Shown in pieces: positions 1 to 64,000 of a stretch of 64,000 bases of DNA (its first letter is position 1; the number at the start of each line of letters is the position of its first letter). A program made the translations under genes and the position numbers. The DNA lies in assembly GCF_008180155.1 (NCBI RefSeq), contig NZ_VSZS01000059.1, positions 62,001 to 126,000 of the forward strand. The letters are read 5' to 3'. The notes below the pieces were generated by a model, which saw nothing but the letters and a program-made list of their open reading frames with translations, searched no databases and was not told the origin of the DNA. The DNA comes from Neoaquamicrobium microcysteis (GTDB lineage: Bacteria; Pseudomonadota; Alphaproteobacteria; Rhizobiales; Rhizobiaceae).

Positions 1-1572
1 GACACCGCGGAGCGAGCCCCATCCCCGATCATCCACCTTCGATTTTGAAGAAGTTGTCCCGCGTCGTGCCGCTGCCGTCTTCCTGGTGGCCGTCTCGAGC
101 AATTCCCGCTGTGCGATGGCGGTGCGGACAATTGCGCGGGTGTCGACTTCACGGCGGCCTTTCGCCAGCAGGGTGCGTCGCGCGGTCACCGCCTCGTGCA
201 GGGTGATCGAAGGCAACGTCAAGTCGGCATAGCGGGCTTCCACGAAGTTTCCTGAAGGCCGTCGAACGAAGATACGCGCCATGTCGCGTGGATCGAATTT
301 GACAAGCAGGCGCCGGTCGGAACGCCCGACGTCTGCGCTGAGTGCCGCCGACCAGTAGCGCAGGCCGAACAAATGAACGCCGGTCGGCCGTAGTGTTCGC
401 TCCTGTTCGGGCAGGAAGGTGAGCCAGAAGCGCATTCGATCTTGTGGCAGTCGAAGTGGAATCTCACCCTCATGGTCTCGCCAGACGGCAATCGGCGGGC
501 GGCCCAGTCCACCATGGATCGAATGATGATAGGAGCCGACGATGTCGAGTGCGATATACCTCTCGAGTTCATGCAGTGTCAGTGCCGCGTGCCGCTTCGA
601 GTCGTAGTCTCCCAGGTCCTGTTCGTTGCTGAACGTGGTCCCTGGGAGCAGGTGCAGCCTTCCCATCTGTGTGCCGATCAGGCGCTCGATGTGACCGCCG
701 AAGCGGGGCTCACCCGGTGGCCGCCACTCAATGGCGATGCCGGCGTCTTGGCATCCGCGCTTGAACGCCCGGCTGCGGAAGTCGGCGCCGTTGTCGACAT
801 GCACCGTGTCCGGCAGCCCGGCAACGGGCCAAGGCTCAGTGATCTCGCGTTCTCTCAACCATGCCGATTTGTCGAAGACGGAGTGCAACAGGCACAGACT
901 GGTCGACAGCCGGGACGGCGCGTCCATGGTGAGATAGAAACCGGTGACCATCCGGCTGCACACATCCATCGCCAGGGTCAGCCACGGTCGACCGACCGGC
1001 TGCCGGGTCTCCTCGTCAACAACGAAGACGTCGGCCTTCGTATGGTCGATCTGGACCATCTCCAGGGGGCGGGAGGCACCGAACGTCCCGGGAACGGGCG
1101 TTGTCGCCTTGACGATCTTCTGTTCGCCGCGTCGCCTGGCACGCTGTTGCAGGTCGATGTCCTCAAGGCGAGCCACTATCGTCCGGCGATGCGGTGGCTT
1201 GAACCCCGCCGATATGCAGTTCGTCTGCACATCGCGGACCAGCTGCGAAACCGTCGGCCGGGTCCGCTTCAGGTAATATGCTTTGATCGTGGTGAGGATT
1301 ATCTCTTCCCGCTTATCGTCCAGTACGCGGTGCCCCTGTGGTCGCCCACGTTTACGATCGACCAGAGACAGGATGGTCCCGCCGGCGCGGAACAGCTTGA
1401 TCAACCGGTATGCTGTCGCCTGACTAAGATTGAGCGCAGCCGCGAGTTCCGCCACATCTCCGGCCGTTGCGCCGTCAGGATTGCGCTCCAGAAAGCTGCG
1501 GATCGCATCCCCCCGTCGGCACGCTTCATCCCAAAGTACGTCCTCAATCTCGTCTGGAAGTGGATCGCTCAT
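1..1572 (-). CDS. TniA/TnsB-like DDE transposase (Mu family), C-terminus beyond the window
   Basis: The reading frame is open for 524 codons from the ATG at 1572 to the left edge, so the C-terminus is missing. It would catalyse the strand-transfer step of a Tn7/Tn5053-type transposon. The N-terminal part contains a helix-turn-helix stretch (LNLSQATAYRLIKLF). The catalytic core shows the three acidic residues in order: VQIDHTKAD, then VHVDNGADF, then GGHIERLIG. The sequence after this core fits a Mu-type beta-barrel domain. Upstream frames close at a TGA just before the ATG, which fixes the start. A partner ATPase (TniB) would be expected beyond the left edge. Short repeats typical of a transposon end lie directly upstream. 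DDE motifs were read by eye from the reverse complement. Confidence 0.88.
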   Translation of the reverse strand, partial: MSDPLPDEIEDVLWDEACRRGDAIRSFLERNPDGATAGDVAELAAALNLSQATAYRLIKLFRAGGTILSLVDRKRGRPQGHRVLDDKREEIILTTIKAYYLKRTRPTVSQLVRDVQTNCISAGFKPPHRRTIVARLEDIDLQQRARRRGEQKIVKATTPVPGTFGASRPLEMVQIDHTKADVFVVDEETRQPVGRPWLTLAMDVCSRMVTGFYLTMDAPSRLSTSLCLLHSVFDKSAWLREREITEPWPVAGLPDTVHVDNGADFRSRAFKRGCQDAGIAIEWRPPGEPRFGGHIERLIGTQMGRLHLLPGTTFSNEQDLGDYDSKRHAALTLHELERYIALDIVGSYHHSIHGGLGRPPIAVWRDHEGEIPLRLPQDRMRFWLTFLPEQERTLRPTGVHLFGLRYWSAALSADVGRSDRRLLVKFDPRDMARIFVRRPSGNFVEARYADLTLPSITLHEAVTARRTLLAKGRREVDTRAIVRTAIAQRELLETATRKTAAARRGTTSSKSKVDDRGWGSLRGV

Positions 1573-1605
1573 AGCAGGCTCGCGAGGAAAACCATCGCAA
1601 ACCTC

Positions 1606-1683
1606 ATTCTCACATTAAGTGACAAAGTCCAAGTTGGATTATCAAATTAAATGCCCATTCTCAAATTAACTGCTCGGGCAACA
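1606..1683. repeat. Right end of the TniA-type transposon: three transposase-binding-like repeats
   Basis: Three copies of a 19-bp motif resembling ATTCTCAAATTAAcTGctc occur at 1606-1624, 1638-1656 and 1657-1675. They lie between the transposase start and the remnant of another insertion sequence. Read inward from 1683 the element starts TGTTGCCCGAGCAGTTAA, with the TGT terminus usual for TnsB/TniA elements. Several short direct repeats inside each end are the known layout for this family. The exact boundary is inferred, because the opposite end and target duplication are not in the window. Confidence 0.65.
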
Positions 1684-1737
1684 TGCTGAAATCGTTGACG
1701 TCCGATTCGCATAATTAAATGGAAAGCGACACATGGA

Positions 1738-1935
1738 TATGGCCGTCCACCCAGGCCTCGGCCACAGCCGCAGGATAGGCGCGAACATAGCAGGCGTCGC
1801 TATGCGGCAGATCGAGCACGAAGAAGTGCGCCTTCTGCTCCACGCCGCCGATGACCACCATAGCCTCGCCAAAGTCGGCCTGTGCGTGCCCGGCCGGGTG
1901 CGCCAGCGGCACGAGGTGGCCGGATTTTACGCCGC
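1738..1935 (-). pseudogene. IS21-family istA fragment
   Basis: About 60 codons read like the catalytic core of an IS21 transposase, including PLAHPAGHAQADFGEA and LDLPHSDACYVRAYP, followed by a DGH motif. Homology stops on both sides: one end meets the transposon end at about 1683-1737 and the other runs into unrelated sequence near 1935. There is no istB nearby. This is a relic, probably broken by the TniA-type transposon or an earlier deletion. Confidence 0.6.
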
Positions 1936-2331
1936 CCGCAGCAGGACTATCCCGCCGCTACCGTGGTCTAGTTTTCCACCGCCGTTCTCACCTGCCGCAG
2001 CTTGCCCGGCCTCAGCGGCCGACACGCGATTGAAGACAATGGTTCTTCCCATGGTGCCGTCGAAGCGACTGTCGCGATGGAAGACCGGACCGACTACCGC
2101 CGTATCCGCGGCGGTTCGTACGTCGACGTTGTGGCACATGGCGTTGGCTCGAGATCACAACTTCCTTCGGGCGCGCGCCGCCGCGAGGAAATCTCTTCTT
2201 TCGTTGGCTATGACAGCGCGCATCGCCGGGGCCTTCAGGCTGCGCATTGTCAATCCACACGAACCACATGTAAAATACCCGGCAGGGAGAGAGCGCGCGG
2301 CCGGGAGGACGTCTCGCGCGCCGGTACCGAT
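1936..2331. other. Non-coding stretch upstream of coxC
   Basis: About 400 bp lie between the IS21 relic and coxC. Frames on both strands are open in places but match no family I recognise. It presumably holds the coxC promoter. A purine-rich GGGAGGAC near 2311-2320 is a possible distant ribosome site for coxC. I see no terminal repeats or RNA gene. Confidence 0.4.
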
Positions 2332-3561
2332 ATGTTTGTAGGGCACAACCCCTACCTGATCGCGCTCTCGGTGGTGATCGCGATCGCGGGAGGATATACT
2401 GGCTTCGGTCTGGCCGCGCGAGTTCGCACCGCGCAGGGCGTGAATCGTCGCAAACTTCTTGCCTGGGCCGCCGGCTTTCTGGCGATCGGCATATGGACGA
2501 TGCATTTCGTCGGCATGCTTGCCGCGCCGATCCCCGATGACACCACCTACCTCGTGCTTCCGACAATCATATCGTTCCTGATCTGCGCATTGGTGGTCGG
2601 CATTTCGCTTTTTTTCGTCAGCATAGGTGAGCCCTCCGAAGGACGAGTGACTGTCTCAGCGCTGCTTTTAGGCGTGGGCATCGTCTCGATGCACTATGTC
2701 GGAATACACGGATTGGCTGGCGCGTTTCATATCGAGCACCAGCACTCCATGATCATGCTTGCAGCCCTGATCGCGGTTGGAACGGCCTATGGAGGGCTCC
2801 GCATCTTCCTGGCGCGGCAGGTCGGAACCCGACTGGCGTTGAGCGCTGTTGCCTTCGGCATCGCTGTCTCCGGCATGCACTACACCGCAATGTACGGGAT
2901 GCGTTTTCAACCGGCACTGGAGCTGGCTCATCATGGCGCGGACGGATTTGTCGCCTCTCCACAGGCACTCGCACTGGTGGTGTCTCTGTTGTGCTTCCTG
3001 ATCGCCGCCGGCTTCCTGCTTTTCCTGATTCCGGAATCGCGCCCGCACGATGGTCTGGCGCTTTCGGGAGCGATTCCCGCGGCTCCAGGGCAGGACGCAG
3101 CCACCGCGATCGCCGTAGAAGACGCCGCCTCTGACCACGATACGACAATCCCGTTGCGCCGCAGGCCACTGCCCCTCGCCGGACTGGGCCAGCCGCGGCC
3201 CGTGCCTTCGCCACGCATACCCCTTGAAGGCGCCGACGGAGTACACTTCATCGACATGGCGGATATCAGGAGCGTGACGGCCAATACCCACTACTCGATG
3301 GTCCATGATGGCAGCCGCGAACGCATGTCGCCCTGGTCCATTTCGGAAGCGGAAGCGAATCTCGATCCGGCCTTCTTCATGCGGGTTCACCGCAGCCACA
3401 TCATTGCCATCTCGCATGTCGCTTTCGTCCGCAAGGAAGGCGAGGGAGCGGTGGTCGAACTGGATGGGCCGGTTCGGCACCTGGTTCCCGTAAGCCGTGC
3501 CAGAACAGCGGAGCTCAGAGCCCGGTTGGGCCTTACCCGTCGGAACGTCGATCCGGCATGA
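2332..3561 (+). CDS. coxC: CoxC-like membrane regulator, MHYT sensor plus LytTR DNA-binding domain
   Basis: The 409-residue protein has an N-terminal seven-helix MHYT domain with motifs MHFV (57-60), MHYV (120-123) and MHYT (182-185). These are thought to bind copper or sense small diatomic gases. A proline-rich linker joins it to a C-terminal LytTR domain (about 300-405). The same domain order is known in CoxC and CoxH of Oligotropha carboxidovorans, and here it sits just before coxM, so it probably senses CO or redox state and controls the cox operon. The frame is open further upstream, but ATG 2332 is the first start that begins at the membrane domain. coxB, which precedes coxC in Oligotropha, is absent. 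Confidence 0.85.
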   Translation: MFVGHNPYLIALSVVIAIAGGYTGFGLAARVRTAQGVNRRKLLAWAAGFLAIGIWTMHFVGMLAAPIPDDTTYLVLPTIISFLICALVVGISLFFVSIGEPSEGRVTVSALLLGVGIVSMHYVGIHGLAGAFHIEHQHSMIMLAALIAVGTAYGGLRIFLARQVGTRLALSAVAFGIAVSGMHYTAMYGMRFQPALELAHHGADGFVASPQALALVVSLLCFLIAAGFLLFLIPESRPHDGLALSGAIPAAPGQDAATAIAVEDAASDHDTTIPLRRRPLPLAGLGQPRPVPSPRIPLEGADGVHFIDMADIRSVTANTHYSMVHDGSRERMSPWSISEAEANLDPAFFMRVHRSHIIAISHVAFVRKEGEGAVVELDGPVRHLVPVSRARTAELRARLGLTRRNVDPA

Positions 3562-3733
3562 TCGCCGACAGGTCAGGATTGCTGTCACAATTCGTGCGTG
3601 AATACCGGTGTTTAGTGCGAAAGCCCAGCATTGGTGAGACTTAGCCGTCCATCTGCTTGCCTGACATAGGATGACCGCGACAGCATCCACCCAACATCCG
3701 TGCCTGTAAGACGCAAGGATGAAGGGAGGAAGC

Positions 3734-4597
3734 ATGATACCGGGACACTTTACCTATCATCGTCCGGCTTCGATGGCCGACGCCATCAAGCTGCTCTCGG
3801 ACCTTGGCGAAGAAGCACGTCCGCTCGCGGGCGGTCACAGCCTCATCCCGATGATGAAGCTGCGGCTGGCGACACCCGAGCATCTGATCGACCTTCACGC
3901 CGTCGAGGGACTGAAAGGCATTCGCCAGGAAGGCGACAACATCGTCATCGGCGCGATGACCACACAGCACGAACTGCTTGCCTCCGACGTGATCGCATCC
4001 TCCCTGCCCATCCTGCGAGAGACGGCACTGCTTATCGCCGACCCGCAGGTGCGCTATCGCGGCACGATCGGTGGCAATGTGGCGAATGGCGATCCCGGCA
4101 ACGACATGCCGGCGCTGATGATGACGCTGGGCGCAACCTATCGCCTCGAAGGACCAGACGGCGTGCGAGAGGAGGCTGCAGGCGACTTCTATCAGGGCGC
4201 CTATTTCACGTCGCTGGAGCCGGGCGAAATCCTCACCGCGGTTTCCGTGCCAGCGCAGCCTCCCGGCCATGGCTACGCGTATGAAAAACTGAAGCGCAAG
4301 ATCGGCGACTATGCAACCGCCGCTGCGGCCGTCGTGCTGACCATGAGCGGCGGCAAGGTGGCCACCTGCTCGATCGGTCTCACCAACCTGTCCGAAACGC
4401 CGCTACTCGCCGAGGACGCTGCGCGGGCCGTGATCGGTACGGTACTGGACGACGCGTCCCTGAAGCGGGCGGCGGAAGCCGCCATCACGGTCATGTCGCC
4501 GGCAGGCGACGGGCGAGGTCCGGTTGAATACCGCAAACATGTCGGCGGCATCATGGTCGAGCGAGCGCTGAAACGTGCCGCGGCCAGAGCGGCCTAA
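3734..4597 (+). CDS. coxM: CO dehydrogenase medium (FAD) subunit
   Basis: CoxM carries the FAD that passes electrons from CoxS to the quinone pool. The 287-residue length matches the family. FAD-binding motifs AGGHS (32-36) and TIGGN (111-115) are both intact. The start at 3734 follows a strong GGGAGGAA ribosome site; an in-frame ATG 15 bases upstream lies before that site and is less likely. It is the first gene of the coxMSL structural trio and coxS follows after 13 bases. A 172-bp gap separates it from coxC and is the likely promoter region for the structural genes. Confidence 0.96.
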
Positions 4598-4610
4598 GGA
4601 GGAAATCCAG

Positions 4611-5123
4611 ATGGCAACCCAGGCAAAAAAGACCCAGGTGAGCATGACGGTGAACGGCGTAGAGGTCGACGGCCTTGTCGAGCCGCGCACCCTGCTCGTC
4701 CACTTCATCCGCGAGAATTTGCAGCTAACCGGCACCCATATCGGTTGCGAGACGACGCATTGCGGCGCCTGCACCGTCGACATCGACGGATTGTCAGTGA
4801 AGAGCTGCACGATGTTCGCCGTGCAGGCCGACGGCTCCGAGATCACCACGATCGAGGGCATCGCCAATGCCGACGGCACCCTGTCGGCGCTGCAGGAGGG
4901 CTTCCGGCAGATGCATGGGCTGCAATGCGGCTTCTGCACGCCAGGCATGATCACCCGCGCGCACCGGCTGCTGCAGGAGAACCCTGACCCGACCGAGGAG
5001 GAGATCCGCTTCGGTATCGCCGGCAATCTCTGCCGCTGCACCGGCTACCAGAACATTGTCAGGGCGATCCAGTACGCGGCCGCCAAGATCAACGGCACGG
5101 AATTCCAGGAGGCAGCGGAATGA
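4611..5123 (+). CDS. coxS: CO dehydrogenase small [2Fe-2S] subunit
   Basis: The 170-residue protein relays electrons from the Mo/Cu site to FAD through two [2Fe-2S] clusters. Plant-type cluster ligands are Cys46, Cys51, Cys54 and Cys66 (CETTHCGAC). The second cluster uses Cys106, Cys109, Cys141 and Cys143 (CGFC, CRCTGY). TAAGGAGGAAATCC just before ATG 4611 is a near-ideal ribosome site. The last four bases overlap the coxL start (ATGA), indicating translational coupling. Confidence 0.97.
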
Positions 5124-7540
5124 ACGACATGACTCCCACGCGGGAACAGCGCGAAGCAAAACTGGAAGGCATGGGCTGCAAGAGGAAGCGAGTCGAGGAC
5201 ATCCGCTTCACGCAAGGGCGGGGCCAATACGTCGATGATGTGAAGCTGCCCGGCATGCTGCACGGCGACTTCGTCCGCTCGCCCTACGCCCATGCGCGGG
5301 TGAAATCGATCAACACCGAGAAGGCGCTGAAGGTACCGGGCGTGCTGGCTGTCATCACGGCCGAGACCCTGAAGACCGTCAACCTCGCCTGGATGCCGAC
5401 GCTGGCCGGCGACGTGCAGATGGTGCTGGCCGACGGCAAGGTGCTGTTCCAGAACCAGGAGGTCGCCTTCGTCGTCGCCACCGACCGCTATACGGCCGAC
5501 GACGGCATCAACGCCGTCGAGGTGGAATACGAACAGCTGGAGCCGCAGATCGACCCGTTCACGGCGATGGATCCCGGCGCGCCGGTATTGCGCGAGGATC
5601 TGACCGGCAAGAACACCGGGGCGCACGGCCCGCGCAAACATCACAACCACATCTTCGAGTGGACGGTCGGCGATAAGGACTTGACCGACGCCGCCTTCCG
5701 TAAAGCGGACGTGACAATCAAGGAGATGATCTCCTACCACCGCACGCATCCGTCGCCGCTGGAGACCTGTCAGTCCCTCTGCTCCTTCGACAAGATCAAG
5801 GGTGAATTGACCATCTATGGCACGTTCCAGGCGCCACATGTCGTGCGCACCGTGGTGGCGCTAATCGCCAAGATCCCCGAGCACAAGATTCATGTCATCG
5901 CGCCCGACATCGGCGGTGGCTTTGGTAACAAGGTTGGGGTCTATCCAGGTTATGTTTGTTCGGCGGTGGCCTCGATCGTTACCGGCAAGCCTGTGAAATG
6001 GGTCGAGGACCGCATCGAGAACCTGACGTCGACGTCGTTCGCCCGCGACTATCACATGACGACCGAGATCGCCGCCACGAAGGAAGGCAAGGTCACCGGC
6101 CTGCGTGTGCATGTGCTGGCCGACCACGGCGCGTTCGACGCCTGCGCCGATCCGTCGAAATGGCCGGCCGGCTTCATGAACATCGTCACCGGCTCCTACG
6201 ACTTTCCGGTCGCTCATCTGGCGGTCGACGGGGTCTACACCAACAAGGCGCCGGGCGGCGTCGCATACCGCTGCTCGTTCCGAGTGACGGAGGCCGCCTA
6301 CTGCATCGAACGGGCGATGGACATCCTCGCCCAGAAGCTCGGCATGGACCCGGCCGAACTCAGGTTGAAGAACTTCATCAAGGCAGAGCAGTTCCCGTAC
6401 CAGTCGGCACTCGGCTGGGAATATGATTCTGGCGACTACCACACCGCCATGAAGCAGATGATGGAGAAGGTCGACTATGCCGGGCTGAGGAAAGAGCAGG
6501 CCGAGAAGCGCGAGGCCTTCAGGCGCGGCGAGACGCGGGAGATCATGGGGCTCGGCGTCTCCTTCTTCACCGAGATCGTCGGCGCCGGGCCGTCGAAGAA
6601 CTGCGACATTCTTGGCATCGCCATGTTCGACAGCTGCGAGATCAGGCTGCATCCGACCGGGTCCGGCGTCGCACGCGTCGGCACCAAGAGCCAGGGCCAG
6701 GGCCATGAGACGACCTGGGCACAGATCATCGCCACCGAGATAGGCATTCCGGCCGACGACATCACGGTGGAGGAAGGCAACACCGATACGGCTCCCTATG
6801 GTTTGGGAACTTACGGCTCGCGCTCGACGCCGGTTGCGGGTGCGGCCATCGCCATGGCCGCGCGCAAGATCAAGGCCAAGGCGCAGATGATCGCGGCCTA
6901 CAAGCTCGAAGTTCACGAGGACGATCTCGAATGGGACATCGACGGTTTCCGCGTGAAGGGCCTGCCGGAAAAGGTCCTCGGCATGAAGGACATCTGCTGG
7001 ATCGCCTACAACGCGCCGCCGCCCGGCATGGAGCCGGGACTGGAGGCGGTCAGCTACTACGACCCGCCCAACATGACCTATCCGTTCGGGGCCTATCTCT
7101 GCGTGATGGACATCGACGTCGACACGGGTGTCTACAAGGTCCGGCGCTTCTATGCGCTCGACGATTGCGGGACCCGCATCAACCCGATGATCATCGAGGG
7201 CCAGGTGCATGGCGGGTTGACGGAAGCCTTCGCGATCGCGATGGGGCAGGAAATCCGCTACGACGACACCGGCAATGTGATGTCCGGCTCGTTCATGGAC
7301 TTCTTCATCCCGACTGCGGTGGAGACGCCGAAATGGGAGACCGACTTCACCGTCACGCCGTCGCCGCACCATCCGATCGGCGCCAAGGGCGTCGGCGAGA
7401 GCCCGAATGTCGGCGGCGTGCCCTGCTTCTCCAACGCCGTCAACGACGCCTTCTCCTTCCTCGGCTCGACGCACATCCAGATGCCGCACGATTACTGGCG
7501 CAACTGGCAGGCGGCCAAGGCGCTGGGCGTCGTAGGATAG
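5120..7540 (+). CDS. coxL: Form I CO dehydrogenase large (molybdenum) subunit
   Basis: This 806-residue catalytic subunit oxidises CO to CO2 at a [CuSMoO2] centre with molybdopterin cytosine dinucleotide. The form I signature AYRCSFR is present; its Cys385 corresponds to the copper-binding Cys388 of the Oligotropha enzyme. The glycine motif GGGFGNK starts near 265 and the catalytic Glu760 lies in GVGES, equivalent to Glu763. These residues mark a true CO dehydrogenase, not a form II homologue, which has a different loop. The length is complete and no frame break is seen. It overlaps coxS by four bases and coxD follows after nine. Confidence 0.98.
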
Positions 7541-7549
7541 GAACGATCG

Positions 7550-8428
7550 ATGACCGCTCTTTCCCGTGACGAGATCGCCGCCCGCCTCGCCGATGCCGGC
7601 TACATCGCCGACCCGGATCTGGCGACTGCAATCTCGATCATGCAGTTGCTGAAGCGCCCGCTTCTGCTGGAAGGCGAAGCAGGCGTCGGCAAGACCGAGG
7701 TGGCCAAGGCGCTGGCCGCCGTCCACGGCACGGAGTTGATCCGCCTGCAATGCTATGAAGGGCTCGACCAGTCGGCCGCGCTCTATGAGTGGAACTACCA
7801 GCGCCAGCTTCTCGCCATCCAGGCGCATCAGGGCCGCGCGCCGGACGACATCGAAGAACGCATCTTCTCCGAAAAATACCTGCTGGAGCGGCCGCTGCTG
7901 GCTGCCATCCGGCGCAAGACGCCGCCGGTACTGCTGATCGACGAGGTCGACCGCGCCGACGAGGAGTTCGAGGCTTTTCTCCTGGAGCTGCTTTCCGACT
8001 GGCAGGTGTCGATCCCCGAGCTCGGCACCGTGGAGGCGAAGAGCATTCCCCATGTGGTGCTGACCTCGAACGGCACGCGCGAGCTTTCCGACGCGTTGCG
8101 GCGTCGCTGCCTCTACCACTATGTCGACTACCCCGACGTCGACCGCGAGGCGCGCATCGTCGCGTCGCGGATTCCCGGCGCGACCGCCTCGCTGTCGTTG
8201 CAGATCGCGCGGATGGTAGAGAAGATTCGCAAGGAGGATCTGCGCAAGGTGCCGGGCGTGGCGGAAACGCTCGACTGGGCGGCGGCTCTTGTCGGTCTCG
8301 ACGTCGCCGATCTGCACGACCGGCCCGAGATCGTGCATGCGACGCTGATGTGTCTCCTGAAGACCCATGAAGACAAGATGCGCATGGCCCGCGAAGTCAC
8401 CGACCGCCTGCTGGGAAAGGTCGCCTGA
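7550..8428 (+). CDS. coxD: CoxD, MoxR-type AAA+ ATPase for CODH maturation
   Basis: The 292-residue protein has Walker A GEAGVGKT (42-49) and Walker B LLIDEVD (128-134), typical of MoxR AAA+ ATPases. In Oligotropha, CoxD is a membrane-associated chaperone needed to sulfurate the molybdenum and build the Mo/Cu centre after the apoenzyme is made. Its stop overlaps the coxE start, the usual pairing of a MoxR ATPase with a von Willebrand A partner. A long open frame on the opposite strand over this gene is a high-GC shadow. Confidence 0.94.
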   Translation: MTALSRDEIAARLADAGYIADPDLATAISIMQLLKRPLLLEGEAGVGKTEVAKALAAVHGTELIRLQCYEGLDQSAALYEWNYQRQLLAIQAHQGRAPDDIEERIFSEKYLLERPLLAAIRRKTPPVLLIDEVDRADEEFEAFLLELLSDWQVSIPELGTVEAKSIPHVVLTSNGTRELSDALRRRCLYHYVDYPDVDREARIVASRIPGATASLSLQIARMVEKIRKEDLRKVPGVAETLDWAAALVGLDVADLHDRPEIVHATLMCLLKTHEDKMRMAREVTDRLLGKVA

Positions 8429-9636
8429 TGAGCTGCTGCGGCACGCCTCCCCCTCTCGATGAGCTGAACGAGGTCTCCCGTCTCGTTTCCACCAAGCTTG
8501 CCGCGTTCCTGAAGACCTTGCGCGACAACGCGTTCGCGGTAGGTCTCCGTGAAGGGCAGGACGCCACCACGTTGATGGCGTCCGGCTACGCGCAAAAGCC
8601 GGGACTGCTGCGCTCCGCATTCAAGCACCTCTTCTCGACCCAAAAGTCCGACTGGGAAAAGTTTGACGGTCTGTTCGATGCGTTCTGGCTGGGCAAACAT
8701 GTCCGCTCGCGCTCGGCGGCCGCCGGTTCTGCCAAGGCGGGCGCAGACCCGAACGTCGCCGAGCTTCAAGGCAAGGCGGCCAACTCGAACGGACGTCCTG
8801 TGCTCGACCAGCTTCCCTCAGGCGGCGGGGTGGACGAGAGCGAACGATCCGGAGAGGGCCGCGCGGAAGGCGCTTCCCGCACTGAAAACCTCGCGGAAAC
8901 GGACTTCCGAAAAATCGCCGACCGCGCACAGATGGAGGAAGCCCACGCCATCGCGGCCAGGCTGGCGAAGACGATGCGCACGCGATTGACCCGTCGCGAT
9001 CTGGCCCGGCGCCGGGGATACCGCCTCGATCTGCGCCGCACGATTCATAGCAATATCAGCAATGGCGGCGTGCCGATCGCGCTGGTGCATCGGCAGCGAA
9101 AGGAAAAGCCGCTTCGCCTCGTCATGCTGCTCGACGCGTCCGGCTCGATGAACATGTATACGGGCGTCTTCCTGCGCTTCATCCACGGCGTGCTCGACGA
9201 ATTCCGCGAGGCTGAGGCGTTCCTGTTCCACACGCGTCTCGTCCATGTCTCCGACGCGATGAAGGAACGCGACGCGCAGCGCGCGCTCGACCGGCTGTCG
9301 ATGATGGCGCAGGGCGCCGGCGGCGGCACGAAGATCGGCGAGAGCCTCGCCACTTTCAACCGCTGGCATGCGGCGCGCGTCATCCATTCGCGCACCTGCG
9401 TGATGATCGTCTCGGACGGCTACGAGACCGGTGACGCGGCCCTTCTTGGCCGCGAGATGGAGCAGCTCGGCCGCCGCTGCCGCCGCATCGTCTGGCTCAA
9501 CCCGATGATGGGCTGGGATGGCTACGCGCCGGAGGCCGCCGGCATCAAGGCGGCAATGCCTCATGTCGACCTGTTCGCGCCGGCGCATACGCTGAAAAGC
9601 CTGGCGGCGCTCGAACCCTATCTGGCGAAACTGTGA
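8428..9636 (+). CDS. coxE: CoxE, von Willebrand factor A-domain protein
   Basis: The 402-residue protein carries a C-terminal VWA domain with a metal-ion-dependent adhesion motif LLDASGSM (Asp236, Ser238, Ser240). CoxE works with CoxD and CoxF in inserting copper into the CODH active site in Oligotropha. The N-terminal half is the CoxE-specific region and contains a charged, low-complexity linker at about 100-160. ATG 8428 overlaps the coxD TGA. Confidence 0.93.
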   Translation: MSCCGTPPPLDELNEVSRLVSTKLAAFLKTLRDNAFAVGLREGQDATTLMASGYAQKPGLLRSAFKHLFSTQKSDWEKFDGLFDAFWLGKHVRSRSAAAGSAKAGADPNVAELQGKAANSNGRPVLDQLPSGGGVDESERSGEGRAEGASRTENLAETDFRKIADRAQMEEAHAIAARLAKTMRTRLTRRDLARRRGYRLDLRRTIHSNISNGGVPIALVHRQRKEKPLRLVMLLDASGSMNMYTGVFLRFIHGVLDEFREAEAFLFHTRLVHVSDAMKERDAQRALDRLSMMAQGAGGGTKIGESLATFNRWHAARVIHSRTCVMIVSDGYETGDAALLGREMEQLGRRCRRIVWLNPMMGWDGYAPEAAGIKAAMPHVDLFAPAHTLKSLAALEPYLAKL

Positions 9637-9647
9637 CGGAGGCGACC

Positions 9648-10496
9648 ATGAACGCCCATGTCGATGTTCTTGACCTCGTCTCCCGCCTGAAGGCGGCGGA
9701 GGAGCCATTTGCGCTGGCGACGGTGGTGCGTACCGTCTCGGTCACGGCGGCAAAAGCGGGCGCCAAGGCCATCATCTGGCCGGATGGCAGGATCGAGGCC
9801 GGCTGGATCGGCGGCGGGTGTGCGCGCGGCGCCACGCTGAAGGCCGCTCGCGAGGCGCTGGCCGACGGTCAGTCGCGACTGATCTCGATCCAGCCGGAGG
9901 ATCTTCTCGCAGAGCTTGGCGTCAAGCCAGGCGACGATCGCGACGGCGTGAAGTTCGCAAAGAACATGTGCCCGAGCCAGGGAACCATGGACATTTTCGT
10001 CGAGCCGGTGCTGCCGCGCCCGGCCCTGCTGGTGCTAGGAGCCAGCCCCGTCGCGCTTGCGCTCGCCGAGCAAGCGAAGCCGCTCGGCTTTCACGTCACG
10101 CTTGCGGCGCCGCTTGGCGACTTGTTGGCCGCCCCGGAGGTCGATCGGCTGATCGACGGCTTCGCGTTCGACGTACCGCAGACCGTACACCGCTTTGTCG
10201 TCATCTCCACACAAGGCAAGGGCGATGAAGCGGCGTTGAAAGCGGCCCTCGCGTTCGAGGCCGACTATCGCGGCTTCGTCGGCAGCCGCCGCAAGATGGC
10301 TTCGTTGCGCGAAAAGCTCCTCGGCGAGGGGATCGCCGGAACGGTGGTCGATAGCGTGAAGGCGCCGGCCGGGCTCGATCTCGGCGCGATTACGCCAGAG
10401 GAAATCGCACTCTCGATCCTCGCGGAAATCACGCTTGCCCGTCGCCATGGGCAACGTGCCCAAGGAACAGAATCACTCACCAGAAACGGGAACTAA
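9648..10496 (+). CDS. coxF: CoxF, XdhC/CoxI-family maturation factor
   Basis: This protein of 282 residues has the XdhC_CoxI N-terminal segment (GWIGGGCARG near 58) and a C-terminal Rossmann domain ending in FVGSRRK. Members bind Mo cofactor or help the sulfur and copper steps of cofactor maturation; in Oligotropha CoxF acts in copper insertion. I prefer ATG 9648 because GACGGAGG lies just before it; a GTG five codons earlier overlaps the coxE stop. The gene order coxD-E-F-G is the same as in Oligotropha. Confidence 0.9.
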   Translation: MNAHVDVLDLVSRLKAAEEPFALATVVRTVSVTAAKAGAKAIIWPDGRIEAGWIGGGCARGATLKAAREALADGQSRLISIQPEDLLAELGVKPGDDRDGVKFAKNMCPSQGTMDIFVEPVLPRPALLVLGASPVALALAEQAKPLGFHVTLAAPLGDLLAAPEVDRLIDGFAFDVPQTVHRFVVISTQGKGDEAALKAALAFEADYRGFVGSRRKMASLREKLLGEGIAGTVVDSVKAPAGLDLGAITPEEIALSILAEITLARRHGQRAQGTESLTRNGN

Positions 10497-10498
10497 TC

Positions 10499-10963
10499 AT
10501 GGACATGACAGGCACGGAGCGCATCGAAGCTCCGATCGGAACAGTCTGGCTCGCACTGAACGACGCGGAAATCCTGCGCCAGGCCATACCGGGATGCGAG
10601 ACCCTCGACAAGAGTTCCGACACCGAGATGGCCGCCACGGTGGTGCTGAGGATCGGCCCGATCAAGGCCCGCTTCGAGGGGGCGGTGGAACTGACCAATC
10701 TCAATCCGCCGCATTCCTATACGATCCAGGGCGAGGGCAAGGGCGGGATTGCCGGCTTCGCCAAGGGCGGTGCCGACGTCTCGCTGGCCGAAGACGGGCC
10801 GGACGCGACCATCCTGTCCTATACGGTCAAAGCCGACGTTGGCGGCAAGATCGCCCAGCTTGGCGGCCGGCTGATCGATTCGACCGCGCGCAAGCTCGCG
10901 ACGCAATTCTTCAACAATTTCGGCGAGAAATTGCGCTCTCCAGCCCTGGCGCCGGAAAGCTGA
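10499..10963 (+). CDS. coxG: CoxG, SRPBCC-fold CODH membrane-recruitment protein
   Basis: This 154-residue protein belongs to the CoxG family (START/SRPBCC fold), recognised from GTVWLALNDAEILRQAIPGC and the GGKIAQLGGRLID tail. CoxG is known to help anchor CO dehydrogenase to the cytoplasmic membrane and deliver electrons to quinone. It lacks the long C-terminal extension seen in some relatives, so it may bind the membrane differently. It starts two bases after coxF ends. A second ATG at 10505 is also possible. Confidence 0.9.
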   Translation: MDMTGTERIEAPIGTVWLALNDAEILRQAIPGCETLDKSSDTEMAATVVLRIGPIKARFEGAVELTNLNPPHSYTIQGEGKGGIAGFAKGGADVSLAEDGPDATILSYTVKADVGGKIAQLGGRLIDSTARKLATQFFNNFGEKLRSPALAPES

Positions 10964-11025
10964 AGGTTTCCGCCGAACCGACACCCGTCGCCACCCAGGC
11001 AACTCGGTTTGGAGAAAGTTCCATC

Positions 11026-11136
11026 ATGGAAAACGCCCAACTGATCAATCAGCACCGCGATCCGTTGTCGATCGCGGAAAGCTGGATGAAGGAAGGGCGG
11101 CACGTCGCCCTTGCCACCGTTGTCGAAACGTGGGGC
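11026..11136 (+). pseudogene. coxI: coxI, 5' fragment only (cut by recombinase-bearing DNA)
   Basis: Thirty-seven codons from ATG 11026, after GGAGAAAG, read as the start of a CoxI/XdhC protein and end at HVALATVVETWG. In intact relatives the sequence continues through a conserved TWGS segment, but from 11137 the DNA becomes the 3' side of a truncated tyrosine recombinase on the other strand. The frame runs on to 11187 with unrelated residues. The rest of coxI, and any coxH or coxK, is not in the window. Confidence 0.75.
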
Positions 11137-12071
11137 GTCACGAACAGCGTGCGCGTGGTCGTTGACGTTCGCTCCTGCTGCAAATAGCCGATGATGGCTT
11201 CGCCGACGTCGGGCGGGATTGGCAACCGATCATGACGCTGGCCTTTTCCACGGACCAGCAACTCGCCGGCCCGCCAGTCCACGTCATCAAGCTGCATCGC
11301 GATGACCTCCGGTGCGCGCAAGCCGAGGCGGGCCATCAGCATCAGCATTGCGTAGTCGCGGGCGCCGCGCCGCGGATTGACCCGTACCGAGGCCAGAACT
11401 GCCTCCACCTCATCGGGAGACAGATGACGCGGAAGCCTGGCGCCCCAGGGCTTATGCGTCCTAGGCACGCTGAGCGACAGGTTGGTCGTCGTCAGGCCCT
11501 GTGCGAACAGATACTGGAAGAAGCTGCGCAGATGCGTGGCCGGCGTCTTGTCGCGGAACGGGTGCTTGCGCGCGAGCAGGTGCTCCATGAACGCCACGAC
11601 ATCCCGGATGTTCATCGCCGGAAGATCGAGCATATTGTCACCAAAGCGATGATCGAGGAAGCGATCCGCGAACCGCAGCACATGATAAATCGTTCGCGGG
11701 CTGAGGCCGCGCTGCTGCAGAAGATAGGTTTCAAAATTGCTCAGCAACTCTGCACGTTCGGCCTGCGCAGGTGTCAACGGTGGCCGTGTCGCCACCCCGA
11801 TCTCAATCAGATGCGCGACAAACAGCCTGGCAAGATTGGGAACCTTGATCTGGCTTTTTGGTGTGACCGGCAACCGTCGCCCTAGTTCGACGGCAAGTTC
11901 TGGCGTCAACGCCGAGGGTGCAATGCCCTCGGTTTCGAGCAATCGCCCGAAGCGGCGAAGCAGGTATCGGTAATTCGCCAGGGTATCGGGTTTGTAGTTC
12001 TTTGCAGAAAGACTGTCCTCGAACGACGCGAAGTAGGGATCAAGGGAGGTAGTCTGATCTGATATTTCCAT
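11049..12071 (-). pseudogene. Tyrosine recombinase/integrase, C-terminally truncated
   Basis: The protein has a SAM-like core-binding domain (about 10-170) and the start of the catalytic domain with the first active-site arginine in ARLGLRAPEV and the following GKGQRHDRLPIP strand. Homology ends near 11137, so the distal His-x-x-Arg box and the nucleophilic tyrosine are absent and about 30 foreign residues follow before the stop at 11049. It cannot be catalytically active. ATG 12071 is preceded by GGAG at good spacing. The 3' break coincides exactly with the coxI break, so both genes were cut by one rearrangement. Confidence 0.75.
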
Positions 12072-12568
12072 TTCTTGCGCTCCATGTTGTTGGAGCGACA
12101 ACCTTCACGACAAAGACATATCTTTCGACCATATTTTGCGACAGCTTCCGACCCCATTGTCGCCGTTCGGAGCGCCGCGTTCGGCGCCCGAAACCTGCCG
12201 TTCATTCACTTCCACCCGACGGCAAAGTCGGGGCCGTCTGCTGAAGAGGTCATCAGGGAAATCAAGCGGCTCTTCAAGATTGAAAAGAACCCACCCACTG
12301 TTACCCGCGCCGAAGGTCGCCTCACGCGGCGCGGTGGCTTCTTGAAGAGTACGGCCTCGTCACCGACGACTATCACCGCACACAATGGGTGTGGTTCGCT
12401 GTGACCTTCACCGCAATCTGGCGCAATTTCTCCAGCGCTAAGTGGCGGATTGCGGGCGAGATCTCGAAGAAAAGTAGAACGGACGTTCGAGCGTGATGCC
12501 GCGAAAGTCTGGTCTGAGCCCAAAGTGACGAATGCTGCACGATGGGCGAATGTCGATTACCGACCTCA
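12072..12568. other. Gene-poor stretch upstream of the integrase
   Basis: About 500 bp contain no gene I can support. Bases 12095-12150 hold repeated CGACA/TTCGAC-like words that could be part of an element end. A plus-strand frame near 12205-12330 is weakly protein-like but matches nothing I recognise with confidence. Confidence 0.35.
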
Positions 12569-13441
12569 CTACGCCAGCGTGCGCGTCATCTCACGGATCA
12601 GATCATTTGTCTCTGGTCTCGTCGTTTGGTGCCGATATCGAAGGGCCAAAACAGTTCTTGATATTTCAAGGCCATCGATGGGTTTCGACACCAGGCCCAT
12701 GTCCGAAGGAATAGCGGTGGCTGGCAGGATCACCGCACCTGACCCTTGCCGAGCAAGTTCAACTAACCAATCCACGCGATTTGACCGATAGGCCGCGTAG
12801 AGTTCGTGACCATGATCCGCGCAGGCCCCATGCAAAACATCCCGCATTTCGCAATTTAGGCGGTCAAGCATGTCAGTTTTAGCAAGAGCCGAAAGAGAGA
12901 TCGCATTTAGTTCAGACAACGGATGCGACTTTGACACCACGACCTTGTAGTCCTCTTCATAGAGATGGTCTATACGATAGAGGTCTTCACTGACCTTCTC
13001 TGCGGTGACTACAACGTCAAATTCACCATCTCGTAACCCGGCAAGAAGCTCGGAGGTTGACGCAACGATCAATTCGATTTCGGCTCGCGGCAATCGCGTA
13101 CGAGTACGCTCCATAGCTGCCGAAATCCTGTTGTGGCCAATCGTTTCGCCGACACCGACAGAGATTGGAACCCGCTCCAAGCGCATATGACGGACCGCCT
13201 CTGCCTTAGCCTGTCGCGTCTCATCGTGAACCTTCTGCAACCTTGGCTGCATGAGTTTACCGAGGGACGTAGGCCTGCATCCCGCACGGTCCCTGACAAA
13301 CAGGTCACCTCCAAGCTCGTCTTCAAGTTTCTTGATCGCAGTCGTCAAGGAAGGTTGGGAGACATTGGAGGCACTGGCTGCGTGGGTGAAGTTTCGGTGC
13401 TCGCAGACGGCAAGAAAATACCTGATCTGGTTCATTTCCAT
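12569..13441 (-). CDS. LysR-family transcriptional regulator
   Basis: The 290-residue protein has the canonical N-terminal winged helix (MNQIRYFLAVCEHRNFTHAA, then VSQPSLTTAIKKLEDELGG) and a C-terminal substrate-binding domain. It is OxyR-like in length but no redox cysteine pair is obvious. ATG 13441 is chosen because ACGGAG lies nine bases before it; a GTG at 13459 overlaps that site. It is divergently transcribed from the secreted two-domain protein at 13602 across 160 bp, the usual arrangement for a LysR regulator and its target. Its codon use is lower in GC than the cox genes, consistent with separate origin. Confidence 0.88.
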   Translation of the reverse strand: MEMNQIRYFLAVCEHRNFTHAASASNVSQPSLTTAIKKLEDELGGDLFVRDRAGCRPTSLGKLMQPRLQKVHDETRQAKAEAVRHMRLERVPISVGVGETIGHNRISAAMERTRTRLPRAEIELIVASTSELLAGLRDGEFDVVVTAEKVSEDLYRIDHLYEEDYKVVVSKSHPLSELNAISLSALAKTDMLDRLNCEMRDVLHGACADHGHELYAAYRSNRVDWLVELARQGSGAVILPATAIPSDMGLVSKPIDGLEISRTVLALRYRHQTTRPETNDLIREMTRTLA

Positions 13442-13601
13442 CGCCACATTCTCCGTCACATCTCATTTCAGGCCATCAAAACAAGTTCGATAGTCCACGT
13501 CTATCAAAGAATAGAATTTCGGAATTGGAGCCCGGCGCACCCAGCATGGGACAAGAGTGCATCGAAACCAAACACGATGCACTTCAAATCAGGAGACGAC
13601 C

Positions 13602-14321
13602 ATGAAAGCGCAAATCCTTCAGACATTCGCCGCACTGGCTCTGTTCACAACTTCTGCAACTGCACAGGACAACGCAATGGAAAATCATACTGCCAGCTAC
13701 ATCGCCATGCCCGCCGCCGAAGGCCAGACCGGAGCCTTCGCGGAGTTTCTGGCAGGTGCCGCACCTATCGTGCGGGAAACAGAGACGGGAACTGTACTTT
13801 GGTTTGCTCTGCAAGCCGACGATATGCTCGCAATCTTTGACATCTTCGCAGATGAAGAAGCACGCGACGCTCACTTCTCAGGAGCGGTTGCTGCGGCTTT
13901 GAAGCAAAACGCCGACGCGCTGGTCGACGGAGGATGGGACGACGGTGTTGTCGCGAATATCAACAACTCCGATGTCCTGTCGGTAAAGGCGCCGGTTGAT
14001 CTCTACACGGCAACGACCGCAACTTACATCAAGCTCGAAGCTGCTCCAGGTAAAGGCCCCGAATTGGCAGCCTTGCTGACCGCCGCCGGCCCCATCGTCG
14101 CAGAAACTGAACCCAAGACATTGTTCTGGGCGGCGCTGCAGATTGACGGGAACAACTTCGCCATCTTCGACATCTTTGCCGACAACTCTGGCCGCGAAGC
14201 GCACTTTGCCGGACAAGTCGCCGGACTCCTGAATGAAAAGGCTTCAGAATTGATCTCAGGTGGATGGGACGACGGTGTGGTGGCAAACGTCCACAATTTC
14301 GAAATCCTCGCTACCAAGTAA
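13602..14321 (+). CDS. Secreted protein with two tandem ABM-like domains
   Basis: The 239-residue protein starts with a signal peptide (cleavage near ATAQ, about residue 21). Two similar domains of roughly 100 residues follow. Each has a pattern AxPIVxETExxTxxWxALQ, then IFDIFAD, then an SGGWDDGVVANxxN-like ending. This is the ferredoxin-like antibiotic-biosynthesis-monooxygenase fold seen in many small stress proteins. The duplication lets two half-units that normally dimerise sit in one chain. CAGGAG precedes ATG 13602. Divergence from a LysR gene suggests regulated expression. No enzyme activity can be assigned. Confidence 0.8.
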   Translation: MKAQILQTFAALALFTTSATAQDNAMENHTASYIAMPAAEGQTGAFAEFLAGAAPIVRETETGTVLWFALQADDMLAIFDIFADEEARDAHFSGAVAAALKQNADALVDGGWDDGVVANINNSDVLSVKAPVDLYTATTATYIKLEAAPGKGPELAALLTAAGPIVAETEPKTLFWAALQIDGNNFAIFDIFADNSGREAHFAGQVAGLLNEKASELISGGWDDGVVANVHNFEILATK

Positions 14322-14394
14322 TCTCGAGGTGACTTGAGAAAGAAGTGCCCGGTGCAATCCATCGGGCGCTTTGCTGTTTGAATTTAGATTCACG

Positions 14395-14640
14395 CCAAAG
14401 CGGCCGTGCCGGAACTGGCAAGCGAAGCTCGCACTCGCCTCCGGCTTGGAAAGGGCGGCTATCGGCGGGAACATGTCCGCGCCTTCGCCCAACACGCCGA
14501 GATCGCGGACGACGCGATCTACATCGAGGGCAGCAAAAAACACCCTATTGAGGACGCCGGTAGCCACCAAAGGAGGAAAGTCGGCGGGAATCGGCGTTCC
14601 CGGTTTTTACCAAAGTGGCGGGCCGTGCGGGAACCTGATG
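14395..14640 (+). pseudogene. Relic of a serine recombinase C-terminus, frameshifted
   Basis: One frame reads YRREHVRAFAQHAEIADDAI then YIEGSK, the next frame LLRTPVATKGGKSAGIGV, and the first frame resumes at FLPKWRAVRE. Joined, these match the tail of large serine recombinases (EGSK...LLRT...GGKSA...PKWR) as I remember them. Two compensating frameshifts and the missing catalytic N-terminus make it a remnant. The rest of the gap to 14966 shows no gene. Confidence 0.45.
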
Positions 14641-14966
14641 GGCACGACTTTTACTCTATAGCCCTCCCGATCGGCCTTTGAGATCGGTTGCGAACCTGAT
14701 GAAACGCAAGGAAGTTTCACCTGCCATGCGGCAATCGGCGGTTTCGGCAGCGAACGCGCGGCGAGCACATAGCCAACAACAGCATAGGGGTAGTGAATGG
14801 CTATGCCTTCCGCTTTGCGCCCTCCTTGCCGTCGTTCAATGGCAATCTCGCTGATCCCAGAAGCTGCCGTTGATCCGCATGGCCTCATCGGATGGACGAC
14901 GAAGAACGCACCCGGCGGGCCAGACCCGCCGGGACGTATGGGACGGTCGGCTATCGCCATCGCCGC

Positions 14967-15614
14967 CTACATCATCCGCTTGATTTCGGAATAGGCGCCG
15001 CTGGTCTTCAGCGTGACGGTGACGGGCGCGTCGGTGCGGTTGCGCCAGAACCAGCCGTGGTTGCCGTCGAAGGCGGCTTCGAGGACACCCTCGTCCTCTG
15101 CGACGCCGCGTCCCTTCTCGTAGGAGATGTTCTCGCCACCGCCGTCACCGTGGGTGTCGAAGTTCACCACGGCGCCGTTTGCGGTCCAGGCGTAGTTGGC
15201 CTGTGCGCCTTTGACCATCACGAGCTTGATCTCGGCTCCTTCTCCCGATGCCAGCGTGACCGACATCTCGTCGGAACGCATTTCCTGCGCCTGCGCACTG
15301 CCGACGAGGAATTCAGCGAAGATGCGGTCGAGAAGACTCGAACCTTGCTGAAGGGCGGCTGGTGCTGCCGGCACCGCGTTCTGCTGGTCGCGGATGCGGT
15401 CGGCTTCCGCTTCCTCGGCGAGTTGCGTCTTGATCTCGCCCATTTCGGTCAAGCCGAGCGCACCGCCGACTCCGATCGGGTCGATGCCATATTCCGAGGG
15501 CAGCACGATGGCGACGAGGATGGCGATGGCTGCAACGATTGCGATGATCGTTGACTTGAGGAGCTGCGCCGAGGTCGGCAGTTCGGCGCGGGTGGGAGTG
15601 TCAGAATTGTACAT
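14967..15614 (-). CDS. Membrane-anchored hypothetical protein paired with HupE-like gene
   Basis: The 215-residue protein has one transmembrane helix near residues 20-40 (STIIAIVAAIAILVAIVLP), an Ala/Gln-rich linker, and a C-terminal beta-rich domain ending near SGAYSEIKRMM that would lie in the periplasm. Similar proteins are annotated as transmembrane anchor proteins next to HupE/UreJ genes. It follows the HupE gene by 16 bases and is probably co-transcribed. Its biochemical role is unknown; a chaperone or anchor for metal transfer is inference from context. Confidence 0.75.
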   Translation of the reverse strand: MYNSDTPTRAELPTSAQLLKSTIIAIVAAIAILVAIVLPSEYGIDPIGVGGALGLTEMGEIKTQLAEEAEADRIRDQQNAVPAAPAALQQGSSLLDRIFAEFLVGSAQAQEMRSDEMSVTLASGEGAEIKLVMVKGAQANYAWTANGAVVNFDTHGDGGGENISYEKGRGVAEDEGVLEAAFDGNHGWFWRNRTDAPVTVTLKTSGAYSEIKRMM

Positions 15615-15630
15615 GGGAAGTTCTCCTTTT

Positions 15631-16365
15631 TCAGGCGACGAAATAGCCGGTGAGCTGATATCCGATCAGCACGAACCCGGCGGTCATCATGAGGACGTTG
15701 GCGGTGTAGGCGTGTTTCCAGAAGCTGGCCGTGCGGCGCCAGTACCCCATCGCGATGAGGATCATGGCGAGCGCGACGAGCTGGCCGAGTTCGACGCCGA
15801 CATTGAAGGCGAGCAGGTTGGGCAGCAGCCCGTCCTGCGCGATGTCGTATTCCAGGATCTTGGTCGCGAGACCGAGGCCGTGGAAGAAGCCGAAGATCAG
15901 CGTCGCCAGCTTGGTGTTCGGTTGGAAGCCGAACCAGCGCTGAAAGGCGCCGAGGTTGTCGAGCGCCTTGTAGACGACCGACAGACCGATGATCGCGTCG
16001 ATCAGGTAGGCGCTGACGTTCCAGCCATAATAAACGCCGAGGATCATCGTCGTCGAATGGCCGATCGCGAACAGGCTGACATAGATCGCGATGTGCTGCA
16101 GGCGATAGAGAAAGAAGACCACGCCAAGCAGGAAGAGAAGGTGGTCGTATCCGGTGACCATGTGCTTGGCCCCCAGATACATGAAGGGGATGAGGTGGAC
16201 CCCCGTGATCTCCTGGATGTAGCCCTTGTCCCCCTCGGCGACGGCGTGAGCCGCGGCGAGGCCGGTGGACAGAAGCATGGCCAGGACGACCGACAGGATG
16301 GCCACCGGGAGGGCTATCGGCGCGCGCGTGGCGAACCGTCCGCCCCCAGACGGAAGAAGTGTCAT
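15631..16365 (-). CDS. HupE/UreJ-family membrane protein
   Basis: The 244-residue protein has a signal peptide or first helix ending in GLAAAHA, then about six membrane helices. Family motifs GYDHLLFLLG, FAIGHS and FGFFHGLG are present; their histidines are thought to bind nickel. HupE/UreJ proteins are nickel permeases or accessories of hydrogenase and urease, but neither enzyme is encoded here. Its neighbours are a His-rich secreted protein, an RcnR/InrS-like repressor and Ni/Co exporters, so a role in nickel or cobalt traffic fits best. Confidence 0.85.
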   Translation of the reverse strand: MTLLPSGGGRFATRAPIALPVAILSVVLAMLLSTGLAAAHAVAEGDKGYIQEITGVHLIPFMYLGAKHMVTGYDHLLFLLGVVFFLYRLQHIAIYVSLFAIGHSTTMILGVYYGWNVSAYLIDAIIGLSVVYKALDNLGAFQRWFGFQPNTKLATLIFGFFHGLGLATKILEYDIAQDGLLPNLLAFNVGVELGQLVALAMILIAMGYWRRTASFWKHAYTANVLMMTAGFVLIGYQLTGYFVA

Positions 16366-16419
16366 GGTGTCGTTCCGTGATTGCAGTGAAGGATGACAGC
16401 CGAAGCCGGAATCAGTCCG

Positions 16420-16791
16420 TCACGCCGTTCGGGGCGGTCGATCGCCCGGCGGAGTGGGCCGCGAAGCGACGCGGTCGTCCGGCGTTCCCGGACCCTGGTC
16501 GCGGGGCGAGCCGAAGCGGAAGCCGATCAGCACGGCGGCGGTCGGCGTATCGTGGCTGTGGTCGCCGACGTGGTAGCGGTCGTGGTCATGGCCCGAGGTC
16601 GCGGATGGTTCGTCCTCGTCTTCGTGAGAATGGCCGTGATGGTCGTGCGAATGGCTGACATGGTCGCTCGCGACCGATGCGACCTGTGACATGCCGGATG
16701 GATCGGTGACAGGCGCGCGGAACCCCAGCACCGCCAGCGCGAGCAGGCAGATCAGCAGGGTCCTGGCGGTCGCGATTCGATCCATCATCAT
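16420..16791 (-). CDS. Small secreted histidine-rich protein
   Basis: The 123-residue product has a hydrophobic signal at 10-25, then a dense His/Asp stretch (SHSHDHHGHSHEDEDE) and two more HDHD/HVGDHSHD clusters. Such regions bind Ni, Co, Zn or Cu. It lies 54 bases before the HupE gene on the same strand and is divergent from the RcnR/InrS-like repressor, so its promoter probably shares the operator at 16855. It may buffer metal in the periplasm. It shows no domain beyond the His tracts. Confidence 0.7.
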   Translation of the reverse strand: MMMDRIATARTLLICLLALAVLGFRAPVTDPSGMSQVASVASDHVSHSHDHHGHSHEDEDEPSATSGHDHDRYHVGDHSHDTPTAAVLIGFRFGSPRDQGPGTPDDRVASRPTPPGDRPPRTA

Positions 16792-16854
16792 CCCGAGCGG
16801 TATAAACGCACGGTTAAGGCGAGGTAAAGGCAGGGGAGCAGTACAGGTTTGACA

Positions 16855-16875
16855 CTATCCCGAGGGGGAGGATAG
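16855..16875. promoter_or_regulatory. Probable CsoR/RcnR-family operator
   Basis: CTATCC (16855-16860) and GGATAG (16870-16875) form inverted arms around a G-rich centre CGAGGGGGA. Arms flanking a G tract are the known layout of RcnR, InrS and DmeR operators. It sits 10 bases before the repressor ATG and between the divergent His-rich and repressor genes, so it could control both. Confidence 0.65.
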
Positions 16876-16884
16876 GACGATCCC

Positions 16885-17160
16885 ATGTCCGATCACCGTC
16901 ACGCTTCCCATCCTGCGATCGTCAAGCGGCTCAAGCGCGCCGAAGGCCACCTGCGCAGCGTCGTCGCCATGATCGAGGGGGGCAAGCCATGCCTCGACAT
17001 CGCCCAGCAGCTTCATGCGGTGGAGAAGGCGGTGGCGCAGGCCAAACGGACCCTGATCCACGACCATCTGGACCACTGCCTGGATGAGACGGTCGGCCCT
17101 CTGTCGCTTGAACAGCGCGGCTCGGTCGACGAGTTCAGGGAAATCGCGAAGTATCTGTGA
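16885..17160 (+). CDS. CsoR/RcnR/InrS-family metal-sensing repressor
   Basis: This 91-residue all-helical repressor has the family pattern KRLKRAEGHLRSV and potential ligands Cys36, His61 and Cys65 with an N-terminal HRHASH segment. Cys36-His61-Cys65 resembles the Ni sensor InrS more than the copper sensor CsoR (Cys-His-Cys at other spacing) or FrmR. With no metal it should bind the operator just upstream; Ni or Co would release it. Its TGA overlaps the start of the MFS exporter, so regulator and exporter are coupled. Confidence 0.85.
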   Translation: MSDHRHASHPAIVKRLKRAEGHLRSVVAMIEGGKPCLDIAQQLHAVEKAVAQAKRTLIHDHLDHCLDETVGPLSLEQRGSVDEFREIAKYL

Positions 17161-18479
17161 TGCTGGCCGTCCTCGCCAACCGCACCTACCGCCATCTGTT
17201 CGCTGCTCAGGTGATCGCTCTGCTCGGCACCGGGCTCCTGACCGTGGCGCTGGGGCTGCTTGCCTTCGAACTCGCTGGCGAGAGCGCAGGAGCGGTGCTG
17301 GGCACTGCCCTTGCCATCAAGATGATCGCCTATGTCGGCGTCGCGCCGATAGCATCGGCCTTCGCCGAGCGCATGCCGCGCCGGGCGATGCTGGTAGCGC
17401 TCGACCTGGTACGCGCGGGGGTGGCGCTGTTCCTGCCCTTCGTCACAGAGGTCTGGCAGATCTACGTCCTGATCTTCGTGCTGCAGGCCGCATCCGCGGC
17501 GTTCACGCCGACCTTCCAGGCGACGATCCCGGACGTGCTGCCGGACGAGAAGGACTACACCCGCGCGCTATCGCTCTCGCGGCTTGCCTACGACCTCGAA
17601 AGCCTCGTCAGCCCGATGCTGGCGGCCGCACTCCTGACCGTCATCTCCTACCATAATCTGTTCGCCGGGACGGTCGTCGGCTTCCTCGTTTCGGCTGCGC
17701 TGGTGGTCTCGGTCGTGCTGCCGAGTCCGAAACCGTCGGTCCCGCGCGGCATCTACGACCGCACGACCCGGGGCATACGCATCTACCTCGCCACACCGCG
17801 CCTGCGCGGGCTGCTGGCGATCAACATGGCGGTTGCAGCGGCTGGCGCGCTGGTGATCGTGAATACGGTCGTCTACGTGCAGGCAGCCTTTGGGCTTGAC
17901 CAGAGCGACACGGCGCTGGCGCTCGCAGTCTTCGGCGGCGGCTCGATGCTCGTGGCGCTGGTCCTTCCGCGGCTTCTCGACAGCATCCCGGACAGGACAG
18001 CGATGCTGGCGGGCGCATCGGTGCTAGCTGTAGCTACACTGATCGCGGCGGCGATCCCATCCTATGGCTGGCTGCTGCCGCTCTGGTTCATCATCGGCGC
18101 AGGCTATTCGATGGCGCAGACGCCGTCGGGACGGCTGCTGCGGAGATCGTCGCACGCCGAAGACCGCCCGGCGCTGTTCGCCGCCCAGTTCGCGCTGTCG
18201 CATGCCTGCTGGCTGATCACCTATCCGCTCGCGGGCTGGGCGGGCGCGGCCTTCGGGCTTTCGGCGAATTCGGTGACGCTGGCCGTGATCGCGGGAAGTG
18301 CCGTGGCGGCAGCCGCATGGCTCTGGCCCGCCGGCGATCCGGAAATCGTCGAGCATTCGCATGAAGGCCTGCCCGCCGGCCATCCGCACTGGAACGAGGG
18401 CATCGCCGACGGCCGCAACAGGCACGCCCACGCCTATGTCATCGACGACCTGCATTCCGCATGGCCGCATGCGCGGTGA
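17160..18479 (+). CDS. MFS efflux transporter with His-rich C-terminus (NreB/NrsD-like)
   Basis: The 439-residue protein has about twelve membrane helices and the MFS loop FAERMPRRAML between helices 2 and 3. The cytoplasmic tail contains EHSHEGLPAGHPHW and RHAHAY and DLHSAWPH, a histidine-rich end typical of the Ni exporters NreB and NrsD. ATG 17160 overlaps the repressor stop; a GTG one codon earlier is also possible. It probably exports Ni or Co from the cytoplasm. Confidence 0.85.
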   Translation: MLAVLANRTYRHLFAAQVIALLGTGLLTVALGLLAFELAGESAGAVLGTALAIKMIAYVGVAPIASAFAERMPRRAMLVALDLVRAGVALFLPFVTEVWQIYVLIFVLQAASAAFTPTFQATIPDVLPDEKDYTRALSLSRLAYDLESLVSPMLAAALLTVISYHNLFAGTVVGFLVSAALVVSVVLPSPKPSVPRGIYDRTTRGIRIYLATPRLRGLLAINMAVAAAGALVIVNTVVYVQAAFGLDQSDTALALAVFGGGSMLVALVLPRLLDSIPDRTAMLAGASVLAVATLIAAAIPSYGWLLPLWFIIGAGYSMAQTPSGRLLRRSSHAEDRPALFAAQFALSHACWLITYPLAGWAGAAFGLSANSVTLAVIAGSAVAAAAWLWPAGDPEIVEHSHEGLPAGHPHWNEGIADGRNRHAHAYVIDDLHSAWPHAR

Positions 18480-18949
18480 GATCGGCGGACGTGTCCGACG
18501 CTGTCGCGATGGATGACCTAGCCATTCTGGGCGGCCTGTTCGCCATCGCCTTCGTCGCGGCAACGATCCTTCCGGCACAGTCGGAGGCGGCGCTGGTCGG
18601 CCTGCTGGTGGCCGGCACGCAATCGCCTGTCTTGCTTGTCGCCGTTGCCAGCCTCGGCAACATCGTCGGCGCGGTCGTCAACTGGGCGCTCGGACGCGGC
18701 GTCGAGCGCTTCCGCGACCGAAAGTGGTTCCCGGTCAGCGCGGCGTCTCTCGATCGCGCGACCGGGTGGTATCGGCGCTGGGGCCGCTGGAGCCTGCTGC
18801 TGTCCTGGGCGCCGATCGGCGGCGACGCACTGACGGTCGCCGCAGGAGTCCTGCGCGAGCCGCTGTGGAGCTTCGTCGTGCTGGTCACCATCGCAAAGAC
18901 GGCGCGATATGTGGTGCTCGCCGCCGCCACGCTGGGCGTGTTCGCATGA
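18476..18949 (+). CDS. YqaA/DedA-like small membrane protein
   Basis: The 157-residue product has about four hydrophobic segments and resembles YqaA-type SNARE-associated (DedA superfamily) proteins, with motifs EAALVGLLVAG and WYRRWGRWSLLLSWAPIGGD. GTG 18476 overlaps the end of the MFS gene; an ATG at 18509 would drop 11 residues. It overlaps the next gene by four bases, so it belongs to the metal operon. DedA-type proteins affect lipid flipping and proton-motive force, but its role in metal efflux is not known. Confidence 0.75.
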   Translation: MRSADVSDAVAMDDLAILGGLFAIAFVAATILPAQSEAALVGLLVAGTQSPVLLVAVASLGNIVGAVVNWALGRGVERFRDRKWFPVSAASLDRATGWYRRWGRWSLLLSWAPIGGDALTVAAGVLREPLWSFVVLVTIAKTARYVVLAAATLGVFA

Positions 18950-19665
18950 TGGGCCTGTTCCAGGACCTCGTCGCCATCCAGCGCGAGATCTATCTCGCCT
19001 TCGCCGACCGCATCGGCGACTTTGCGGAAACAGGCGACTGGACGCTGCTCGCCGCCTATCTGCCGATGGGAATCCTGTTCGGCGCGGTGCATGCGCTCAC
19101 GCCGGGCCACAGCAAGGCGGTGCTGGCAACGTACCTGACGGGCTCGACCGCCAGCGTGCCGCGCGGGCTGTCCGTGTCGCTCATCCTCTCCTTCGTCCAT
19201 GTTGGCATGTCCGTGCTGATCGCACTTCTCTCGCTGCCGCTTGTCTCTGTGGCGCTCGGCAGCGTCGGCCGCGCGCCGCTGCTGGAAGATATCAGCCGTG
19301 GGCTGCTCGGCGTGATCGGCCTGTGGATGCTCTGGCAAGGATTCCGTGGAACCGGACACGCTCATGGCCAGGGCTTGGCTGCAGGATTCGCAGCCGGGCT
19401 GATTCCGTGCCCGCTGACGCTGTTCGTCATGACCTTCGCCATTTCGCGCGGCGTGCCCGAGGCGGGCGTGGCATTCGCAGCGGTGATGATGATCGGGGTC
19501 GCGCTGGTGCTCGGCACGGTTGCGCTGGCAGCCGTCCTGTTCCGCCAGCAGCTTCTGCGACTGCTCGCGACGCGGCCCCGCGCCGTCGACGCGGTCACGC
19601 GCTCGATCCAGATCGTTGCCGGACTGGTACTTGTCGTCGTCGCAGTGAACGCGACACGCGGCTAG
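18946..19665 (+). CDS. NicO/RcnA-family Ni/Co exporter
   Basis: The 239-residue membrane protein carries the NicO signatures HALTPGHSKAV (near 46-56) and GLIPCPLT (near 145). RcnA and related NicO proteins export Ni and Co. A short His pair (GHAHGQG) lies in the central loop in place of the long His loop of E. coli RcnA. Overlap with the YqaA-like gene shows it is the last gene of the repressor-led operon. Confidence 0.87.
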   Translation: MMGLFQDLVAIQREIYLAFADRIGDFAETGDWTLLAAYLPMGILFGAVHALTPGHSKAVLATYLTGSTASVPRGLSVSLILSFVHVGMSVLIALLSLPLVSVALGSVGRAPLLEDISRGLLGVIGLWMLWQGFRGTGHAHGQGLAAGFAAGLIPCPLTLFVMTFAISRGVPEAGVAFAAVMMIGVALVLGTVALAAVLFRQQLLRLLATRPRAVDAVTRSIQIVAGLVLVVVAVNATRG

Positions 19666-19779
19666 CGCGCTTGACAGGTCTCCTGTCCGGCGCGACAAGG
19701 GTTTCATGGGGACCGCGGTCTCCCCACGAGGCTCCGGCCCAAGAATCGCGTCCAGCAACCCGGCAACGGAGGACGCGCC

Positions 19780-20604
19780 ATGCCATCTCCCACCACCATA
19801 TCCGTCGACAAGCTCTCCCGCCTGTTCGGGACCCCCGGATGTCCATCTCTGATCGACGTCCGGACAGACGAGGACTTTGCCGCCGATCCCCAGCTGGTTC
19901 CCGGATCGATACGGAGGCCGCACGCATCGGTCGCTGACTGGAGCGGCAGCCTGGATGCTTCGTCCGCGATCGTCATCTGCCAGAAGGGCAAGAAGCTCAG
20001 CGAGGGCGTCGCCGCATGGCTGCGCCACGGCGGCATCGCAGCCGAGGCGCTCGAAGGCGGCTTCGAGGCCTGGGCGGCGGCAGGGCTTCCGACCGTTCCC
20101 GCCGAGCGCATCCCGACTCGCGACAAGGACTGCCGCTCCATATGGGTGACGCGGGCGCGGCCGAAGATCGACCGCATCGCCTGTCCCTGGCTGATCCGCC
20201 GCTTCGTCGATCCCGGCGCTGTCTTCCTGTTCGTCGCGCCGCAGGAAGTGGAGGCGGTCGCGGATCGCTTTGGCGCAACACCATTCGACGTCGAGAACGT
20301 ATTCTGGAGCCATCGCGGCGAGCTCTGCACATTCGACGTGATGGTCGAAGAGTTCGTCCTCGCAACCGAGCCGCTGCTGCGGCTGGCCCGAATCGTGCGG
20401 GCAGCGGACACGGCCCGCCTCGACCTGGAACCGGAGGCCGCCGGCCTGCTCGCCGCCTCGCTTGGCCTGTCGCGCATGTTCTCCGACGATCTCGCCCAGC
20501 TCGATGCCGGCATGACGCTCTACGACGCGTTCTATCGCTGGGTGCGCGACGCCACTGGCGAGGCGCATAACTGGCCGACGGCAAAGGCCGGAGGCAGATC
20601 ATGA
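19780..20604 (+). CDS. chrB: Chromate resistance protein, rhodanese fused to ChrB C-terminal domain
   Basis: The 274-residue protein has an N-terminal rhodanese domain (1-100, with active-site position Cys67 in VICQKGKK) and a ChrB C-terminal domain starting at SIWVTRARPKIDRIACPWLIRRFVDP (about 128). Classical ChrB is a chromate-sensing regulator; this rhodanese-fused form lacks the usual ChrB N-terminus, so it may work as an enzyme or sensor instead. It overlaps chrA by four bases, which supports a role in chromate resistance. Confidence 0.85.
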   Translation: MPSPTTISVDKLSRLFGTPGCPSLIDVRTDEDFAADPQLVPGSIRRPHASVADWSGSLDASSAIVICQKGKKLSEGVAAWLRHGGIAAEALEGGFEAWAAAGLPTVPAERIPTRDKDCRSIWVTRARPKIDRIACPWLIRRFVDPGAVFLFVAPQEVEAVADRFGATPFDVENVFWSHRGELCTFDVMVEEFVLATEPLLRLARIVRAADTARLDLEPEAAGLLAASLGLSRMFSDDLAQLDAGMTLYDAFYRWVRDATGEAHNWPTAKAGGRS

Positions 20605-22004
20605 GCACGGCCGCCGAGACCGCGACTGCTGCGCCTGGCTCCGCCGGCGGCGATCACAACATCCCCCTCGGCGAGGCGGTGCGCGTCTGGGCGCGCGTGG
20701 CCGCGCTCTCCTTCGGCGGCCCCGCGGGCCAGATCGCCGTCATGCACCGCATCCTGGTCGAGGAGAAGCGCTGGATCGGCGAGAACCGGTTCCTGCATGC
20801 GCTCAACTACTGCATGCTGTTGCCCGGTCCCGAGGCCCAGCAACTCGCCGTCTATATCGGCTGGCTGCTCCACAAGACGAAGGGCGGGCTCGTCGCCGGC
20901 ACGCTGTTCATCCTGCCGGGCTTCCTGTCGATCCTGGCGCTGAGCTACGTCTATGTGCTCCTCGGTAACGTGCCGATCGTCGAAGGCCTGTTCTTCGGCC
21001 TCAAGGCCGCCGTGCTGGCGATCGTTCTGCATGCCATCCAGCGCATCGGCAAGCGCGCGCTGAAGAACAATGTCATGCTGGCCATCGCCGCCGCTTCCTT
21101 CGTCGCGATCTTCTTTCTCGGCGCTCCGTTTCCGGCGATCGTGCTCGCCGCGGGCGTGCTTGGCTACCTCGGAGGACGCGCCGGGCTTTCCGCCTTCAAG
21201 GTTGGCGGCGGCCACGGCGGGAGCTCTGGTCCCACACTGCCCGATGCGGATTCGGCACTCGGTGAAGGCGTTCCGGCGCATGCGAGACCTAACGTCGGCT
21301 GGTCGCTGCGCATCTCGGCGATCTTCCTGGCTTTGTGGGTGGTCCCTCTCGTCGCGCTGGTGGTCGCGCTTGGCTGGGACAACGTGTTCAGCCGAATCGC
21401 CCTGTTCTTCAGCCAGATGGCCGTCGTCACCTTCGGTGGCGCCTATGCGGTGCTCGCTTATGTCGCGCAGCAGGCGGTCGAGACCTATGGCTGGCTCCAA
21501 CCCGGCGAGATGCTCGACGGGCTCGGAATGGCCGAGACAACACCCGGGCCACTCATCATGGTGGTTCAGTTCGTAGGCTTCCTCGGCGCATACCGCGATG
21601 CCGGCGGGCTCAACCCGTTGCTGGCCGCGACACTCGGTGCGGTGCTCACCACCTGGGTGACCTTCGTGCCCTGCTTCCTGTGGATCTTCCTCGGCGCGCC
21701 CTTCATCGAGCGCCTGCGCAGCAACGCGGCGCTCTCAGGCGCGCTGTCGGCAATCACGGCGGCCGTCGTCGGTGTGATCCTCAACCTTGCGATCTGGTTC
21801 GCGCTGCACGTTCTGTTCGACACCGTCATAGAAACCCGCGTCCTCGGCCTGACCCTCGACGTGCCGGTCCTCTCCAGCGCCAACTGGGCCGCGATCACCC
21901 TGACGGCGGCGGCCATGCTGGCGATATTCAGGTTCGGCGTGTCGATGGGTTGGGTGCTGGCCGCCTGCGCGCTGTCGGGAATTGTCTACCGACTGATCTA
22001 TTAA
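20601..22004 (+). CDS. chrA: Chromate transporter ChrA
   Basis: The 467-residue, two-domain long-chain ChrA exports chromate using the proton-motive force. The two CHR domains each start with a FGGPAGQIAVMH-like or FGGAYAVLAY motif (about 33 and 275), separated by a glycine-rich linker. The start ATG overlaps the chrB stop. No frame defects are seen. Confidence 0.93.
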   Translation: MSTAAETATAAPGSAGGDHNIPLGEAVRVWARVAALSFGGPAGQIAVMHRILVEEKRWIGENRFLHALNYCMLLPGPEAQQLAVYIGWLLHKTKGGLVAGTLFILPGFLSILALSYVYVLLGNVPIVEGLFFGLKAAVLAIVLHAIQRIGKRALKNNVMLAIAAASFVAIFFLGAPFPAIVLAAGVLGYLGGRAGLSAFKVGGGHGGSSGPTLPDADSALGEGVPAHARPNVGWSLRISAIFLALWVVPLVALVVALGWDNVFSRIALFFSQMAVVTFGGAYAVLAYVAQQAVETYGWLQPGEMLDGLGMAETTPGPLIMVVQFVGFLGAYRDAGGLNPLLAATLGAVLTTWVTFVPCFLWIFLGAPFIERLRSNAALSGALSAITAAVVGVILNLAIWFALHVLFDTVIETRVLGLTLDVPVLSSANWAAITLTAAAMLAIFRFGVSMGWVLAACALSGIVYRLIY

Positions 22005-22445
22005 AGGGCCCAGCGGTTCCGCCACGCGGGTTGGGAATGTCAGCTTAGGAGCCCGTGCGATTCCAAACCTGCCAGTCCGCTTCCGGCCCCAATCCGGTTA
22101 TGCCCAAGTAGAAGCGAAGCGGGCTATGGAGCGTTATCGGCGGTTATGCCGACAGTGCTATCCTACTTGGTCGGGGGTGCGAGAACCACGCCTCGCAGTC
22201 CATTGGCCTCGTAAGGAGCTATCTCATTGATAAATAAATAGATAGTCGTTCAGTTCGTGCGGCAATCGGCGGTGTTTGGCGGAGGGGACGGGACTGCCAT
22301 CCAACCTTCTCTGGCGCGGATTTACTCCGAATTGCACAGGCTCCGCAACCCTGGCTCGTGCGTAGATCCGGCGATGGTCCTCACCGGACTTGCCCGCGCC
22401 ATTCCCAATCTCGACTTGTTGCCCTAACAGGAATAGCTTGACCGT
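22005..22445. other. Intergenic stretch with an inverted repeat
   Basis: No gene is supported here. CCAAGTAG (22104-22111) and CTACTTGG (22163-22170) are exact inverted arms 51 bases apart. GGTTATGCC occurs twice nearby (22096-22104 and 22142-22150). A 16-base word at 22258-22273 recurs at 14727-14742. An AT-rich ATAAATAAATAGATAG lies near 22228. The function is unknown; it may be a recombination scar. Confidence 0.4.
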
Positions 22446-22784
22446 ATGAGCAAGTTCGTTCGCATACTCGCGTTCGTCTGTCTCGCAGCCTTCGCTGCGG
22501 GCACGGCAGCGAATGCGGCGGCTTCCACCGAAATGTCACTGATGATGTCCATGTCGAGCATGGACGATGGAGGCATGGCGGACTGTCAGGACTGTCCCGG
22601 CGATGACTCTCAGGCGTCGGAATGCGACCAGTTCTGCGTGACAAGCTTGGCCGCGATCTGCACGCCTGCGGGGACCGATCTGCCGAATGTCACCGATGTC
22701 GTGGTGATCGGCACCCCGACACCGACCAGCGACCTTTCGGGTCCCCCCGATCTCCATCCTCCCCGAACTATACGCTTGGGCTGA
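22446..22784 (+). CDS. Small secreted Met/Cys-rich protein of the copper cluster
   Basis: The 112-residue product has a signal peptide (cleaved near ANAAAS, residue 24), then a Met/Asp-rich segment (SLMMSMSSMDDGGMADCQDC) and four further cysteines. Small Met- and Cys-rich secreted proteins often precede copper oxidase genes and may bind Cu(I). The multicopper oxidase gene follows after 86 bases. No domain family is certain. Confidence 0.65.
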   Translation: MSKFVRILAFVCLAAFAAGTAANAAASTEMSLMMSMSSMDDGGMADCQDCPGDDSQASECDQFCVTSLAAICTPAGTDLPNVTDVVVIGTPTPTSDLSGPPDLHPPRTIRLG

Positions 22785-22870
22785 ACGGCCGCGGCGATAT
22801 CGCTCGCAGCCGACCCGTCGACGCGCCTGGCTACGCCGCGCGTCCCCTCAGGCTGTTCCAGGATTGATCC

Positions 22871-24349
22871 ATGTCCTATCCACGTCTGCCGGCGCTGACG
22901 CGTCGGACCTTTCTCGCATCGGCAGCCGCCCTTTCGGCCGGTGCGATGCTTCCACCGCAATCGAACGCCCGTGCCGCAGGCTTGCGGGAGTTCCGACTTC
23001 GCGCCGGCCCGGGCCGCGCCCAGATCGCGCCCGAGCCGTACGGCGATACAGCGGTCTGGTGCTACGGCGGCAGGCTGCCCGGCCCGGAAATCCGTGTCCG
23101 CCAGGGAGAACGCCTGCGGATCGCGGTCGAGAACGCGCTCGATGAAGAGACGACCGTGCACTGGCACGGCGTTCGCGTGCCGAACGCCATGGACGGCGTG
23201 CCACTCCTGACGCAGGCTCCTATCGCGCCCGGCGGGACCTTCACCTACGAGTTCGATGCGGTCGACGCAGGCACCTTCTGGTATCACCCGCATCATCGCA
23301 GTTTCGAGCAGGTCGGCCGTGGCCTCTACGGGCCGCTGATCATCGAGGAAGCCGATCCGGTCAAGGTCGACAGAGATGTAACCTGGGTGCTGTCGGACTG
23401 GCGGCTGACCGAATCCGCCGAAATGCGGGATGACTTCGGCAACCGCCACGACATGATGCACAACGGGAGGGTCGGCAACACGGTGACGATCAACGGCCGC
23501 GTGCCGGATGCCTTCCCGGTGTGGAAAGGGGAGCGCATCCGCCTCCGCTTGATCAACGCCGCCAACGCCCGCATCTTCGGCCTTGATTTCGGAAGCCACG
23601 GACCCGTCGTGATCGCGCTGGACGGGCAGCCCGTCGAGCCGCATGCGCCGCAGGACGGGCTCGTCGTGCTCGGACCCGCCATGCGCGCGGACATCATCCT
23701 CGACATGACGGCGGACGCCGGAAGCCGGGTATCGGTGACCGATCGCTTCTACAAGGACCTCGAATATCGCCTGGTCGATCTCGCCTATGACGATCGGCCG
23801 CTTCGGGAGACCGCCCCCGACTGGCCTGTCGCCCTTCCGCCCAACCCGCTGCCAGAGCCGGATCTCGTATCGGCCGCCCGCCACGAGGTCACCTTCAACG
23901 GCGGCATGATGGGCGCCATGGTCATGCAGGAGATGGGCGGCAGCATGGGCGAGGGTTCGTCAGGCGCGATGGGCGGGATGATGGGCAACATGGGCGCGAT
24001 GATGGACATGATGCATTCCGGCGGCATCTGGTTCATCAACGGCGTCGCGGCGGAAGGCCATGTCATGGACCCGATGCTGACGCTGGCGCGGGACAAGAGC
24101 CATGTCATCGCGATGACCAACGCGACGGCCTGGCATCACCCGATGCACCTGCACGGCCATTCGTTCCGGGTGATTTCCCGGAACGGCGAGCCGACGCGCT
24201 ACCGCGAATGGCAGGACACGGTTCTGATGTCGCCGCGCGAGCGCATCGAGATCGCCTTCGTCGCCGACAACCCCGGCGACTGGATGCTCCACTGCCACAT
24301 CCTCGAACACCAGGCCGCCGGGATGATGGGCGTTTTCCGCGTCGCCTGA
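22871..24349 (+). CDS. Periplasmic multicopper oxidase (CueO/CopA-like)
   Basis: The 492-residue protein starts with a Tat signal (RRTFLASAAALSAGA, Arg11-Arg12). All four copper-binding His motifs are visible: HWHG, WYHPHH, HHPMHLHGHSF and HCHILEHQAAGM, the last with the type 1 Cys and axial Met. A Met-rich insert (about 345-380, MMGAMVMQEMGG onward) resembles the CueO substrate-entry segment for Cu(I). It would oxidise Cu(I) to the less harmful Cu(II) in the periplasm. DUF411, cytochrome c and copper chaperone genes around it agree. Confidence 0.92.
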   Translation: MSYPRLPALTRRTFLASAAALSAGAMLPPQSNARAAGLREFRLRAGPGRAQIAPEPYGDTAVWCYGGRLPGPEIRVRQGERLRIAVENALDEETTVHWHGVRVPNAMDGVPLLTQAPIAPGGTFTYEFDAVDAGTFWYHPHHRSFEQVGRGLYGPLIIEEADPVKVDRDVTWVLSDWRLTESAEMRDDFGNRHDMMHNGRVGNTVTINGRVPDAFPVWKGERIRLRLINAANARIFGLDFGSHGPVVIALDGQPVEPHAPQDGLVVLGPAMRADIILDMTADAGSRVSVTDRFYKDLEYRLVDLAYDDRPLRETAPDWPVALPPNPLPEPDLVSAARHEVTFNGGMMGAMVMQEMGGSMGEGSSGAMGGMMGNMGAMMDMMHSGGIWFINGVAAEGHVMDPMLTLARDKSHVIAMTNATAWHHPMHLHGHSFRVISRNGEPTRYREWQDTVLMSPRERIEIAFVADNPGDWMLHCHILEHQAAGMMGVFRVA

Positions 24350-24379
24350 CCTCAATTCTCGCCGAAAGGAGAACCGAAA

Positions 24380-24820
24380 ATGCGAACCATTCTTAACACC
24401 CTCGTCCTCGCTTGCTTCGTCTGGGGCGCTGTCCCGGCGCTTGCGGGCGACAAGGACGTCACCCTCTACAAGAACCCGCAATGCGGGTGCTGCGAGGGCT
24501 ATGCCGACTACTTGCGGGAGAACGGCTTCACCGTCACGACGAAGCCCACGCACGACCTTGCCGAGATGAGCCGTCAGGCAGGCATTCCGGACGAGTTCCA
24601 GGGCTGCCATCTCTCGTTCATCGACGGTTACGTCGTCAGCGGCCACGTCCCCATAGGCACGGTCGAGAAGCTGCTGACGGAGCGGCCCGACATCAAGGGC
24701 GTGACGCTGCCCGGCATGCCGATGGGCTCGCCCGGTATGAGCGGCGCGAAGGAGGCGCCCTTCGAGATGCTGGAGATCACGGAATCCGGCGCCATCGGCG
24801 GGGTCTACGCGCGCGAATAG
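24380..24820 (+). CDS. DUF411 periplasmic metal-binding protein
   Basis: The 146-residue protein has a signal peptide (cleaved near PALAG) and the DUF411 core: NPQCGCCEGYADYL, GIPDEFQGCH and GHVPI. These Cys and His residues are thought to bind copper. The C-terminus adds a Met/Gly segment (PGMPMGSPGMSG). AAAGGAGAA precedes ATG 24380, 30 bases after the oxidase, so it is in the same operon. DUF411 proteins are often annotated CopG in copper clusters. Confidence 0.86.
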   Translation: MRTILNTLVLACFVWGAVPALAGDKDVTLYKNPQCGCCEGYADYLRENGFTVTTKPTHDLAEMSRQAGIPDEFQGCHLSFIDGYVVSGHVPIGTVEKLLTERPDIKGVTLPGMPMGSPGMSGAKEAPFEMLEITESGAIGGVYARE

Positions 24821-24855
24821 GACAGCGGACACCCGGAACCGGAAAGGAGCCGACG

Positions 24856-24993
24856 ATGATGGACGGCGGAATGATGGATGGAACGGGCGGCATGATGCTG
24901 GGCATGGGACTGGGTTGGCTCCTGCTCGTCATCGTGCTCGTCCTCGCGGCCGCGGCGCTCGTGAAGTACCTCTTCTTCAGCGGTCGGAAATGA
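24856..24993 (+). CDS. Small Met-rich single-pass membrane protein
   Basis: The 45-residue product begins with a Met/Gly stretch (MMDGGMMDGTGGMMLGMG) and has one membrane helix, ending FFSGRK. AAAGGAGCC stands before ATG 24856. Its stop overlaps the start of the cytochrome c gene by four bases, so it is very probably translated. Met-rich N-termini suggest Cu(I) binding at the membrane. Confidence 0.7.
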   Translation: MMDGGMMDGTGGMMLGMGLGWLLLVIVLVLAAAALVKYLFFSGRK

Positions 24994-25445
24994 GAAGCAC
25001 TCCGATCTTGGTAACCGTCGCCGTGCTTGCGGGAGCGGCTGTGGTGGCGTGGAGCTGGCCATTCGGAGCAGGTTCGGGTGAGGCCGCGGTGATTGCGCAG
25101 GGGCGGCAGTTCTATGCCGAACACTGCGCGGCCTGCCATGGCGCCAACTTGGAAGGCCAACCGGAGTGGAAGAGGCCACTTCCTTCGGGTCGCATGCCCG
25201 CTCCGCCGCACGACGCCTCAGGGCACACTTGGCACCATCCCGATGGCGTCCTCTTCCGAATCACCAAGGAGGGTCCGGCAGCCGTGGTTGGAAACGGGTA
25301 CGAGAGCGACATGCCGGGATTCGGGAACATAATGAGCGACGAGGAGATCCACGCCATCCTGGCCTTCATCAAAAGCACATGGCCGGAACGGGAGCGCGCA
25401 TATCAGGCGGAGATGAGCCGACGCGAGAGGGACAAGACGCATTGA
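24990..25445 (+). CDS. Membrane-anchored c-type cytochrome
   Basis: The 151-residue protein has an N-terminal membrane anchor and a CAACH haem motif (Cys46, Cys49, His50). The axial Met is probably in SDMPGFGNIM. The tail is highly charged (RERAYQAEMSRRERDK). It is the last gene of the oxidase operon and may pass electrons between the copper oxidase and the respiratory chain. It overlaps the small membrane gene. Confidence 0.88.
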   Translation: MRSTPILVTVAVLAGAAVVAWSWPFGAGSGEAAVIAQGRQFYAEHCAACHGANLEGQPEWKRPLPSGRMPAPPHDASGHTWHHPDGVLFRITKEGPAAVVGNGYESDMPGFGNIMSDEEIHAILAFIKSTWPERERAYQAEMSRRERDKTH

Positions 25446-25553
25446 AAGGCGCCCCTATCGACGTTGGGGATTGGCGTCTTGACGGCCGTTGCCGCTTCGG
25501 GTCAGGGGCCGACGGCCATCGCGTTGCACGTCACAATGGACAATCCGGGACTG

Positions 25554-26147
25554 TCAGATCCAGCGTCGCACCTTACGGCAGTACGTTTGGTATTCGGCAC
25601 CGAGATCGCGATTCAAGGCCTGTTCCTCGATCCGGACCTGAAGGTGCACAGCCGCGATCAGCACGAAGGTCAGGGCGAGTTGGATGAGGTTCGGCAGCGC
25701 AAAAGCCAAGCCGACGAACAGCATCACCTGGCCAACGAACACAGGGTTGCGCGACAAGCCAAATGGTCCCGTTCGCACAATGGTGCCGAGCTCTCCCGAC
25801 GCTGCCCCGATCCTCCAGGATAGACCCATATAGATCTGCGAATAGAGCGCCAGGCCTGCTCCGGCTAAGGCGAGGACGCCGCCGACCAGATCGCCGAAAC
25901 GGCCATCGACCACTTCGTGCACCGGGTCGGCCAGCGCGTCGCTCAGAGCCAGCGCTGCCAGCGCGTAGACCGCGACGCCGGCGAACGCGAGACGGAACAG
26001 GAGCGCCGGGAGTGCCTGCCTCTCCGATCCTTTGCCGAACAGCCAAAGGGATCGCCCCGACGTCCGTGCCGCGCGGGCTGTTAGCATCAGGAATAGCGCC
26101 ATATAGGCCAATACAATTGCGGAGCAGACGGTCTCGATAGGTGTCAT
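25554..26147 (-). CDS. Isoprenylcysteine methyltransferase-like (ICMT/NnrU type) membrane protein
   Basis: The 197-residue protein has about five membrane helices and the C-terminal pattern GPFGLSRNPVFVG followed by RIEEQALNRDLGAEYQTYCRKVRRW, which matches the ICMT-like methyltransferase family. These bacterial proteins are found in many metal and lipid gene clusters, and their substrate is generally unknown. It faces the copper operon and its 3' end lies about 110 bases from the cytochrome stop. Confidence 0.8.
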   Translation of the reverse strand: MTPIETVCSAIVLAYMALFLMLTARAARTSGRSLWLFGKGSERQALPALLFRLAFAGVAVYALAALALSDALADPVHEVVDGRFGDLVGGVLALAGAGLALYSQIYMGLSWRIGAASGELGTIVRTGPFGLSRNPVFVGQVMLFVGLAFALPNLIQLALTFVLIAAVHLQVRIEEQALNRDLGAEYQTYCRKVRRWI

Positions 26148-26277
26148 GTTGCGTCTTAAGGCCCGCCGATCAGGGATAGCTCGCGTAGAGTTCGGTCAAT
26201 CCGTCGCGGCTCACCGGTAGCACGCCTTAAGGGTCGGCATCCGGTCCCAGTTCGCCCAATGGCATCTTCCTCTTTGT

Positions 26278-26904
26278 TCACGCGGCCGTGCTGGCCAACC
26301 GGCGGAGCTTCTGAAGCTGGCTTTCCTTTGGCTCGTGCAAGTCGAGCGTGCCCATGAACTCACCCTCGGCGTCGATCAGGTAGACGCCGGCAGTGTGGTC
26401 CATCGTGTAGTTGCCGCCTTCCAGCGGCACCTTCTCGTAGTAGGCGGCGAACGCCTTCGCGGCCTGATCCGTCTGTTCCTTCGTGCCGCGCAGGGCAAGG
26501 ATGCGGGGGTCGAACGACGACATGTAGCTTGCGAGCAGTTCCTGCGTGTCGCGTTCGGGATCGACGGTGATGAACAGCGGCCTGATCTTGTCGGCATCCG
26601 GCCCGAGGTCTGCCAGCAGACCTGTCAACTCGAACAGCGTCGTTGGGCAGACGTCCGGGCAATGGGTGAAGCCGAAGAAGACGAGATATGGCGTGTCCTC
26701 CAGGTCCTCGTTGGTCAGCATCTCGCCCCTTTGCGTGGTCAGCTCGAACGGACCGCCGATCGCGGCAACGCCTGTGGCCGTGCTCGAAGTGACCGCTCCG
26801 GGTCTCTCGACGCCCGGCAGGAGGCCGCTGAAGGCTAAAAGCACACCCCCGACGATCGCCACCGCGCCCCAGGCCGCGGTGCGGATGATCTTCAACGCTT
26901 TCAT
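26278..26904 (-). CDS. SCO1/SenC copper chaperone
   Basis: This 208-residue, membrane-anchored thioredoxin-like protein shows the CPDVC motif (Cys82, Cys86) and the distal His in MDHTAGVYLID, together the Cu ligands of Sco. Sco delivers copper to the CuA site of cytochrome oxidase. Its start overlaps the PCuAC gene by four bases; the two proteins are known partners. It is the last gene of the ATPase-PCuAC-SCO operon. Confidence 0.92.
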   Translation of the reverse strand: MKALKIIRTAAWGAVAIVGGVLLAFSGLLPGVERPGAVTSSTATGVAAIGGPFELTTQRGEMLTNEDLEDTPYLVFFGFTHCPDVCPTTLFELTGLLADLGPDADKIRPLFITVDPERDTQELLASYMSSFDPRILALRGTKEQTDQAAKAFAAYYEKVPLEGGNYTMDHTAGVYLIDAEGEFMGTLDLHEPKESQLQKLRRLASTAA

Positions 26905-27404
26905 TGTGATACGGGCACCCTGTGGCCTTCGTGGTTCTGAGGCGCTTCCGGCGTTGCGCCCATCGGCACGATCGCAAACTCGACCGCGACATCGCCGGCC
27001 TTCTCGAAGGTGAGCGTTGCCGGAAAACGCTCGCCGTCCTTCAGCGGCTTTGCCGGATCGACGAACATGATGTGGGCGGCACCGGGCTGTAGCCTGAGGG
27101 TTTCGCCGGGCGCGATTGCAATCCCGTCTTCGGCTGGGCGCATCCGCGCCACGCCGTCAGTTATTGTCGACTCGTGCATCTCCACGGCCTCGGCGGCATC
27201 CGAGGAGCCGCCGAGCAGGCGATCGGGCTCGGTCCCGGTGTTGGTAATGGTGAGATAGCCGCCGGCGACTGGCGCTCCGGGCGGAGTCGCCCGCGCCCAG
27301 GGATGGTCGATCGCGAGTGGCCCGGCCTTGTAGTCATGGGCGAGCACACCCTGCGCTGCCGCGGTCAGTATCAGGCCGAGCGTGAGGGTCTTCACCAGTT
27401 TCAT
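26901..27404 (-). CDS. PCu(A)C periplasmic copper chaperone
   Basis: The 167-residue protein has a signal peptide (cleaved near VLAHD) and the copper site His77, Met88, His111 and Met113 with the family spacing. PCuAC passes Cu(I) to Sco or to CuA oxidase. A His-containing tail (NHEGHR) is present. It overlaps the ATPase by four bases and SCO by four, so all three are one operon. It is unusual that copper chaperones follow a Zn/Cd/Pb-type ATPase. Confidence 0.92.
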   Translation of the reverse strand: MKLVKTLTLGLILTAAAQGVLAHDYKAGPLAIDHPWARATPPGAPVAGGYLTITNTGTEPDRLLGGSSDAAEAVEMHESTITDGVARMRPAEDGIAIAPGETLRLQPGAAHIMFVDPAKPLKDGERFPATLTFEKAGDVAVEFAIVPMGATPEAPQNHEGHRVPVSQ

Positions 27405-29611
27405 CCTGTCACCCCGATTCTTTCGTTTTCGACTGCGCTCGCACCACCCGACCGACTCGTGGAAGCGCGATCGGCACGGAAGCGAAGGAGCCGCAGCGCA
27501 TTGATCGTGACGAGCACGGTGGCGCCGGTATCAGCCAGGATCGCCATCCAGAGCGTGGTCGTGCCGGTGAGCGTCGTAATCAGGAAAACGGCCTTGAGGC
27601 CCAGCGCCAGAGCGATGTTCTGCCAGATATTGCCCAGTGTCGCACGCGACAGCTCCACCAACTCGGCCACGCCCGTCACCCGGTTCTTCAGAAGCGCCGC
27701 GTCGGCAGTTTCGAGCGCGACTTCGGTGCCACCGCCCATGGCGATGCCCACCGAGGCCGCTGCCAGCGCCGGCGCATCGTTGATGCCGTCGCCCACCATG
27801 GCAATGCCACCATGCGCTCTCAGCGCGCCGATCTCGGCAAGCTTGGCGTCGGGCAGCAACTCCGCTTTGGCTTCCAAACCGAGGCCACCAGCGATTGCAT
27901 CAGCCGTGCGCGCGTTGTCGCCGGTCAGCATGACAGTCCGGACGCCGAGCTCGTTGAGGCGTGCCACGCCGGCGGCGGCATCCTCGCGCGGCTCGTCGCG
28001 CAGGGCGATGATGCCGAGGATCCTCTTGCCGCTCAGCAGCACAACGGCGGTCTTGCCTTCGAGCTCCAGCGATCTCAGGCGGGCACCGATCTCTTCGGGT
28101 ATCTCGGCTTGCTCAGCCGCGTAGCGCGGTGAGCCAATCGAAACGAAGCCCTCGCGGAGGCGTGCCGTCACGGCCTTGCCGGGGACTGCCATCGCCCCGC
28201 CGAACGTCTTCGGCAGCTCCAGGCCGCGTGCCTCGGCCGCCTCGACGATGGCGGCGCCGAGCGGGTGGCTGGACTCGCTTTCGACTGCGGCGGCCTTGGC
28301 GAGGATTTCGGCATCGTCGCCCTCGATGGCAATTACATCCGTCACGCGCGGCCGCCCGACCGTGAGCGTTCCGGTCTTGTCAAAGGCGACCGTGCGCACT
28401 TTGCCCAGCGTCTCAAGCGCGGCGCCGCCTTTCACGAGAAGCCCGCGCCGGGCACCTACGGCCAGTCCGGAAGCGATCGCCGCCGGCGTCGAGATGACGA
28501 GCGCACATGGACAGGCGATGAGCAGCGTCGCCAGGCCGCGATAGATCCAGGTCGACCATTCCGCCCCGAACAGGAGTGGCGGCGCGACCATGATCAGGGC
28601 GGCAACGGCCATGGCGGCGGGTGTGTAATAGGTGCTGAAGCGGTCGATAAAGCGCGCCGTGGGGGCTTTCGAGCCTTGCGCCTCCTCGACGAGATGAATG
28701 ATGCGGGCAATCGTGTTGTCGGCGGCCGTCCGCGTGATCCGCACCCGCAGCACGCCATTGGCGTTGATGCTGCCGGCAAAGACGGCGCTGCCCGGCTCTT
28801 TCAGGACCGGCACGGACTCGCCCGTGACCGGCGCCTCGTCCAGCTCGGACGTGCCCTCGATAACTTCTCCATCGGAAGGCACACGATCGCCGGGGCGGAC
28901 CACGACGACATTGCCGATGCCGAGCCGTTCGACCGGAACTTCCAACACGGCTCCGTCCCGCTCCAGCCGTGCGACGCGCGGCACAAGGTTCATCAGCGCA
29001 GCGATCCCGGAGCGTGCCCGTCCTGCGGCGATGTTCTCGAGGAGCTCGCCGACCGCGAACAGGAAAACCACGACCGCGGCCTCTGCGCCCTCGCCAATCG
29101 CGATAGCGCCGATCGCGGCAACGGACATCAAGGTCTCGATGCTGAAGGGCGTGCCATGGCGCGCGCCGGCAACAGCGCGCCGGGCGATCGGAATCAGACC
29201 GAGACCCGCCGCCGCCACATAGGCCCACTCCGCCACATCCGGCGCAATCGTCGCGACAACGAAGGCCAGAACAAGGAGCGCGCCGGTGCCGAGGACGAGC
29301 TGGCCTTTGCGGGTGCGCCACCAGGTCCGATCGACGGTCTCAGGTCGGCCAAGTGGGACATTTGCGTCGGCGATAGGCTCGCCGTCCACGGGATGCGGAG
29401 TGTAGCCTAGCGAGCGGATGCGCTCCTCGATCGCCGTGCGCGACGTGCGGTCCTCGTCCAGAAGGAGCGAGAGCATCTCCAATCCGACATTCACATTGAT
29501 GTCGCTGACGCCGGGCAGACGTTTCAGTCCGTTCTCGATTTTGAGCGCGCAGGCCCCGCAATCCATGCCTTCGACGCGGAGCTTGAGCGCACTGGCTGGC
29601 GCACCTGCCAT
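27401..29611 (-). CDS. P1B-type heavy-metal ATPase, Zn/Cd/Pb class (ZntA/CadA-like)
   Basis: The 736-residue pump has an N-terminal HMA domain (GMDCGAC, 15-21), the CPC membrane motif (ACPCALVIST), phosphorylation site DKTGTLT, the HP motif (SSHPLG) and the hinge GDGINDAPA. A lysine in LALGLKAVFL and an aspartate in ADTGATV near the last helices are the P1B-2 signature for Zn, Cd and Pb, not copper. An upstream in-frame start at 29662 would lie inside the promoter and operator, so I choose ATG 29611. Expression is probably controlled by the divergent MerR gene. Confidence 0.93.
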   Translation of the reverse strand: MAGAPASALKLRVEGMDCGACALKIENGLKRLPGVSDINVNVGLEMLSLLLDEDRTSRTAIEERIRSLGYTPHPVDGEPIADANVPLGRPETVDRTWWRTRKGQLVLGTGALLVLAFVVATIAPDVAEWAYVAAAGLGLIPIARRAVAGARHGTPFSIETLMSVAAIGAIAIGEGAEAAVVVFLFAVGELLENIAAGRARSGIAALMNLVPRVARLERDGAVLEVPVERLGIGNVVVVRPGDRVPSDGEVIEGTSELDEAPVTGESVPVLKEPGSAVFAGSINANGVLRVRITRTAADNTIARIIHLVEEAQGSKAPTARFIDRFSTYYTPAAMAVAALIMVAPPLLFGAEWSTWIYRGLATLLIACPCALVISTPAAIASGLAVGARRGLLVKGGAALETLGKVRTVAFDKTGTLTVGRPRVTDVIAIEGDDAEILAKAAAVESESSHPLGAAIVEAAEARGLELPKTFGGAMAVPGKAVTARLREGFVSIGSPRYAAEQAEIPEEIGARLRSLELEGKTAVVLLSGKRILGIIALRDEPREDAAAGVARLNELGVRTVMLTGDNARTADAIAGGLGLEAKAELLPDAKLAEIGALRAHGGIAMVGDGINDAPALAAASVGIAMGGGTEVALETADAALLKNRVTGVAELVELSRATLGNIWQNIALALGLKAVFLITTLTGTTTLWMAILADTGATVLVTINALRLLRFRADRASTSRSGGASAVENERIGVTG

Positions 29612-29643
29612 GATGTCACCTCGACTTCTTCGATGTGACATCG

Positions 29644-29674
29644 CATATAGACCCTGTAGCAACTACAGGGTCAA
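29644..29674 (-). promoter_or_regulatory. MerR-type promoter/operator of the ATPase operon
   Basis: On the minus strand a -35 TTGACC (29674-29669) and a -10 TATATG (29649-29644) are separated by 19 bp, the long spacer of MerR-activated promoters. The dyad ACCCTGTAG-CAA-CTACAGGGT (29651-29671) lies in the spacer. The sequence is of the ZntR/CadR/PbrR class. Confidence 0.85.
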
Positions 29675-29678
29675 GACG

Positions 29679-30092
29679 ATGACGCGCGAAAAGTTCTCGA
29701 TCGGCGATCTGGCCAAGGCGACCGACACGAAGGTAGAGACGATCCGGTATTACGAGCGCATCAGGCTCTTGCCGGAGCCGGAGCGCACTGGCGGCAATTA
29801 CCGGAGCTATTCGGCCGCGCATCTCGGTCGTCTCAGCTTCATTCGCCGCGCGCGCGATCTCGGCTTCTCGATCGAGCAGGTACGCGACCTTCTCGGACTT
29901 TCCGATCAGCGCGATCGACCTTGTGAGGCTGTTGACGCGATCGCGCGCGAGCATCTCGGCGAGGTGGAGCGCAAGATCCGGGATCTTCAGGCCCTGCGCC
30001 GCGAGCTGGACAGCATTCTAAGCCAGTGCGGCTGCGGCACAATCGCCGAATGCCGGATCATCGAGGCGCTGTCGCCTAACGATCAACGCTGA
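29679..30092 (+). CDS. MerR-family Zn/Cd/Pb-responsive regulator
   Basis: The 137-residue protein has the MerR winged helix (FSIGDLAKATDTKVETIRYY) and a dimer helix with Cys82. The C-terminal metal loop has Cys117, Cys119 and Cys125 (CGCGTIAEC). This Cys pattern fits the CadR/ZntR/PbrR group more than CueR. ATG 29679 is eight bases past the operator dyad. It should activate the divergent ATPase operon by untwisting the 19-bp spacer. Confidence 0.9.
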   Translation: MTREKFSIGDLAKATDTKVETIRYYERIRLLPEPERTGGNYRSYSAAHLGRLSFIRRARDLGFSIEQVRDLLGLSDQRDRPCEAVDAIAREHLGEVERKIRDLQALRRELDSILSQCGCGTIAECRIIEALSPNDQR

Positions 30093-30118
30093 GCTGAACG
30101 ACGCCCGGCGGCAGGAGC

Positions 30119-31372
30119 TTAGGCGTGTAACCTTACCCGGCTGATGATGAACCGGCTTTGGGGTAATGCGGGCAGCCGTGAGTAGTCGATTCGCAAATCT
30201 TGCTCCGGCACATGGTATCTGATCCGTCTGGTCAGAAAGTCTGATGCCTGCTTCATCAGTTCGATTGTGATCCACTCGCCAGCGCAGCGGTGGTTGGCGT
30301 TGTGATCCCCGCCGCCTTGAGGAACGAAGTTGAACGGGCTGCCGTCCCATTCACGAAACCGCTCGGGCTGAAACGCCTCAGGCGAGTCCCACGTCCTGGC
30401 GTCGTGGTTCGTTCCGTAAAGGTCCAGGATAACGCGTCGCCCGCTAGGGAAGCGGTATCCCATCCAATCGAAATCGGATCGCACCAGCGCCGCGACAGCG
30501 GGAAAGAAGGGGTAGAAGCGCCGAACCTCCTGGACGAAGAATTCTGGGTAAGAACCGTCGCCGCCGGCTTCCAGCTTGCTCCGGCATTCAGGATAGTGAT
30601 GAAGGGCGTGGGCGACGAAGGTGATGTAGACACCGATGGCAACGATCGGCCTAATCACGTTGAGGACTTCCACAGCGGCAACGTGAGGGCTCAGCAGCTC
30701 ACCATCCAGACCCCGGTGCTCTGCGATGACGCGAGCAGCCGATTCTACCGGCGGGCGGATTTGCCTTGAACGGATCTGCACGACAACGTTCTCAATCCAG
30801 CGGTCGGCCCGTTTGCGCGCCAACCGAGCTCGCCAGTGCTTGGGCCCGACCGATCCTGCGGCATCGAAAAGCGCGGTGATCTCCCGCGTCCGCTGTCGCA
30901 CCTGAGCCTCGGGTAGCGGAACCCCGGCCCAACCGCACGCGGCTCGCGTCAGAAGTTCGTGGAGCTCATCGTACAAGACGATCTCGTCCTTAAGCGCCCA
31001 TGGCCGAGCACGGGCCTGCCACTCCTCCGCGGTAGTTGCGATCAGTCCTTCGATCCGCTCGGGCGTCATCAGGGACATGAACATCTGCTTGCGATGTCGG
31101 TGAGCCGCGTCATCCAGCCCTTGCACACCACCCCTTCCAAGAAGCGTTTTCTGGATTCGCCCGATCATGGCGCCATGCCGCATAAATCGGCTTTGATCGT
31201 AGAAGAGCCGGGCCCCCTCCGGCCCCGTCATACAGATTGTTTTGCGGAGCATGAGCCGGGTCTCGAATAGGTCCGCTCCATAGACGCGACACTGCTTCGA
31301 GATGAACCTATAAGGGTCCTTGAGTAGCGCGAGCGTCGCGTCGAGCCGGTTGTCACGAGGAAGCGGCGGCAT
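30119..31372 (-). CDS. CYP152-like cytochrome P450 (fatty acid peroxygenase type)
   Basis: The 417-residue soluble P450 has the ExxR motif (Glu282, Arg285) and the haem Cys363 in the unusual segment FNFVPQGGGDHNANHRCAGEW typical of CYP152. Arg241-Pro242 replaces the usual acid-alcohol pair in the I helix; in CYP152 this Arg binds the fatty-acid carboxylate so that H2O2 can be used directly. Gln84 is at the position that is Gln in hydroxylating P450 BS-beta and His in the decarboxylase OleT, so hydroxylation is the likelier reaction. It is the last gene of the MerR-controlled five-gene operon. ATG 31372 overlaps the lspA stop. Confidence 0.88.
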   Translation of the reverse strand: MPPLPRDNRLDATLALLKDPYRFISKQCRVYGADLFETRLMLRKTICMTGPEGARLFYDQSRFMRHGAMIGRIQKTLLGRGGVQGLDDAAHRHRKQMFMSLMTPERIEGLIATTAEEWQARARPWALKDEIVLYDELHELLTRAACGWAGVPLPEAQVRQRTREITALFDAAGSVGPKHWRARLARKRADRWIENVVVQIRSRQIRPPVESAARVIAEHRGLDGELLSPHVAAVEVLNVIRPIVAIGVYITFVAHALHHYPECRSKLEAGGDGSYPEFFVQEVRRFYPFFPAVAALVRSDFDWMGYRFPSGRRVILDLYGTNHDARTWDSPEAFQPERFREWDGSPFNFVPQGGGDHNANHRCAGEWITIELMKQASDFLTRRIRYHVPEQDLRIDYSRLPALPQSRFIISRVRLHA

Positions 31373-31872
31373 CAAGGCGCCTTCATCGGATCAACATCGG
31401 GGTGCTTTTTCGGACCCTTCGCCTCGTCTCTGGGCAAGATGCTTTCGAGCAACAGAAGGCCGACGCCGCTCACGATCGCCACATCGGCGAGATTGAAAGC
31501 CGGCCAGTGATAGGTGGCGAGGTAAAAATCCAGAAAGTCCGTCACGGCGCCATGCCGCAGCCGGTCGATAAGGTTTCCCAGCGCGCCCCCGGCAATGAGC
31601 CCGAGCGAAACGGCCGTCAGGCGGTGTTCGGCCCGCTGCAACCAAACAAGGAGCCCGGCCACAATCGCCAGCGTGAGAGCGATCAGTGCCCAAGGCGAGG
31701 CGTCGCCAAACAACCCGAAACTCACGCCCGTGTTGCGGCCAAGGACCAGGTTGAAGAAGCCGGTGATGGGGATCACCTGGGGCGGGGCCATGACGTGGTT
31801 GAGGATCATCCACTTCGATACCTGATCGGCCGTGAGAGCGAGGAGTGCGATAGGGAGCCCAAGTTTCAGCAT
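31372..31872 (-). CDS. lspA: Lipoprotein signal peptidase (signal peptidase II)
   Basis: The 166-residue membrane protease has four helices and catalytic Asp112 (VTDFLDF) and Asp130 (NLADVAI). It cleaves prolipoproteins after lipid attachment. An in-frame TTG at 31899 overlaps ccdA, but ATG 31872 with GGAAAGGA just before it is the better start. A second, element-borne lspA also occurs in lead-resistance operons (pbrB/pbrC region of Cupriavidus), which supports metal resistance here. The lipoprotein it serves is not evident in this operon. Confidence 0.9.
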   Translation of the reverse strand: MLKLGLPIALLALTADQVSKWMILNHVMAPPQVIPITGFFNLVLGRNTGVSFGLFGDASPWALIALTLAIVAGLLVWLQRAEHRLTAVSLGLIAGGALGNLIDRLRHGAVTDFLDFYLATYHWPAFNLADVAIVSGVGLLLLESILPRDEAKGPKKHPDVDPMKAP

Positions 31873-31895
31873 GCCTGTCCTTTCCGTTGTTGGGC

Positions 31896-32639
31896 TCAAC
31901 CGATCTGGCCGAGAACCGGGAAGGTCTGCAGGAGCCAGATCGCGAAGCTACTCAGTTGGCCGGTAATCATCGCGATACCCATTACTACCATAGTCCCGCC
32001 GGCGACGATCTTCAGGACGCGTCCGGTTCGCCGCATGGCCGTCATTCGCGCCATGAAACCGCGCATGAACAGGGCGGCAAGGATGAAGGGCAGACCAAGT
32101 CCGAGCGAATAGACTGCCAGGAGGGCCGTTCCGCTTCCGGCGGTGGCATTCGCGGCCGAAAGCGCCAGGATCGCACCAAGGACCGGCCCGATGCAGGGCG
32201 TCCAGCCGAAGGCGAAGGCAAGGCCCAAGAGGTAGTTTGCCCAAGGCCCGCCGCCTGGCCGGCCTGAGTGAAATCTCACATCGCGCTCGAACCACGGCAT
32301 GGGCACGAGGCCGGTCGTGAACAGGCCGAAGCCAATGACGATCGCACCGCCGATCAGGTTGGCCTCATAGAGGTGTGCGCGCAGAAGCCCACTTAGCGCT
32401 GTTGCGCTGGCCCCGAGGAGGACGAATACGGTAGTGAAGCCGAGCACGAAGCAGAGGCCCAAACCGAGTGTCCGAATCGTCTCCTTCAGGCCTACTTGGT
32501 GGGCAAGCCCATCCGGGCTGATGGTCCGCCCGGCGACATAGGAGACGTAGCCCGGCACGAGCGGCAGAACGCAAGGGGATAGAAACGAGATGACGCCCGC
32601 GGCAAAAGCCGTGGCTATACCGACGCCGGAGTGGTCCAC
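31896..32639 (-). CDS. ccdA: CcdA/DsbD-family thiol-disulfide membrane protein
   Basis: The 247-residue protein has six helices and the two redox cysteine sites LSPCVLPLVPGY (helix 1) and GWTPCIGPVLGA (helix 4). CcdA moves electrons from cytoplasmic thioredoxin to periplasmic thiols for cytochrome c assembly or other disulfide reduction. It starts with GTG after GGAGGA. A small periplasmic thioredoxin partner is not encoded nearby. Its 3' end overlaps the TTG-start version of lspA. Confidence 0.88.
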   Translation of the reverse strand: MDHSGVGIATAFAAGVISFLSPCVLPLVPGYVSYVAGRTISPDGLAHQVGLKETIRTLGLGLCFVLGFTTVFVLLGASATALSGLLRAHLYEANLIGGAIVIGFGLFTTGLVPMPWFERDVRFHSGRPGGGPWANYLLGLAFAFGWTPCIGPVLGAILALSAANATAGSGTALLAVYSLGLGLPFILAALFMRGFMARMTAMRRTGRVLKIVAGGTMVVMGIAMITGQLSSFAIWLLQTFPVLGQIG

Positions 32640-32654
32640 TGCGGTCCTCCTCCG

Positions 32655-33539
32655 TCAGGCCTTGGCGCCGCTCGCCGGTGCGGCCTCTCGAAGATCGTTG
32701 CGGGCATCGCGGATGATCGACCATGCCGACTGCAGGAACAGCCCGGCCACGGCAAACGCCACGATCAGATCCGGCCAAGGCGAATTCAGCGCCCATACGA
32801 CGCCGGCCGCGGCGATTACAGCGAAATTGCCAATCGCGTCGTTGCGCGAAAACAGCCACACGGCGCGCATATTGGCATCGCCTTTCCGGTGCGGCAGCAG
32901 TACCACGGCCGCGAGCACGTTGACGATCAACGCGACGGTGGCAAAGCCGGCCATCAGCAGCGTTTGGGGCTCGTGCTCGACGAAGACGCGGTAGAACGTC
33001 GAGCCGATCACGCCAAAGCCGAGCAGCGCCAGGAAAATTCCCTGCAGCAGTGCCGCCCGGGCTCGCGCTGCAAGGCCCCAGCCAACGGCTATCAGCCCAA
33101 GGAAGGAGATCAGACCGTCGCCGATGAAGTCGAGGGCATCGGCCTGCAGCGCTTGCGAGCCCGCGAGGAAGCTGCCGCCAATTTCAATGACGCCGTAGCC
33201 GACATTCAGCAGAACGACGATCCACAGCGCCCGTTTGTAGGCCGGCGTGACATGTGAGAGGTCGGGAATGCGGTCATCATCATCAACCTCGGCGGCATCG
33301 GCAGATGTCTTCGGCGCGCCTATACGGTCGAGCTGGTATCCGAGGTCGCTCACCGCGTTTTCGACGACGGGCAATCGGGTGGCCGCATCATCGACCTCCA
33401 GGGTCATGATCTGCGAGGCGATCGACACCTTTACATCGGAGACACCGGGGACCTTGCGTGCTGCGCCTTCGATCTTGGCGGCGCAGGAGGCACAGTCCAT
33501 GCCCGTGACGTGATAGCGGGCCGTTGCGGTAGCGGTCAT
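32655..33539 (-). CDS. HMA domain fused to CDF-type cation transporter
   Basis: The 294-residue protein joins an N-terminal HMA metal-binding domain (GMDCASC, 13-19) to a six-helix cation diffusion facilitator core. CDF metal-site residues are seen in QADALDFIGDG (helix 2) and SRNDAIGNFAV (helix 5). An acidic linker (VDDDDRIPD) separates the domains. It probably exports Zn, Cd, Co or Pb by proton exchange. ATG 33539 overlaps the ligase stop by four bases, so they are co-translated. Confidence 0.88.
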   Translation of the reverse strand: MTATATARYHVTGMDCASCAAKIEGAARKVPGVSDVKVSIASQIMTLEVDDAATRLPVVENAVSDLGYQLDRIGAPKTSADAAEVDDDDRIPDLSHVTPAYKRALWIVVLLNVGYGVIEIGGSFLAGSQALQADALDFIGDGLISFLGLIAVGWGLAARARAALLQGIFLALLGFGVIGSTFYRVFVEHEPQTLLMAGFATVALIVNVLAAVVLLPHRKGDANMRAVWLFSRNDAIGNFAVIAAAGVVWALNSPWPDLIVAFAVAGLFLQSAWSIIRDARNDLREAAPASGAKA

Positions 33540-34906
33540 AAGATTGGTCCTTTGGGCTCGAAGGGAATAATCGGGCGAACTTTGCCGCCTTGGGTTTGCT
33601 CGGGTGGCTCATCGCCGCGCTCGATTTTGACGTGGTCGAGACCCTGTCGCTCGAGCAGTGCGCGCATATCAGCCTCGACCCGCGGCCAGACCGTGTCAGG
33701 GGTGCCGGAGACTTTCAGGCGCACCCGCACCGCATCGGGTGCGGTTTGCACGACCTGGTAGAGATCGACGCCGGGCACTGGATCAAGTAGCGCATAAAAG
33801 ACCATTGGCGGCATTGTCACGGTCTGGCCGTCGCGGCCGGCGAAGCGCACCAGGTCGGAGGCACGCCCCTGGACTCGTATTGCCGGGAAGGGGCTGCCGC
33901 AGGGGCAGGCGTCCGGGCGCTCGACGATGCTGTCGCCAAGATCGTAGCGTAGGACCGGCTGCAGGCCGTTCGCCAGATTGCTCACCAGAACTGTGTGCGA
34001 GACCTGTCCTTTGGGTACTGGTCTGTGGCTCGCATCGACGGCTTCAAATGTCGCCCAATCGGAGTTCACGTGCAGCCAGCCATGCGCGCAGCTGAAGCTC
34101 AAGAACGGCACTTCCGTGGAAGCGTAGCTGTTACCTACCTTGGCGTTGAAGGCGCGTGCGATGCGCCCGTATTCTTCGGGAGCCAACCCCTCAGCTGCGA
34201 GTGCAAGCAGCGCAGGCCGAATGTGTAGGCGGCCCTGTTCCTGTTCGGTGGCGAGCAGGGCTGCAATGCTCGCGTAAGGCGCCAGAAGAACAGGCTGGAA
34301 CTCATTAAGCGCAGCCACGATTTCTCGGATCGGATCATGCACCGAGAGCTGCAGAAGCTTGTCGTTACGCCGACGCTTCAAGGCGGCGGCGGCCACAGCC
34401 GAGGCGAAATGTCCGCCCTTGGCCATCACCATCGCCATGCGCCCCGACCCTGCGATGATCTTCACGAAATCGCCAAAGCTTAACCAGCTCGTGAGCATGC
34501 GAAGGGCGATGGACTGTGTGACCGCCATGGCCCGATTGTCATAAAGGAAGATGCCCTTGGTTCCGCTCGTGCCCGAGGTGGTCGCCAGGGTGTAGCCGTG
34601 GAACTTCTCGCCGACCTTGTCCGGGTCTTCGGCGAAGACTTGGGCGTCGGAAAACGTGACGGTCCGATCAGTTACCCAATCGTCGAATCCACTCATCAGC
34701 CACTTCTTGGTGGTGATCGGCAGATTCTCAAGCCTCACCGGCCCTTGGGGTATATCGGCATAGAGCCGCCGGTAGAGGGGAGAATTTGCCCGAGCGAAAG
34801 CAACCATCGCGCCAAGGCGCTCGCGCTGCCGTCGAAGGATGCCCTCGGACCCCTCCTTCCTGGCGCGTCGGTTATCGAGCACGAGCCCAAGCAGGTTTTC
34901 ACCCAT
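33536..34906 (-). CDS. Adenylate-forming enzyme of the PaaK/phenylacetate-CoA ligase family
   Basis: The 456-residue protein has the adenylation core motifs TSGTSGTKG (near 110), YASTE (near 262), LRYDLGD (near 322) and a zinc-type CPCGSPFP segment. PaaK-like ligases activate a carboxylic acid as acyl-AMP and usually pass it to CoA; the acid is unknown. It is the first gene of an operon with a CDF transporter, CcdA, LspA and a fatty-acid P450. The start ATG follows AAGGAGG, and the MerR-type promoter lies about 55 bases upstream. Confidence 0.87.
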   Translation of the reverse strand: MGENLLGLVLDNRRARKEGSEGILRRQRERLGAMVAFARANSPLYRRLYADIPQGPVRLENLPITTKKWLMSGFDDWVTDRTVTFSDAQVFAEDPDKVGEKFHGYTLATTSGTSGTKGIFLYDNRAMAVTQSIALRMLTSWLSFGDFVKIIAGSGRMAMVMAKGGHFASAVAAAALKRRRNDKLLQLSVHDPIREIVAALNEFQPVLLAPYASIAALLATEQEQGRLHIRPALLALAAEGLAPEEYGRIARAFNAKVGNSYASTEVPFLSFSCAHGWLHVNSDWATFEAVDASHRPVPKGQVSHTVLVSNLANGLQPVLRYDLGDSIVERPDACPCGSPFPAIRVQGRASDLVRFAGRDGQTVTMPPMVFYALLDPVPGVDLYQVVQTAPDAVRVRLKVSGTPDTVWPRVEADMRALLERQGLDHVKIERGDEPPEQTQGGKVRPIIPFEPKGPIL

Positions 34907-34960
34907 GCGAAGGCCTCCTTTCTCGATATGCCGAACGCCCTTGCGGTGATATAGGCCCGG

Positions 34961-34991
34961 AGTCTACAACCTGTAGCGACTACAGGAGCAA
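34961..34991 (-). promoter_or_regulatory. MerR-type promoter/operator of the ligase-P450 operon
   Basis: Minus-strand -35 TTGCTC (34991-34986) and -10 TAGACT (34966-34961) are 19 bp apart. The dyad CCTGTAG-CGA-CTACAGG (34970-34986) has the same arms as the operator at 29651. This places the ligase/CDF/CcdA/LspA/P450 operon under the adjacent MerR protein. Confidence 0.83.
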
Positions 34992-35002
34992 GAGCTAAAA
35001 AA

Positions 35003-35389
35003 ATGCAGATTGGGGACCTGTCGCGCGCGGCCGGCGTCAACATCGAAACCATCCGCTACTACGAGCGGATCGGCGTACTGCCTAAGGCGACCCGCCAAGT
35101 GAACGGCCGGCGTACCTACTCCCAGGACGACGCCCGCCGCTTGAGCTTCATTCGCCATGCCCGGGATCTTGGATTTGATCTGGCCGACGTGCGCACGCTT
35201 CTTGCCCTGCAAGAGCAACCCGAAGCCTCCTGCGAAGATGCGAGTCGTATCGCCCAAGCGCAGTTGGAGGCGGTCGAGAGCCGAATTGCCAAGCTCCAGA
35301 GCCTGCGGACCGAGCTCACCCGCATGCTGACGGAATGTCAGAATGGGGTCGTGGCCGAATGTCGTGTGATTGAAGCGCTCAACGGCTAA
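35003..35389 (+). CDS. MerR-family CadR/PbrR-like regulator
   Basis: The 128-residue protein has the MerR DNA-binding region (MQIGDLSRAAGVNIETIRYY) and three cysteines Cys77, Cys112 and Cys120 placed as in the Cd/Pb sensors CadR and PbrR. It lacks the CxC pair of the first MerR protein, so the two may differ in metal preference. ATG 35003 lies 16 bases past the operator dyad, and it is divergent from the ligase-P450 operon. Confidence 0.9.
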   Translation: MQIGDLSRAAGVNIETIRYYERIGVLPKATRQVNGRRTYSQDDARRLSFIRHARDLGFDLADVRTLLALQEQPEASCEDASRIAQAQLEAVESRIAKLQSLRTELTRMLTECQNGVVAECRVIEALNG

Positions 35390-35457
35390 TTGGCGGAATA
35401 AGGAGGGCCCGCCTCGCTTCTGCCGTGCCTCCGTTGGGAGCTTTCCGCTGATCCTCA

Positions 35458-35712
35458 TCAACCTCGGCAGGCTCTCGCCTGATTTCGCATAACTTCGTAG
35501 TCGCTCATCATCGCAACGATCGCCGATCGGTCAGGCAGAAGAGCGAGTTCGTCGGCTGCTCGCATCTGAAGCTCGCGGCTGTACTCCACGACGGGCGGAC
35601 AGACCGATACGCCGACCGGATCAGAACCGACCGTCGCGCATGCGCTCAGCGAGGTCGTCACGATCGCGAGGGCGGCGACTCGCTGCCTCAACCATGCGAC
35701 GTTGGATTTCAT
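35458..35712 (-). CDS. Probable phage o-spanin (Rz1-like lipoprotein)
   Basis: The 84-residue product has a lipoprotein signal ending in LSAC (Cys25) and a short mature domain. Its start lies inside the preceding gene in another frame (overlap 35621-35712), the standard embedded arrangement of Rz/Rz1 spanin pairs. In phage lysis it would fuse the outer membrane with the inner one. It is next to an endolysin fragment. Assignment rests on architecture, not sequence similarity. Confidence 0.6.
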   Translation of the reverse strand: MKSNVAWLRQRVAALAIVTTSLSACATVGSDPVGVSVCPPVVEYSRELQMRAADELALLPDRSAIVAMMSDYEVMRNQARACRG

Positions 35713-35878
35713 TCAGCTTCTCCGTGGCTTCGAGGCGTTCAACGAGACGACCTGCTCTCTCGCCGGACCGCCGTAGGGAGAACAGGAACAGCAGGACGGC
35801 GAGCGCGAGAACGCTGTATCGTAGGGCGGTACGCGCCCACGGGCTGCTGGTGATCGCGCCGAGCAAAGCCATGATCAT
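35621..35878 (-). CDS. Probable phage i-spanin (Rz-like)
   Basis: The 85-residue protein has one N-terminal membrane helix (about 17-38) followed by a charged helical segment (RLVERLEATEKLNEIQRR), as expected for an inner-membrane spanin with a periplasmic coiled coil. Its start overlaps the endolysin stop by four bases and its end overlaps the lipoprotein gene. It would work with the lipoprotein at 35458. Confidence 0.6.
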   Translation of the reverse strand: MIMALLGAITSSPWARTALRYSVLALAVLLFLFSLRRSGERAGRLVERLEATEKLNEIQRRMVEAASRRPRDRDDLAERMRDGRF

Positions 35879-36360
35879 CGCCGTCCACGTTTCCAGTCGT
35901 CGATGCGGGCATAGATCGCGAGGGCGATGCCAATAAGCGCGACCGCGATGAACACCCAGCGCAGCGTGTCCAGGTAGGGCACGAGTGGCAGAATGGCTGA
36001 TTGCGTCTCGCTGAGGATGCTCTGCGCCACCTCGACACCCGCGGCGCCCAGTGTCGCCACACCGGCCGCACCAGTGCCTTTCATGGTGCGGCTCTCCGCC
36101 AGAACTTCGCGCGCAGGTGGGGTCTCGGCAGCGAACGCCGTTTCACGCGGCGGGAAGCGCTCGCCCCACTGCCGCGCGGGACCCAGATCGATGTGCATGA
36201 AGCCCGACCGTGGATAAAAGCCGAAGCCGAGGAATCCGACCGCCCGCGCGGCCGCCTCGAACGCAACCGGATCATGGTTCGACATTGCAATATCGAACGC
36301 GGCGCCTTCCATGTGCTTCGAGCGCTTTGCACCGCCGACGGCGCGGTTGTGCTCCGGCGA
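35875..36360 (-). pseudogene. Phage endolysin (peptidase M15 type) lacking its N-terminus
   Basis: The reading begins inside the M15 peptidase domain at SPEHNRAVGGAKRSKHMEG, continues through GFMHIDLGPARQWGERF with the zinc His, and ends with a transmembrane helix (about 130-150) and a basic tail, as in endolysin-holin fusions. About 60-80 N-terminal residues, including the first half of the metal site, are missing. At 36360 it meets a truncated aldolase in head-to-head order, so a recombination joint lies there. Confidence 0.65.
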
Positions 36361-36361
36361 G

Positions 36362-36970
36362 GGTCTGCGTGATATCCTCGCTTGCATCGAGGCAGCTTTC
36401 CCGCCGGTTGGTATTGTGCTGCCAAAGGTGGAAACGGCTGAAGAGGTGCGCTGGGCTGGCGAACTCCTGGATGAGAAGGGGCTCGGCTGCCAGCTTCACA
36501 CCATCATCGAGACGCCGCAGGCGCTGACGAATGCCGCAACGATCGCGAGGGCGCATCCGCGGCAACGGTCGCTGATCTTCGGTGGATTCGACATGTCCAC
36601 CGCCATGGGCGCCGAGATGGAGTGGGAGCCGTTGCTCCATGCCCGCTCTGCAATCGTGGCCGCCGCCGCCCATGCAGCGCTTGACGTTGTCGACGCACCG
36701 TTTGCGGACCTGTCCGATGAGGCCGGACTGCGCCGTTGGACATCGCGGGCCCGCGCCCTTGGCATGACCGGAAAGGTGGTCAAGGATCCTTCGCAGCTTG
36801 CGGCGATTCATGAAATCCTGACGCCTGACGCCACCCAGATCGAACGTGCCAAAAGGATTGTGGCGGCGTTCGACCTGGATCCCGGGCAGCCTCTTCGTTT
36901 CGAAGGCAAGCTCGTGGAATTGCCGACGATTAAGCGGTTGCGCCAGGTAGCCACCTCGAGGTTCTCATGA
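36362..36970 (+). pseudogene. HpcH/HpaI-CitE-like aldolase, 5' truncated
   Basis: The recognisable protein begins at EGLRDILACIEAAFPPVGIV and includes LPKVETAEEV, IIETPQAL and FGGFDMS, which are the metal and substrate motifs of CitE-like lyases in the HpcH/HpaI family. The first third, with the beta1 strand and active-site Arg, is missing. The 3' end is intact and overlaps the aminotransferase by four bases. A frame from 36311 could be translated but its first 17 residues belong to the phage side. Confidence 0.7.
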
Positions 36971-38214
36971 TCGTTTCGGCCGCTCCTTTGTCTCGGCTTG
37001 CACTGGGCGTACAGCCGTCTCCTACCCTCGAAATGAACCGGCGCGCGGCCGAGCTGGCGCGCCTCGGCCGCGACATCATTCCGCTGAGTTTGGGTGAGCC
37101 CGATTTCCATACGCCCGAGTTCGTGAAGGCGACCGGCATGGCCGCGATTGAGCGGAATTTCACCAAATACACGGCCGCGGACGGCACTGCCGACCTGAAG
37201 GAAGCGCTTGCGGACAAGCTGCAACGCCACAACAGCATCGCCGTACGTCCGGAGGACGTCGTGGTCGGCGGCGGCGCCAAGATCCTGCTGGTCGCCGCGC
37301 TGCTTACGATCCTCGACGTCGGCGACGAGGTGATCGTACCTGCGCCCTACTGGACGTCCTATCCGGAGTTGATCACGCTGGCTGGCGGACAACCGGTGAT
37401 CATTGACGCGGAGGTGGATGACGGCTTCAAACTAACTCCCGAGTGCCTGCGCGCTAAGATCGGTCCGCGTACGCGGGCCCTGGTCTTCAACTCGCCGGTC
37501 AATCCGACCGGCGCCGTCTACAGCCGTTCCGAGATCGACGCACTTGCATCCGTCCTGAGAGAGCACCCCGACGTCTGGGTAGTCACAGACGAGCTCTACG
37601 AACACATATACTTTACCGACGAGCGGCCGGCGTCCTTTGTCGCGGTTGCCACTGATCTGGCCGGCCGAATCATTACCGTGAACGGTTTCTCGAAAGGGTA
37701 TTGCATGACCGGCTGGCGTCTCGGTTTCGCGGCTGGGCCACGCGCCGTCATGCGGCCGATCGCGAGCTTGCTCGGTCAGATACAGGGGGCGCCGAGCAGC
37801 ATCGCGCAGGCGGCTGGGCTTGCGGCGCTCACCGGCGACCAGACGTTCCTGGAGATCAACCGGCAGACGTTCCGCGAGCGGCGCGACGTTCTTGTGTCAG
37901 GTCTGTCGCGTATCGACGGGCTGCGTCCTCACCTGCCCGACGGCAGCTTCTATTGCTTCGTGGACTGCTCGAGATGGCTGGGCAGCCGCACCGCGCGCGG
38001 CAGACTGCTCACTTCAGACAAGGATGTCGTCGACGCGCTGCTGAACGAAGCGGAAATCTCGTCCGTCCACGGCGCGGCATTTGGCAGAAGCCCATTCATA
38101 AGGCTCTCCTTCGCGCTCGGCGTCGACCGGATCCGCCTGGGACTCGACAGACTGGCCAAGTTTCGCGAGACAATGCGGGCGTCGCCATTCAGTTCAACCT
38201 TCTGGAATCGTTGA
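36967..38214 (+). CDS. Class I aminotransferase (aspartate/aromatic type, PLP)
   Basis: The 415-residue PLP enzyme has the SKGYCMTGWRLGF motif with the Schiff-base lysine, the NPVNPTG-type motif (FNSPVNPTGAVYS) and a C-terminal Arg for the substrate carboxylate (FIRLSFAL). Its length and motifs are complete. It follows the truncated lyase with a four-base overlap, so the two once formed an operon, perhaps for catabolism of an amino or hydroxy acid. An IclR relic faces it downstream. Confidence 0.9.
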   Translation: MIVSAAPLSRLALGVQPSPTLEMNRRAAELARLGRDIIPLSLGEPDFHTPEFVKATGMAAIERNFTKYTAADGTADLKEALADKLQRHNSIAVRPEDVVVGGGAKILLVAALLTILDVGDEVIVPAPYWTSYPELITLAGGQPVIIDAEVDDGFKLTPECLRAKIGPRTRALVFNSPVNPTGAVYSRSEIDALASVLREHPDVWVVTDELYEHIYFTDERPASFVAVATDLAGRIITVNGFSKGYCMTGWRLGFAAGPRAVMRPIASLLGQIQGAPSSIAQAAGLAALTGDQTFLEINRQTFRERRDVLVSGLSRIDGLRPHLPDGSFYCFVDCSRWLGSRTARGRLLTSDKDVVDALLNEAEISSVHGAAFGRSPFIRLSFALGVDRIRLGLDRLAKFRETMRASPFSSTFWNR

Positions 38215-38273
38215 GGTCCGAGGCGGGTCTACAAAATGACAGTCAATAACACTTGAACGATGCTGGGGATTTT

Positions 38274-38820
38274 CTAGTCATGAACGGCTCTGGACAGCGC
38301 TCTTTCGAGCATCTGATAATCTATTATCCTATTCTGTATGTTAATCGGCGCAATACGCAGGTATGGTAACCTCTCGCGGACCATCAATTCCTCAGTCACT
38401 GCTTCGCCAAAACCTGTTTTGTTAATCGCAGCAACAACTTCCCCCGTTACTCCGCGAACTGGAATTGCAATGGAAATCAAGCCATCCGTCAACTGATCGG
38501 CCACAACGGCATAGTTCTTATTTTTTAATGTCTTCGAATATTTCTTCGAGCTCGCAGCGATCTGTAACTGTACGCCTCGTCGCTTTAACGGGCTTAAATA
38601 CCTTCCAGTATTGCTCCATCTCCTCGGGGTGCAGGTTGGCCAGCATGACGCGCCCCATACCGGACAGATAAGCGGGCAACCGTGATCCGGCCGTCGCCGA
38701 AATGCGCACCCCTGTGGGGCGCCAAGATCTGGCAATATACAGTATGTCTTTGAGGTTATTGCTCAAAATGCTGATTGAACAAGCATCACCAAATCGGTCG
38801 GAAACCGCTCGAAGTTCCGG
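38274..38820 (-). pseudogene. IclR-family regulator, N-terminally truncated and frameshifted
   Basis: The effector domain is readable in two frames: RFGDACSISIL to LEEIFEDI, then NKNYAVVADQLTDGLISIAI to the stop. The switch coincides with a run of six T (A on the coding strand) at 38521-38526; one fewer base would join the frames. The DNA-binding N-terminus is absent because the sequence meets a GGDEF fragment near 38820. It is a broken regulator, probably of the aminotransferase cluster. Confidence 0.72.
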
Positions 38821-38823
38821 CAC

Positions 38824-39300
38824 GATCTCGACCTCGACGGTTTCAAGCCGATCAACGATCGCTTCGGGCATGCAATCGGCGACGCGGTGCTGATCAAGTT
38901 CGCCTTGTTGCTGCGGGACGTGTGCCGTCCAACCGACACGATCGCCCGGATTGGCGGCGACGAATTTGCGGTGCTCGTGGAGGGCATCGACAGCAAGGCT
39001 GAGGTGCTGGTGACGGCGTGGCGTATTCTCGATGCTCTGAAACCCGGTTGCGACTTCGGCGGCGAGCCGCTGAAGGTTGGCGCCAGCATTGGTGTCGCGA
39101 TCGCTCCCTTCGATGGGCTAAGCGCGGACCAGCTGTTCGAAACCGCTGATCGCGCGCTTTATGAGGCGAAGGCCACGGGCGGCAGCAGCGTTCGGATGTA
39201 CGATACTCGGCCCGACCAATATGGAACCGAGGGTTATCAGAAGGCCGGGCGCCCGAGTGACTTGGCTGGGAGCATAGAAGGGCCGCGCAAAAGCGCTTGA
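38824..39300 (+). pseudogene. Diguanylate cyclase (GGDEF) domain fragment
   Basis: From 38824 the frame reads DLDLDGFKPINDRFGHAIGD and reaches the catalytic RIGGDEFAVLVEG, ASIGVA and DRALYEAKATG motifs of a GGDEF domain. The start of the domain and any N-terminal sensor are missing because the frame begins at the IclR joint. GTG 38887 could start a short protein, but the active-site beta strand before it would be lost. It is a remnant. Confidence 0.7.
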
Positions 39301-39639
39301 TGGCAAAGATCGGCCGCCGCGGCGCATCGGATGACAGCAAAGCCGGCAGCGCTCGCGATCCTAAGAACTCTACCATGCCATCGATAGCGTCGGCGACAAG
39401 TGGAGTTCTTCCTCAGCGAGAATCGCAGCCTATTGCCGGCCAGCCTTTGAATTGTCATCGACGGCAGCCAGATCACGAGGCGATCGTGGCGTATGATGCT
39501 GACCTGCCCTTCTGAGAATGGTCTAGTTTTCATAACGGCGACGTGCCCCAACCGATTGGCCAGGTATGGGCAAGGAGCGGCAACCAATCTCGATTTACAA
39601 CACGGAACAGCACCACCGGATCGCGGCTCGAAAAAATCC
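39301..39639. other. Gap between GGDEF fragment and DUF1173 gene
   Basis: About 340 bp show no convincing gene. Short frames on both strands have irregular codon use and look like old insertion-sequence or coding debris, but no family can be named. Confidence 0.35.
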
Positions 39640-40878
39640 TCACCGACCCATCAGCGACGGCATTTTTCCGTCCGCCACTCGCCACGTCCAGGCATCGACT
39701 TCCGGTCGCGATGCGATGAGCTCATCGAGCGCTTCCTCGTAGGTTTCGTCCACTGTGGGCGGAATAATATAGAGCGCGAGCGGACGCGGCTGCCGCTGCA
39801 CCACTGCCGCTGCACTCGGCCGCTCCGCGACCAAGCCATAGCGCAAGCCCTTCACGCTTCGTGTATTCAGTTTGGCGAGCGCCTCGACCAGCTTCTTTTC
39901 ATAGACCGACTCGTATGGGATCCAGTTCTCCGAAACCACCATCACCGCCATCTCTTCTATGACGGCCAGCCCCGTCGGAGTCAGCCCGAAGGTCGCGATC
40001 GCCGTCAGGTGGGAAGCTTCGTCAGCGCTCCACAGCATCAGTTCATTCTCGAAGCGTACCCGAAGCCTGCGGTGGATCTCTTCATCCAGCATGAACGGGA
40101 AGTCCGGCATGTGCTTGACGATCAGTCGATGACCGCTCCGCGACGGCGAAACTTCCTTGACCTCGCCAAGCAGGATCATCAGTTTTCGAGCACCGCTCCT
40201 TGGCGGCAATGCAGGCGCGAGGGCCGCGGCTCTCCGCTGCTCGATCGCGGCCTTGTCCGAGGTGCGAAACGGTTCCGGCACGAACAGCACATCGCTCAGC
40301 ATGCCGCCCTTTACCGTCATCTGCCGGGCTGCCTCGCGCAGATGCCATCGAATGTTCCACCAATGGCGCTTGCCGGCCCATCGCGACGTCCAGGCTGTCA
40401 ATTCGGCCTGGTGCCACAGATAGTGCAGCAGGCTGCGCAGCGACAATTTCTTCGTCTCGCCGGCTACACTGTCGGCACCGTCCGCACCAGTAACAGGAGT
40501 TGCGCGTGCACCCACCTTCGTCAGGCTGAAACCGACCTTGAGCGCCGACAGGCCGCTCTCGGGATCGATCTGGATGGCGCTCCCTATGAGCACGCCGAGC
40601 CCGGACAATTCGTCGGGCGGTTCGTAGGACGGGCAAGCCGAATCATGTTCGCTTCCCGAAAGCGGCATCCTTTTGACGATAAATTGGTCGCCGACCTGTG
40701 CGACGTACATCGCGAGGCCCGGTTCCTTGCAAAGGCATAGTGGCCGGATACGATGCCGATACGCATAGGCAAGCACGTCCTGCAGATCCGGTGCTGTTTC
40801 CTCGATAACCCGATCAGCAAGCCTGAAACGTCGCATCGCCTCCATCGCTCCGGACGCCGCCGCATCCCCTGATTTCAT
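39640..40878 (-). CDS. DUF1173 family protein
   Basis: The 412-residue protein belongs to DUF1173, found on rhizobial plasmids and ICEs. It has a cysteine-containing segment (RPLCLCKEPGLAMYVAQ and SEHDSACPSY, about 45-85) that may bind zinc and is otherwise mixed alpha/beta without recognised catalytic motifs. It faces away from the DUF932 gene with a GC-rich leader between. Its function is not known; conserved presence in conjugative elements suggests DNA transfer or stability. Confidence 0.8.
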   Translation of the reverse strand: MKSGDAAASGAMEAMRRFRLADRVIEETAPDLQDVLAYAYRHRIRPLCLCKEPGLAMYVAQVGDQFIVKRMPLSGSEHDSACPSYEPPDELSGLGVLIGSAIQIDPESGLSALKVGFSLTKVGARATPVTGADGADSVAGETKKLSLRSLLHYLWHQAELTAWTSRWAGKRHWWNIRWHLREAARQMTVKGGMLSDVLFVPEPFRTSDKAAIEQRRAAALAPALPPRSGARKLMILLGEVKEVSPSRSGHRLIVKHMPDFPFMLDEEIHRRLRVRFENELMLWSADEASHLTAIATFGLTPTGLAVIEEMAVMVVSENWIPYESVYEKKLVEALAKLNTRSVKGLRYGLVAERPSAAAVVQRQPRPLALYIIPPTVDETYEEALDELIASRPEVDAWTWRVADGKMPSLMGR

Positions 40879-40978
40879 TGATTCACGGTTTCACCGGCGA
40901 AGCAACCCTCAGGATTTTTCGAGCGCAAGCAGTGCTTCGCGGCGGTCCGGCCCCGGGGCCGGCCTCCTCCCGTCGCGG

Positions 40979-41095
40979 GCGCGCTGCCGCCGCGCGCGCT
41001 TCGCGCGGCGTGGCTAGAGGCAGAGGGTAGGCCGGGATGCGGTGGCGGGTCGAGACCGGGAGAGAGGCTCCCGGCTCCCGTCGCGGAGAAAGATC
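40979..41095 (+). promoter_or_regulatory. Structured GC-rich leader before DUF932
   Basis: A strong hairpin (about GCCGCGCGCG-CTT-CGCGCGGCG, 40987-41009) precedes AGAGGCAGAGGG (41016-41027), a GAGACCGGGAGAGAGG block and GGAGA before the ATG. The same word order occurs before the ParB gene at 43532-43617, suggesting a shared 5' leader or regulatory element. Confidence 0.5.
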
Positions 41096-42292
41096 ATGAC
41101 CCATACGGAAATCCAGGCGCCAACTCGCATCGCCCCCAACGGCTATAAGGTCGATGTCAGCCGCGGCCAGCGCATCAGCCGCGTGTCGTCGGAATGGTTC
41201 AACCGGCCAGACGACGAACGCTACCTGTCCCTCACCGATCTCCACAATTCGGTGAAACGGCGGTCGGCAAGAAGCAAGACCCGGATCGTGGAAAGCGAGG
41301 CCATCCGCGTCGAGGCTTCCCGCGACAATCCCGAACGCCTGACATTGATGCTGCCGGGTGCCCACGCACCAGTCGCGCCGACGCACTGGAGTTTCGGCCA
41401 GCTCGCCAGTCTGGTCGGCGCACCGGCGACCTATCTGCGCCAGCTTCCGGCATCGCTCGCCGGCATTAACCTGCAATATGGCCTTTCCACGCACCGCGCC
41501 GAGCAGGTGAAGACGCTCGAAGTCGAGAACGGCCGTCTCGAGCTTCGAGCAGTGACGGGGCCAGATTACGGGAGAATTTTCGACCATGAACTTGTCGAGG
41601 CAGTGCAGAAGATCGCCGGCAACGGTACCGGCGATACGCGATGGAAGGTGCCGGGCGTGCTCGATTGGTCGACCCACATCTACAACCCAAACGTCGATAT
41701 TTCGAAGGACACGACGACGCTTTATGCCTCCGACCGCGACATCTTTGTCTTCCTTGTCGATGATCTCAACCCGATCGAAGCCGGTCGGCTACCGAACGGC
41801 GAACCCGATCTCTACTTCCGCGGGTTCTATGCCTGGAACAGCGAGGTGGGCTCGAAAACCCTTGGGATTGCTAGCTTTTACCTGCGTGCCGTGTGTTGCA
41901 ACAGGAATCTATGGGGCGTCGAGGATTTCCAGGAAATCACCATCCGCCACTCCAAATACGCAGCTTCGCGCTTTGCTCTCGAAGCCGAGCCGGCGCTGAT
42001 CCAGTTCGCCGAATCTTCGCCCATGCCCTTCATAAACGGCATCAAGGCGGCGCGCGAGCGGATCGTCGCACGCGACGATGACGATCGGATCACTTTCCTG
42101 CGCAAGCGTGGCTTCTCGAAGGGCGAAACCACGAAAATCATCGACGCAGTCCTCGCCGACGAGGGCCATCCTCCTGCTTCGGTCTTCGATTTCGTGCAGG
42201 GCATCACACGGGTTGCGCGCGACAAGCAGCATCAGGATGTCCGGCTCGAGCTGGAAGGCAAGGCAAAGAAGCTATTCGACCTCGCCAGCTGA
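41096..42292 (+). CDS. DUF932 family protein
   Basis: The 398-residue protein is a DUF932 member, similar to phage/plasmid-like proteins with motifs THWSFGQLASLVGAPATYLR and SFYLRAVCCNRNLWGVEDF. It is a typical accessory gene of large alphaproteobacterial plasmids and ICEs. ATG 41096 follows GGAGAAAGATC; an upstream GTG frame runs through the leader and is not likely. The biochemical role is unknown. Confidence 0.85.
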   Translation: MTHTEIQAPTRIAPNGYKVDVSRGQRISRVSSEWFNRPDDERYLSLTDLHNSVKRRSARSKTRIVESEAIRVEASRDNPERLTLMLPGAHAPVAPTHWSFGQLASLVGAPATYLRQLPASLAGINLQYGLSTHRAEQVKTLEVENGRLELRAVTGPDYGRIFDHELVEAVQKIAGNGTGDTRWKVPGVLDWSTHIYNPNVDISKDTTTLYASDRDIFVFLVDDLNPIEAGRLPNGEPDLYFRGFYAWNSEVGSKTLGIASFYLRAVCCNRNLWGVEDFQEITIRHSKYAASRFALEAEPALIQFAESSPMPFINGIKAARERIVARDDDDRITFLRKRGFSKGETTKIIDAVLADEGHPPASVFDFVQGITRVARDKQHQDVRLELEGKAKKLFDLAS

Positions 42293-42333
42293 CCCGCCGC
42301 AATTCTTGCGACTGCTCGGATGCCGACCTCGAG

Positions 42334-42444
42334 TTGATCAGCCGCCTCGCCCAGGAGGCGGATACGCGGCCCGTCGTGGTGCGCCACGTCGCAAAGCTGA
42401 TTTCTGCCGGACGAAAGGAGGCAAGCCATGATGAGCCATCCTGA
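42334..42444 (+). other. Possible very small ORF with coding-like codon use
   Basis: From a TTG at 42334 a 36-codon frame reads LISRLAQEADTRPVVVRHVA and ends overlapping the next gene. Third positions are GC-rich as in nearby genes, and the frame is open further upstream to the DUF932 stop, but there is no ATG or clear ribosome site. It may be a short gene with a rare start or a gene tail. Confidence 0.25.
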
Positions 42445-42769
42445 AGCCTGCACTGCGTTGACCCGGATGGAAGCCCGCCTGCGCGAAACACGCCACAATC
42501 TCTTCGAACTCGAACGATCGCTGCGAGATCGCGGCGAAGAGGAGACCATTCGTTCGCGCCCAAAAATGCGTCGCTACAACCGCCGCATGTCCAACTGGAC
42601 CGGCAAGGACGAGGAAGCCTATCTCCAAGTCCTTGATCGACTGACCGACAGTGCCGCGGCCGATCTCGATCGGTTGCGGCGCAAGGTCGAACGCCAGGAT
42701 ATGGCCATCGAAGCGCTGCGCCGAAAGTATCGGGTCAATGTCGAACGGCCAACCTTCGCACCCCTGTAG
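42428..42769 (+). CDS. Hypothetical protein with coiled-coil-like helices
   Basis: The 113-residue charged helical protein has heptad-like segments (ARLRETRHNLFELERSLRDR and DRLRRKVERQDMAIEALRRK). GGAGGCAAGCC precedes ATG 42428. Similar short proteins sit in this backbone on related elements, but I know no function. Confidence 0.65.
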   Translation: MMSHPEACTALTRMEARLRETRHNLFELERSLRDRGEEETIRSRPKMRRYNRRMSNWTGKDEEAYLQVLDRLTDSAAADLDRLRRKVERQDMAIEALRRKYRVNVERPTFAPL

Positions 42770-43018
42770 GCAACAGCATCGCCATGGTGGTCAGCCACCA
42801 TACGGGTTTCCCGCCATTCCCTCGGTCGAGGGGATGGCTTTTCTCCTGACGGCTTTCCAGGCGGGATTTCTCCCGCCAGTCGTCGCGGAGACCTCCTCAT
42901 ACTGCAACAGCACTTCACCACAGACTATTCCGCCGACATTGCCGCCGCTCTGGAGACGCCGGGAGGTCACCTCTCCCTCGGCTGCGGCGGCTTCATCCTT
43001 CACTACGGCTACGGCGCC

Positions 43019-43303
43019 ATGCTTTCCGGTTATGACTGCGACGCGATCAAGGCTCAATCTATCGCTGCCTGCCTCCCGGTCATCGACAGCCGGTGTGTCG
43101 CGTTCGATGTCGTGGTGCAACTGACGCTGGGCGGCCCGCTGGTGGCCGTCGGCCGTGCGCCCGAGCCGGCACCCTGGCACGGCCTCTCCTACGCGCCGTT
43201 GCACGCGGTCGCCATCCGCTACGCTGCTGCCGGCGCCGAGATATGGAACATCCCCGAAGTCGAAACGTTGCCCGCGCCCGCCGAGCGGAGGACCGGGCCA
43301 TGA
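43019..43303 (+). CDS. Hypothetical plasmid-backbone protein, true start unclear
   Basis: From ATG 43019 a 94-residue protein is encoded. The same frame is coding-like for about 45 codons before it (GDLLILQQHFTTDYSADIAA onward, from about 42884), but no ATG, GTG or TTG is found there. Either the start is a rare codon such as ATT 42866, or a point change removed the original start. The stop overlaps the next gene by four bases. Function unknown. Confidence 0.55.
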   Translation: MLSGYDCDAIKAQSIAACLPVIDSRCVAFDVVVQLTLGGPLVAVGRAPEPAPWHGLSYAPLHAVAIRYAAAGAEIWNIPEVETLPAPAERRTGP

Positions 43304-43500
43304 GCGGTCGGCCTCTCCTGCAACTCTATACCACTTTTGCCGAGTTCGAGGCCCTGCATGAGCGGCACGATCGCACACGCAGCACCAGCAAGACGGTCAC
43401 AGTAGACCGACAAGCACTCGTCCACATTCTCATGGACCATGCCCGCATGCTCGAAGCTTTGCGCAAGGCAGGTCGGGTCGATGTCGCCGAACCGCATTGA
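43300..43500 (+). CDS. Small hypothetical protein
   Basis: The 66-residue protein starts at an ATG that overlaps the previous stop (ATGA), which supports translation. It is helical and charged, with VTVDRQALVHILMDHARMLEAL. No domain is recognised. The GC-rich leader of the ParB gene follows. Confidence 0.6.
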   Translation: MSGRPLLQLYTTFAEFEALHERHDRTRSTSKTVTVDRQALVHILMDHARMLEALRKAGRVDVAEPH

Positions 43501-43617
43501 GGCCGCCGGCCTGCGCCGGCGCGGCGCGGCGAGAGGCAGAGGGGGGAGGGGAGGATTCCTGACGGGTTTGGAGGTTCGAGGAGAGACCCCGGGCCGCCCG
43601 TCAAGGAGACCCTGACC

Positions 43618-45771
43618 ATGGCAAAAAGCGCCATTCAGAAGATCGCAATGAATCCCTCGGAGAACATCGCCTACGACAAGCTTGTCTTGTCACAGGAGAA
43701 TGTCCGCCGGGTAAAGGACGGCGTCACCATCGAGCAGCTCGCCGCCGACATCGGCCGGCGCAAGCTCTTGCAGAGCCTGAACGTCCGTCCCGTCCTCGAT
43801 GGAGACGGCGAGGAGACCGGCACCTTCGAAGTGCCCGCCGGCGGCCGCCGCTATCTCGCGCTCGGCATCCTCGTCAAGCAGAAGCGGCTGGCGAAGAATG
43901 AGCCGATCCCCTGCATTGTCAACCGCAGCGGAACGACTTCGGCCGAAGAGGACTCGCTTGCCGAGAACGTGCATCGCGAGAACCTGCATCCGCTCGATCA
44001 GTTTCGCACGTTCAAGGCACTGAGAGAGCAGGGCCTTGACATCGAGGAGATCGCCGCCCGTTTCTTCGTGTCGACGGCGATCGTCAAGCAGCGCCTGAGG
44101 CTCGCCTCGGTCTCGCCGAAGCTGCTCGAGCTTTACGAGAAGGACGAGATCCGCCTCGAGCAGATCATGGCGTTCTCGATCTCCGACGACCATGTCCGAC
44201 AGGAGCAGGTCTGGGAGCGCGTCTCCGGTAACCCGAATATGCAGGAGCCCTACTACATCAGGCGCCTGCTGACCGAGACCACGGTGCGTGCCGACGATCG
44301 CCGCGCGGTCTATGTCGGCGCCGAAGCTTACGAGGCCGCCGGCGGCGTCATCCTGCGCGACCTGTTCGAGCAGGATTCCGGTGGCTGGTTCCAGGACGCC
44401 GCTCTCCTCGAGCAGCTGGTCTTCGAAAAGCTGAAGGTCGATGCCGAGGCCGTTCGCGCCGATGGCTGGAAGTGGGTCGAAGCTGCGATCAGCTTTCCGT
44501 ACGGTCACACCTCCGGCATGCGGCGTGTCTATGCCGAGCCCGCGGAGATGAGCACCGAGGAGATCGCCCGCTACGATGCGGTGAAGGCCGAGTATGATTC
44601 CCTCGATGGGAAGTATGCCGAGATGGAGGACGCCGACCAGGAGATCGAGGACAAGCTCGATCAGCTCGGCGCCGAACTCGACGCCTTCAGCGATCGTCCC
44701 CAAGTCTATGACCCTACCCAGAAGATCATTGCTGGTGCGTTCGTCACGCTCGGCGCCAATGGCCAGCTCCAGATCGAGACGGGATTCGTCCGTTCCGAGG
44801 ACGAGCCGCGGGCCGAGGCAGACGATGATGACGAGGAGGTCGGCGACGGGGATACCGACCCGTCGCAGTCCGATGACGGCGCCAATGGCGTCGTCGTCAA
44901 CGGCCGGTCCACGAACGGCGGATCCGACACGACCGAAGAGCCCGAGGATGAAGGGATCAAGCCGCTGCCCGAACGGCTCGTCTTCGATCTCACTGCGCAG
45001 AAGACGCTTGCGCTGCGCAATGCGCTCGCAAGTGACGTCGACATCGCCTTCGTCACGGTCCTCCATGCGCTGGTGCTGCAGGTGTTCTACCGGTTCGCCA
45101 AGGACAGCTGCCTCGAGATCACCATGACCAGCAACGGCTTCGGTCAGGTCCAGGGTCTCGCCGAGACGCCCTGGGCGAAGGAGATCGCCGAGCGGCACGA
45201 GGCCTGGGACAGGGATATGCCAGACAGCGACAAGCTGTGGGAATTTCTGCTCGGTCTCGACGAGGCGAGCCGCAAGGCGCTGTTCGCGCACTGCGCGTCG
45301 CTCGCGCTCAACGCCGTGGTCGAGTCCTGGAACAAGCGGCCGGGCGCGCTTGCTCATGCCGATGAGCTGGCCGCCACGCTCGGCTTCGACATGGTCGAGG
45401 CTGGCTGGTCGCCCGCGGTGGACAACTATCTCGGCCGCGTCACCAAGGCCCGGATCGTTCAGGCAGTCCGCGAAGCACGCGGCGAGGACTCCGCGCAGCT
45501 CATCGAGCATATGAAGAAGGACTTGATGGCACGTGAGGCCGCTCGTCTTCTCGAAGGGTCGAATTGGCTGCCGGAGCCGCTGCGCCTCGATGGCGACGAC
45601 GCAATTGGTGAAGGCGTCGAAGCGGCCGCCCACGACGTGACGGACGAGACGGCGCTCGACGGCGAGACCGCCGAGTTGCCTGCCTACCTCGCCGACGGTA
45701 CCGGCACCTCCTCCGATGAACTGGCGCCCGAAGCCGGCGAGGAACCCGACCACCTCCAGGCCGCTGAGTAA
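43618..45771 (+). CDS. Large ParB/RepB-like nuclease-domain protein
   Basis: The 717-residue protein begins with a ParB N-terminal domain (LVLSQENVRRV, then SLAENVHRENLHPLDQFRTF, the ParB CTP/arginine-type box) and a helix-turn-helix (IAARFFVSTAIVKQRLRLA). A long C-terminal region with an acidic low-complexity linker (EADDDDEEVGDGDTDPSQ) follows, unlike short chromosomal ParB. Such enlarged ParB-like proteins are common on alphaproteobacterial plasmids and ICEs. It is far from parA at 60249, so it may act in DNA handling rather than classic partition. Confidence 0.85.
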   Translation: MAKSAIQKIAMNPSENIAYDKLVLSQENVRRVKDGVTIEQLAADIGRRKLLQSLNVRPVLDGDGEETGTFEVPAGGRRYLALGILVKQKRLAKNEPIPCIVNRSGTTSAEEDSLAENVHRENLHPLDQFRTFKALREQGLDIEEIAARFFVSTAIVKQRLRLASVSPKLLELYEKDEIRLEQIMAFSISDDHVRQEQVWERVSGNPNMQEPYYIRRLLTETTVRADDRRAVYVGAEAYEAAGGVILRDLFEQDSGGWFQDAALLEQLVFEKLKVDAEAVRADGWKWVEAAISFPYGHTSGMRRVYAEPAEMSTEEIARYDAVKAEYDSLDGKYAEMEDADQEIEDKLDQLGAELDAFSDRPQVYDPTQKIIAGAFVTLGANGQLQIETGFVRSEDEPRAEADDDDEEVGDGDTDPSQSDDGANGVVVNGRSTNGGSDTTEEPEDEGIKPLPERLVFDLTAQKTLALRNALASDVDIAFVTVLHALVLQVFYRFAKDSCLEITMTSNGFGQVQGLAETPWAKEIAERHEAWDRDMPDSDKLWEFLLGLDEASRKALFAHCASLALNAVVESWNKRPGALAHADELAATLGFDMVEAGWSPAVDNYLGRVTKARIVQAVREARGEDSAQLIEHMKKDLMAREAARLLEGSNWLPEPLRLDGDDAIGEGVEAAAHDVTDETALDGETAELPAYLADGTGTSSDELAPEAGEEPDHLQAAE

Positions 45772-45789
45772 TCGGCCTCCCGCCGCACC

Positions 45790-45818
45790 GGGCCCGGCAT
45801 CTCGGCCGGGCCCTTTTT
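45790..45818 (+). terminator. Rho-independent terminator after the ParB-like gene
   Basis: The stem GGGCCCGGC (45790-45798) pairs exactly with GCCGGGCCC (45805-45813), loop ATCTCG, followed by TTTTT. Confidence 0.9.
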
Positions 45819-45843
45819 CGTTTTCCGACATGGAGACATACGC

Positions 45844-46320
45844 ATGTCCGCACATACAATTTACGATTGCGCCTCTCTGGGGAGCGTGATCCGCTATTCC
45901 GACGGCACGGCGAGGCCGCCCGCCCGCTTCAGAAAGAAGCTGTCTGCCTGGGACAGCCGCAACGGCACCGGCCGCCTGGTAAGGAAGGAACCACCGCGCG
46001 AGCGGCCGACCTACATTTCGCCGGCCTGTTTTACTCTGCATGAAGGCGATTTCGGCCAAGGCGGCATCATCGTCGTCTCGGTCCGGCGCACCTGGTCCGT
46101 CGAAAGTGATCTGCGCTTCGAGGTCGTCGAGCGTCCCAAAATCGGCATGGTCCGCGTTCTGCAGGATCTCGGCGACAGCCCGGAACTCCTGCATCTCGCC
46201 AGGGATCGCGGGGCCGCAGAACGCTGGCTCGCCAACAACTCGTACAGTCGGGCCTTTCTTGAGGAGGTCTCGGCTGACGAAGTCGGCGCCGACGCCATCG
46301 AGGGCCGCACGGCCGCCTGA
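45844..46320 (+). CDS. Hypothetical plasmid-backbone protein
   Basis: The 158-residue protein has no recognised domain. It starts MSAHTIYDCASLGSVIRYSD and ends with an acidic helix. The ATG is 25 bases past the terminator, with GGAGACATACGC just before it. Similar proteins lie downstream of ParB-like genes in related elements as I remember, but no role is known. Confidence 0.6.
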   Translation: MSAHTIYDCASLGSVIRYSDGTARPPARFRKKLSAWDSRNGTGRLVRKEPPRERPTYISPACFTLHEGDFGQGGIIVVSVRRTWSVESDLRFEVVERPKIGMVRVLQDLGDSPELLHLARDRGAAERWLANNSYSRAFLEEVSADEVGADAIEGRTAA

Positions 46321-46405
46321 CTTCCTCGCTGCATAAACCAACCGATGACGGGCCTGGTGTCGCGCAAAGCGAGCGCCGGGCCTGTTCCGATTCATGGAGA
46401 TCGAG

Positions 46406-46786
46406 ATGTTCGACTGGAACAGAAGCTGCTCCTACGACGAGCAGCAGAAGCGACGTTTTCACACCACAGCCCGTTCGCGGCTGAAGAAACTTGCCGCCGA
46501 ATTGGCGCTGCCGCCCGGCAGCTTCGAAATCCGCTCGAACAGGGCGGGGATCGCCGTATCCGGTGAAGTCACCCTGCACCATGACCGAGCATACATTCAA
46601 ATCGGGCAGTTCGGTATGTCCTCGGGACACGGCATCCTGATCAGAACCTGCAAGGGCCGCAAGGACTTTGCCGGCGGGGCCAATCACTTCGTTGCGTTGA
46701 CCATGCTCGACGACATTCCAGCGCTCGCAGCGGCTGTCCGCGCCATCGCCGGCATCGGACGCGATTCCGAACGCCGGGCTGCGTGA
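46406..46786 (+). CDS. Hypothetical protein
   Basis: The 126-residue protein begins MFDWNRSCSYDEQQKRRFHT. GGAGATCGAG before ATG 46406 supports this start over the in-frame ATG at 46394. A beta-rich middle (IAVSGEVTLHHDRAYIQIGQ) is followed by a short Cys-containing loop (RTCKGRKDF) and helices. No family is recognised. It lies in the same direction as its neighbours between the terminator and the DUF1419 gene. Confidence 0.62.
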   Translation: MFDWNRSCSYDEQQKRRFHTTARSRLKKLAAELALPPGSFEIRSNRAGIAVSGEVTLHHDRAYIQIGQFGMSSGHGILIRTCKGRKDFAGGANHFVALTMLDDIPALAAAVRAIAGIGRDSERRAA

Positions 46787-46872
46787 ATCCGGTCCACCGA
46801 TCCCGTCACCGCCGACAGTCGCCCGCTGCAGCGCTGCTGTGGCGGGCGACCGGCCATTATCGGAGAGCAGCC

Positions 46873-47503
46873 ATGTCCACTCATCCCCCATTCCGAAAGG
46901 TGTTCGATGGCGTCGCAACGCGCGAGCAAATGTTCCACCTCTTCAACCGGCACAAAGACACCCCCGGGTATCGATCCAATTTCCGGCACGCCCTATGCCG
47001 GGGAGTATTTCGAGATTGCCGCCGAACAATACCACTTCATGCTCGCACTCCTTCCGCCGCTGTTCCAGCGAACCGGCATGTTCGGCATGTCCGAATTCAA
47101 GGCCGGCAACGTTACCAGCGTGTTTTTCGCGATCAGGATCCGCGGTCGCGAACGGTGGTTCCACGGCTTCTGCGACCTTTCCGACAAACGCAGTCCGGAC
47201 GCCATGCGCGCGGCGATCGTTGCCCATGGGACGGGAGCCGTCGACAGCATGACGCGCGAGGAAAAGCTCGAGGCGATCTGGTCCGCCACCCATGCCGACT
47301 TCAAGGGCATCGCTGGCGAGGCGGACCCCGGTGCCTGGCCGCCGGAGCATCACGGCAAGCGGACCATCCTGGTCAATGCCGGCGCGCTGGGGACAGTCCT
47401 CAAGCTGCTGGAGGATCTTTCCGACGAAGAGATCGACAGCCGAATGTCGGACATCCGCGCCCGGTCGAGGAGGGCAGGGGCGAGCGATGCGGAACGATCA
47501 TAA
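46873..47503 (+). pseudogene. DUF1419 family gene with a frameshift
   Basis: The N-terminal part (MSTHPPFRKVFDGVATREQM then FHLFNRHKDTP) is in one frame and the rest (GIDPISGTPYAGEYFEIAAE through ADFKGIAGEADPGAWPPEHH) in the next. The switch falls in five C at 46961-46965; four C would join them. DUF1419 proteins are common on rhizobial plasmids. It is either a recent loss of function or a sequencing error in the C run. Confidence 0.7.
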
Positions 47504-47609
47504 GCAGTCTCCGACCGCCAAACACACCTGGGAGGCGCATTCGAGTGCCCTCACATCTCACCCACGTCCGACGCTCTCGCGCGTCGGATATTGCACCAGG
47601 AGAATGGCA

Positions 47610-48032
47610 ATGCCCAAATTCACTGTCGAAAGCACCTACCATCTGCCCGTGTATCGGCACCGCACCTACGATGCCGCGACGCCTGCCGATGCTTGTCGTC
47701 AGGCCGTCCAGGATGACGACTGGTCCGCCGAAAAATTCGACTACGAAACGGCTGGTGAGACATACGTCACCGGCCTCTGGCCCGGGGCGGAGGCCGCTTA
47801 CCGTACCGAGTCAATAGCCGTGCCATCGCAGTTTCATGAGACGATCCAGCGCAAGGCCGCCCACTTCCAGGAGCTGTTCGATCAGTTGGTCTATGTCGCC
47901 CATCCGATGGGTTTATCCAAGGTCGACTTCGAGCGCTGGCTGCCGAAGGCGATTGTCGCGATTGAGAAGGCAAAGGCGATCATCGAGGAACGTCGCTATC
48001 CCGATGAGCGAACCGGGCTGCCAGGGTCATGA
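47610..48032 (+). CDS. Hypothetical plasmid-backbone protein
   Basis: This 140-residue protein begins MPKFTVESTYHLPVYRHRTY. AGGAGA is six bases before ATG 47610; another ATG at 47604 is too close. A C-terminal helix (PKAIVAIEKAKAIIEERRYP) may pair with partners. An inverted repeat CCGACGC/GCGTCGG (47568-47587) precedes it. No function is known. Confidence 0.65.
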   Translation: MPKFTVESTYHLPVYRHRTYDAATPADACRQAVQDDDWSAEKFDYETAGETYVTGLWPGAEAAYRTESIAVPSQFHETIQRKAAHFQELFDQLVYVAHPMGLSKVDFERWLPKAIVAIEKAKAIIEERRYPDERTGLPGS

Positions 48033-48079
48033 TCAGCACCAACGCAGGACCAGAATTCCTTGCAGAGCAATCTGTCGGT

Positions 48080-48451
48080 TCACCGACGAAGGGCTTTTGG
48101 CAGTCGACGCTTCCAACGCTGCCCGCGTGGCAAATTTGGTTCGTCGCTACGTCGGACACGTTTTCGAATCGACTGAACACGGTCTTCAGCACCGCCTTCT
48201 ACTTCGACCTCGGCAGGATACGGTTCGGCATAGGTTGCATCGGCGATGGCCGGCTCAGCGCCATCTTCCCTGATGGCGGGATCGGTATCGCGATCGTTTC
48301 CGACCGGCTTAGAGGTCAACTCGGTAACGGCCGAAGGATCTGCCGCTAAAGCCGAAAGGTCCAGATCGCCCCAGATCGACCGCGGTTTTGCAGGACTGCC
48401 GCGCCTCTTCTTCACTTCCACGACGAAAGGTCGCGTGGGCCGTTTCATAGT
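48080..48451 (-). CDS. Hypothetical acidic protein on the opposite strand
   Basis: The 123-residue protein begins MKRPTRPFVVEVKKRRGSPA and continues RSIWGDLDLSALAADP, a pattern I associate with small conserved rhizobial plasmid proteins. GAGGAAC stands before ATG 48451. The C-terminal 60 residues are acidic then basic (EVEVEGGAED, then RGQRWKRRLPKALRR). It is the only minus-strand gene in this block. Confidence 0.5.
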   Translation of the reverse strand, partial: TMKRPTRPFVVEVKKRRGSPAKPRSIWGDLDLSALAADPSAVTELTSKPVGNDRDTDPAIREDGAEPAIADATYAEPYPAEVEVEGGAEDRVQSIRKRVRRSDEPNLPRGQRWKRRLPKALRR

Positions 48452-48798
48452 CACGTTCCTCGGTGAGAATCGATCCGTTTGCGGGGATCCAGGGGTCGTG
48501 TACTTCGGTCCCGCGCAACCGTCCACCTCGCAACAGCTTCCGGTCAACGGTATTCGCCGTGAGCATGATTTATGCCGTCGGTTCAACGGCCTCTTGGTTG
48601 AGGCGCGAGACATCAACCGCGATGTCCTACTGACACGCTCGCCTGATCGAGCCCTCATGTAACAAATCCCTCAAGAGATTCCTTTGGCTCCTCTTCGTCC
48701 ACGTCGCTGGAGGGAGAGCGAGGCCGGGAGGAGTGCGGCCTTGCCGGGGCGCAGAGAGCGCGCCGGCGGGGCGGCCCTCTTTCTCGAAGGACAGCTCC

Positions 48799-51700
48799 AT
48801 GAACATTGTCACGACCACGTCCACCGTCGCTCGGACGGTCGCTCCACTTACCGCGCCGGCATCCCACGCCATCGACACCGCCCGGGCGATCCACCAGGCG
48901 GCAGCGTCGCTCTTGACCTTTCTCGAACAGGGCAATCCCATCACCACCGCGGCGTTGCGCACGGCCATGACCGACAGCTTCGGCGGCACCGATGCCCAGG
49001 GACTCTGGGTCTGGAAGGCCGCCTATGAGGCGCTCGAAGCCGCCCAGGTTCTGTTTCTGCACCGCTTCGGCTCGGCGATCCTGTCCCGGTCGGCCTCGCC
49101 CGAGGGGACACTGGCGATGATGAAACGTATCGCCGAACTTGTTCCCACCCACACGCGGCGCTCCGACGAGAGCCAGGCCATGCAGCAACTGTCGACGCCG
49201 CTGCCGCTCGCCTTCGTCACCGCCCGCGCCGCCGCGATCTCATCTTCGGATCTCGTTCTCGAACCCTCGGCCGGCACCGGTCTTCTCGCGGTCCACGCCG
49301 AGATCGCCCGAGCCTCGCTCGTCGTCAACGAGCTTGCCGCGACGCGGGCCGATCTGCTCGGTCTGCTGTTCCCGCGCGCTCCGGTCTTCCGGTACGACGC
49401 CGCTCATATCGACGATCATCTCGATGCCGCCATCGGGCCCTCCGTCGTTCTGATGAATCCACCCTTCACCGTCGGCGCCTATGTCGACGGCCATGTCGCC
49501 GATGCGGCATGGCGGCACATGTCTTCGGCCTTTGCCCGTCTGCGTCCCGGCGGGCGACTTGTCGCCATCACCGGTGCCGGGCTTTCCCCCGAAAATCCAA
49601 AATGGCGGCCCGCCTTCGAGCGGCTTCAGCGGCAGGGCAGGGTCGTCTTCACCGCCGCGATTGATGGCCGTGTCTATGCTCGCCATGGCACGACGGCCGA
49701 AACCCGCCTCACCATCATCGACAAGACGCCAGCGTCCGATCCGTCCGGATTCGTAGTTTCGCCGGGTAAGGCCCCGGATGTCGAGACACTGCTCTCCTGG
49801 ATATCCGACCTACCGCCGCGGATCCCGGGCAGCTTCCCCGACTCGATCGGCGCGCTGTCGAACGGGATCCTGCGCAACGCCACCACGCAGATGGCTGCAC
49901 GCTCAGCGACGGAAACTGCGCCCATCGTAGCTCAGGCGTCGGTTGCGAAGACGATCCGGCCGGTCCCTCCCCTTGTCCGGGCGAAGCCCGCCCGTGCGTA
50001 CATCACCGCCAGCACACCTGCCGTTCCGCTCGTCTACGAGCTGCGTGACTGGATGCCGGAGGGGGGCGGCCGGCTTACCGACACGATCTACGAGCCCTAT
50101 GCGTTGCAGTCGATCGACATTCCGCGGGCCAAACCGCATCCGACACCGCTCGTGCAGTCAGCCGCCATGGCCGCGGTCGCGCCGCCGAAGCCGTCCTACC
50201 GGCCCCTGCTGCCGGATGCGATCATCGACGAGGGTCTGCTGTCCGACGCCCAGATCGAAAGTGTGATCTATGCCGGGGAGGCGCATTCCGGCCATCTCGC
50301 CGGCGCCTGGACGGTCGACGAGACCTGCGATGTCGTCTCGGCCGCGCCCGAGGGTGCCGAAAACGCTGTTCGCTTCCGCCGCGGATGGTTTTTGGGCGAT
50401 GGGACCGGCTGCGGCAAGGGGCGACAGGTCGCCGGCATCATTTTGGACAACTGGCTTCAGGGCAGGCGGCGCGCGATCTGGATTTCCAAGTCGGACAAGT
50501 TGCTCGAGGATGCCCAGCGCGACTGGTCCGCGCTCGGCCAGGAGCGGCTGCTCGTCCAGCCGCTCTCGCGCTATCGACAGGGTACGCCGATCCGCCTTGC
50601 CGAAGGCATCCTGTTCACAACCTACGCAACCCTGCGCTCACAGGAGCGCGACGGCAAGAAGTCCCGGATCGCCCAGATCGTTGATTGGGTCGGCACGAAC
50701 TTTAGTGGCGTCATCGTCTTCGACGAGGCGCACGCCATGGCCAAAGCCGCCGGCGGCAAAAGCGAGCGCGGCGACGTCTCGCCATCGCAGCAGGGCAGGG
50801 CGGGCCTGCGCCTGCAGCATGCGCTGCCCGACGCCCGGATCGTCTATGTCTCCGCCACCGGCGCTACCGCCGTCGAGAACCTTGCCTATGCGCAGCGCCT
50901 CGGCATCTGGGGCAGTGAGGATTTCCCGTTCGCCAATCGCGCCGAATTCGTCGCGGCGATCGAGGACGGCGGTGTTGCGGCGATGGAAGTGCTCGCCCGC
51001 GACCTCAAGTCGCTCGGGCTCTATACGTCGCGCTCGCTCTCCTATGACGGCGTCGAATACGACCTGCTCGAACACGAACTGACCGACGAGCAGATCCGTA
51101 TCTACAATGCCTATGCGGACGCCTTCCAGGTCATCCATAACAACCTGACTGCCGCGCTCGAGGCCGCCAACATTACCAGCGATTCCGCCACGCTGAACCG
51201 CAACGCGAAGGCAGCGGCCCGCTCGGCCTTCGAGAGCACCAAGCAGCGGTTCTTTTCCCACCTCATCACCTCGATGATGACGCCGACATTGATCGCCGCG
51301 ATCGAGCAAGACCGCGCCGACGGTTATTCATCCGTCGTGCAGATCGTCTCGACCGGCGAGGCGCTGATGGAGCGGCGGCTGGCCGAGATCCCGGCGGAGG
51401 AATGGTCGGACCTGCATGTCGACGTAACGCCGCGCGAGTATGTCGGCGGGTATCTGATGCACTCGTTCCCGACGCAGCTGTTCGAGGAGTATTCGGATGC
51501 CGAGGGCAACGTTTCTTCGCGACCCGTGCACGACGCCGATGGCAACCCGGTCCAGTGCCGGGAAGCCGTGCGCCGGCGCGATGAGATGATCGAAAAACTC
51601 GCCTCATTGCCGCCTGTCGGCAGCGCGCTCGATCAGATCCTCCACCATTTTGGCGCCGAAACTGTCGCCGAGGTCACCGGCCGCTCGCGCCGTATCGTCA

Positions 51701-53256
51701 GGAAGACCGGCCGAGACGGCATCGACCGGCTCGCCGTCGAGAACCGCCCCGGCTCGGCCAACCTCGCCGAGACGCAAGCGTTCATGGACGACGACAAGAG
51801 CGTGCTGATCTTTTCGGATGCCGGCGGGACAGGCCGCTCGTACCATGCCGATCTCGGGGCCAGGAACCAGAGGCTACGCAAACACTATCTGCTCGAAGCC
51901 GGCTGGCGCGCCGATAACGCCATCCAGGGTCTCGGACGCACTCATCGCACGAACCAGGCGCAGCCACCGCTATTCCGGCCGATGGCCGCCAATGTGAAGG
52001 TCGGCAAGCGTTTTCTGTCGACCATTGCCCGACGGCTCGACACGCTGGGCGCGATCACGCGCGGCCAGCGCCAGACCGGCGGCGCAGGACTGTTCCGGTC
52101 CGAGGACAATCTGGAAAGCCCCTATGCCCGTGCAGCACTGCGGCAGTTCTACATGCTGCTGCACCAGGGCAAGATTGATGGTTGCCCGCTGACGACCTTC
52201 GAGGCGGTCACCGGTCTGTCGCTGACGACGGACGAAGGCGGTTTGCGCGACGAACTGCCGCCGATCACGACATGGCTCAATCGGCTGCTTGCGCTACGCA
52301 TCGAAACCCAGAATCTGCTGTTCGAAGTATTCGAGCAGCTGATGGCGGCGAAGGTCGAGGGCGCCATTGCCGCCGGCACCTACGACAAGGGTCTGGAGAC
52401 GATCACGGCGGAGAGCATCGTCGTCATCGATCGCCGGACCGTCTACACCCACCCGGTCTCGGGCGCGCAGTCGCATGTACTGACCGTGGCGCGCAAGGAC
52501 CGCATACGCCCGCTCGGCCTGGCCGACGCGCTGGCCATCGCCCGCGCGGAGTCGCAATCGGTCCTATTGGTCAACACACGGTCGGGCCGCGCGGCAATCC
52601 AGCTGCCAACCGCGAGCCTCATGCTCGACGACGGCACAGTCGAAAACCGCGTGCGGTTGCTGCGGCCGACCGACGAGATGCGCTTCGGCCTCGACGCACT
52701 TACCGAGACCTATTGGCAGCCGACGGACCGAAAACTGTTCTGCGAGTTGTGGCAGGCGGAGGTCGCCGCCGTCCCGGAGTTCACCACTAGCACCTTCCAC
52801 ATCGTCACCGGACTCCTGCTGCCGATCTGGCGGCGTCTGCCCGACCATGATTGTCAAGTCTACCGCATCCAGACCGATACCGGCGAACGCATCATCGGCC
52901 GCCACATCGCGCCGACGCTGGTCGCGACCATGTTGCGCAATCTCGGGGTCGACCATGTTCCGACCCTCGCGCCGGACGAGGCTTGGACCGGCCTGGTCGA
53001 GGGGCGGATTGGGTTGCAGCTGGCCGAAGGCCTGGTCCTGCGCCGCAGTTGCGTCATGAACGACTACCGCGTCGAGCTGGTCGGCTTCACCGACGCGATG
53101 GTGCCGCGCCTGAAGGCGCTGGGCCTGATCTCCGAAATCATCTCCTGGAAGTTGAGGCTATTCATCCCGACAGGCGGGCAAGGCTGCGCCATGCTCGCCT
53201 CGCTTCTCGAGCGCCACACGCTGGTCGGGGTGACCGACCGCACGGCCGCAGCGTGA
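48799..53256 (+). CDS. Adenine methyltransferase-like domain fused to strawberry-notch helicase
   Basis: This 1485-residue protein combines two parts. The N-terminal third has a class I methyltransferase core with EPSAGTG (155-161) for S-adenosylmethionine and NPPF (220-223), the N6-adenine type catalytic motif. The second part is an SNF2-like helicase: Walker A DGTGCGKGR (Lys540), the DEAH box (642-645) and a C-terminal RTHR arginine-finger motif (1047-1050) within the strawberry-notch conserved region. It is a hallmark of large alphaproteobacterial plasmids and ICEs and may modify or remodel element DNA. The ATG follows GAAGGACAGCTCC. Confidence 0.88.
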   Translation: MNIVTTTSTVARTVAPLTAPASHAIDTARAIHQAAASLLTFLEQGNPITTAALRTAMTDSFGGTDAQGLWVWKAAYEALEAAQVLFLHRFGSAILSRSASPEGTLAMMKRIAELVPTHTRRSDESQAMQQLSTPLPLAFVTARAAAISSSDLVLEPSAGTGLLAVHAEIARASLVVNELAATRADLLGLLFPRAPVFRYDAAHIDDHLDAAIGPSVVLMNPPFTVGAYVDGHVADAAWRHMSSAFARLRPGGRLVAITGAGLSPENPKWRPAFERLQRQGRVVFTAAIDGRVYARHGTTAETRLTIIDKTPASDPSGFVVSPGKAPDVETLLSWISDLPPRIPGSFPDSIGALSNGILRNATTQMAARSATETAPIVAQASVAKTIRPVPPLVRAKPARAYITASTPAVPLVYELRDWMPEGGGRLTDTIYEPYALQSIDIPRAKPHPTPLVQSAAMAAVAPPKPSYRPLLPDAIIDEGLLSDAQIESVIYAGEAHSGHLAGAWTVDETCDVVSAAPEGAENAVRFRRGWFLGDGTGCGKGRQVAGIILDNWLQGRRRAIWISKSDKLLEDAQRDWSALGQERLLVQPLSRYRQGTPIRLAEGILFTTYATLRSQERDGKKSRIAQIVDWVGTNFSGVIVFDEAHAMAKAAGGKSERGDVSPSQQGRAGLRLQHALPDARIVYVSATGATAVENLAYAQRLGIWGSEDFPFANRAEFVAAIEDGGVAAMEVLARDLKSLGLYTSRSLSYDGVEYDLLEHELTDEQIRIYNAYADAFQVIHNNLTAALEAANITSDSATLNRNAKAAARSAFESTKQRFFSHLITSMMTPTLIAAIEQDRADGYSSVVQIVSTGEALMERRLAEIPAEEWSDLHVDVTPREYVGGYLMHSFPTQLFEEYSDAEGNVSSRPVHDADGNPVQCREAVRRRDEMIEKLASLPPVGSALDQILHHFGAETVAEVTGRSRRIVRKTGRDGIDRLAVENRPGSANLAETQAFMDDDKSVLIFSDAGGTGRSYHADLGARNQRLRKHYLLEAGWRADNAIQGLGRTHRTNQAQPPLFRPMAANVKVGKRFLSTIARRLDTLGAITRGQRQTGGAGLFRSEDNLESPYARAALRQFYMLLHQGKIDGCPLTTFEAVTGLSLTTDEGGLRDELPPITTWLNRLLALRIETQNLLFEVFEQLMAAKVEGAIAAGTYDKGLETITAESIVVIDRRTVYTHPVSGAQSHVLTVARKDRIRPLGLADALAIARAESQSVLLVNTRSGRAAIQLPTASLMLDDGTVENRVRLLRPTDEMRFGLDALTETYWQPTDRKLFCELWQAEVAAVPEFTTSTFHIVTGLLLPIWRRLPDHDCQVYRIQTDTGERIIGRHIAPTLVATMLRNLGVDHVPTLAPDEAWTGLVEGRIGLQLAEGLVLRRSCVMNDYRVELVGFTDAMVPRLKALGLISEIISWKLRLFIPTGGQGCAMLASLLERHTLVGVTDRTAAA

Positions 53257-53268
53257 ACGGAGGCGACC

Positions 53269-54327
53269 ATGACCGGCTCGGCCTCCGAACTGGCGCGCCG
53301 TCTGGGCGAACATGCCGAGGCGGTGTGCCGCGAATATCTCTCCAACGGTCAGCGCTCCGGCAACCACTGGATCGTCGGTGATGTCCGCAACACGCGCGGT
53401 CGCTCCATGCATGTGCGGCTGAAAGCCAATGCCAAGGGCCTGCCGGGCAAGTGGGTCGATGAGCAAAGCGGGGAACATGGCGATCTGCTCGATGCCATCC
53501 GGGAGAGCTGCGGCCTCCTCGAGTTCCGCGATGTCGCCGATGAAGCACGTCGCTTCCTCGCCATGCCGCGACCGCAGGCCCAGGATCCCGGCGCGCAGCG
53601 CCAGCCTGCCGCGGCACGCGGCTCCCCCGAAGCGGCGCGTCGCCTGTTCGGCATGTCGCGGCCGATCGCCGGCACGCTGGCCGAACGCTATCTGGCCGGT
53701 CGCGGCATTCTCTTGACCGCGCATGAGCGCGCCCTGCGCTTCCACCCCGGCTGCTATTACCGCGATCTCGTGACCGGCGAGATGCAGACCCTGCCCGCAT
53801 TGATCGCCGCCGTCACCAGTCTGGACGGACGCATCACCGGCCTGCAGCGCACTTATCTGTCCTCTGGGCTCGATCCGAGCGGCAAGGTTGGCAAGGCGCC
53901 GATCCCCGACCCCCGTCGCTCGCTCGGTCATCTCCTGGGCAACGGCATCTGGCTCGGCCTCGATCTCGGCACGCCCGTTCCGGTAATGGCAGCCGGCGAG
54001 GGTTTTGAGACGATGGCGTCGCTCCGCACGGTGATGCCGGCGCTGCCGGTGGCCGCCGCCACCTCGGCCAATCACCTCGCCGGCCTCACCTTCCCGCCTG
54101 GCTGCCGTCGCCTCTACATCGCGGCCGATGCCGACGCCGCCGGCCGGCACGGCATCGAACGCCTCAGCCGGCGAGCAGGTGAGGCTGGGATCCTCGCTCT
54201 GGCGCTGCGGCCGCAGCTCGGCGACTTCAACGACGATCTGCTCCATCTCGGCCCGACCCATCTCGCCGCATCGCTCGGCGATCAGCTCGTCCCGGAGGAT
54301 GCCCGCCGCTTCCTGCCGTCCGGATGA
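53269..54327 (+). CDS. Toprim-domain primase-like protein
   Basis: The 352-residue protein has an N-terminal segment like the DUF7146/primase-helicase region (GLPGKWVDEQSGEHGDLLDAI) and a Toprim domain with Glu in AAGEGFETMAS (near 240) and the Asp pair in LYIAADADAAG (near 285). It is preceded by CGGAGGCGACC and starts 12 bases after the helicase gene, so the two are probably co-transcribed. It may prime DNA synthesis during transfer or replication of the element. It lacks a visible N-terminal zinc finger. Confidence 0.85.
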   Translation: MTGSASELARRLGEHAEAVCREYLSNGQRSGNHWIVGDVRNTRGRSMHVRLKANAKGLPGKWVDEQSGEHGDLLDAIRESCGLLEFRDVADEARRFLAMPRPQAQDPGAQRQPAAARGSPEAARRLFGMSRPIAGTLAERYLAGRGILLTAHERALRFHPGCYYRDLVTGEMQTLPALIAAVTSLDGRITGLQRTYLSSGLDPSGKVGKAPIPDPRRSLGHLLGNGIWLGLDLGTPVPVMAAGEGFETMASLRTVMPALPVAAATSANHLAGLTFPPGCRRLYIAADADAAGRHGIERLSRRAGEAGILALALRPQLGDFNDDLLHLGPTHLAASLGDQLVPEDARRFLPSG

Positions 54328-54578
54328 ATGGCGCTCGCCGGCAGGCGGGCAGAGCGGCGTCACCGGAAGCCTCGCAGCCATGGCGGCAGTCCGCCGGAAA
54401 GGCCGCGCCCGCGGCCTGCCTGAGAGGCGATCCCTGCCACCCCCCGGTCACGGCCGCAACGGCGGGCAAGCCCGCCGTCCTCCGCTTCGCTTCGGCCTTC
54501 GGTGCGGCCGCGCCCGGGGCGCGGCCGGGATGCGCTGTCAGGCCGCGATGGGCGCGGCCACAACCGACGGAGACAGCC

Positions 54579-55520
54579 ATGACCCACGAGCTTCCTTTCG
54601 ACGACGCCTACGAGCCCTACCACGCCTCCTCGCCGACCGATCGCGTCATCCTCGAACTGCAGATGTACGGCCACCGTCCGCATCAGGACGAGCCCGATCC
54701 CCGCCCGCTGCCCGACGACGAGGTGATCCGGGCCGGCCTCGCCGGGATCGTCGAGACCTTCGCCGGCATGCTCGGCGACACCAGGCTCGAACCCGACCTC
54801 GACGACCTGCTCTGGTCCTTCACCAACGTCTTCCACCGCGCGGCTGAGCGCGTCGCCCGCAGCCTCGACCGCAACGAGGAGGCACAGCGCTCGAGCCAGA
54901 CCGAGCAGGACGGTTCGGAGGTGAAGTCTGTCGAACTGGAACGGCTCACGGCCGAAGGCATCACCTATATCGAGCGCCGCAACGTGCTCGAAATCATGCG
55001 CGACGAGGCCGCCGACCTCTACGAGGCGCAGACCGGATCGGCATGGCGGCCGCGCACCGGCTCCAAGGTCTCGCACCAGTCGATGACTGCGGCGGTGATC
55101 GATAGCCGCGACTTCCTCGCCGCGCGCCGCCGCGCCGACACCGAGGTGCTGGTTCCCGCTGGCACCAAGATCGCCTTCGCTGGCGGCCTCGAATGCAACG
55201 ATCACGACAGGATCTGGGACGCGCTCGACAAGGCCCGCGAAAAGCATACGGACATGGTCCTGCTGCATGGCGGCAGCCCACGCGGAGCCGAGCGCATCGC
55301 CGCCTGCTGGGCCGAGAACCGCAAGGTCACGCAGATCGCCTTCAAGCCGGACTGGAACCGGCACGCCAAGGCCGCCCCGTTCCGCCGCAACGACCAGCTT
55401 CTGTCGGTGATGCCCTACGGGCTGATCGTCTTCCCGGGCTCGGGCATCACCGAAAACCTGGCCGACAAGGCCCGCCGTCTCGGCATCTCGGTGTGGCGGT
55501 TCAGGGAGGGTGGCGCGTGA
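54579..55520 (+). CDS. DUF2493 (SLOG-type) protein
   Basis: The 313-residue protein has a helical N-terminal region and a C-terminal DUF2493 domain with TKIAFAGGLECNDHDRIWDA, LLHGGSPRGAERIAACWAE and KPDWNRHAKAAPFRRND, a Rossmann-like SLOG fold that binds nucleotides. It is found in plasmid backbones beside Toprim and strawberry-notch genes. ATG 54579 follows CGGAGACAGCC. The 250 bp before it are very GC-rich and probably leader. Confidence 0.83.
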   Translation: MTHELPFDDAYEPYHASSPTDRVILELQMYGHRPHQDEPDPRPLPDDEVIRAGLAGIVETFAGMLGDTRLEPDLDDLLWSFTNVFHRAAERVARSLDRNEEAQRSSQTEQDGSEVKSVELERLTAEGITYIERRNVLEIMRDEAADLYEAQTGSAWRPRTGSKVSHQSMTAAVIDSRDFLAARRRADTEVLVPAGTKIAFAGGLECNDHDRIWDALDKAREKHTDMVLLHGGSPRGAERIAACWAENRKVTQIAFKPDWNRHAKAAPFRRNDQLLSVMPYGLIVFPGSGITENLADKARRLGISVWRFREGGA

Positions 55521-55672
55521 GCGCCACCTTCCTTTACCGCGTCAAAGAACCCGACTGTTTACGCGGTCGGGTTTGTCGCGCACATCTTCCTGCTCTGGGT
55601 GTCGTGGCAGCAGAGCGTTTCTTGCAAATCGGGAAAATCTAGATAATATGGAGATCGACAAGGAGCTAGGGC

Positions 55673-55933
55673 ATGCGACAGTTCACGACAGGTGATCTCA
55701 ACAAGCAGGTAGGCGACGTCACCGATGCCGCCAGCCGCGAACCGATCGTGCTCACCAAACACCGCAAACCTCGCTTCGTGCTGATGAGCTACGAGCATTT
55801 TGAGCGCATGCGCACAGGCCGGGATCCGCGTCGCGCCTATCAGGTCTCCGAGATGCCGCAGGAGCACAAGGACCTCTTCGCCGCGGAGATCGACCGGCTC
55901 GCACGCGGCGAGGGCTATGACGATGAGCCGTGA
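55673..55933 (+). CDS. Phd/YefM-type antitoxin
   Basis: The 86-residue protein has the Phd fold pattern: TTGDLNKQVGDVTDAASREP, then IVLTKHRKPRFVLMSYEHFE. It would bind its own promoter and neutralise the adjacent toxin. AAGGAGCTAGGGC precedes ATG 55673. Its stop overlaps the toxin gene by 11 bases. It probably stabilises the element. Confidence 0.85.
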   Translation: MRQFTTGDLNKQVGDVTDAASREPIVLTKHRKPRFVLMSYEHFERMRTGRDPRRAYQVSEMPQEHKDLFAAEIDRLARGEGYDDEP

Positions 55934-56342
55934 ATACCTGCCCGGCCAGATCATCGCCTATCCCTATCTGTGGGCATGGCAACAGGATCGCGGCGAGACT
56001 GAAGGCCGCAAGAACCGACCGACCTGCGTTGTCGTCGCCGTGCGCGGCGTGAACGACGGGTTCACACATCTGGCGCTGCTCGCCATCACCACCCAGCCGC
56101 CGCAGGGCGGTCGCATGGCGCTGGACATCCCGGAGATAGAGCGCAAGCGCGCCGGACTCGGCGACCTCAAGCGATGCTGGATCGTCGTCGACGAATACAA
56201 TTACGATATCCCCGAGCGCTCCTGGTACATCGAGCCAGGCAGCCAAGTCCTTGGCCGGTGCAGCAAAGCCTTCGTGATGAAGATTGCGGCCGCATTTGCC
56301 CAGGCACGACAATCGGGACGTCGCGTCAGCCGCCTGGATTGA
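55923..56342 (+). CDS. PemK/MazF-like plasmid maintenance toxin
   Basis: The 139-residue protein begins YLPGQIIAYPYLWAWQQDRG, then EGRKNRPTCVVVAV, like the GDI/V...KRRPVVVV start of PemK/MazF RNases. The antitoxin gene overlaps by 11 bases in the correct toxin-antitoxin order. It would cleave mRNA when the antitoxin is lost. Catalytic residues cannot be assigned with certainty. Confidence 0.72.
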   Translation: MSREYLPGQIIAYPYLWAWQQDRGETEGRKNRPTCVVVAVRGVNDGFTHLALLAITTQPPQGGRMALDIPEIERKRAGLGDLKRCWIVVDEYNYDIPERSWYIEPGSQVLGRCSKAFVMKIAAAFAQARQSGRRVSRLD

Positions 56343-56717
56343 CATTCAGGTTTTGAACTGAGCGTGACCACGCCGTCGCGGTCCGGACTGAACCACCGGC
56401 GCACTGATGTCGTCCCCGTTCAGTCATGGTCAGCTCGGAGCCGATGCCGACCGCTACTCGCACAATAGGTGGTCCTTGTTGCGCGGACAGTCCTTCGCTT
56501 CTCTTGCGCTCCATTGAGGATATGCGGGTTGCCTGCGTTTCCTGGTTCTCGATCCGTCAAGGCGCGCCGGCCTGCGGCGGCCGGGCTCTACTCGCGGCTT
56601 GCCGTCGCTCCCCGCGCCGGCTTCGCCGTCTCGGCCTTCGGTAACGATCCCCTCGCGCGGGGAGAGGGAGAGGAGGACCGGGCCGGGGTGGTTGGTTTGA
56701 GAGAAAGGAAAGCGACC
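56343..56717. promoter_or_regulatory. Leader region holding repeat copy A
   Basis: No gene is supported. Bases 56571-56656 carry an 86-bp repeat (CCGGGCTCTACTCGCGGCTT..., TCTCGGCCTTCGGT) whose second copy is at 59134-59215. After it come purine-rich GGGGAGAGGGAGAGGAGG and GAGAGAAAGGAAAG, which lead into ATG 56718. Confidence 0.45.
56571..56656. repeat. Direct repeat, copy A (copy B at 59134-59215)
   Basis: Both copies share GCCGGGCTCTACTCGCGGCT, TCGCTCCCCG-like and GTCTCGGCCTTCGGT blocks in the same order and direction, about nine in ten bases by eye. Neither is coding. Copy A is upstream of the SLOG-like gene; copy B lies between the WGR and XRE genes. Confidence 0.7.
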
Positions 56718-57251
56718 ATGGCGATGATATTTTTGGGCGGTTCACGCGACATCTTCGAACTGCCGGTCCCCGCGATCGAACGGATCGGCGCGATCGTCTC
56801 GGCCGAGCACGGCGTGCTGATCGGCGACGCGGAAGGAACCGATGCCGAGATGCAGGGCCTGCTTGCAGGATACAACTACGAGCATGTCGGCGTCTTTCAT
56901 GCCGGAGCAGAACCCCGCAACAATCTCGGCGACTGGGCCGCCTATCACATCGCGCCGCCGGTCGGCGCACAAGGCTTTGCCGTCCACGCCGGGAAGGACC
57001 GCGAAATGGCTCGCCGCGCCGATTTCGGCCTGATGGTCTGGGACGGCGCATCGCCGGGCACCTGCCTCAACGTCCTGCGCCTTGCCGTGACCGGCAGCCC
57101 CTGCGTCGTCTACGACACGATGCGCGGCACGGTGGCGTCGATCCACAACATCGAGTACTGGCAGGCCATGATGCACCATGCTGGATCTGACGTGCAACGT
57201 GCAGTCGAAGCACGCATGACGGCGGACGAGCGCCTCGCACTGGCGGACTGA
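56718..57251 (+). CDS. SLOG-like Rossmannoid hypothetical protein
   Basis: The 177-residue protein begins MAMIFLGGSRDIFELPVPAI, with the GGSR nucleotide-binding turn, and contains IGDAEGTDAEMQ and DREMARRADFGLMVWDG. This pattern recurs in DUF2493/SLOG-like proteins that may bind nucleotide signals. The ATG is preceded by AAAGGAAAGCGACC. Its specific role is unknown. Confidence 0.7.
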   Translation: MAMIFLGGSRDIFELPVPAIERIGAIVSAEHGVLIGDAEGTDAEMQGLLAGYNYEHVGVFHAGAEPRNNLGDWAAYHIAPPVGAQGFAVHAGKDREMARRADFGLMVWDGASPGTCLNVLRLAVTGSPCVVYDTMRGTVASIHNIEYWQAMMHHAGSDVQRAVEARMTADERLALAD

Positions 57252-57696
57252 TAGCGGCGAACCGACAGACACCAGATCGGGATCGGGCGGCCAAAACCGC
57301 CCGCGCTGACCCGGCCGCAGGCCGACCTTGACGCTTGTGCCGGTTAGAGCGATCCTTCCACTGGCTCCTTTGCGAAGCTGGCCGTCGCGCCCCGCCGGCA
57401 ATCCTCAGAAAGTCTGTCTACCGCGCCCGCGGGCTGGGCGGTTACCGATCGAGCAGCGCATTCCCGACTGCCGCGCTTGATTTGGAGAGTACCGCGCCGC
57501 GCCGCGAGAGAGCGTCCACCAGCCCCAGCGACCGCGAAACCGGACGCGTGACGAAGACGGGGCCAGGGACCTCCGCGCGGGATGGTCGGGCGCCGGACGG
57601 TGATGAAGGGGGCAGGCTCGCAGCCGTGCAAACCGCACTCCTGTGATTGCCGCGCCGGGCCGTGGGGATTTGCGATGGTGGCCGGATGTTCGTCGC
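57252..57696. other. GC-rich non-coding stretch before the long inverted repeat
   Basis: About 440 bp between the SLOG-like gene and the palindrome show only short irregular frames on both strands. No terminator with a T run is obvious. A CGCGCCGCGC-like segment near 57490-57515 could fold. I see no gene. Confidence 0.4.
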
Positions 57697-57979
57697 CGTC
57701 GGTCACATCCGAACCATTCCCTTTTCATGTCGCCTTTGTAGAGGACCGCCTGCCTTATGCGGTCAACCCCGTTGGGGGTACTCTCGACAAAAATTCAGGA
57801 AAATTCGATTTCGGTTCTTGGTTGCGGGCCAGGCACTTTCCTTCCCGCAAGCGGGGCCCTAGAAAGTGCGGCCCGCAGCTTTCGGCAAATAGAATTTTCC
57901 AGAATTTGTGCCGAGATGACCGCAGCAGGACGGTCCTCTCCTTCGACGCCATCGGGAATGGTCCCGATGCAACCGAAGG
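57697..57979. repeat. Long imperfect palindrome upstream of DUF736
   Basis: Paired blocks, from outside in: ACCATTCCC (57713-57721) with GGGAATGGT (57954-57962); GAGGACCG (57741-57748) with CGGTCCTC (57931-57938); TGCGGTCA (57758-57765) with TGACCGCA (57917-57924); AAATTC plus GGAAAATTC (57791-57806) with GAATTTTCC plus GAATTT (57892-57907); TGCGGGCC (57823-57830) with GGCCCGCA (57870-57877); GCACTTTC (57833-57840) with GAAAGTGC (57862-57869). The centre is about 57842-57861, with its own CCCGC-AAG-CGGG hairpin. The left arm is about 25 bp longer because of small insertions. It ends ten bases before the ATG of the DUF736 gene. Confidence 0.85.
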
Positions 57980-57988
57980 AGAACTACC

Positions 57989-58312
57989 ATGGCCACCACG
58001 ATCGCAAACCTTACCGCCAAGGCCGACGGCTCGATGGAAGGCGTGTTCGCCACGCTGCGGGTCAACGCCCCGATCACCCTGATCCCGAACAACAACAAGT
58101 CCCGCGAGGATGCCCCTGACTACCGCATCGTCAACAAGCGCACGGGCTTCGAGATCGGAGCCGGCTGGCACCGCATCTCCCAGCGCTCTGGCGAGGAATA
58201 CCTCTCGGTCAAGCTCGAGGCTCCCGAGATCGGCGTGATCTTCGGCAACCTCGCTCCCGCCCCCGGCGGCGACGAGACGAAGAAGGTGATCCTCTGGAAC
58301 AACCCGCAGTGA
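57989..58312 (+). CDS. DUF736 family protein
   Basis: The 107-residue protein is a DUF736 member, recognised from MATTIANLTAKADGSMEGVF and GAGWHRISQRSGEEYLSVKL. DUF736 is a common small gene of rhizobial and sphingomonad plasmids with no known activity. AAGGAGAACTACC precedes the ATG. The whole upstream region is the long imperfect palindrome. A terminator follows directly. Confidence 0.9.
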   Translation: MATTIANLTAKADGSMEGVFATLRVNAPITLIPNNNKSREDAPDYRIVNKRTGFEIGAGWHRISQRSGEEYLSVKLEAPEIGVIFGNLAPAPGGDETKKVILWNNPQ

Positions 58313-58320
58313 ACCCCGAC

Positions 58321-58349
58321 GGGCCGGCCCCAAAAGGGGCCGGCCCTTT
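58321..58349 (+). terminator. Terminator after DUF736
   Basis: GGGCCGGCCCC (58321-58331), loop AAAA, and GGGGCCGGCCC (58336-58346) form a perfect 11-bp stem followed by TTT. The short T tail suggests a strong stem with partial read-through to the next gene. Confidence 0.8.
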
Positions 58350-58374
58350 CCGCTCCACAGAACAGGAGGCTTCC

Positions 58375-58698
58375 ATGAGCCGCTATACCGTCACCGTCAC
58401 AAGCGAAGGCCGCTCAGATCCCGACGCCGTCATCGGCTACGATCCGCCGCTTCGCACCTTCTTCCTGCAGGCGTTTCTGCACGAAGTCACCGATGACCCT
58501 GCGCTCTGGCTCGGCACTTTCGATTACGAGTTCGAGACGCTGGATGGGCTCCATCATGCGGCGCTAGCCGAAGGCTACCGCTTCACACTGCCCGAGAGTG
58601 TCGCGGTGCAGCTCGCCGACGACAAGGCCAAAGATGCCGACAGGCCGCCGCACAACGGTCCTCTTTCCGCCCTCCTGCGAGATCCACAGACGAAATAG
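58375..58698 (+). CDS. Hypothetical plasmid-backbone protein
   Basis: The 107-residue protein begins MSRYTVTVTSEGRSDPDAVI. An in-frame earlier start lies inside the terminator and is rejected; CAGGAGGC stands before ATG 58375. No domain is known. It is followed by a clear terminator. Confidence 0.65.
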   Translation: MSRYTVTVTSEGRSDPDAVIGYDPPLRTFFLQAFLHEVTDDPALWLGTFDYEFETLDGLHHAALAEGYRFTLPESVAVQLADDKAKDADRPPHNGPLSALLRDPQTK

Positions 58699-58713
58699 TT
58701 GCCTCAACCGAAA

Positions 58714-58754
58714 GGCCCGCGCTGGAAGACGATCCGGCGCGGGCCATTTTTTTT
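58714..58754 (+). terminator. Rho-independent terminator
   Basis: GGCCCGCGC (58714-58722) pairs with GCGCGGGCC (58737-58745), then ATTTTTTTT. It may serve genes from both sides, because the WGR gene comes from the opposite direction. Confidence 0.85.
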
Positions 58755-58775
58755 GCCGGCGGTCACGATGACCAC

Positions 58776-59027
58776 TCACCCATCTCCAGGCGCATCACGA
58801 TAGCCGCGTCGCCTCTTGGCCTTCTCCAGTACAATGCGCGCTGCGGTCGCATCATCAGCCTCCGCGAAGAGGTCGATGCGGATACGGCCTGGCCAGCCGA
58901 TTCTTCCCCACTCCTGTACCAGGCAGATATCGCCGAACAGGCTCGGCGTCGCCGACAGGCGATAAAACCGTGCCATGTTCCGCGCGGCGTCAATTCGGTG
59001 GAGATGTGTCACTGCTAGCGTCGGCAT
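58776..59027 (-). CDS. WGR-domain protein
   Basis: The 83-residue protein is essentially a WGR domain: the core reads LVQEWGRIGWPGRIRIDLF with the name-giving Trp-Gly-Arg. WGR domains in eukaryotic PARPs bind nucleic acid, and small bacterial ones are common on plasmids. ATG 59027 is chosen; a TTG 12 codons upstream is possible. It is convergent with the gene at 58375. Confidence 0.82.
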   Translation of the reverse strand: MPTLAVTHLHRIDAARNMARFYRLSATPSLFGDICLVQEWGRIGWPGRIRIDLFAEADDATAARIVLEKAKRRRGYRDAPGDG

Positions 59028-59133
59028 GCGGTGACATTCGTCGGTCGTCGCCGTTTCGTCCAACGAGTTCGATGAAACGATAAGGCGCTATCGATTCAAG
59101 GCGCTGATGCTTCGACGGAGTTGGCCGAGCCTG

Positions 59134-59215
59134 CCTGCGGCAGGCCGGGCTCTACTCGCGGCTGCCGCCGCTCCCCGAGCCGGCTGCGCCGTCTCGGCCT
59201 TCGGTGACGATCCCT
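59134..59215. repeat. Direct repeat, copy B (copy A at 56571-56656)
   Basis: This is the second copy of the 86-bp GC-rich repeat. It is in the plus orientation between two minus-strand genes, so it does not serve as a leader here and may mark an old gene loss or recombination. Confidence 0.7.
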
Positions 59216-59231
59216 CTCGCCGCGCCAGGGA

Positions 59232-59735
59232 TCACTCCGCGCGCCCTGTCCGTCCACGTTTCGGCGAAATATCCGCGCCGCTGTCCGGCGACAGTTCCTC
59301 GATCATCATCAGAAGATGCTGCGCCGTCGACGCTGGCAGGTCGAGCATTCGCATCATCAGCTTCAGCTTGATCTCTGCCTCCTGCTCACTGACGCCAAAC
59401 AGATGCGGAGCGGCTGCATACAGCGCTTCGATCGGTGAGAAATCCAACAGTTCCGCAAGATGAAGAAGGCGGGTTACCCGGAGTTTGGCTCCCGCCCGCT
59501 CATGCCGCGCGTAAATTTCATGATGCAACCCGACCATCATGCCGACCTGCTCGCGGTTCAGATTCTGCGCATCGCGTCGCTCGCGCAGATAACGGCTGAT
59601 TTCTTCCTCCATCTCCAGAAGGCTGCGAACGCCGCCAAATCCCGGCTTGCGATATATCGGTTTTTCGACCTCGGAGTCGTTGGTTTCGACAAGGCCATGC
59701 TTGTCGATATAAGTCTTCACGTCCTTGATGGCCAT
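59232..59735 (-). CDS. XRE-family helix-turn-helix regulator
   Basis: The 167-residue protein has an HTH_XRE domain in the middle (RYLRERRDAQNLNREQVGMM, VGLHHEIYARHERAG, about 45-85) with charged helical extensions. Its target is unknown; the location near parA and the mobilisation genes suggests control of backbone or transfer genes. Only weak ribosome signals precede ATG 59735; a further in-frame start is at 59792. Confidence 0.72.
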   Translation of the reverse strand: MAIKDVKTYIDKHGLVETNDSEVEKPIYRKPGFGGVRSLLEMEEEISRYLRERRDAQNLNREQVGMMVGLHHEIYARHERAGAKLRVTRLLHLAELLDFSPIEALYAAAPHLFGVSEQEAEIKLKLMMRMLDLPASTAQHLLMMIEELSPDSGADISPKRGRTGRAE

Positions 59736-59901
59736 CAGTTTGGCTCGACTCGATCTGCTGCCCCAGCCCCGCCAAAAGAGACGAGGAAACACCCCGGAAT
59801 TGGCTCAAAGCGTCCCAAAAACAAGCCAAAACGATAGTATTCCTAGCAGGGATTCCGACTCAAGTTCAACTCGCCTTTTGATCTCGCCTCGCTTTGGTCC
59901 C

Positions 59902-60252
59902 TCAATAGCCGTTCGCGTCGAGATACTGCCGGATGGCCTTCTCCATGATGGCCTGCATTGACGTGTCCATGTTGAAGGACGCAAGCTTCAGCCGTCGCTT
60001 GGTGTCGCGATCCAGATTGACGTTCACGAAATGGCTCGCCCCTTTCATGCGCGCCCTCTTCACCTGTCGCAGCGCCTTGCTCGCCTCGCTGGACGTCTCA
60101 CTCTTTTCGCGATCTTCTGGCGGTTCTGACCGATCCGGCGTATGTCTCGGGCGCTCCCCGTCGCCCTTCACTGAAGGCGCGACGAGACCCGGGCGCTGCT
60201 TGCGCGGCGCAGTCGTGAATTCATCGAGCGACAGGATTTCCTTGCCGCTCAT
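59902..60252 (-). CDS. Ribbon-helix-helix partner of ParA (ParG/CopG-like)
   Basis: The 116-residue protein has a disordered N-terminal half and a C-terminal ribbon-helix-helix (HFVNVNLDRDTKRRLKLASF, then MDTSMQAIMEKAIRQYLD). ParA-ParG partition pairs have this layout, and the gene overlaps the ParA stop by four bases. It would bind the centromere-like repeats upstream of parA and repress the operon. Confidence 0.8.
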   Translation of the reverse strand: MSGKEILSLDEFTTAPRKQRPGLVAPSVKGDGERPRHTPDRSEPPEDREKSETSSEASKALRQVKRARMKGASHFVNVNLDRDTKRRLKLASFNMDTSMQAIMEKAIRQYLDANGY

Positions 60253-60950
60253 GCCGCACGCCCCGCTGCCACATCGCCCTTGAGCAGTCCGTCGACTTCC
60301 TCGACCAGTGTTTGCGTCTCCCTCCGCGCTTTGGCGATCGACTCCGTCACCTCCTGCATCTGAAGCGTGCCGATCCCGTTGTGGATTTCTTTATAGGCAT
60401 TGCGCTCGAACACCTCGGTGCGGAACAGGTAGGTGCCGACCTTGTCCTCGATGATCGGCCTGATCTTCCGATACAGTTCCGTGTGCCGGACAGTCACGGT
60501 GATCCGGGTCCGCAGCACGCCATGCCGGCAATTCCGGCCGAGCATGTCGTTGACGCGCCGCACGTTCTCGAAACTGTCGATGGCCCCGAGCACTTCGCGC
60601 TTCGACGGCTGGATTGGCGAGATCACCAGATCGGCCGCGGCAATCACGGGATCGACGATGGAGGTGTCTTCGCCTGGCGTGTCGATCAGCACGTGATCAA
60701 ACGCACCTGCATTTTGTTCCATCCAGCGCTCCAGTCCCTTCGCCGTCTTGTGGCTGAAAACCTCGATCCCTTCAGGCTGGGCATCCTTCTCCCGGCAGTC
60801 CGTCCACCACTTCATCAGATTGTTGCGGGCGTCCATGTCGATCATGGCGACGTGGCCGCCACGCAGGGCGTACTCGCCGGCGATGTTCATCAGTGCTGTG
60901 GTCTTGCCAGCGCCTCCCTTGCCGTTGATGGCGGCGATCACGACGGTCAT
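60249..60950 (-). CDS. parA: ParA-type partition ATPase
   Basis: The 233-residue protein has the deviant Walker A GKGGAGKTT (10-18), Walker A' MIDMDARNN and Walker B VLIDTPGED. It lacks the long N-terminal HTH of type Ia ParA, so with the ribbon-helix-helix partner it fits type Ib. It would move the plasmid or ICE copy along the nucleoid. The upstream 190 bp hold an interrupted palindrome and repeats likely to be its operator or centromere. Confidence 0.9.
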   Translation of the reverse strand: MTVVIAAINGKGGAGKTTALMNIAGEYALRGGHVAMIDMDARNNLMKWWTDCREKDAQPEGIEVFSHKTAKGLERWMEQNAGAFDHVLIDTPGEDTSIVDPVIAAADLVISPIQPSKREVLGAIDSFENVRRVNDMLGRNCRHGVLRTRITVTVRHTELYRKIRPIIEDKVGTYLFRTEVFERNAYKEIHNGIGTLQMQEVTESIAKARRETQTLVEEVDGLLKGDVAAGRAA

Positions 60951-60970
60951 CGGCTTATCTCCACAAAAAT

Positions 60971-61134
60971 GTGTTTCTACTCACACATGAATCCATGATC
61001 GTGTGGACGTGGATTCACATCGATATAGAAACACACGAATATGGAAAAACACAATCAGATAGATATGGAAAATCGGACTTGTGGTGTTGATATCGTATAA
61101 ATTGCTATCGTTTATGTTGGCAGGATACGGAAAA
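60971..61134. repeat. Centromere/operator-like palindrome and repeats upstream of parA
   Basis: GTGTTTCTA (60971-60979) pairs with TAGAAACAC (61026-61034) and GAATCCA (60989-60995) with TGGATTC (61010-61016), all on one symmetry axis at 61002. ATATGGAAAA repeats at 61039-61048 and 61063-61072, with ATACGGAAAA at 61125-61134. This AT-rich island between parA and mobC is a likely partition site and may also contain oriT for the MobC/relaxase pair. Confidence 0.65.
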
Positions 61135-61222
61135 ATGTGATACATTTTCCTGACGATCGAGGGACAGGCCCTCGATCCGCGGCCTGCGGCCGCAACCACC
61201 AGGATCAGAGGTGTGGCGCGCG

Positions 61223-61618
61223 ATGGTTCGCAGCATTTCCGAAGTGTCGAAACGAAAGGAGAAGGTGGCTCATATCCGCTTCTCGCCAGCCGAATTCGAT
61301 GCGCTGGAGGCGGCCGCGCGCGCAGCCGGGATGACCGTTTCAGCCTTTGTCCGGTCGCTGTCGATGGAGGGCGCTGGCGTACGGCCGTTTCTCGGGGAGC
61401 GGGATCGCCTGGTGCTCGGCCTGCTTGCCGAAGGCATGCGCGCGATCGGCGGCAACCTCAATCAGATTGCCAGAGCCATCAACACCGGCAGGGCGCCGAC
61501 TGAAGGCGACGTCGTTGGCAGCATCAAGGACGCGCATGGCGTTGCGACTGCGCTCGCTTCCGAGCTCGCCGAGATGACACGGCGCTCGGCTGCAGCCCGA
61601 CGCGGGGAGTGCGCCTGA
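61223..61618 (+). CDS. mobC: MobC-like mobilisation protein
   Basis: The 131-residue protein has the ribbon-helix-helix (VAHIRFSPAEFDALEAAARA, GMTVSAFVRSL) and MobC tail (IGGNLNQIARAIN). It would bind oriT and load the relaxase. It is preceded by CAGAGG 13 bases from ATG 61223. Its stop overlaps the relaxase start, the usual mobC-relaxase coupling. Confidence 0.85.
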   Translation: MVRSISEVSKRKEKVAHIRFSPAEFDALEAAARAAGMTVSAFVRSLSMEGAGVRPFLGERDRLVLGLLAEGMRAIGGNLNQIARAINTGRAPTEGDVVGSIKDAHGVATALASELAEMTRRSAAARRGECA

Positions 61619-64000
61619 TGGAATTCTTTCCTGGCGCCTTCGAGCGGGAATGGGAGCGCCGGCGCGCCATGCTGATGGATGAGATGCAGCTCGGCCAAAC
61701 GGAAAAGAGCGACTGGGAAGAGCCGCGAAGGGGAGGGGTGGCGCGGATCGGCGATGAGGGGCTGGGCGGCTTCGGCAGGGCGAGGCGGCGGCAGGGCGAA
61801 GGCGGGGCACGGAGGTCGCGTGGTGGCGCGGGTGCCGCCAGCCGCTCGATGAGGACGCGCTTTGGTGCGCTGGCGCGCGGCAGCCAGCCTGCCGTGGTCA
61901 AGCTTGCCTCCTATGGCAGTGGCGCCCGTGCCGGCGCGATGATGAGCTATACGTCGCGAGGCGGGGAACTCGCCGTCGAGAATGAGCGCGGCGAGCGGGT
62001 GCTCGGTAGGGACGCACTCGCCGAACAGCGGGCAGAATGGGAGCATCTTTTCGACAATCGCACCGCCAGCCGCGATCTCGGCGTATTCCATGTCTCGATC
62101 GATACGGCATCACTGCGCAATGATGTCGACCAGGATGGCCAGCTGCGCGAGATCCTGCGCTCGGGATTTGGTGATCGACGGTTCGTGTATACCGCGCGGG
62201 AGCACCCCCCTGACGAGCTCTACGTTTCCGGTGTCGTTGTGTTGCGCGATGGGGAGGGCGACCGACTGACCGGCGACGGGAAGGCTGCCGGGATCGTCCA
62301 ACAGCGTTTTGATGATTCCGATGTAGGGCAGGATGTCGAGGCCCGCTTCCGATTCCATGGCTACGGCAATGGGGTGGAATGGGGCACCGCGCGTGTGCGC
62401 GAACTAGTCGCTGGGACCGAAAGGGAAGTTCGCGACGACACCGGACGGTTGATCGGGGATGCGGCGCTGGCCGGCGATCTCGTTCAGAAAGAATGGCGCA
62501 GAGAATTGCACAGCCGCAAGGGCAGGGACGTCATGCATCTGATTGTGTCGGCGCGGGCCGGCACGGGTGGGGCCGCGTTTGAAGCAGCCGTTCGCGAGTT
62601 CCTGGGCGAACAGTTCGCGGGGCATCGCTACGTGTTTGCCGTTCACGATCCGGCGCTCGATCCAAAGGAAATGACCGAGGGTGGCAAGCGGCCGCACATC
62701 CATGCCCACGCGATCGTCACCATGCGTTCTGAGACCGGGGACCGGATCGTCACCAGCCCTCAGATGTTCCGGGAATGGCGTTCCGTGATGGCCGAGAAGG
62801 CGCGCGAGCAGGGTATCGACATGGAGCTGACCGACCGCCGGGAGTTTGCCAGCGCGCCGGCCTATACCCGCAATCAAGTCCGGCCTGTCAGCTATCGCGG
62901 CCGGACCGAGCATGAGGGCACCAGCGCCGCCGCGCGCACCCGCTATCGGGCCAAACGGTCGAACGAGGTCGACCTCGCAACCACCGATCGCAGCCGGCAA
63001 TATGCAGCGACGGCGGCTGCAGCCTGGAGCGATCTTGCCAATGAGGCGGGCGGCTCGCGCGAGGGCGCGTTTGCAATGCTTCAGAGCGGTCGCTTGGAAG
63101 GATTGACGGGGACCACTCAAAATGAGCGTGTTTTCGCAGAAAGTGCAGACAAATCTGTCAAAAATATAACCAATATGATAGGGTTGAGCGAGCTCGTAAA
63201 GGATGAGGATGGACAGATGAGAGAGATGACGCGTCCCGAGTTCGAGGCCTATGAAACCCGCGTGGAAGCGGTCCTAGCGTCGGTGGAGCAAACGCTCGAT
63301 GATACGGATCGTCCCGACTTCGACGAAATCGCGGCAGCGGCGCGCGAGGTGGTCGATATCCGACGGGAGTATCTCGAGCTCACCGAACGCCAGGTCGACC
63401 GCGAGGGCGGGCAGGAACTGCGCGGCTCCCGTGACGATCGGTTTGAAGACGCCAATGCGCAGTGGAATGCAGCCGTGGCGCGGTTCGGACAGGAGGCGGT
63501 CGATACAGCGAACGAAGTTCTCGTTCAGGTTAATCACTATCGCGACGGGCTTGAGCGCATCGAGGCGGGCGAGCTGCCGCAGTCCTTCACGGCGAGCTAC
63601 CAGGCAGGGCTCGAGCGGGAAATCAACAGGGCTGCCGAAATGGCGATCGATGGCGACAACCAATATATGCGCGAAGCCGCGAAATCGGATCAGGAGTTGC
63701 AGCTTACGATCGATCAAGTCGAGCTGCGACGCGCACAGCAAGCGCCAAGCGACAGGGGCCAGGACGGAGAACAGGAAGCTTCTTCATTCGATCCGGGCGC
63801 AAACCGCCGGCCCGATGGCGCACCAGTTGGTTTCCAGGGTGCTGCCGAAGCCGAGCAGCATCGCGATCCGGATCGGGAGGGTCGTTCGACGCCCGAGCAC
63901 GATGACCAGATCATCGAACAGCAGGCGGCTATGCCGTCCGAGCAACGAACCCGGCATCACGATGACCGCTCCGCCGAAAGGAAGCCGGCCCTCGACGCGG
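61618..64000 (+). CDS. Conjugative relaxase, 3' part beyond the window
   Basis: At least 794 codons from ATG 61618 to the right edge. The relaxase signature RPHIHAHAIVTM (near 360) holds the HxHxH metal triad. An N-terminal tyrosine in ASYGSGARAGAMMSYTS may be catalytic. The C-terminal part is long, helical and acidic. It nicks oriT and pilots the strand, and the missing end may include further domains. The TGATG overlap with mobC shows coupled translation. Confidence 0.87.
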   Translation, partial: MEFFPGAFEREWERRRAMLMDEMQLGQTEKSDWEEPRRGGVARIGDEGLGGFGRARRRQGEGGARRSRGGAGAASRSMRTRFGALARGSQPAVVKLASYGSGARAGAMMSYTSRGGELAVENERGERVLGRDALAEQRAEWEHLFDNRTASRDLGVFHVSIDTASLRNDVDQDGQLREILRSGFGDRRFVYTAREHPPDELYVSGVVVLRDGEGDRLTGDGKAAGIVQQRFDDSDVGQDVEARFRFHGYGNGVEWGTARVRELVAGTEREVRDDTGRLIGDAALAGDLVQKEWRRELHSRKGRDVMHLIVSARAGTGGAAFEAAVREFLGEQFAGHRYVFAVHDPALDPKEMTEGGKRPHIHAHAIVTMRSETGDRIVTSPQMFREWRSVMAEKAREQGIDMELTDRREFASAPAYTRNQVRPVSYRGRTEHEGTSAAARTRYRAKRSNEVDLATTDRSRQYAATAAAAWSDLANEAGGSREGAFAMLQSGRLEGLTGTTQNERVFAESADKSVKNITNMIGLSELVKDEDGQMREMTRPEFEAYETRVEAVLASVEQTLDDTDRPDFDEIAAAAREVVDIRREYLELTERQVDREGGQELRGSRDDRFEDANAQWNAAVARFGQEAVDTANEVLVQVNHYRDGLERIEAGELPQSFTASYQAGLEREINRAAEMAIDGDNQYMREAAKSDQELQLTIDQVELRRAQQAPSDRGQDGEQEASSFDPGANRRPDGAPVGFQGAAEAEQHRDPDREGRSTPEHDDQIIEQQAAMPSEQRTRHHDDRSAERKPALDA

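Follow-up and report, generated by a model that had tools for sequence, protein, structure and literature searches.

Why should a fatty-acid P450 and an adenylate-forming ligase share an operon with a metal exporter? This question is raised by a locus of Neoaquamicrobium microcysteis located within a 64,000-nucleotide stretch of contig NZ_VSZS01000059.1, analysed here as a whole and called the window. Five genes of the minus strand form one packed operon: a PaaK/F390-synthetase-like adenylate-forming ligase (33536..34906, 456 aa), an HMA-domain and CDF cation exporter (32655..33539, 294 aa), a thiol-electron carrier of the CcdA/DsbD-TM type (31896..32639, 247 aa, with SPC at 21 and TPC at 147), the signal peptidase II LspA (31372..31872) and a CYP152 P450 of the SP-alpha-like fatty-acid hydroxylase/peroxygenase type (30119..31372, 417 aa). 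They lie opposite a plus-strand gene encoding a MerR-family regulator of 128 aa with three cysteines (35003..35389; Cys77, Cys112 and Cys120). All six genes are where the first-pass annotation had placed them, and their families fit the profile matches, those of the P450 and the ligase being below the model cut-offs. Three of the four joints had been described as overlapping. Two overlaps are certain, namely the ATGA of ligase and exporter, inside which the exporter gene starts, and the TGATG of LspA and P450, whereas that of CcdA and LspA depends on a possible TTG start at 31899; the preferred ATG lies 27 nt farther downstream, behind a good ribosome-binding site.

The same strand carries, next door, a P1B metal ATPase gene of the ZntA/CadA type with an HMA domain (27401..29611), a gene for a PCu(A)C-family periplasmic metal-binding protein assigned by family match (26901..27404) and, further along the island, a gene for a PEMT/ICMT-type membrane methyltransferase (25554..26147; PEMT 38.6 bits, cut-off 25). 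The ATPase probably starts at the ATG at 29611, because the upstream TTG falls within the promoter. A second MerR-family gene (29679..30092, plus strand) is opposite the ATPase operon. The ORF 26360-26992, at whose place relatives have an SCO gene, has no Pfam family match.

Both operons are preceded by MerR-type promoters read on the minus strand. That of the ligase operon, TTGCTC-19 bp-TAGACT (34961..34991), contains the operator CTGTAGTCGCTACAG at 34971-34985, and that of the ATPase operon, TTGACC-19 bp-TATATG (29644..29674), an operator of the same type, CTGTAGTTGCTACAG, at 29654-29668. The former had been called classic, which is true of its spacing and dyad but not of its hexamers, which are weak. 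Throughout the 4.84-Mb genome, the operator is found without mismatch at the ligase-operon promoter and otherwise only at that of the ATPase operon. For the dyad, searched with a pattern derived from these two sites themselves, shuffling predicts 0.04 occurrences per window with at most two mismatches; its presence at the two promoters is not a matter of chance. It also occurs upstream of the ligase at four relative loci (L003, L005, L006 and L007) and is altered at L004. Judging from these sequences, both operons appear to form a single regulon of their own. The regulator facing the ligase operon has MerR domains above the profile cut-off. It scores 108.9 bits with the CadR-PbrR model (TIGR02047), below its cut-off of 151.45, and 108.8 with the MerR model, a tie that precludes naming the sensed metal from the family score; by its sequence it is placed in the metal-sensing MerR group only. 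Of the earlier CadR/PbrR label, the metal-type control survives, but not the CadR-PbrR assignment.

The exporter, CcdA and LspA all exceed their model cut-offs: 92.0 bits with TIGR01297 (cut-off 82.35), 47 bits with DsbD_TM (27.1) and 125.7 bits with TIGR00077 (73.95). LspA has the motifs NLIDR, VTDF and FNLAD, including the Asp residues that we take to be catalytic. The ligase has no Pfam family match at E 0.001 and owes its assignment to NCBIfam (106 bits, cut-off 251.9), profile and predicted fold. Its AlphaFold model (pLDDT 89.3) is PaaK-like and the adenylation motifs of this family are present (TSGTSG, YASTE, RYDLGD and GGK). The description as a PaaK-type ligase therefore fits fold and motifs, without extending to the PaaK equivalog models: NF041878 gives 33.3 bits for a cut-off of 700, and TIGR02155 (PaaK) is not among the matches at E 0.001.

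The P450 reaches 579 bits with NF053744 (CYP152 CypC), slightly under the equivalog cut-off of 600, and its similarity to P450 SP-alpha (3awm; phmmer E 1.3e-156, 57% identity) places it in the CYP152 family. In CYP152 enzymes, an Arg-Pro pair binds the fatty-acid carboxylate, and position 84 is Gln in hydroxylases and His in decarboxylases. Gln84 and Arg241-Pro242, as previously noticed, and heme Cys363 are all present (ATG numbering), making this an enzyme of the fatty-acid hydroxylase type by sequence. The role of the Arg in fatty-acid binding is also described in the accessible part of PMC5818669. A reading as an OleT-type decarboxylase was rejected, His84 being found in 0/26 metal-linked P450 rows and in 5/28 others. 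Since 21/28 non-metal P450s carry the same Gln/Arg-Pro set, this set is no marker of metal linkage.

Metal linkage was defined as a tblastn match at E 1e-5 within 8 kb, the queries being the window proteins and those of three other clusters. A metal exporter was thus found near 35 of the 39 ligase relatives at >=51% identity and 2 of the 29 more distant ones, the ligase loci having been collected by pattern searches based on the window protein, which biases them toward its kin, and contig ends hiding neighbours at L041 and L055. The ligase's own clade is mostly metal-linked. As the CDF and ATPase queries have the HMA domain in common, loci were relabelled with this domain left out; the ligase counts did not change, nor did that of metal-linked P450s (26 of 54 rows), of which the row L163 then owes its label to LspA only. 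In a haloarchaeon (L051), one ligase relative adjoins a P-type ATPase. Haloarchaeal membrane lipids are not built from fatty acids, so the ligase may in general act on something other than a fatty acid. The non-metal actinobacterial ligase clusters, which hold a second AMP-binding protein and a TauD dioxygenase, gave no clear substrate.

The P450 has a patchy distribution (13/397 genomes of the order at E 1e-40 and 5/385 of the class at E 1e-80, the window genome being counted), and in both surveys the only metal-neighboured copy was that of the window. Metal-linked P450s are mostly plasmid-borne. Among 23 plasmid contexts, hand-chosen from 135 records, six are without metal genes; for the last seven, mostly lower-identity controls, four are without and three with. 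An early tree of 48 rows displayed a neat clade (SH-aLRT 98) with 20/22 metal-linked members. With seven more plasmid contexts, this clade split into a group including the window (18/20 metal-linked) and a Bacillota/Bacteroidota group (4/6), neither of which is starred, and Arthrobacter-type rows and Paracoccus yeei fall outside both. The hypothesis that metal-linked CYP152 P450s form one clade was rejected (AU p 7e-38), which rules out a single origin and implies that P450s joined metal clusters more than once. These P450s often directly adjoin LspA, and this adjacency is found in distant P450 lineages. The first-pass annotation was to be abandoned if synteny were restricted to this element; conserved synteny exists outside it, so the idea is not refuted on this one of its conditions. 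The genes, their motifs and the promoter pair are directly seen, as is the recurrence of P450, ligase, LspA and CcdA genes near metal exporters. That relatives of the P450 and of the ligase repeatedly lie by metal-resistance genes in unrelated bacteria suggests a role in metal defence. Metal islands gather genes, so that co-location by itself can overstate function.

Two parts of the mechanism first suggested had to be revised. The ligase was proposed to activate the P450 product. At E 1e-20, it is absent from 14/16 plasmid records carrying the P450, a count that covers the plasmid sequences alone, and CYP152 (E 1e-50) is absent from 35/49 ligase genomes. As they are mostly found apart, neither gene requires the other, and a pathway in which the P450 strictly feeds the ligase does not hold generally. 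Such a link is weakened by these absences but retains the support of direct adjacency in two Bacteroidota (Algoriphagus/Marivirga), a Mesorhizobium MAG and a Chloroflexi MAG, the ligase reading frame being broken in the latter. A dedicated exported lipoprotein acceptor, supposedly matured by LspA and CcdA, found no support and was set aside: a crude lipobox scan gave matches, many of which look spurious, at 22/56 metal loci and 12/59 non-metal loci, and no recurring candidate among them.

Most likely, the operon serves both metal export and a metal-induced remodelling of the envelope, whose chemistry (hydroxylation of fatty acids, processing of lipoproteins, supply of periplasmic thiols) we infer, together with metal induction in the strain, substrate, hydroxylation site, fate of the product and benefit to the cell. 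The MerR regulator would sense a thiophilic metal (Pb/Cd/Zn/Hg class) and open the promoters of the ligase-CDF-CcdA-LspA-P450 and P-type-ATPase operons. The CDF protein and the ATPase would export the metal while the remaining genes adapt the envelope. The P450 could use H2O2, raised by metal stress, to hydroxylate free fatty acids, most likely at C2, and the PaaK-like ligase could adenylate or thioesterify an acid for entry into lipids, this acid being the hydroxy acid in genomes with both genes and another one elsewhere. LspA would keep lipoprotein processing running and CcdA would supply electrons to periplasmic thiol proteins. Such MerR-switched export (CDF, ATPase) plus envelope adaptation by P450, ligase, LspA and CcdA is the best overall explanation, to which we would give slightly less than an even chance. 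Counting against it are the mostly separate occurrence of P450 and ligase, the haloarchaeal ligase relative, the Gln/Arg-Pro set in P450s not linked to metal, the order and class surveys with no metal-neighboured P450 besides that of the window, the lack of a recurring lipoprotein acceptor in the lipobox scan and the non-significant response of LspA to Cd in Mesorhizobium.

It is conceivable, if unlikely, that the P450 merely detoxifies H2O2 and membrane-damaging free fatty acids, the hydroxy acid being waste and the ligase acting on something else. The predominance of P450 plasmid records without ligase in the sample would fit, as would the peroxiredoxin gene located between LspA and P450 at L163 and the use of H2O2 by SP-alpha-type enzymes (PMC5818669, accessible part), but the direct P450-ligase neighbours described above would not, and scavenging would seem simpler with catalases and peroxiredoxins. 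Less probable still, the island could provide spare, metal-tolerant or extra copies of metal-inhibited envelope enzymes (LspA, CcdA and, elsewhere, Lgt, ResB/CcsB or a dihydrolipoamide dehydrogenase-like protein), with P450 and ligase as further helpers. LspA and CcdA are extra copies, each being one of three matches to its family in the genome, and Lgt, ResB/CcsB, TlpA/ResA and LpdA-like genes recur in metal clusters; however, P450 and ligase back up no close resident homologue, as the genome has no second strong P450 copy (sole other match 20 bits) and a single ligase match at E 1e-60.

We consider it just as improbable that the ligase and methyltransferases of UbiE-like, ICMT or PEMT type make a lipophilic metal ligand or a modified lipid, with the P450 as optional tailoring enzyme. 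The lack of a CYP152 match in most ligase genomes would be explained, and methyltransferases do accompany the ligase: a UbiE-like cluster was found at 18 loci of the neighbour survey and lies near it in Chloroflexi MAGs, annotated ones are near it on Rubrobacter and Mycolicibacterium plasmids, and an HMA-methyltransferase fusion adjoins the haloarchaeal one. However, the operon itself has none, the nearest found being the PEMT-type gene beyond the ATPase, and the proposed product is hypothetical. Finally, these genes could be hitch-hikers sharing mobile metal islands without common function, as the patchiness of the P450 and the plasmid location of its metal-linked copies might suggest. This is very improbable in view of the tight same-strand packing behind a metal-type promoter, the P450-LspA adjacency across distant P450 lineages and the plasmid contexts devoid of metal genes, as plasmid residence alone does not suffice to bring such genes.

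CYP152 enzymes are widely used biocatalysts, and we know of little genetic support for their natural role. Export combined with envelope adaptation gives these enzymes, studied so far mainly as biocatalysts, a concrete natural-role hypothesis and, if true, metal resistance includes regulated lipid chemistry beyond export and sequestration. The presence of LspA within a wider envelope module may also help to explain the LspA of lead-resistance operons (PbrC). A more ambitious and rather doubtful proposal is a transferable, metal-switched membrane-lipid programme present in several phyla, in which CYP152 and stress-derived H2O2 would yield 2-hydroxylated, less permeable envelopes as a contribution to heavy-metal resistance; SP-alpha and its kin would then serve in metal defence, with LspA, the ligase and CcdA as partners at the envelope.

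The first-pass annotation had considered P450 and ligase to be outside known metal systems. This is consistent with a search of open PMC papers, among them PMC10002949, PMC1526738, PMC4531530 and PMC3972451, whose accessible parts link neither CYP152 nor the ligase to metal operons; those of PMC10991351 connect P450 genes with metal resistance in a general way, and those of PMC6978705 list other P450s in a mercury-resistant Arthrobacter. In Mesorhizobium metallidurans/STM 4661, CcdA is encoded downstream of a metal ATPase (cadA-ccdA) and induced by Zn and Cd, and an LspA gene of the same scaffold is induced by Zn, its induction by Cd not being significant; this arrangement is unlike that of the window operon, and P450 is unmentioned in the main text as far as accessible (PMC3668242). 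The pbr operon of Cupriavidus metallidurans (PbrR/PbrT/PbrABCD) and the window operon both have a divergent MerR-family regulator, a metal exporter and an LspA part, which is PbrC fused to PbrB in the former and a separate gene in the latter; according to the accessible text, the published model assigns no role to PbrC, and some reports have it help to mature the phosphatase (PMC3431237). The window operon shares with the pbr type its three-cysteine MerR, long-spacer promoter with dyad and LspA (PbrC). Its exporter is a CDF protein, its five genes include no PbrD and it has an extra ligase, CcdA and P450. It is not classed as a pbr operon because PbrA-type ATPase and PbrB phosphatase are missing from it, a P1B ATPase being located in the neighbouring operon under the same operator type. 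The ligase shares fold and adenylation motifs with PaaK, BT_0428, AjiA1, NatL2 and 2-hydroxyisobutyryl-CoA ligase, with 14-22% identity in structural alignments. The fatty-acid alpha-hydroxylase P450 SP-alpha (CYP152B1), which has been studied in depth, is identical to one encoded in the metal island of a Sphingomonas paucimobilis plasmid. Its gene has no LspA within 8 kb in its record whereas the window P450 adjoins one, but the two enzymes share, besides their 57% identity, Gln84, Arg241-Pro242 and a gene location within a metal island.

On the minus strand, a run of five genes (34906 to 30119) for a PaaK-like ligase, an HMA-CDF exporter, CcdA, LspA and a CYP152 P450 faces a MerR gene, MerR1 (35003-35389), as the first-pass annotation described. 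Of the overlaps that it saw at three of the four joints, two are certain (ATGA and TGATG) and the CcdA/LspA one requires a TTG start for LspA; the alternative start, an ATG 27 nt further in, is preceded by a good ribosome-binding site. Downstream of the operon, a second MerR gene stands opposite genes for a P1B metal ATPase and a PCu(A)C protein, beyond which comes a PEMT-type methyltransferase. CsoR/RcnR-like regulator, MFS-like, ChrA-like and multicopper-oxidase-like ORFs recognised by eye at 16885-24349 suggest that the metal island reaches further upstream. Adjoining MerR1, an 84-aa lipobox ORF and an M15-peptidase-like ORF (35458-36387) look, by eye, like a phage lysis remnant. On another contig of the same genome (contig 47; L159:7190-10900), a second LspA gene lies some 2.4 kb from a second CcdA gene.

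The 19-bp-spacer promoter claimed for the operon was found before the ligase (TTGCTC-19 bp-TAGACT around CTGTAGTCGCTACAG), and the ATPase promoter reads TTGACC-19 bp-TATATG around CTGTAGTTGCTACAG. Across all 4.84 Mb of the genome, exact copies of the dyad CTGTAGYNRCTACAG are confined to these two promoters, and two further sites differ from it by a single base. Since the pattern was taken from the two sites themselves, its presence at both is by construction, and the new information is the absence of further exact sites in the genome. With up to one mismatch allowed, a reversed control pattern matches 34 times on each strand of the genome; the dyad thus shows no genome-wide enrichment. Relatives in Devosia, Hyphomicrobium, Mesorhizobium and Afipia likewise carry the dyad ahead of the ligase gene, as does a Rhizobiales MAG, where its second half is changed. 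From these sequences, we infer that the ligase and ATPase operons probably form one regulon. MerR1 has Cys77, Cys112 and Cys120, the pattern of Hg/Cd/Pb/Zn sensors, and its family scores are too close to tell CadR/PbrR from MerR.

The conserved synteny expected outside the window does exist. Sixty ligase loci drawn from 84,980 species genomes, plus plasmid matches, gave 68 scored ORFs (one gene, L149 and L024, counted twice; some ligases missed by the ORF caller enter the trees only). A metal exporter (P1B ATPase, CDF or CadD) lies within 8 kb of 35 of the 39 ligases sharing at least 51% identity versus 2 of the 29 below 51%, counts unchanged without the shared HMA domain in the queries; two of the four exceptions are contig-end fragments (L041, L055). 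Among 75 ligase genes defined by tblastn, 41 are metal-linked (metal genes within 8 kb) and 28 have LspA. The ligase tree contains a 55-row clade (SH-aLRT 100), of which 37 rows, from Pseudomonadota, Actinomycetota, Chloroflexota, Bacteroidota, Planctomycetota and Acidobacteriota, are metal-linked and 18, mainly actinobacteria, have no metal neighbours. Examples of gene order are ArsR-ATPase-methyltransferase-ICMT-ligase-LspA-ZIP (Rubrobacter plasmid), TlpA-P450-ArsR-ATPase-LspA-CcdA-CadD-ligase (Arthrobacter FB24) and P450-ligase-CDF (Algoriphagus).

Five Chloroflexi loci with near-identical ligases (L018, L020, L040, L045, L049; ~7800-13500) align LspA, two methyltransferases, ligase and P1B ATPase. 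One genome (G194) holds two ligase relatives, identical in the tree columns, ~0.4 Mb apart on the same contig (L102, L103). Outside metal islands, two actinobacterial relatives (L028:1184-4723, L042:8476-12397) lie beside a TauD-family dioxygenase and close to an IspG-like gene (by eye), the former also adjoining a second AMP-binding protein; these surroundings are a putative biosynthetic cluster.

The nearest solved relative of the window P450 is the fatty-acid alpha-hydroxylase SP-alpha (3awm, 57% identity); the nearest found (84%) belongs to Ancylobacter plasmid pC, whose island (ArsR-CDF-CcdA-LspA-P450-MerR-ATPase-PCu(A)C) is nearly the same but lacks the ligase. Among 23 plasmid P450 contexts, hand-picked out of 135 records, 17 are metal-linked, 16 of them with an exporter, and LspA lies within 8 kb in 14 and directly adjacent on the same strand in 10. 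P450s of ligase-holding genomes are metal-linked in 8 of 15 cases, and those of the order and class surveys in 0 of 15 (11 of 12 order matches, one fragment being left out, and 4 of 4 class matches, window excluded). Plasmid location alone is insufficient, since the seven plasmid contexts added last, as controls (identities of 42-50% in six and 56% in one), include four that have no metal genes (Paenibacillus cellulositrophicus, Priestia, Streptomyces, Comamonadaceae); LspA occurs in the other three, two of these with an adjoining CDF exporter. On an Aurantiacibacter plasmid (L163:6528-9245), LspA, a peroxiredoxin and a CYP152 P450 stand in line near FTR1 permease and multicopper oxidase genes.

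Gathering the metal-linked P450s in a single clade was rejected (AU p 7e-38). Supported branches of the P450 tree require at least four changes of metal label. This points either to repeated recruitment of P450s or to a cluster that keeps swapping its P450, and each argues that a P450 is wanted in metal clusters. Gln plus Arg-Pro is found in 26/26 metal-linked rows and also in 21/28 others (the remainder being five His, of decarboxylase type, and two Met), so the hydroxylase type is common to both groups and not special.

The first-pass annotation proposed that the ligase activates the fatty acid hydroxylated by the P450 for transfer to a lipid or lipoprotein. Against a ligase acting on the P450 product count its absence from 14 of 16 P450 plasmids (plasmid records only) and that of CYP152 from 35 of 49 ligase genomes; as for the lipoprotein acceptor, no conserved candidate appeared in the loci. 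The two genes are direct neighbours in some genomes with both (L006, L009, L010, L058), an adjacency for which the P450 tree requires three changes or more. We read P450 and ligase as two probably separable envelope functions, at times joined, as in the window operon. In the haloarchaeon Saliphagus, a ligase relative adjoins, near a P-type ATPase, an HMA domain fused to a UbiE/ArsM-like methyltransferase (L051:1311-2285), a possible metal-directed methyltransferase; with a ligase relative in such a place, the ligase may in general act on something other than a fatty acid.

SP-alpha (CYP152B1) is the enzyme behind much of peroxygenase P450 chemistry. A P450 of Sphingomonas paucimobilis plasmid NZ_CP065669.1 (296186-297433; L126:8004-9251) is identical to the 3awm chain (100% over 412 aa). 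Its gene is flanked by a CueR/P-type ATPase pair on one side and a MerR-type regulator with MerT on the other, with a cation transporter, FTR1 permease and efflux genes further out; in that strain, SP-alpha is therefore part of a metal island. A peroxygenase P450 review (PMC5818669) uses neither "metal" nor "operon" in its main text. Searches of open PMC papers turned up no report of a P450 or ligase in metal operons. The role of the P450 in metal-resistance operons is now a directly testable question. That metal operons can include LspA and CcdA, or lie close to them, is already known (PMC3668242, PMC3431237), and we rate the operon as of a known kind, that of metal resistance, in which the P450 and the ligase would be the new part.
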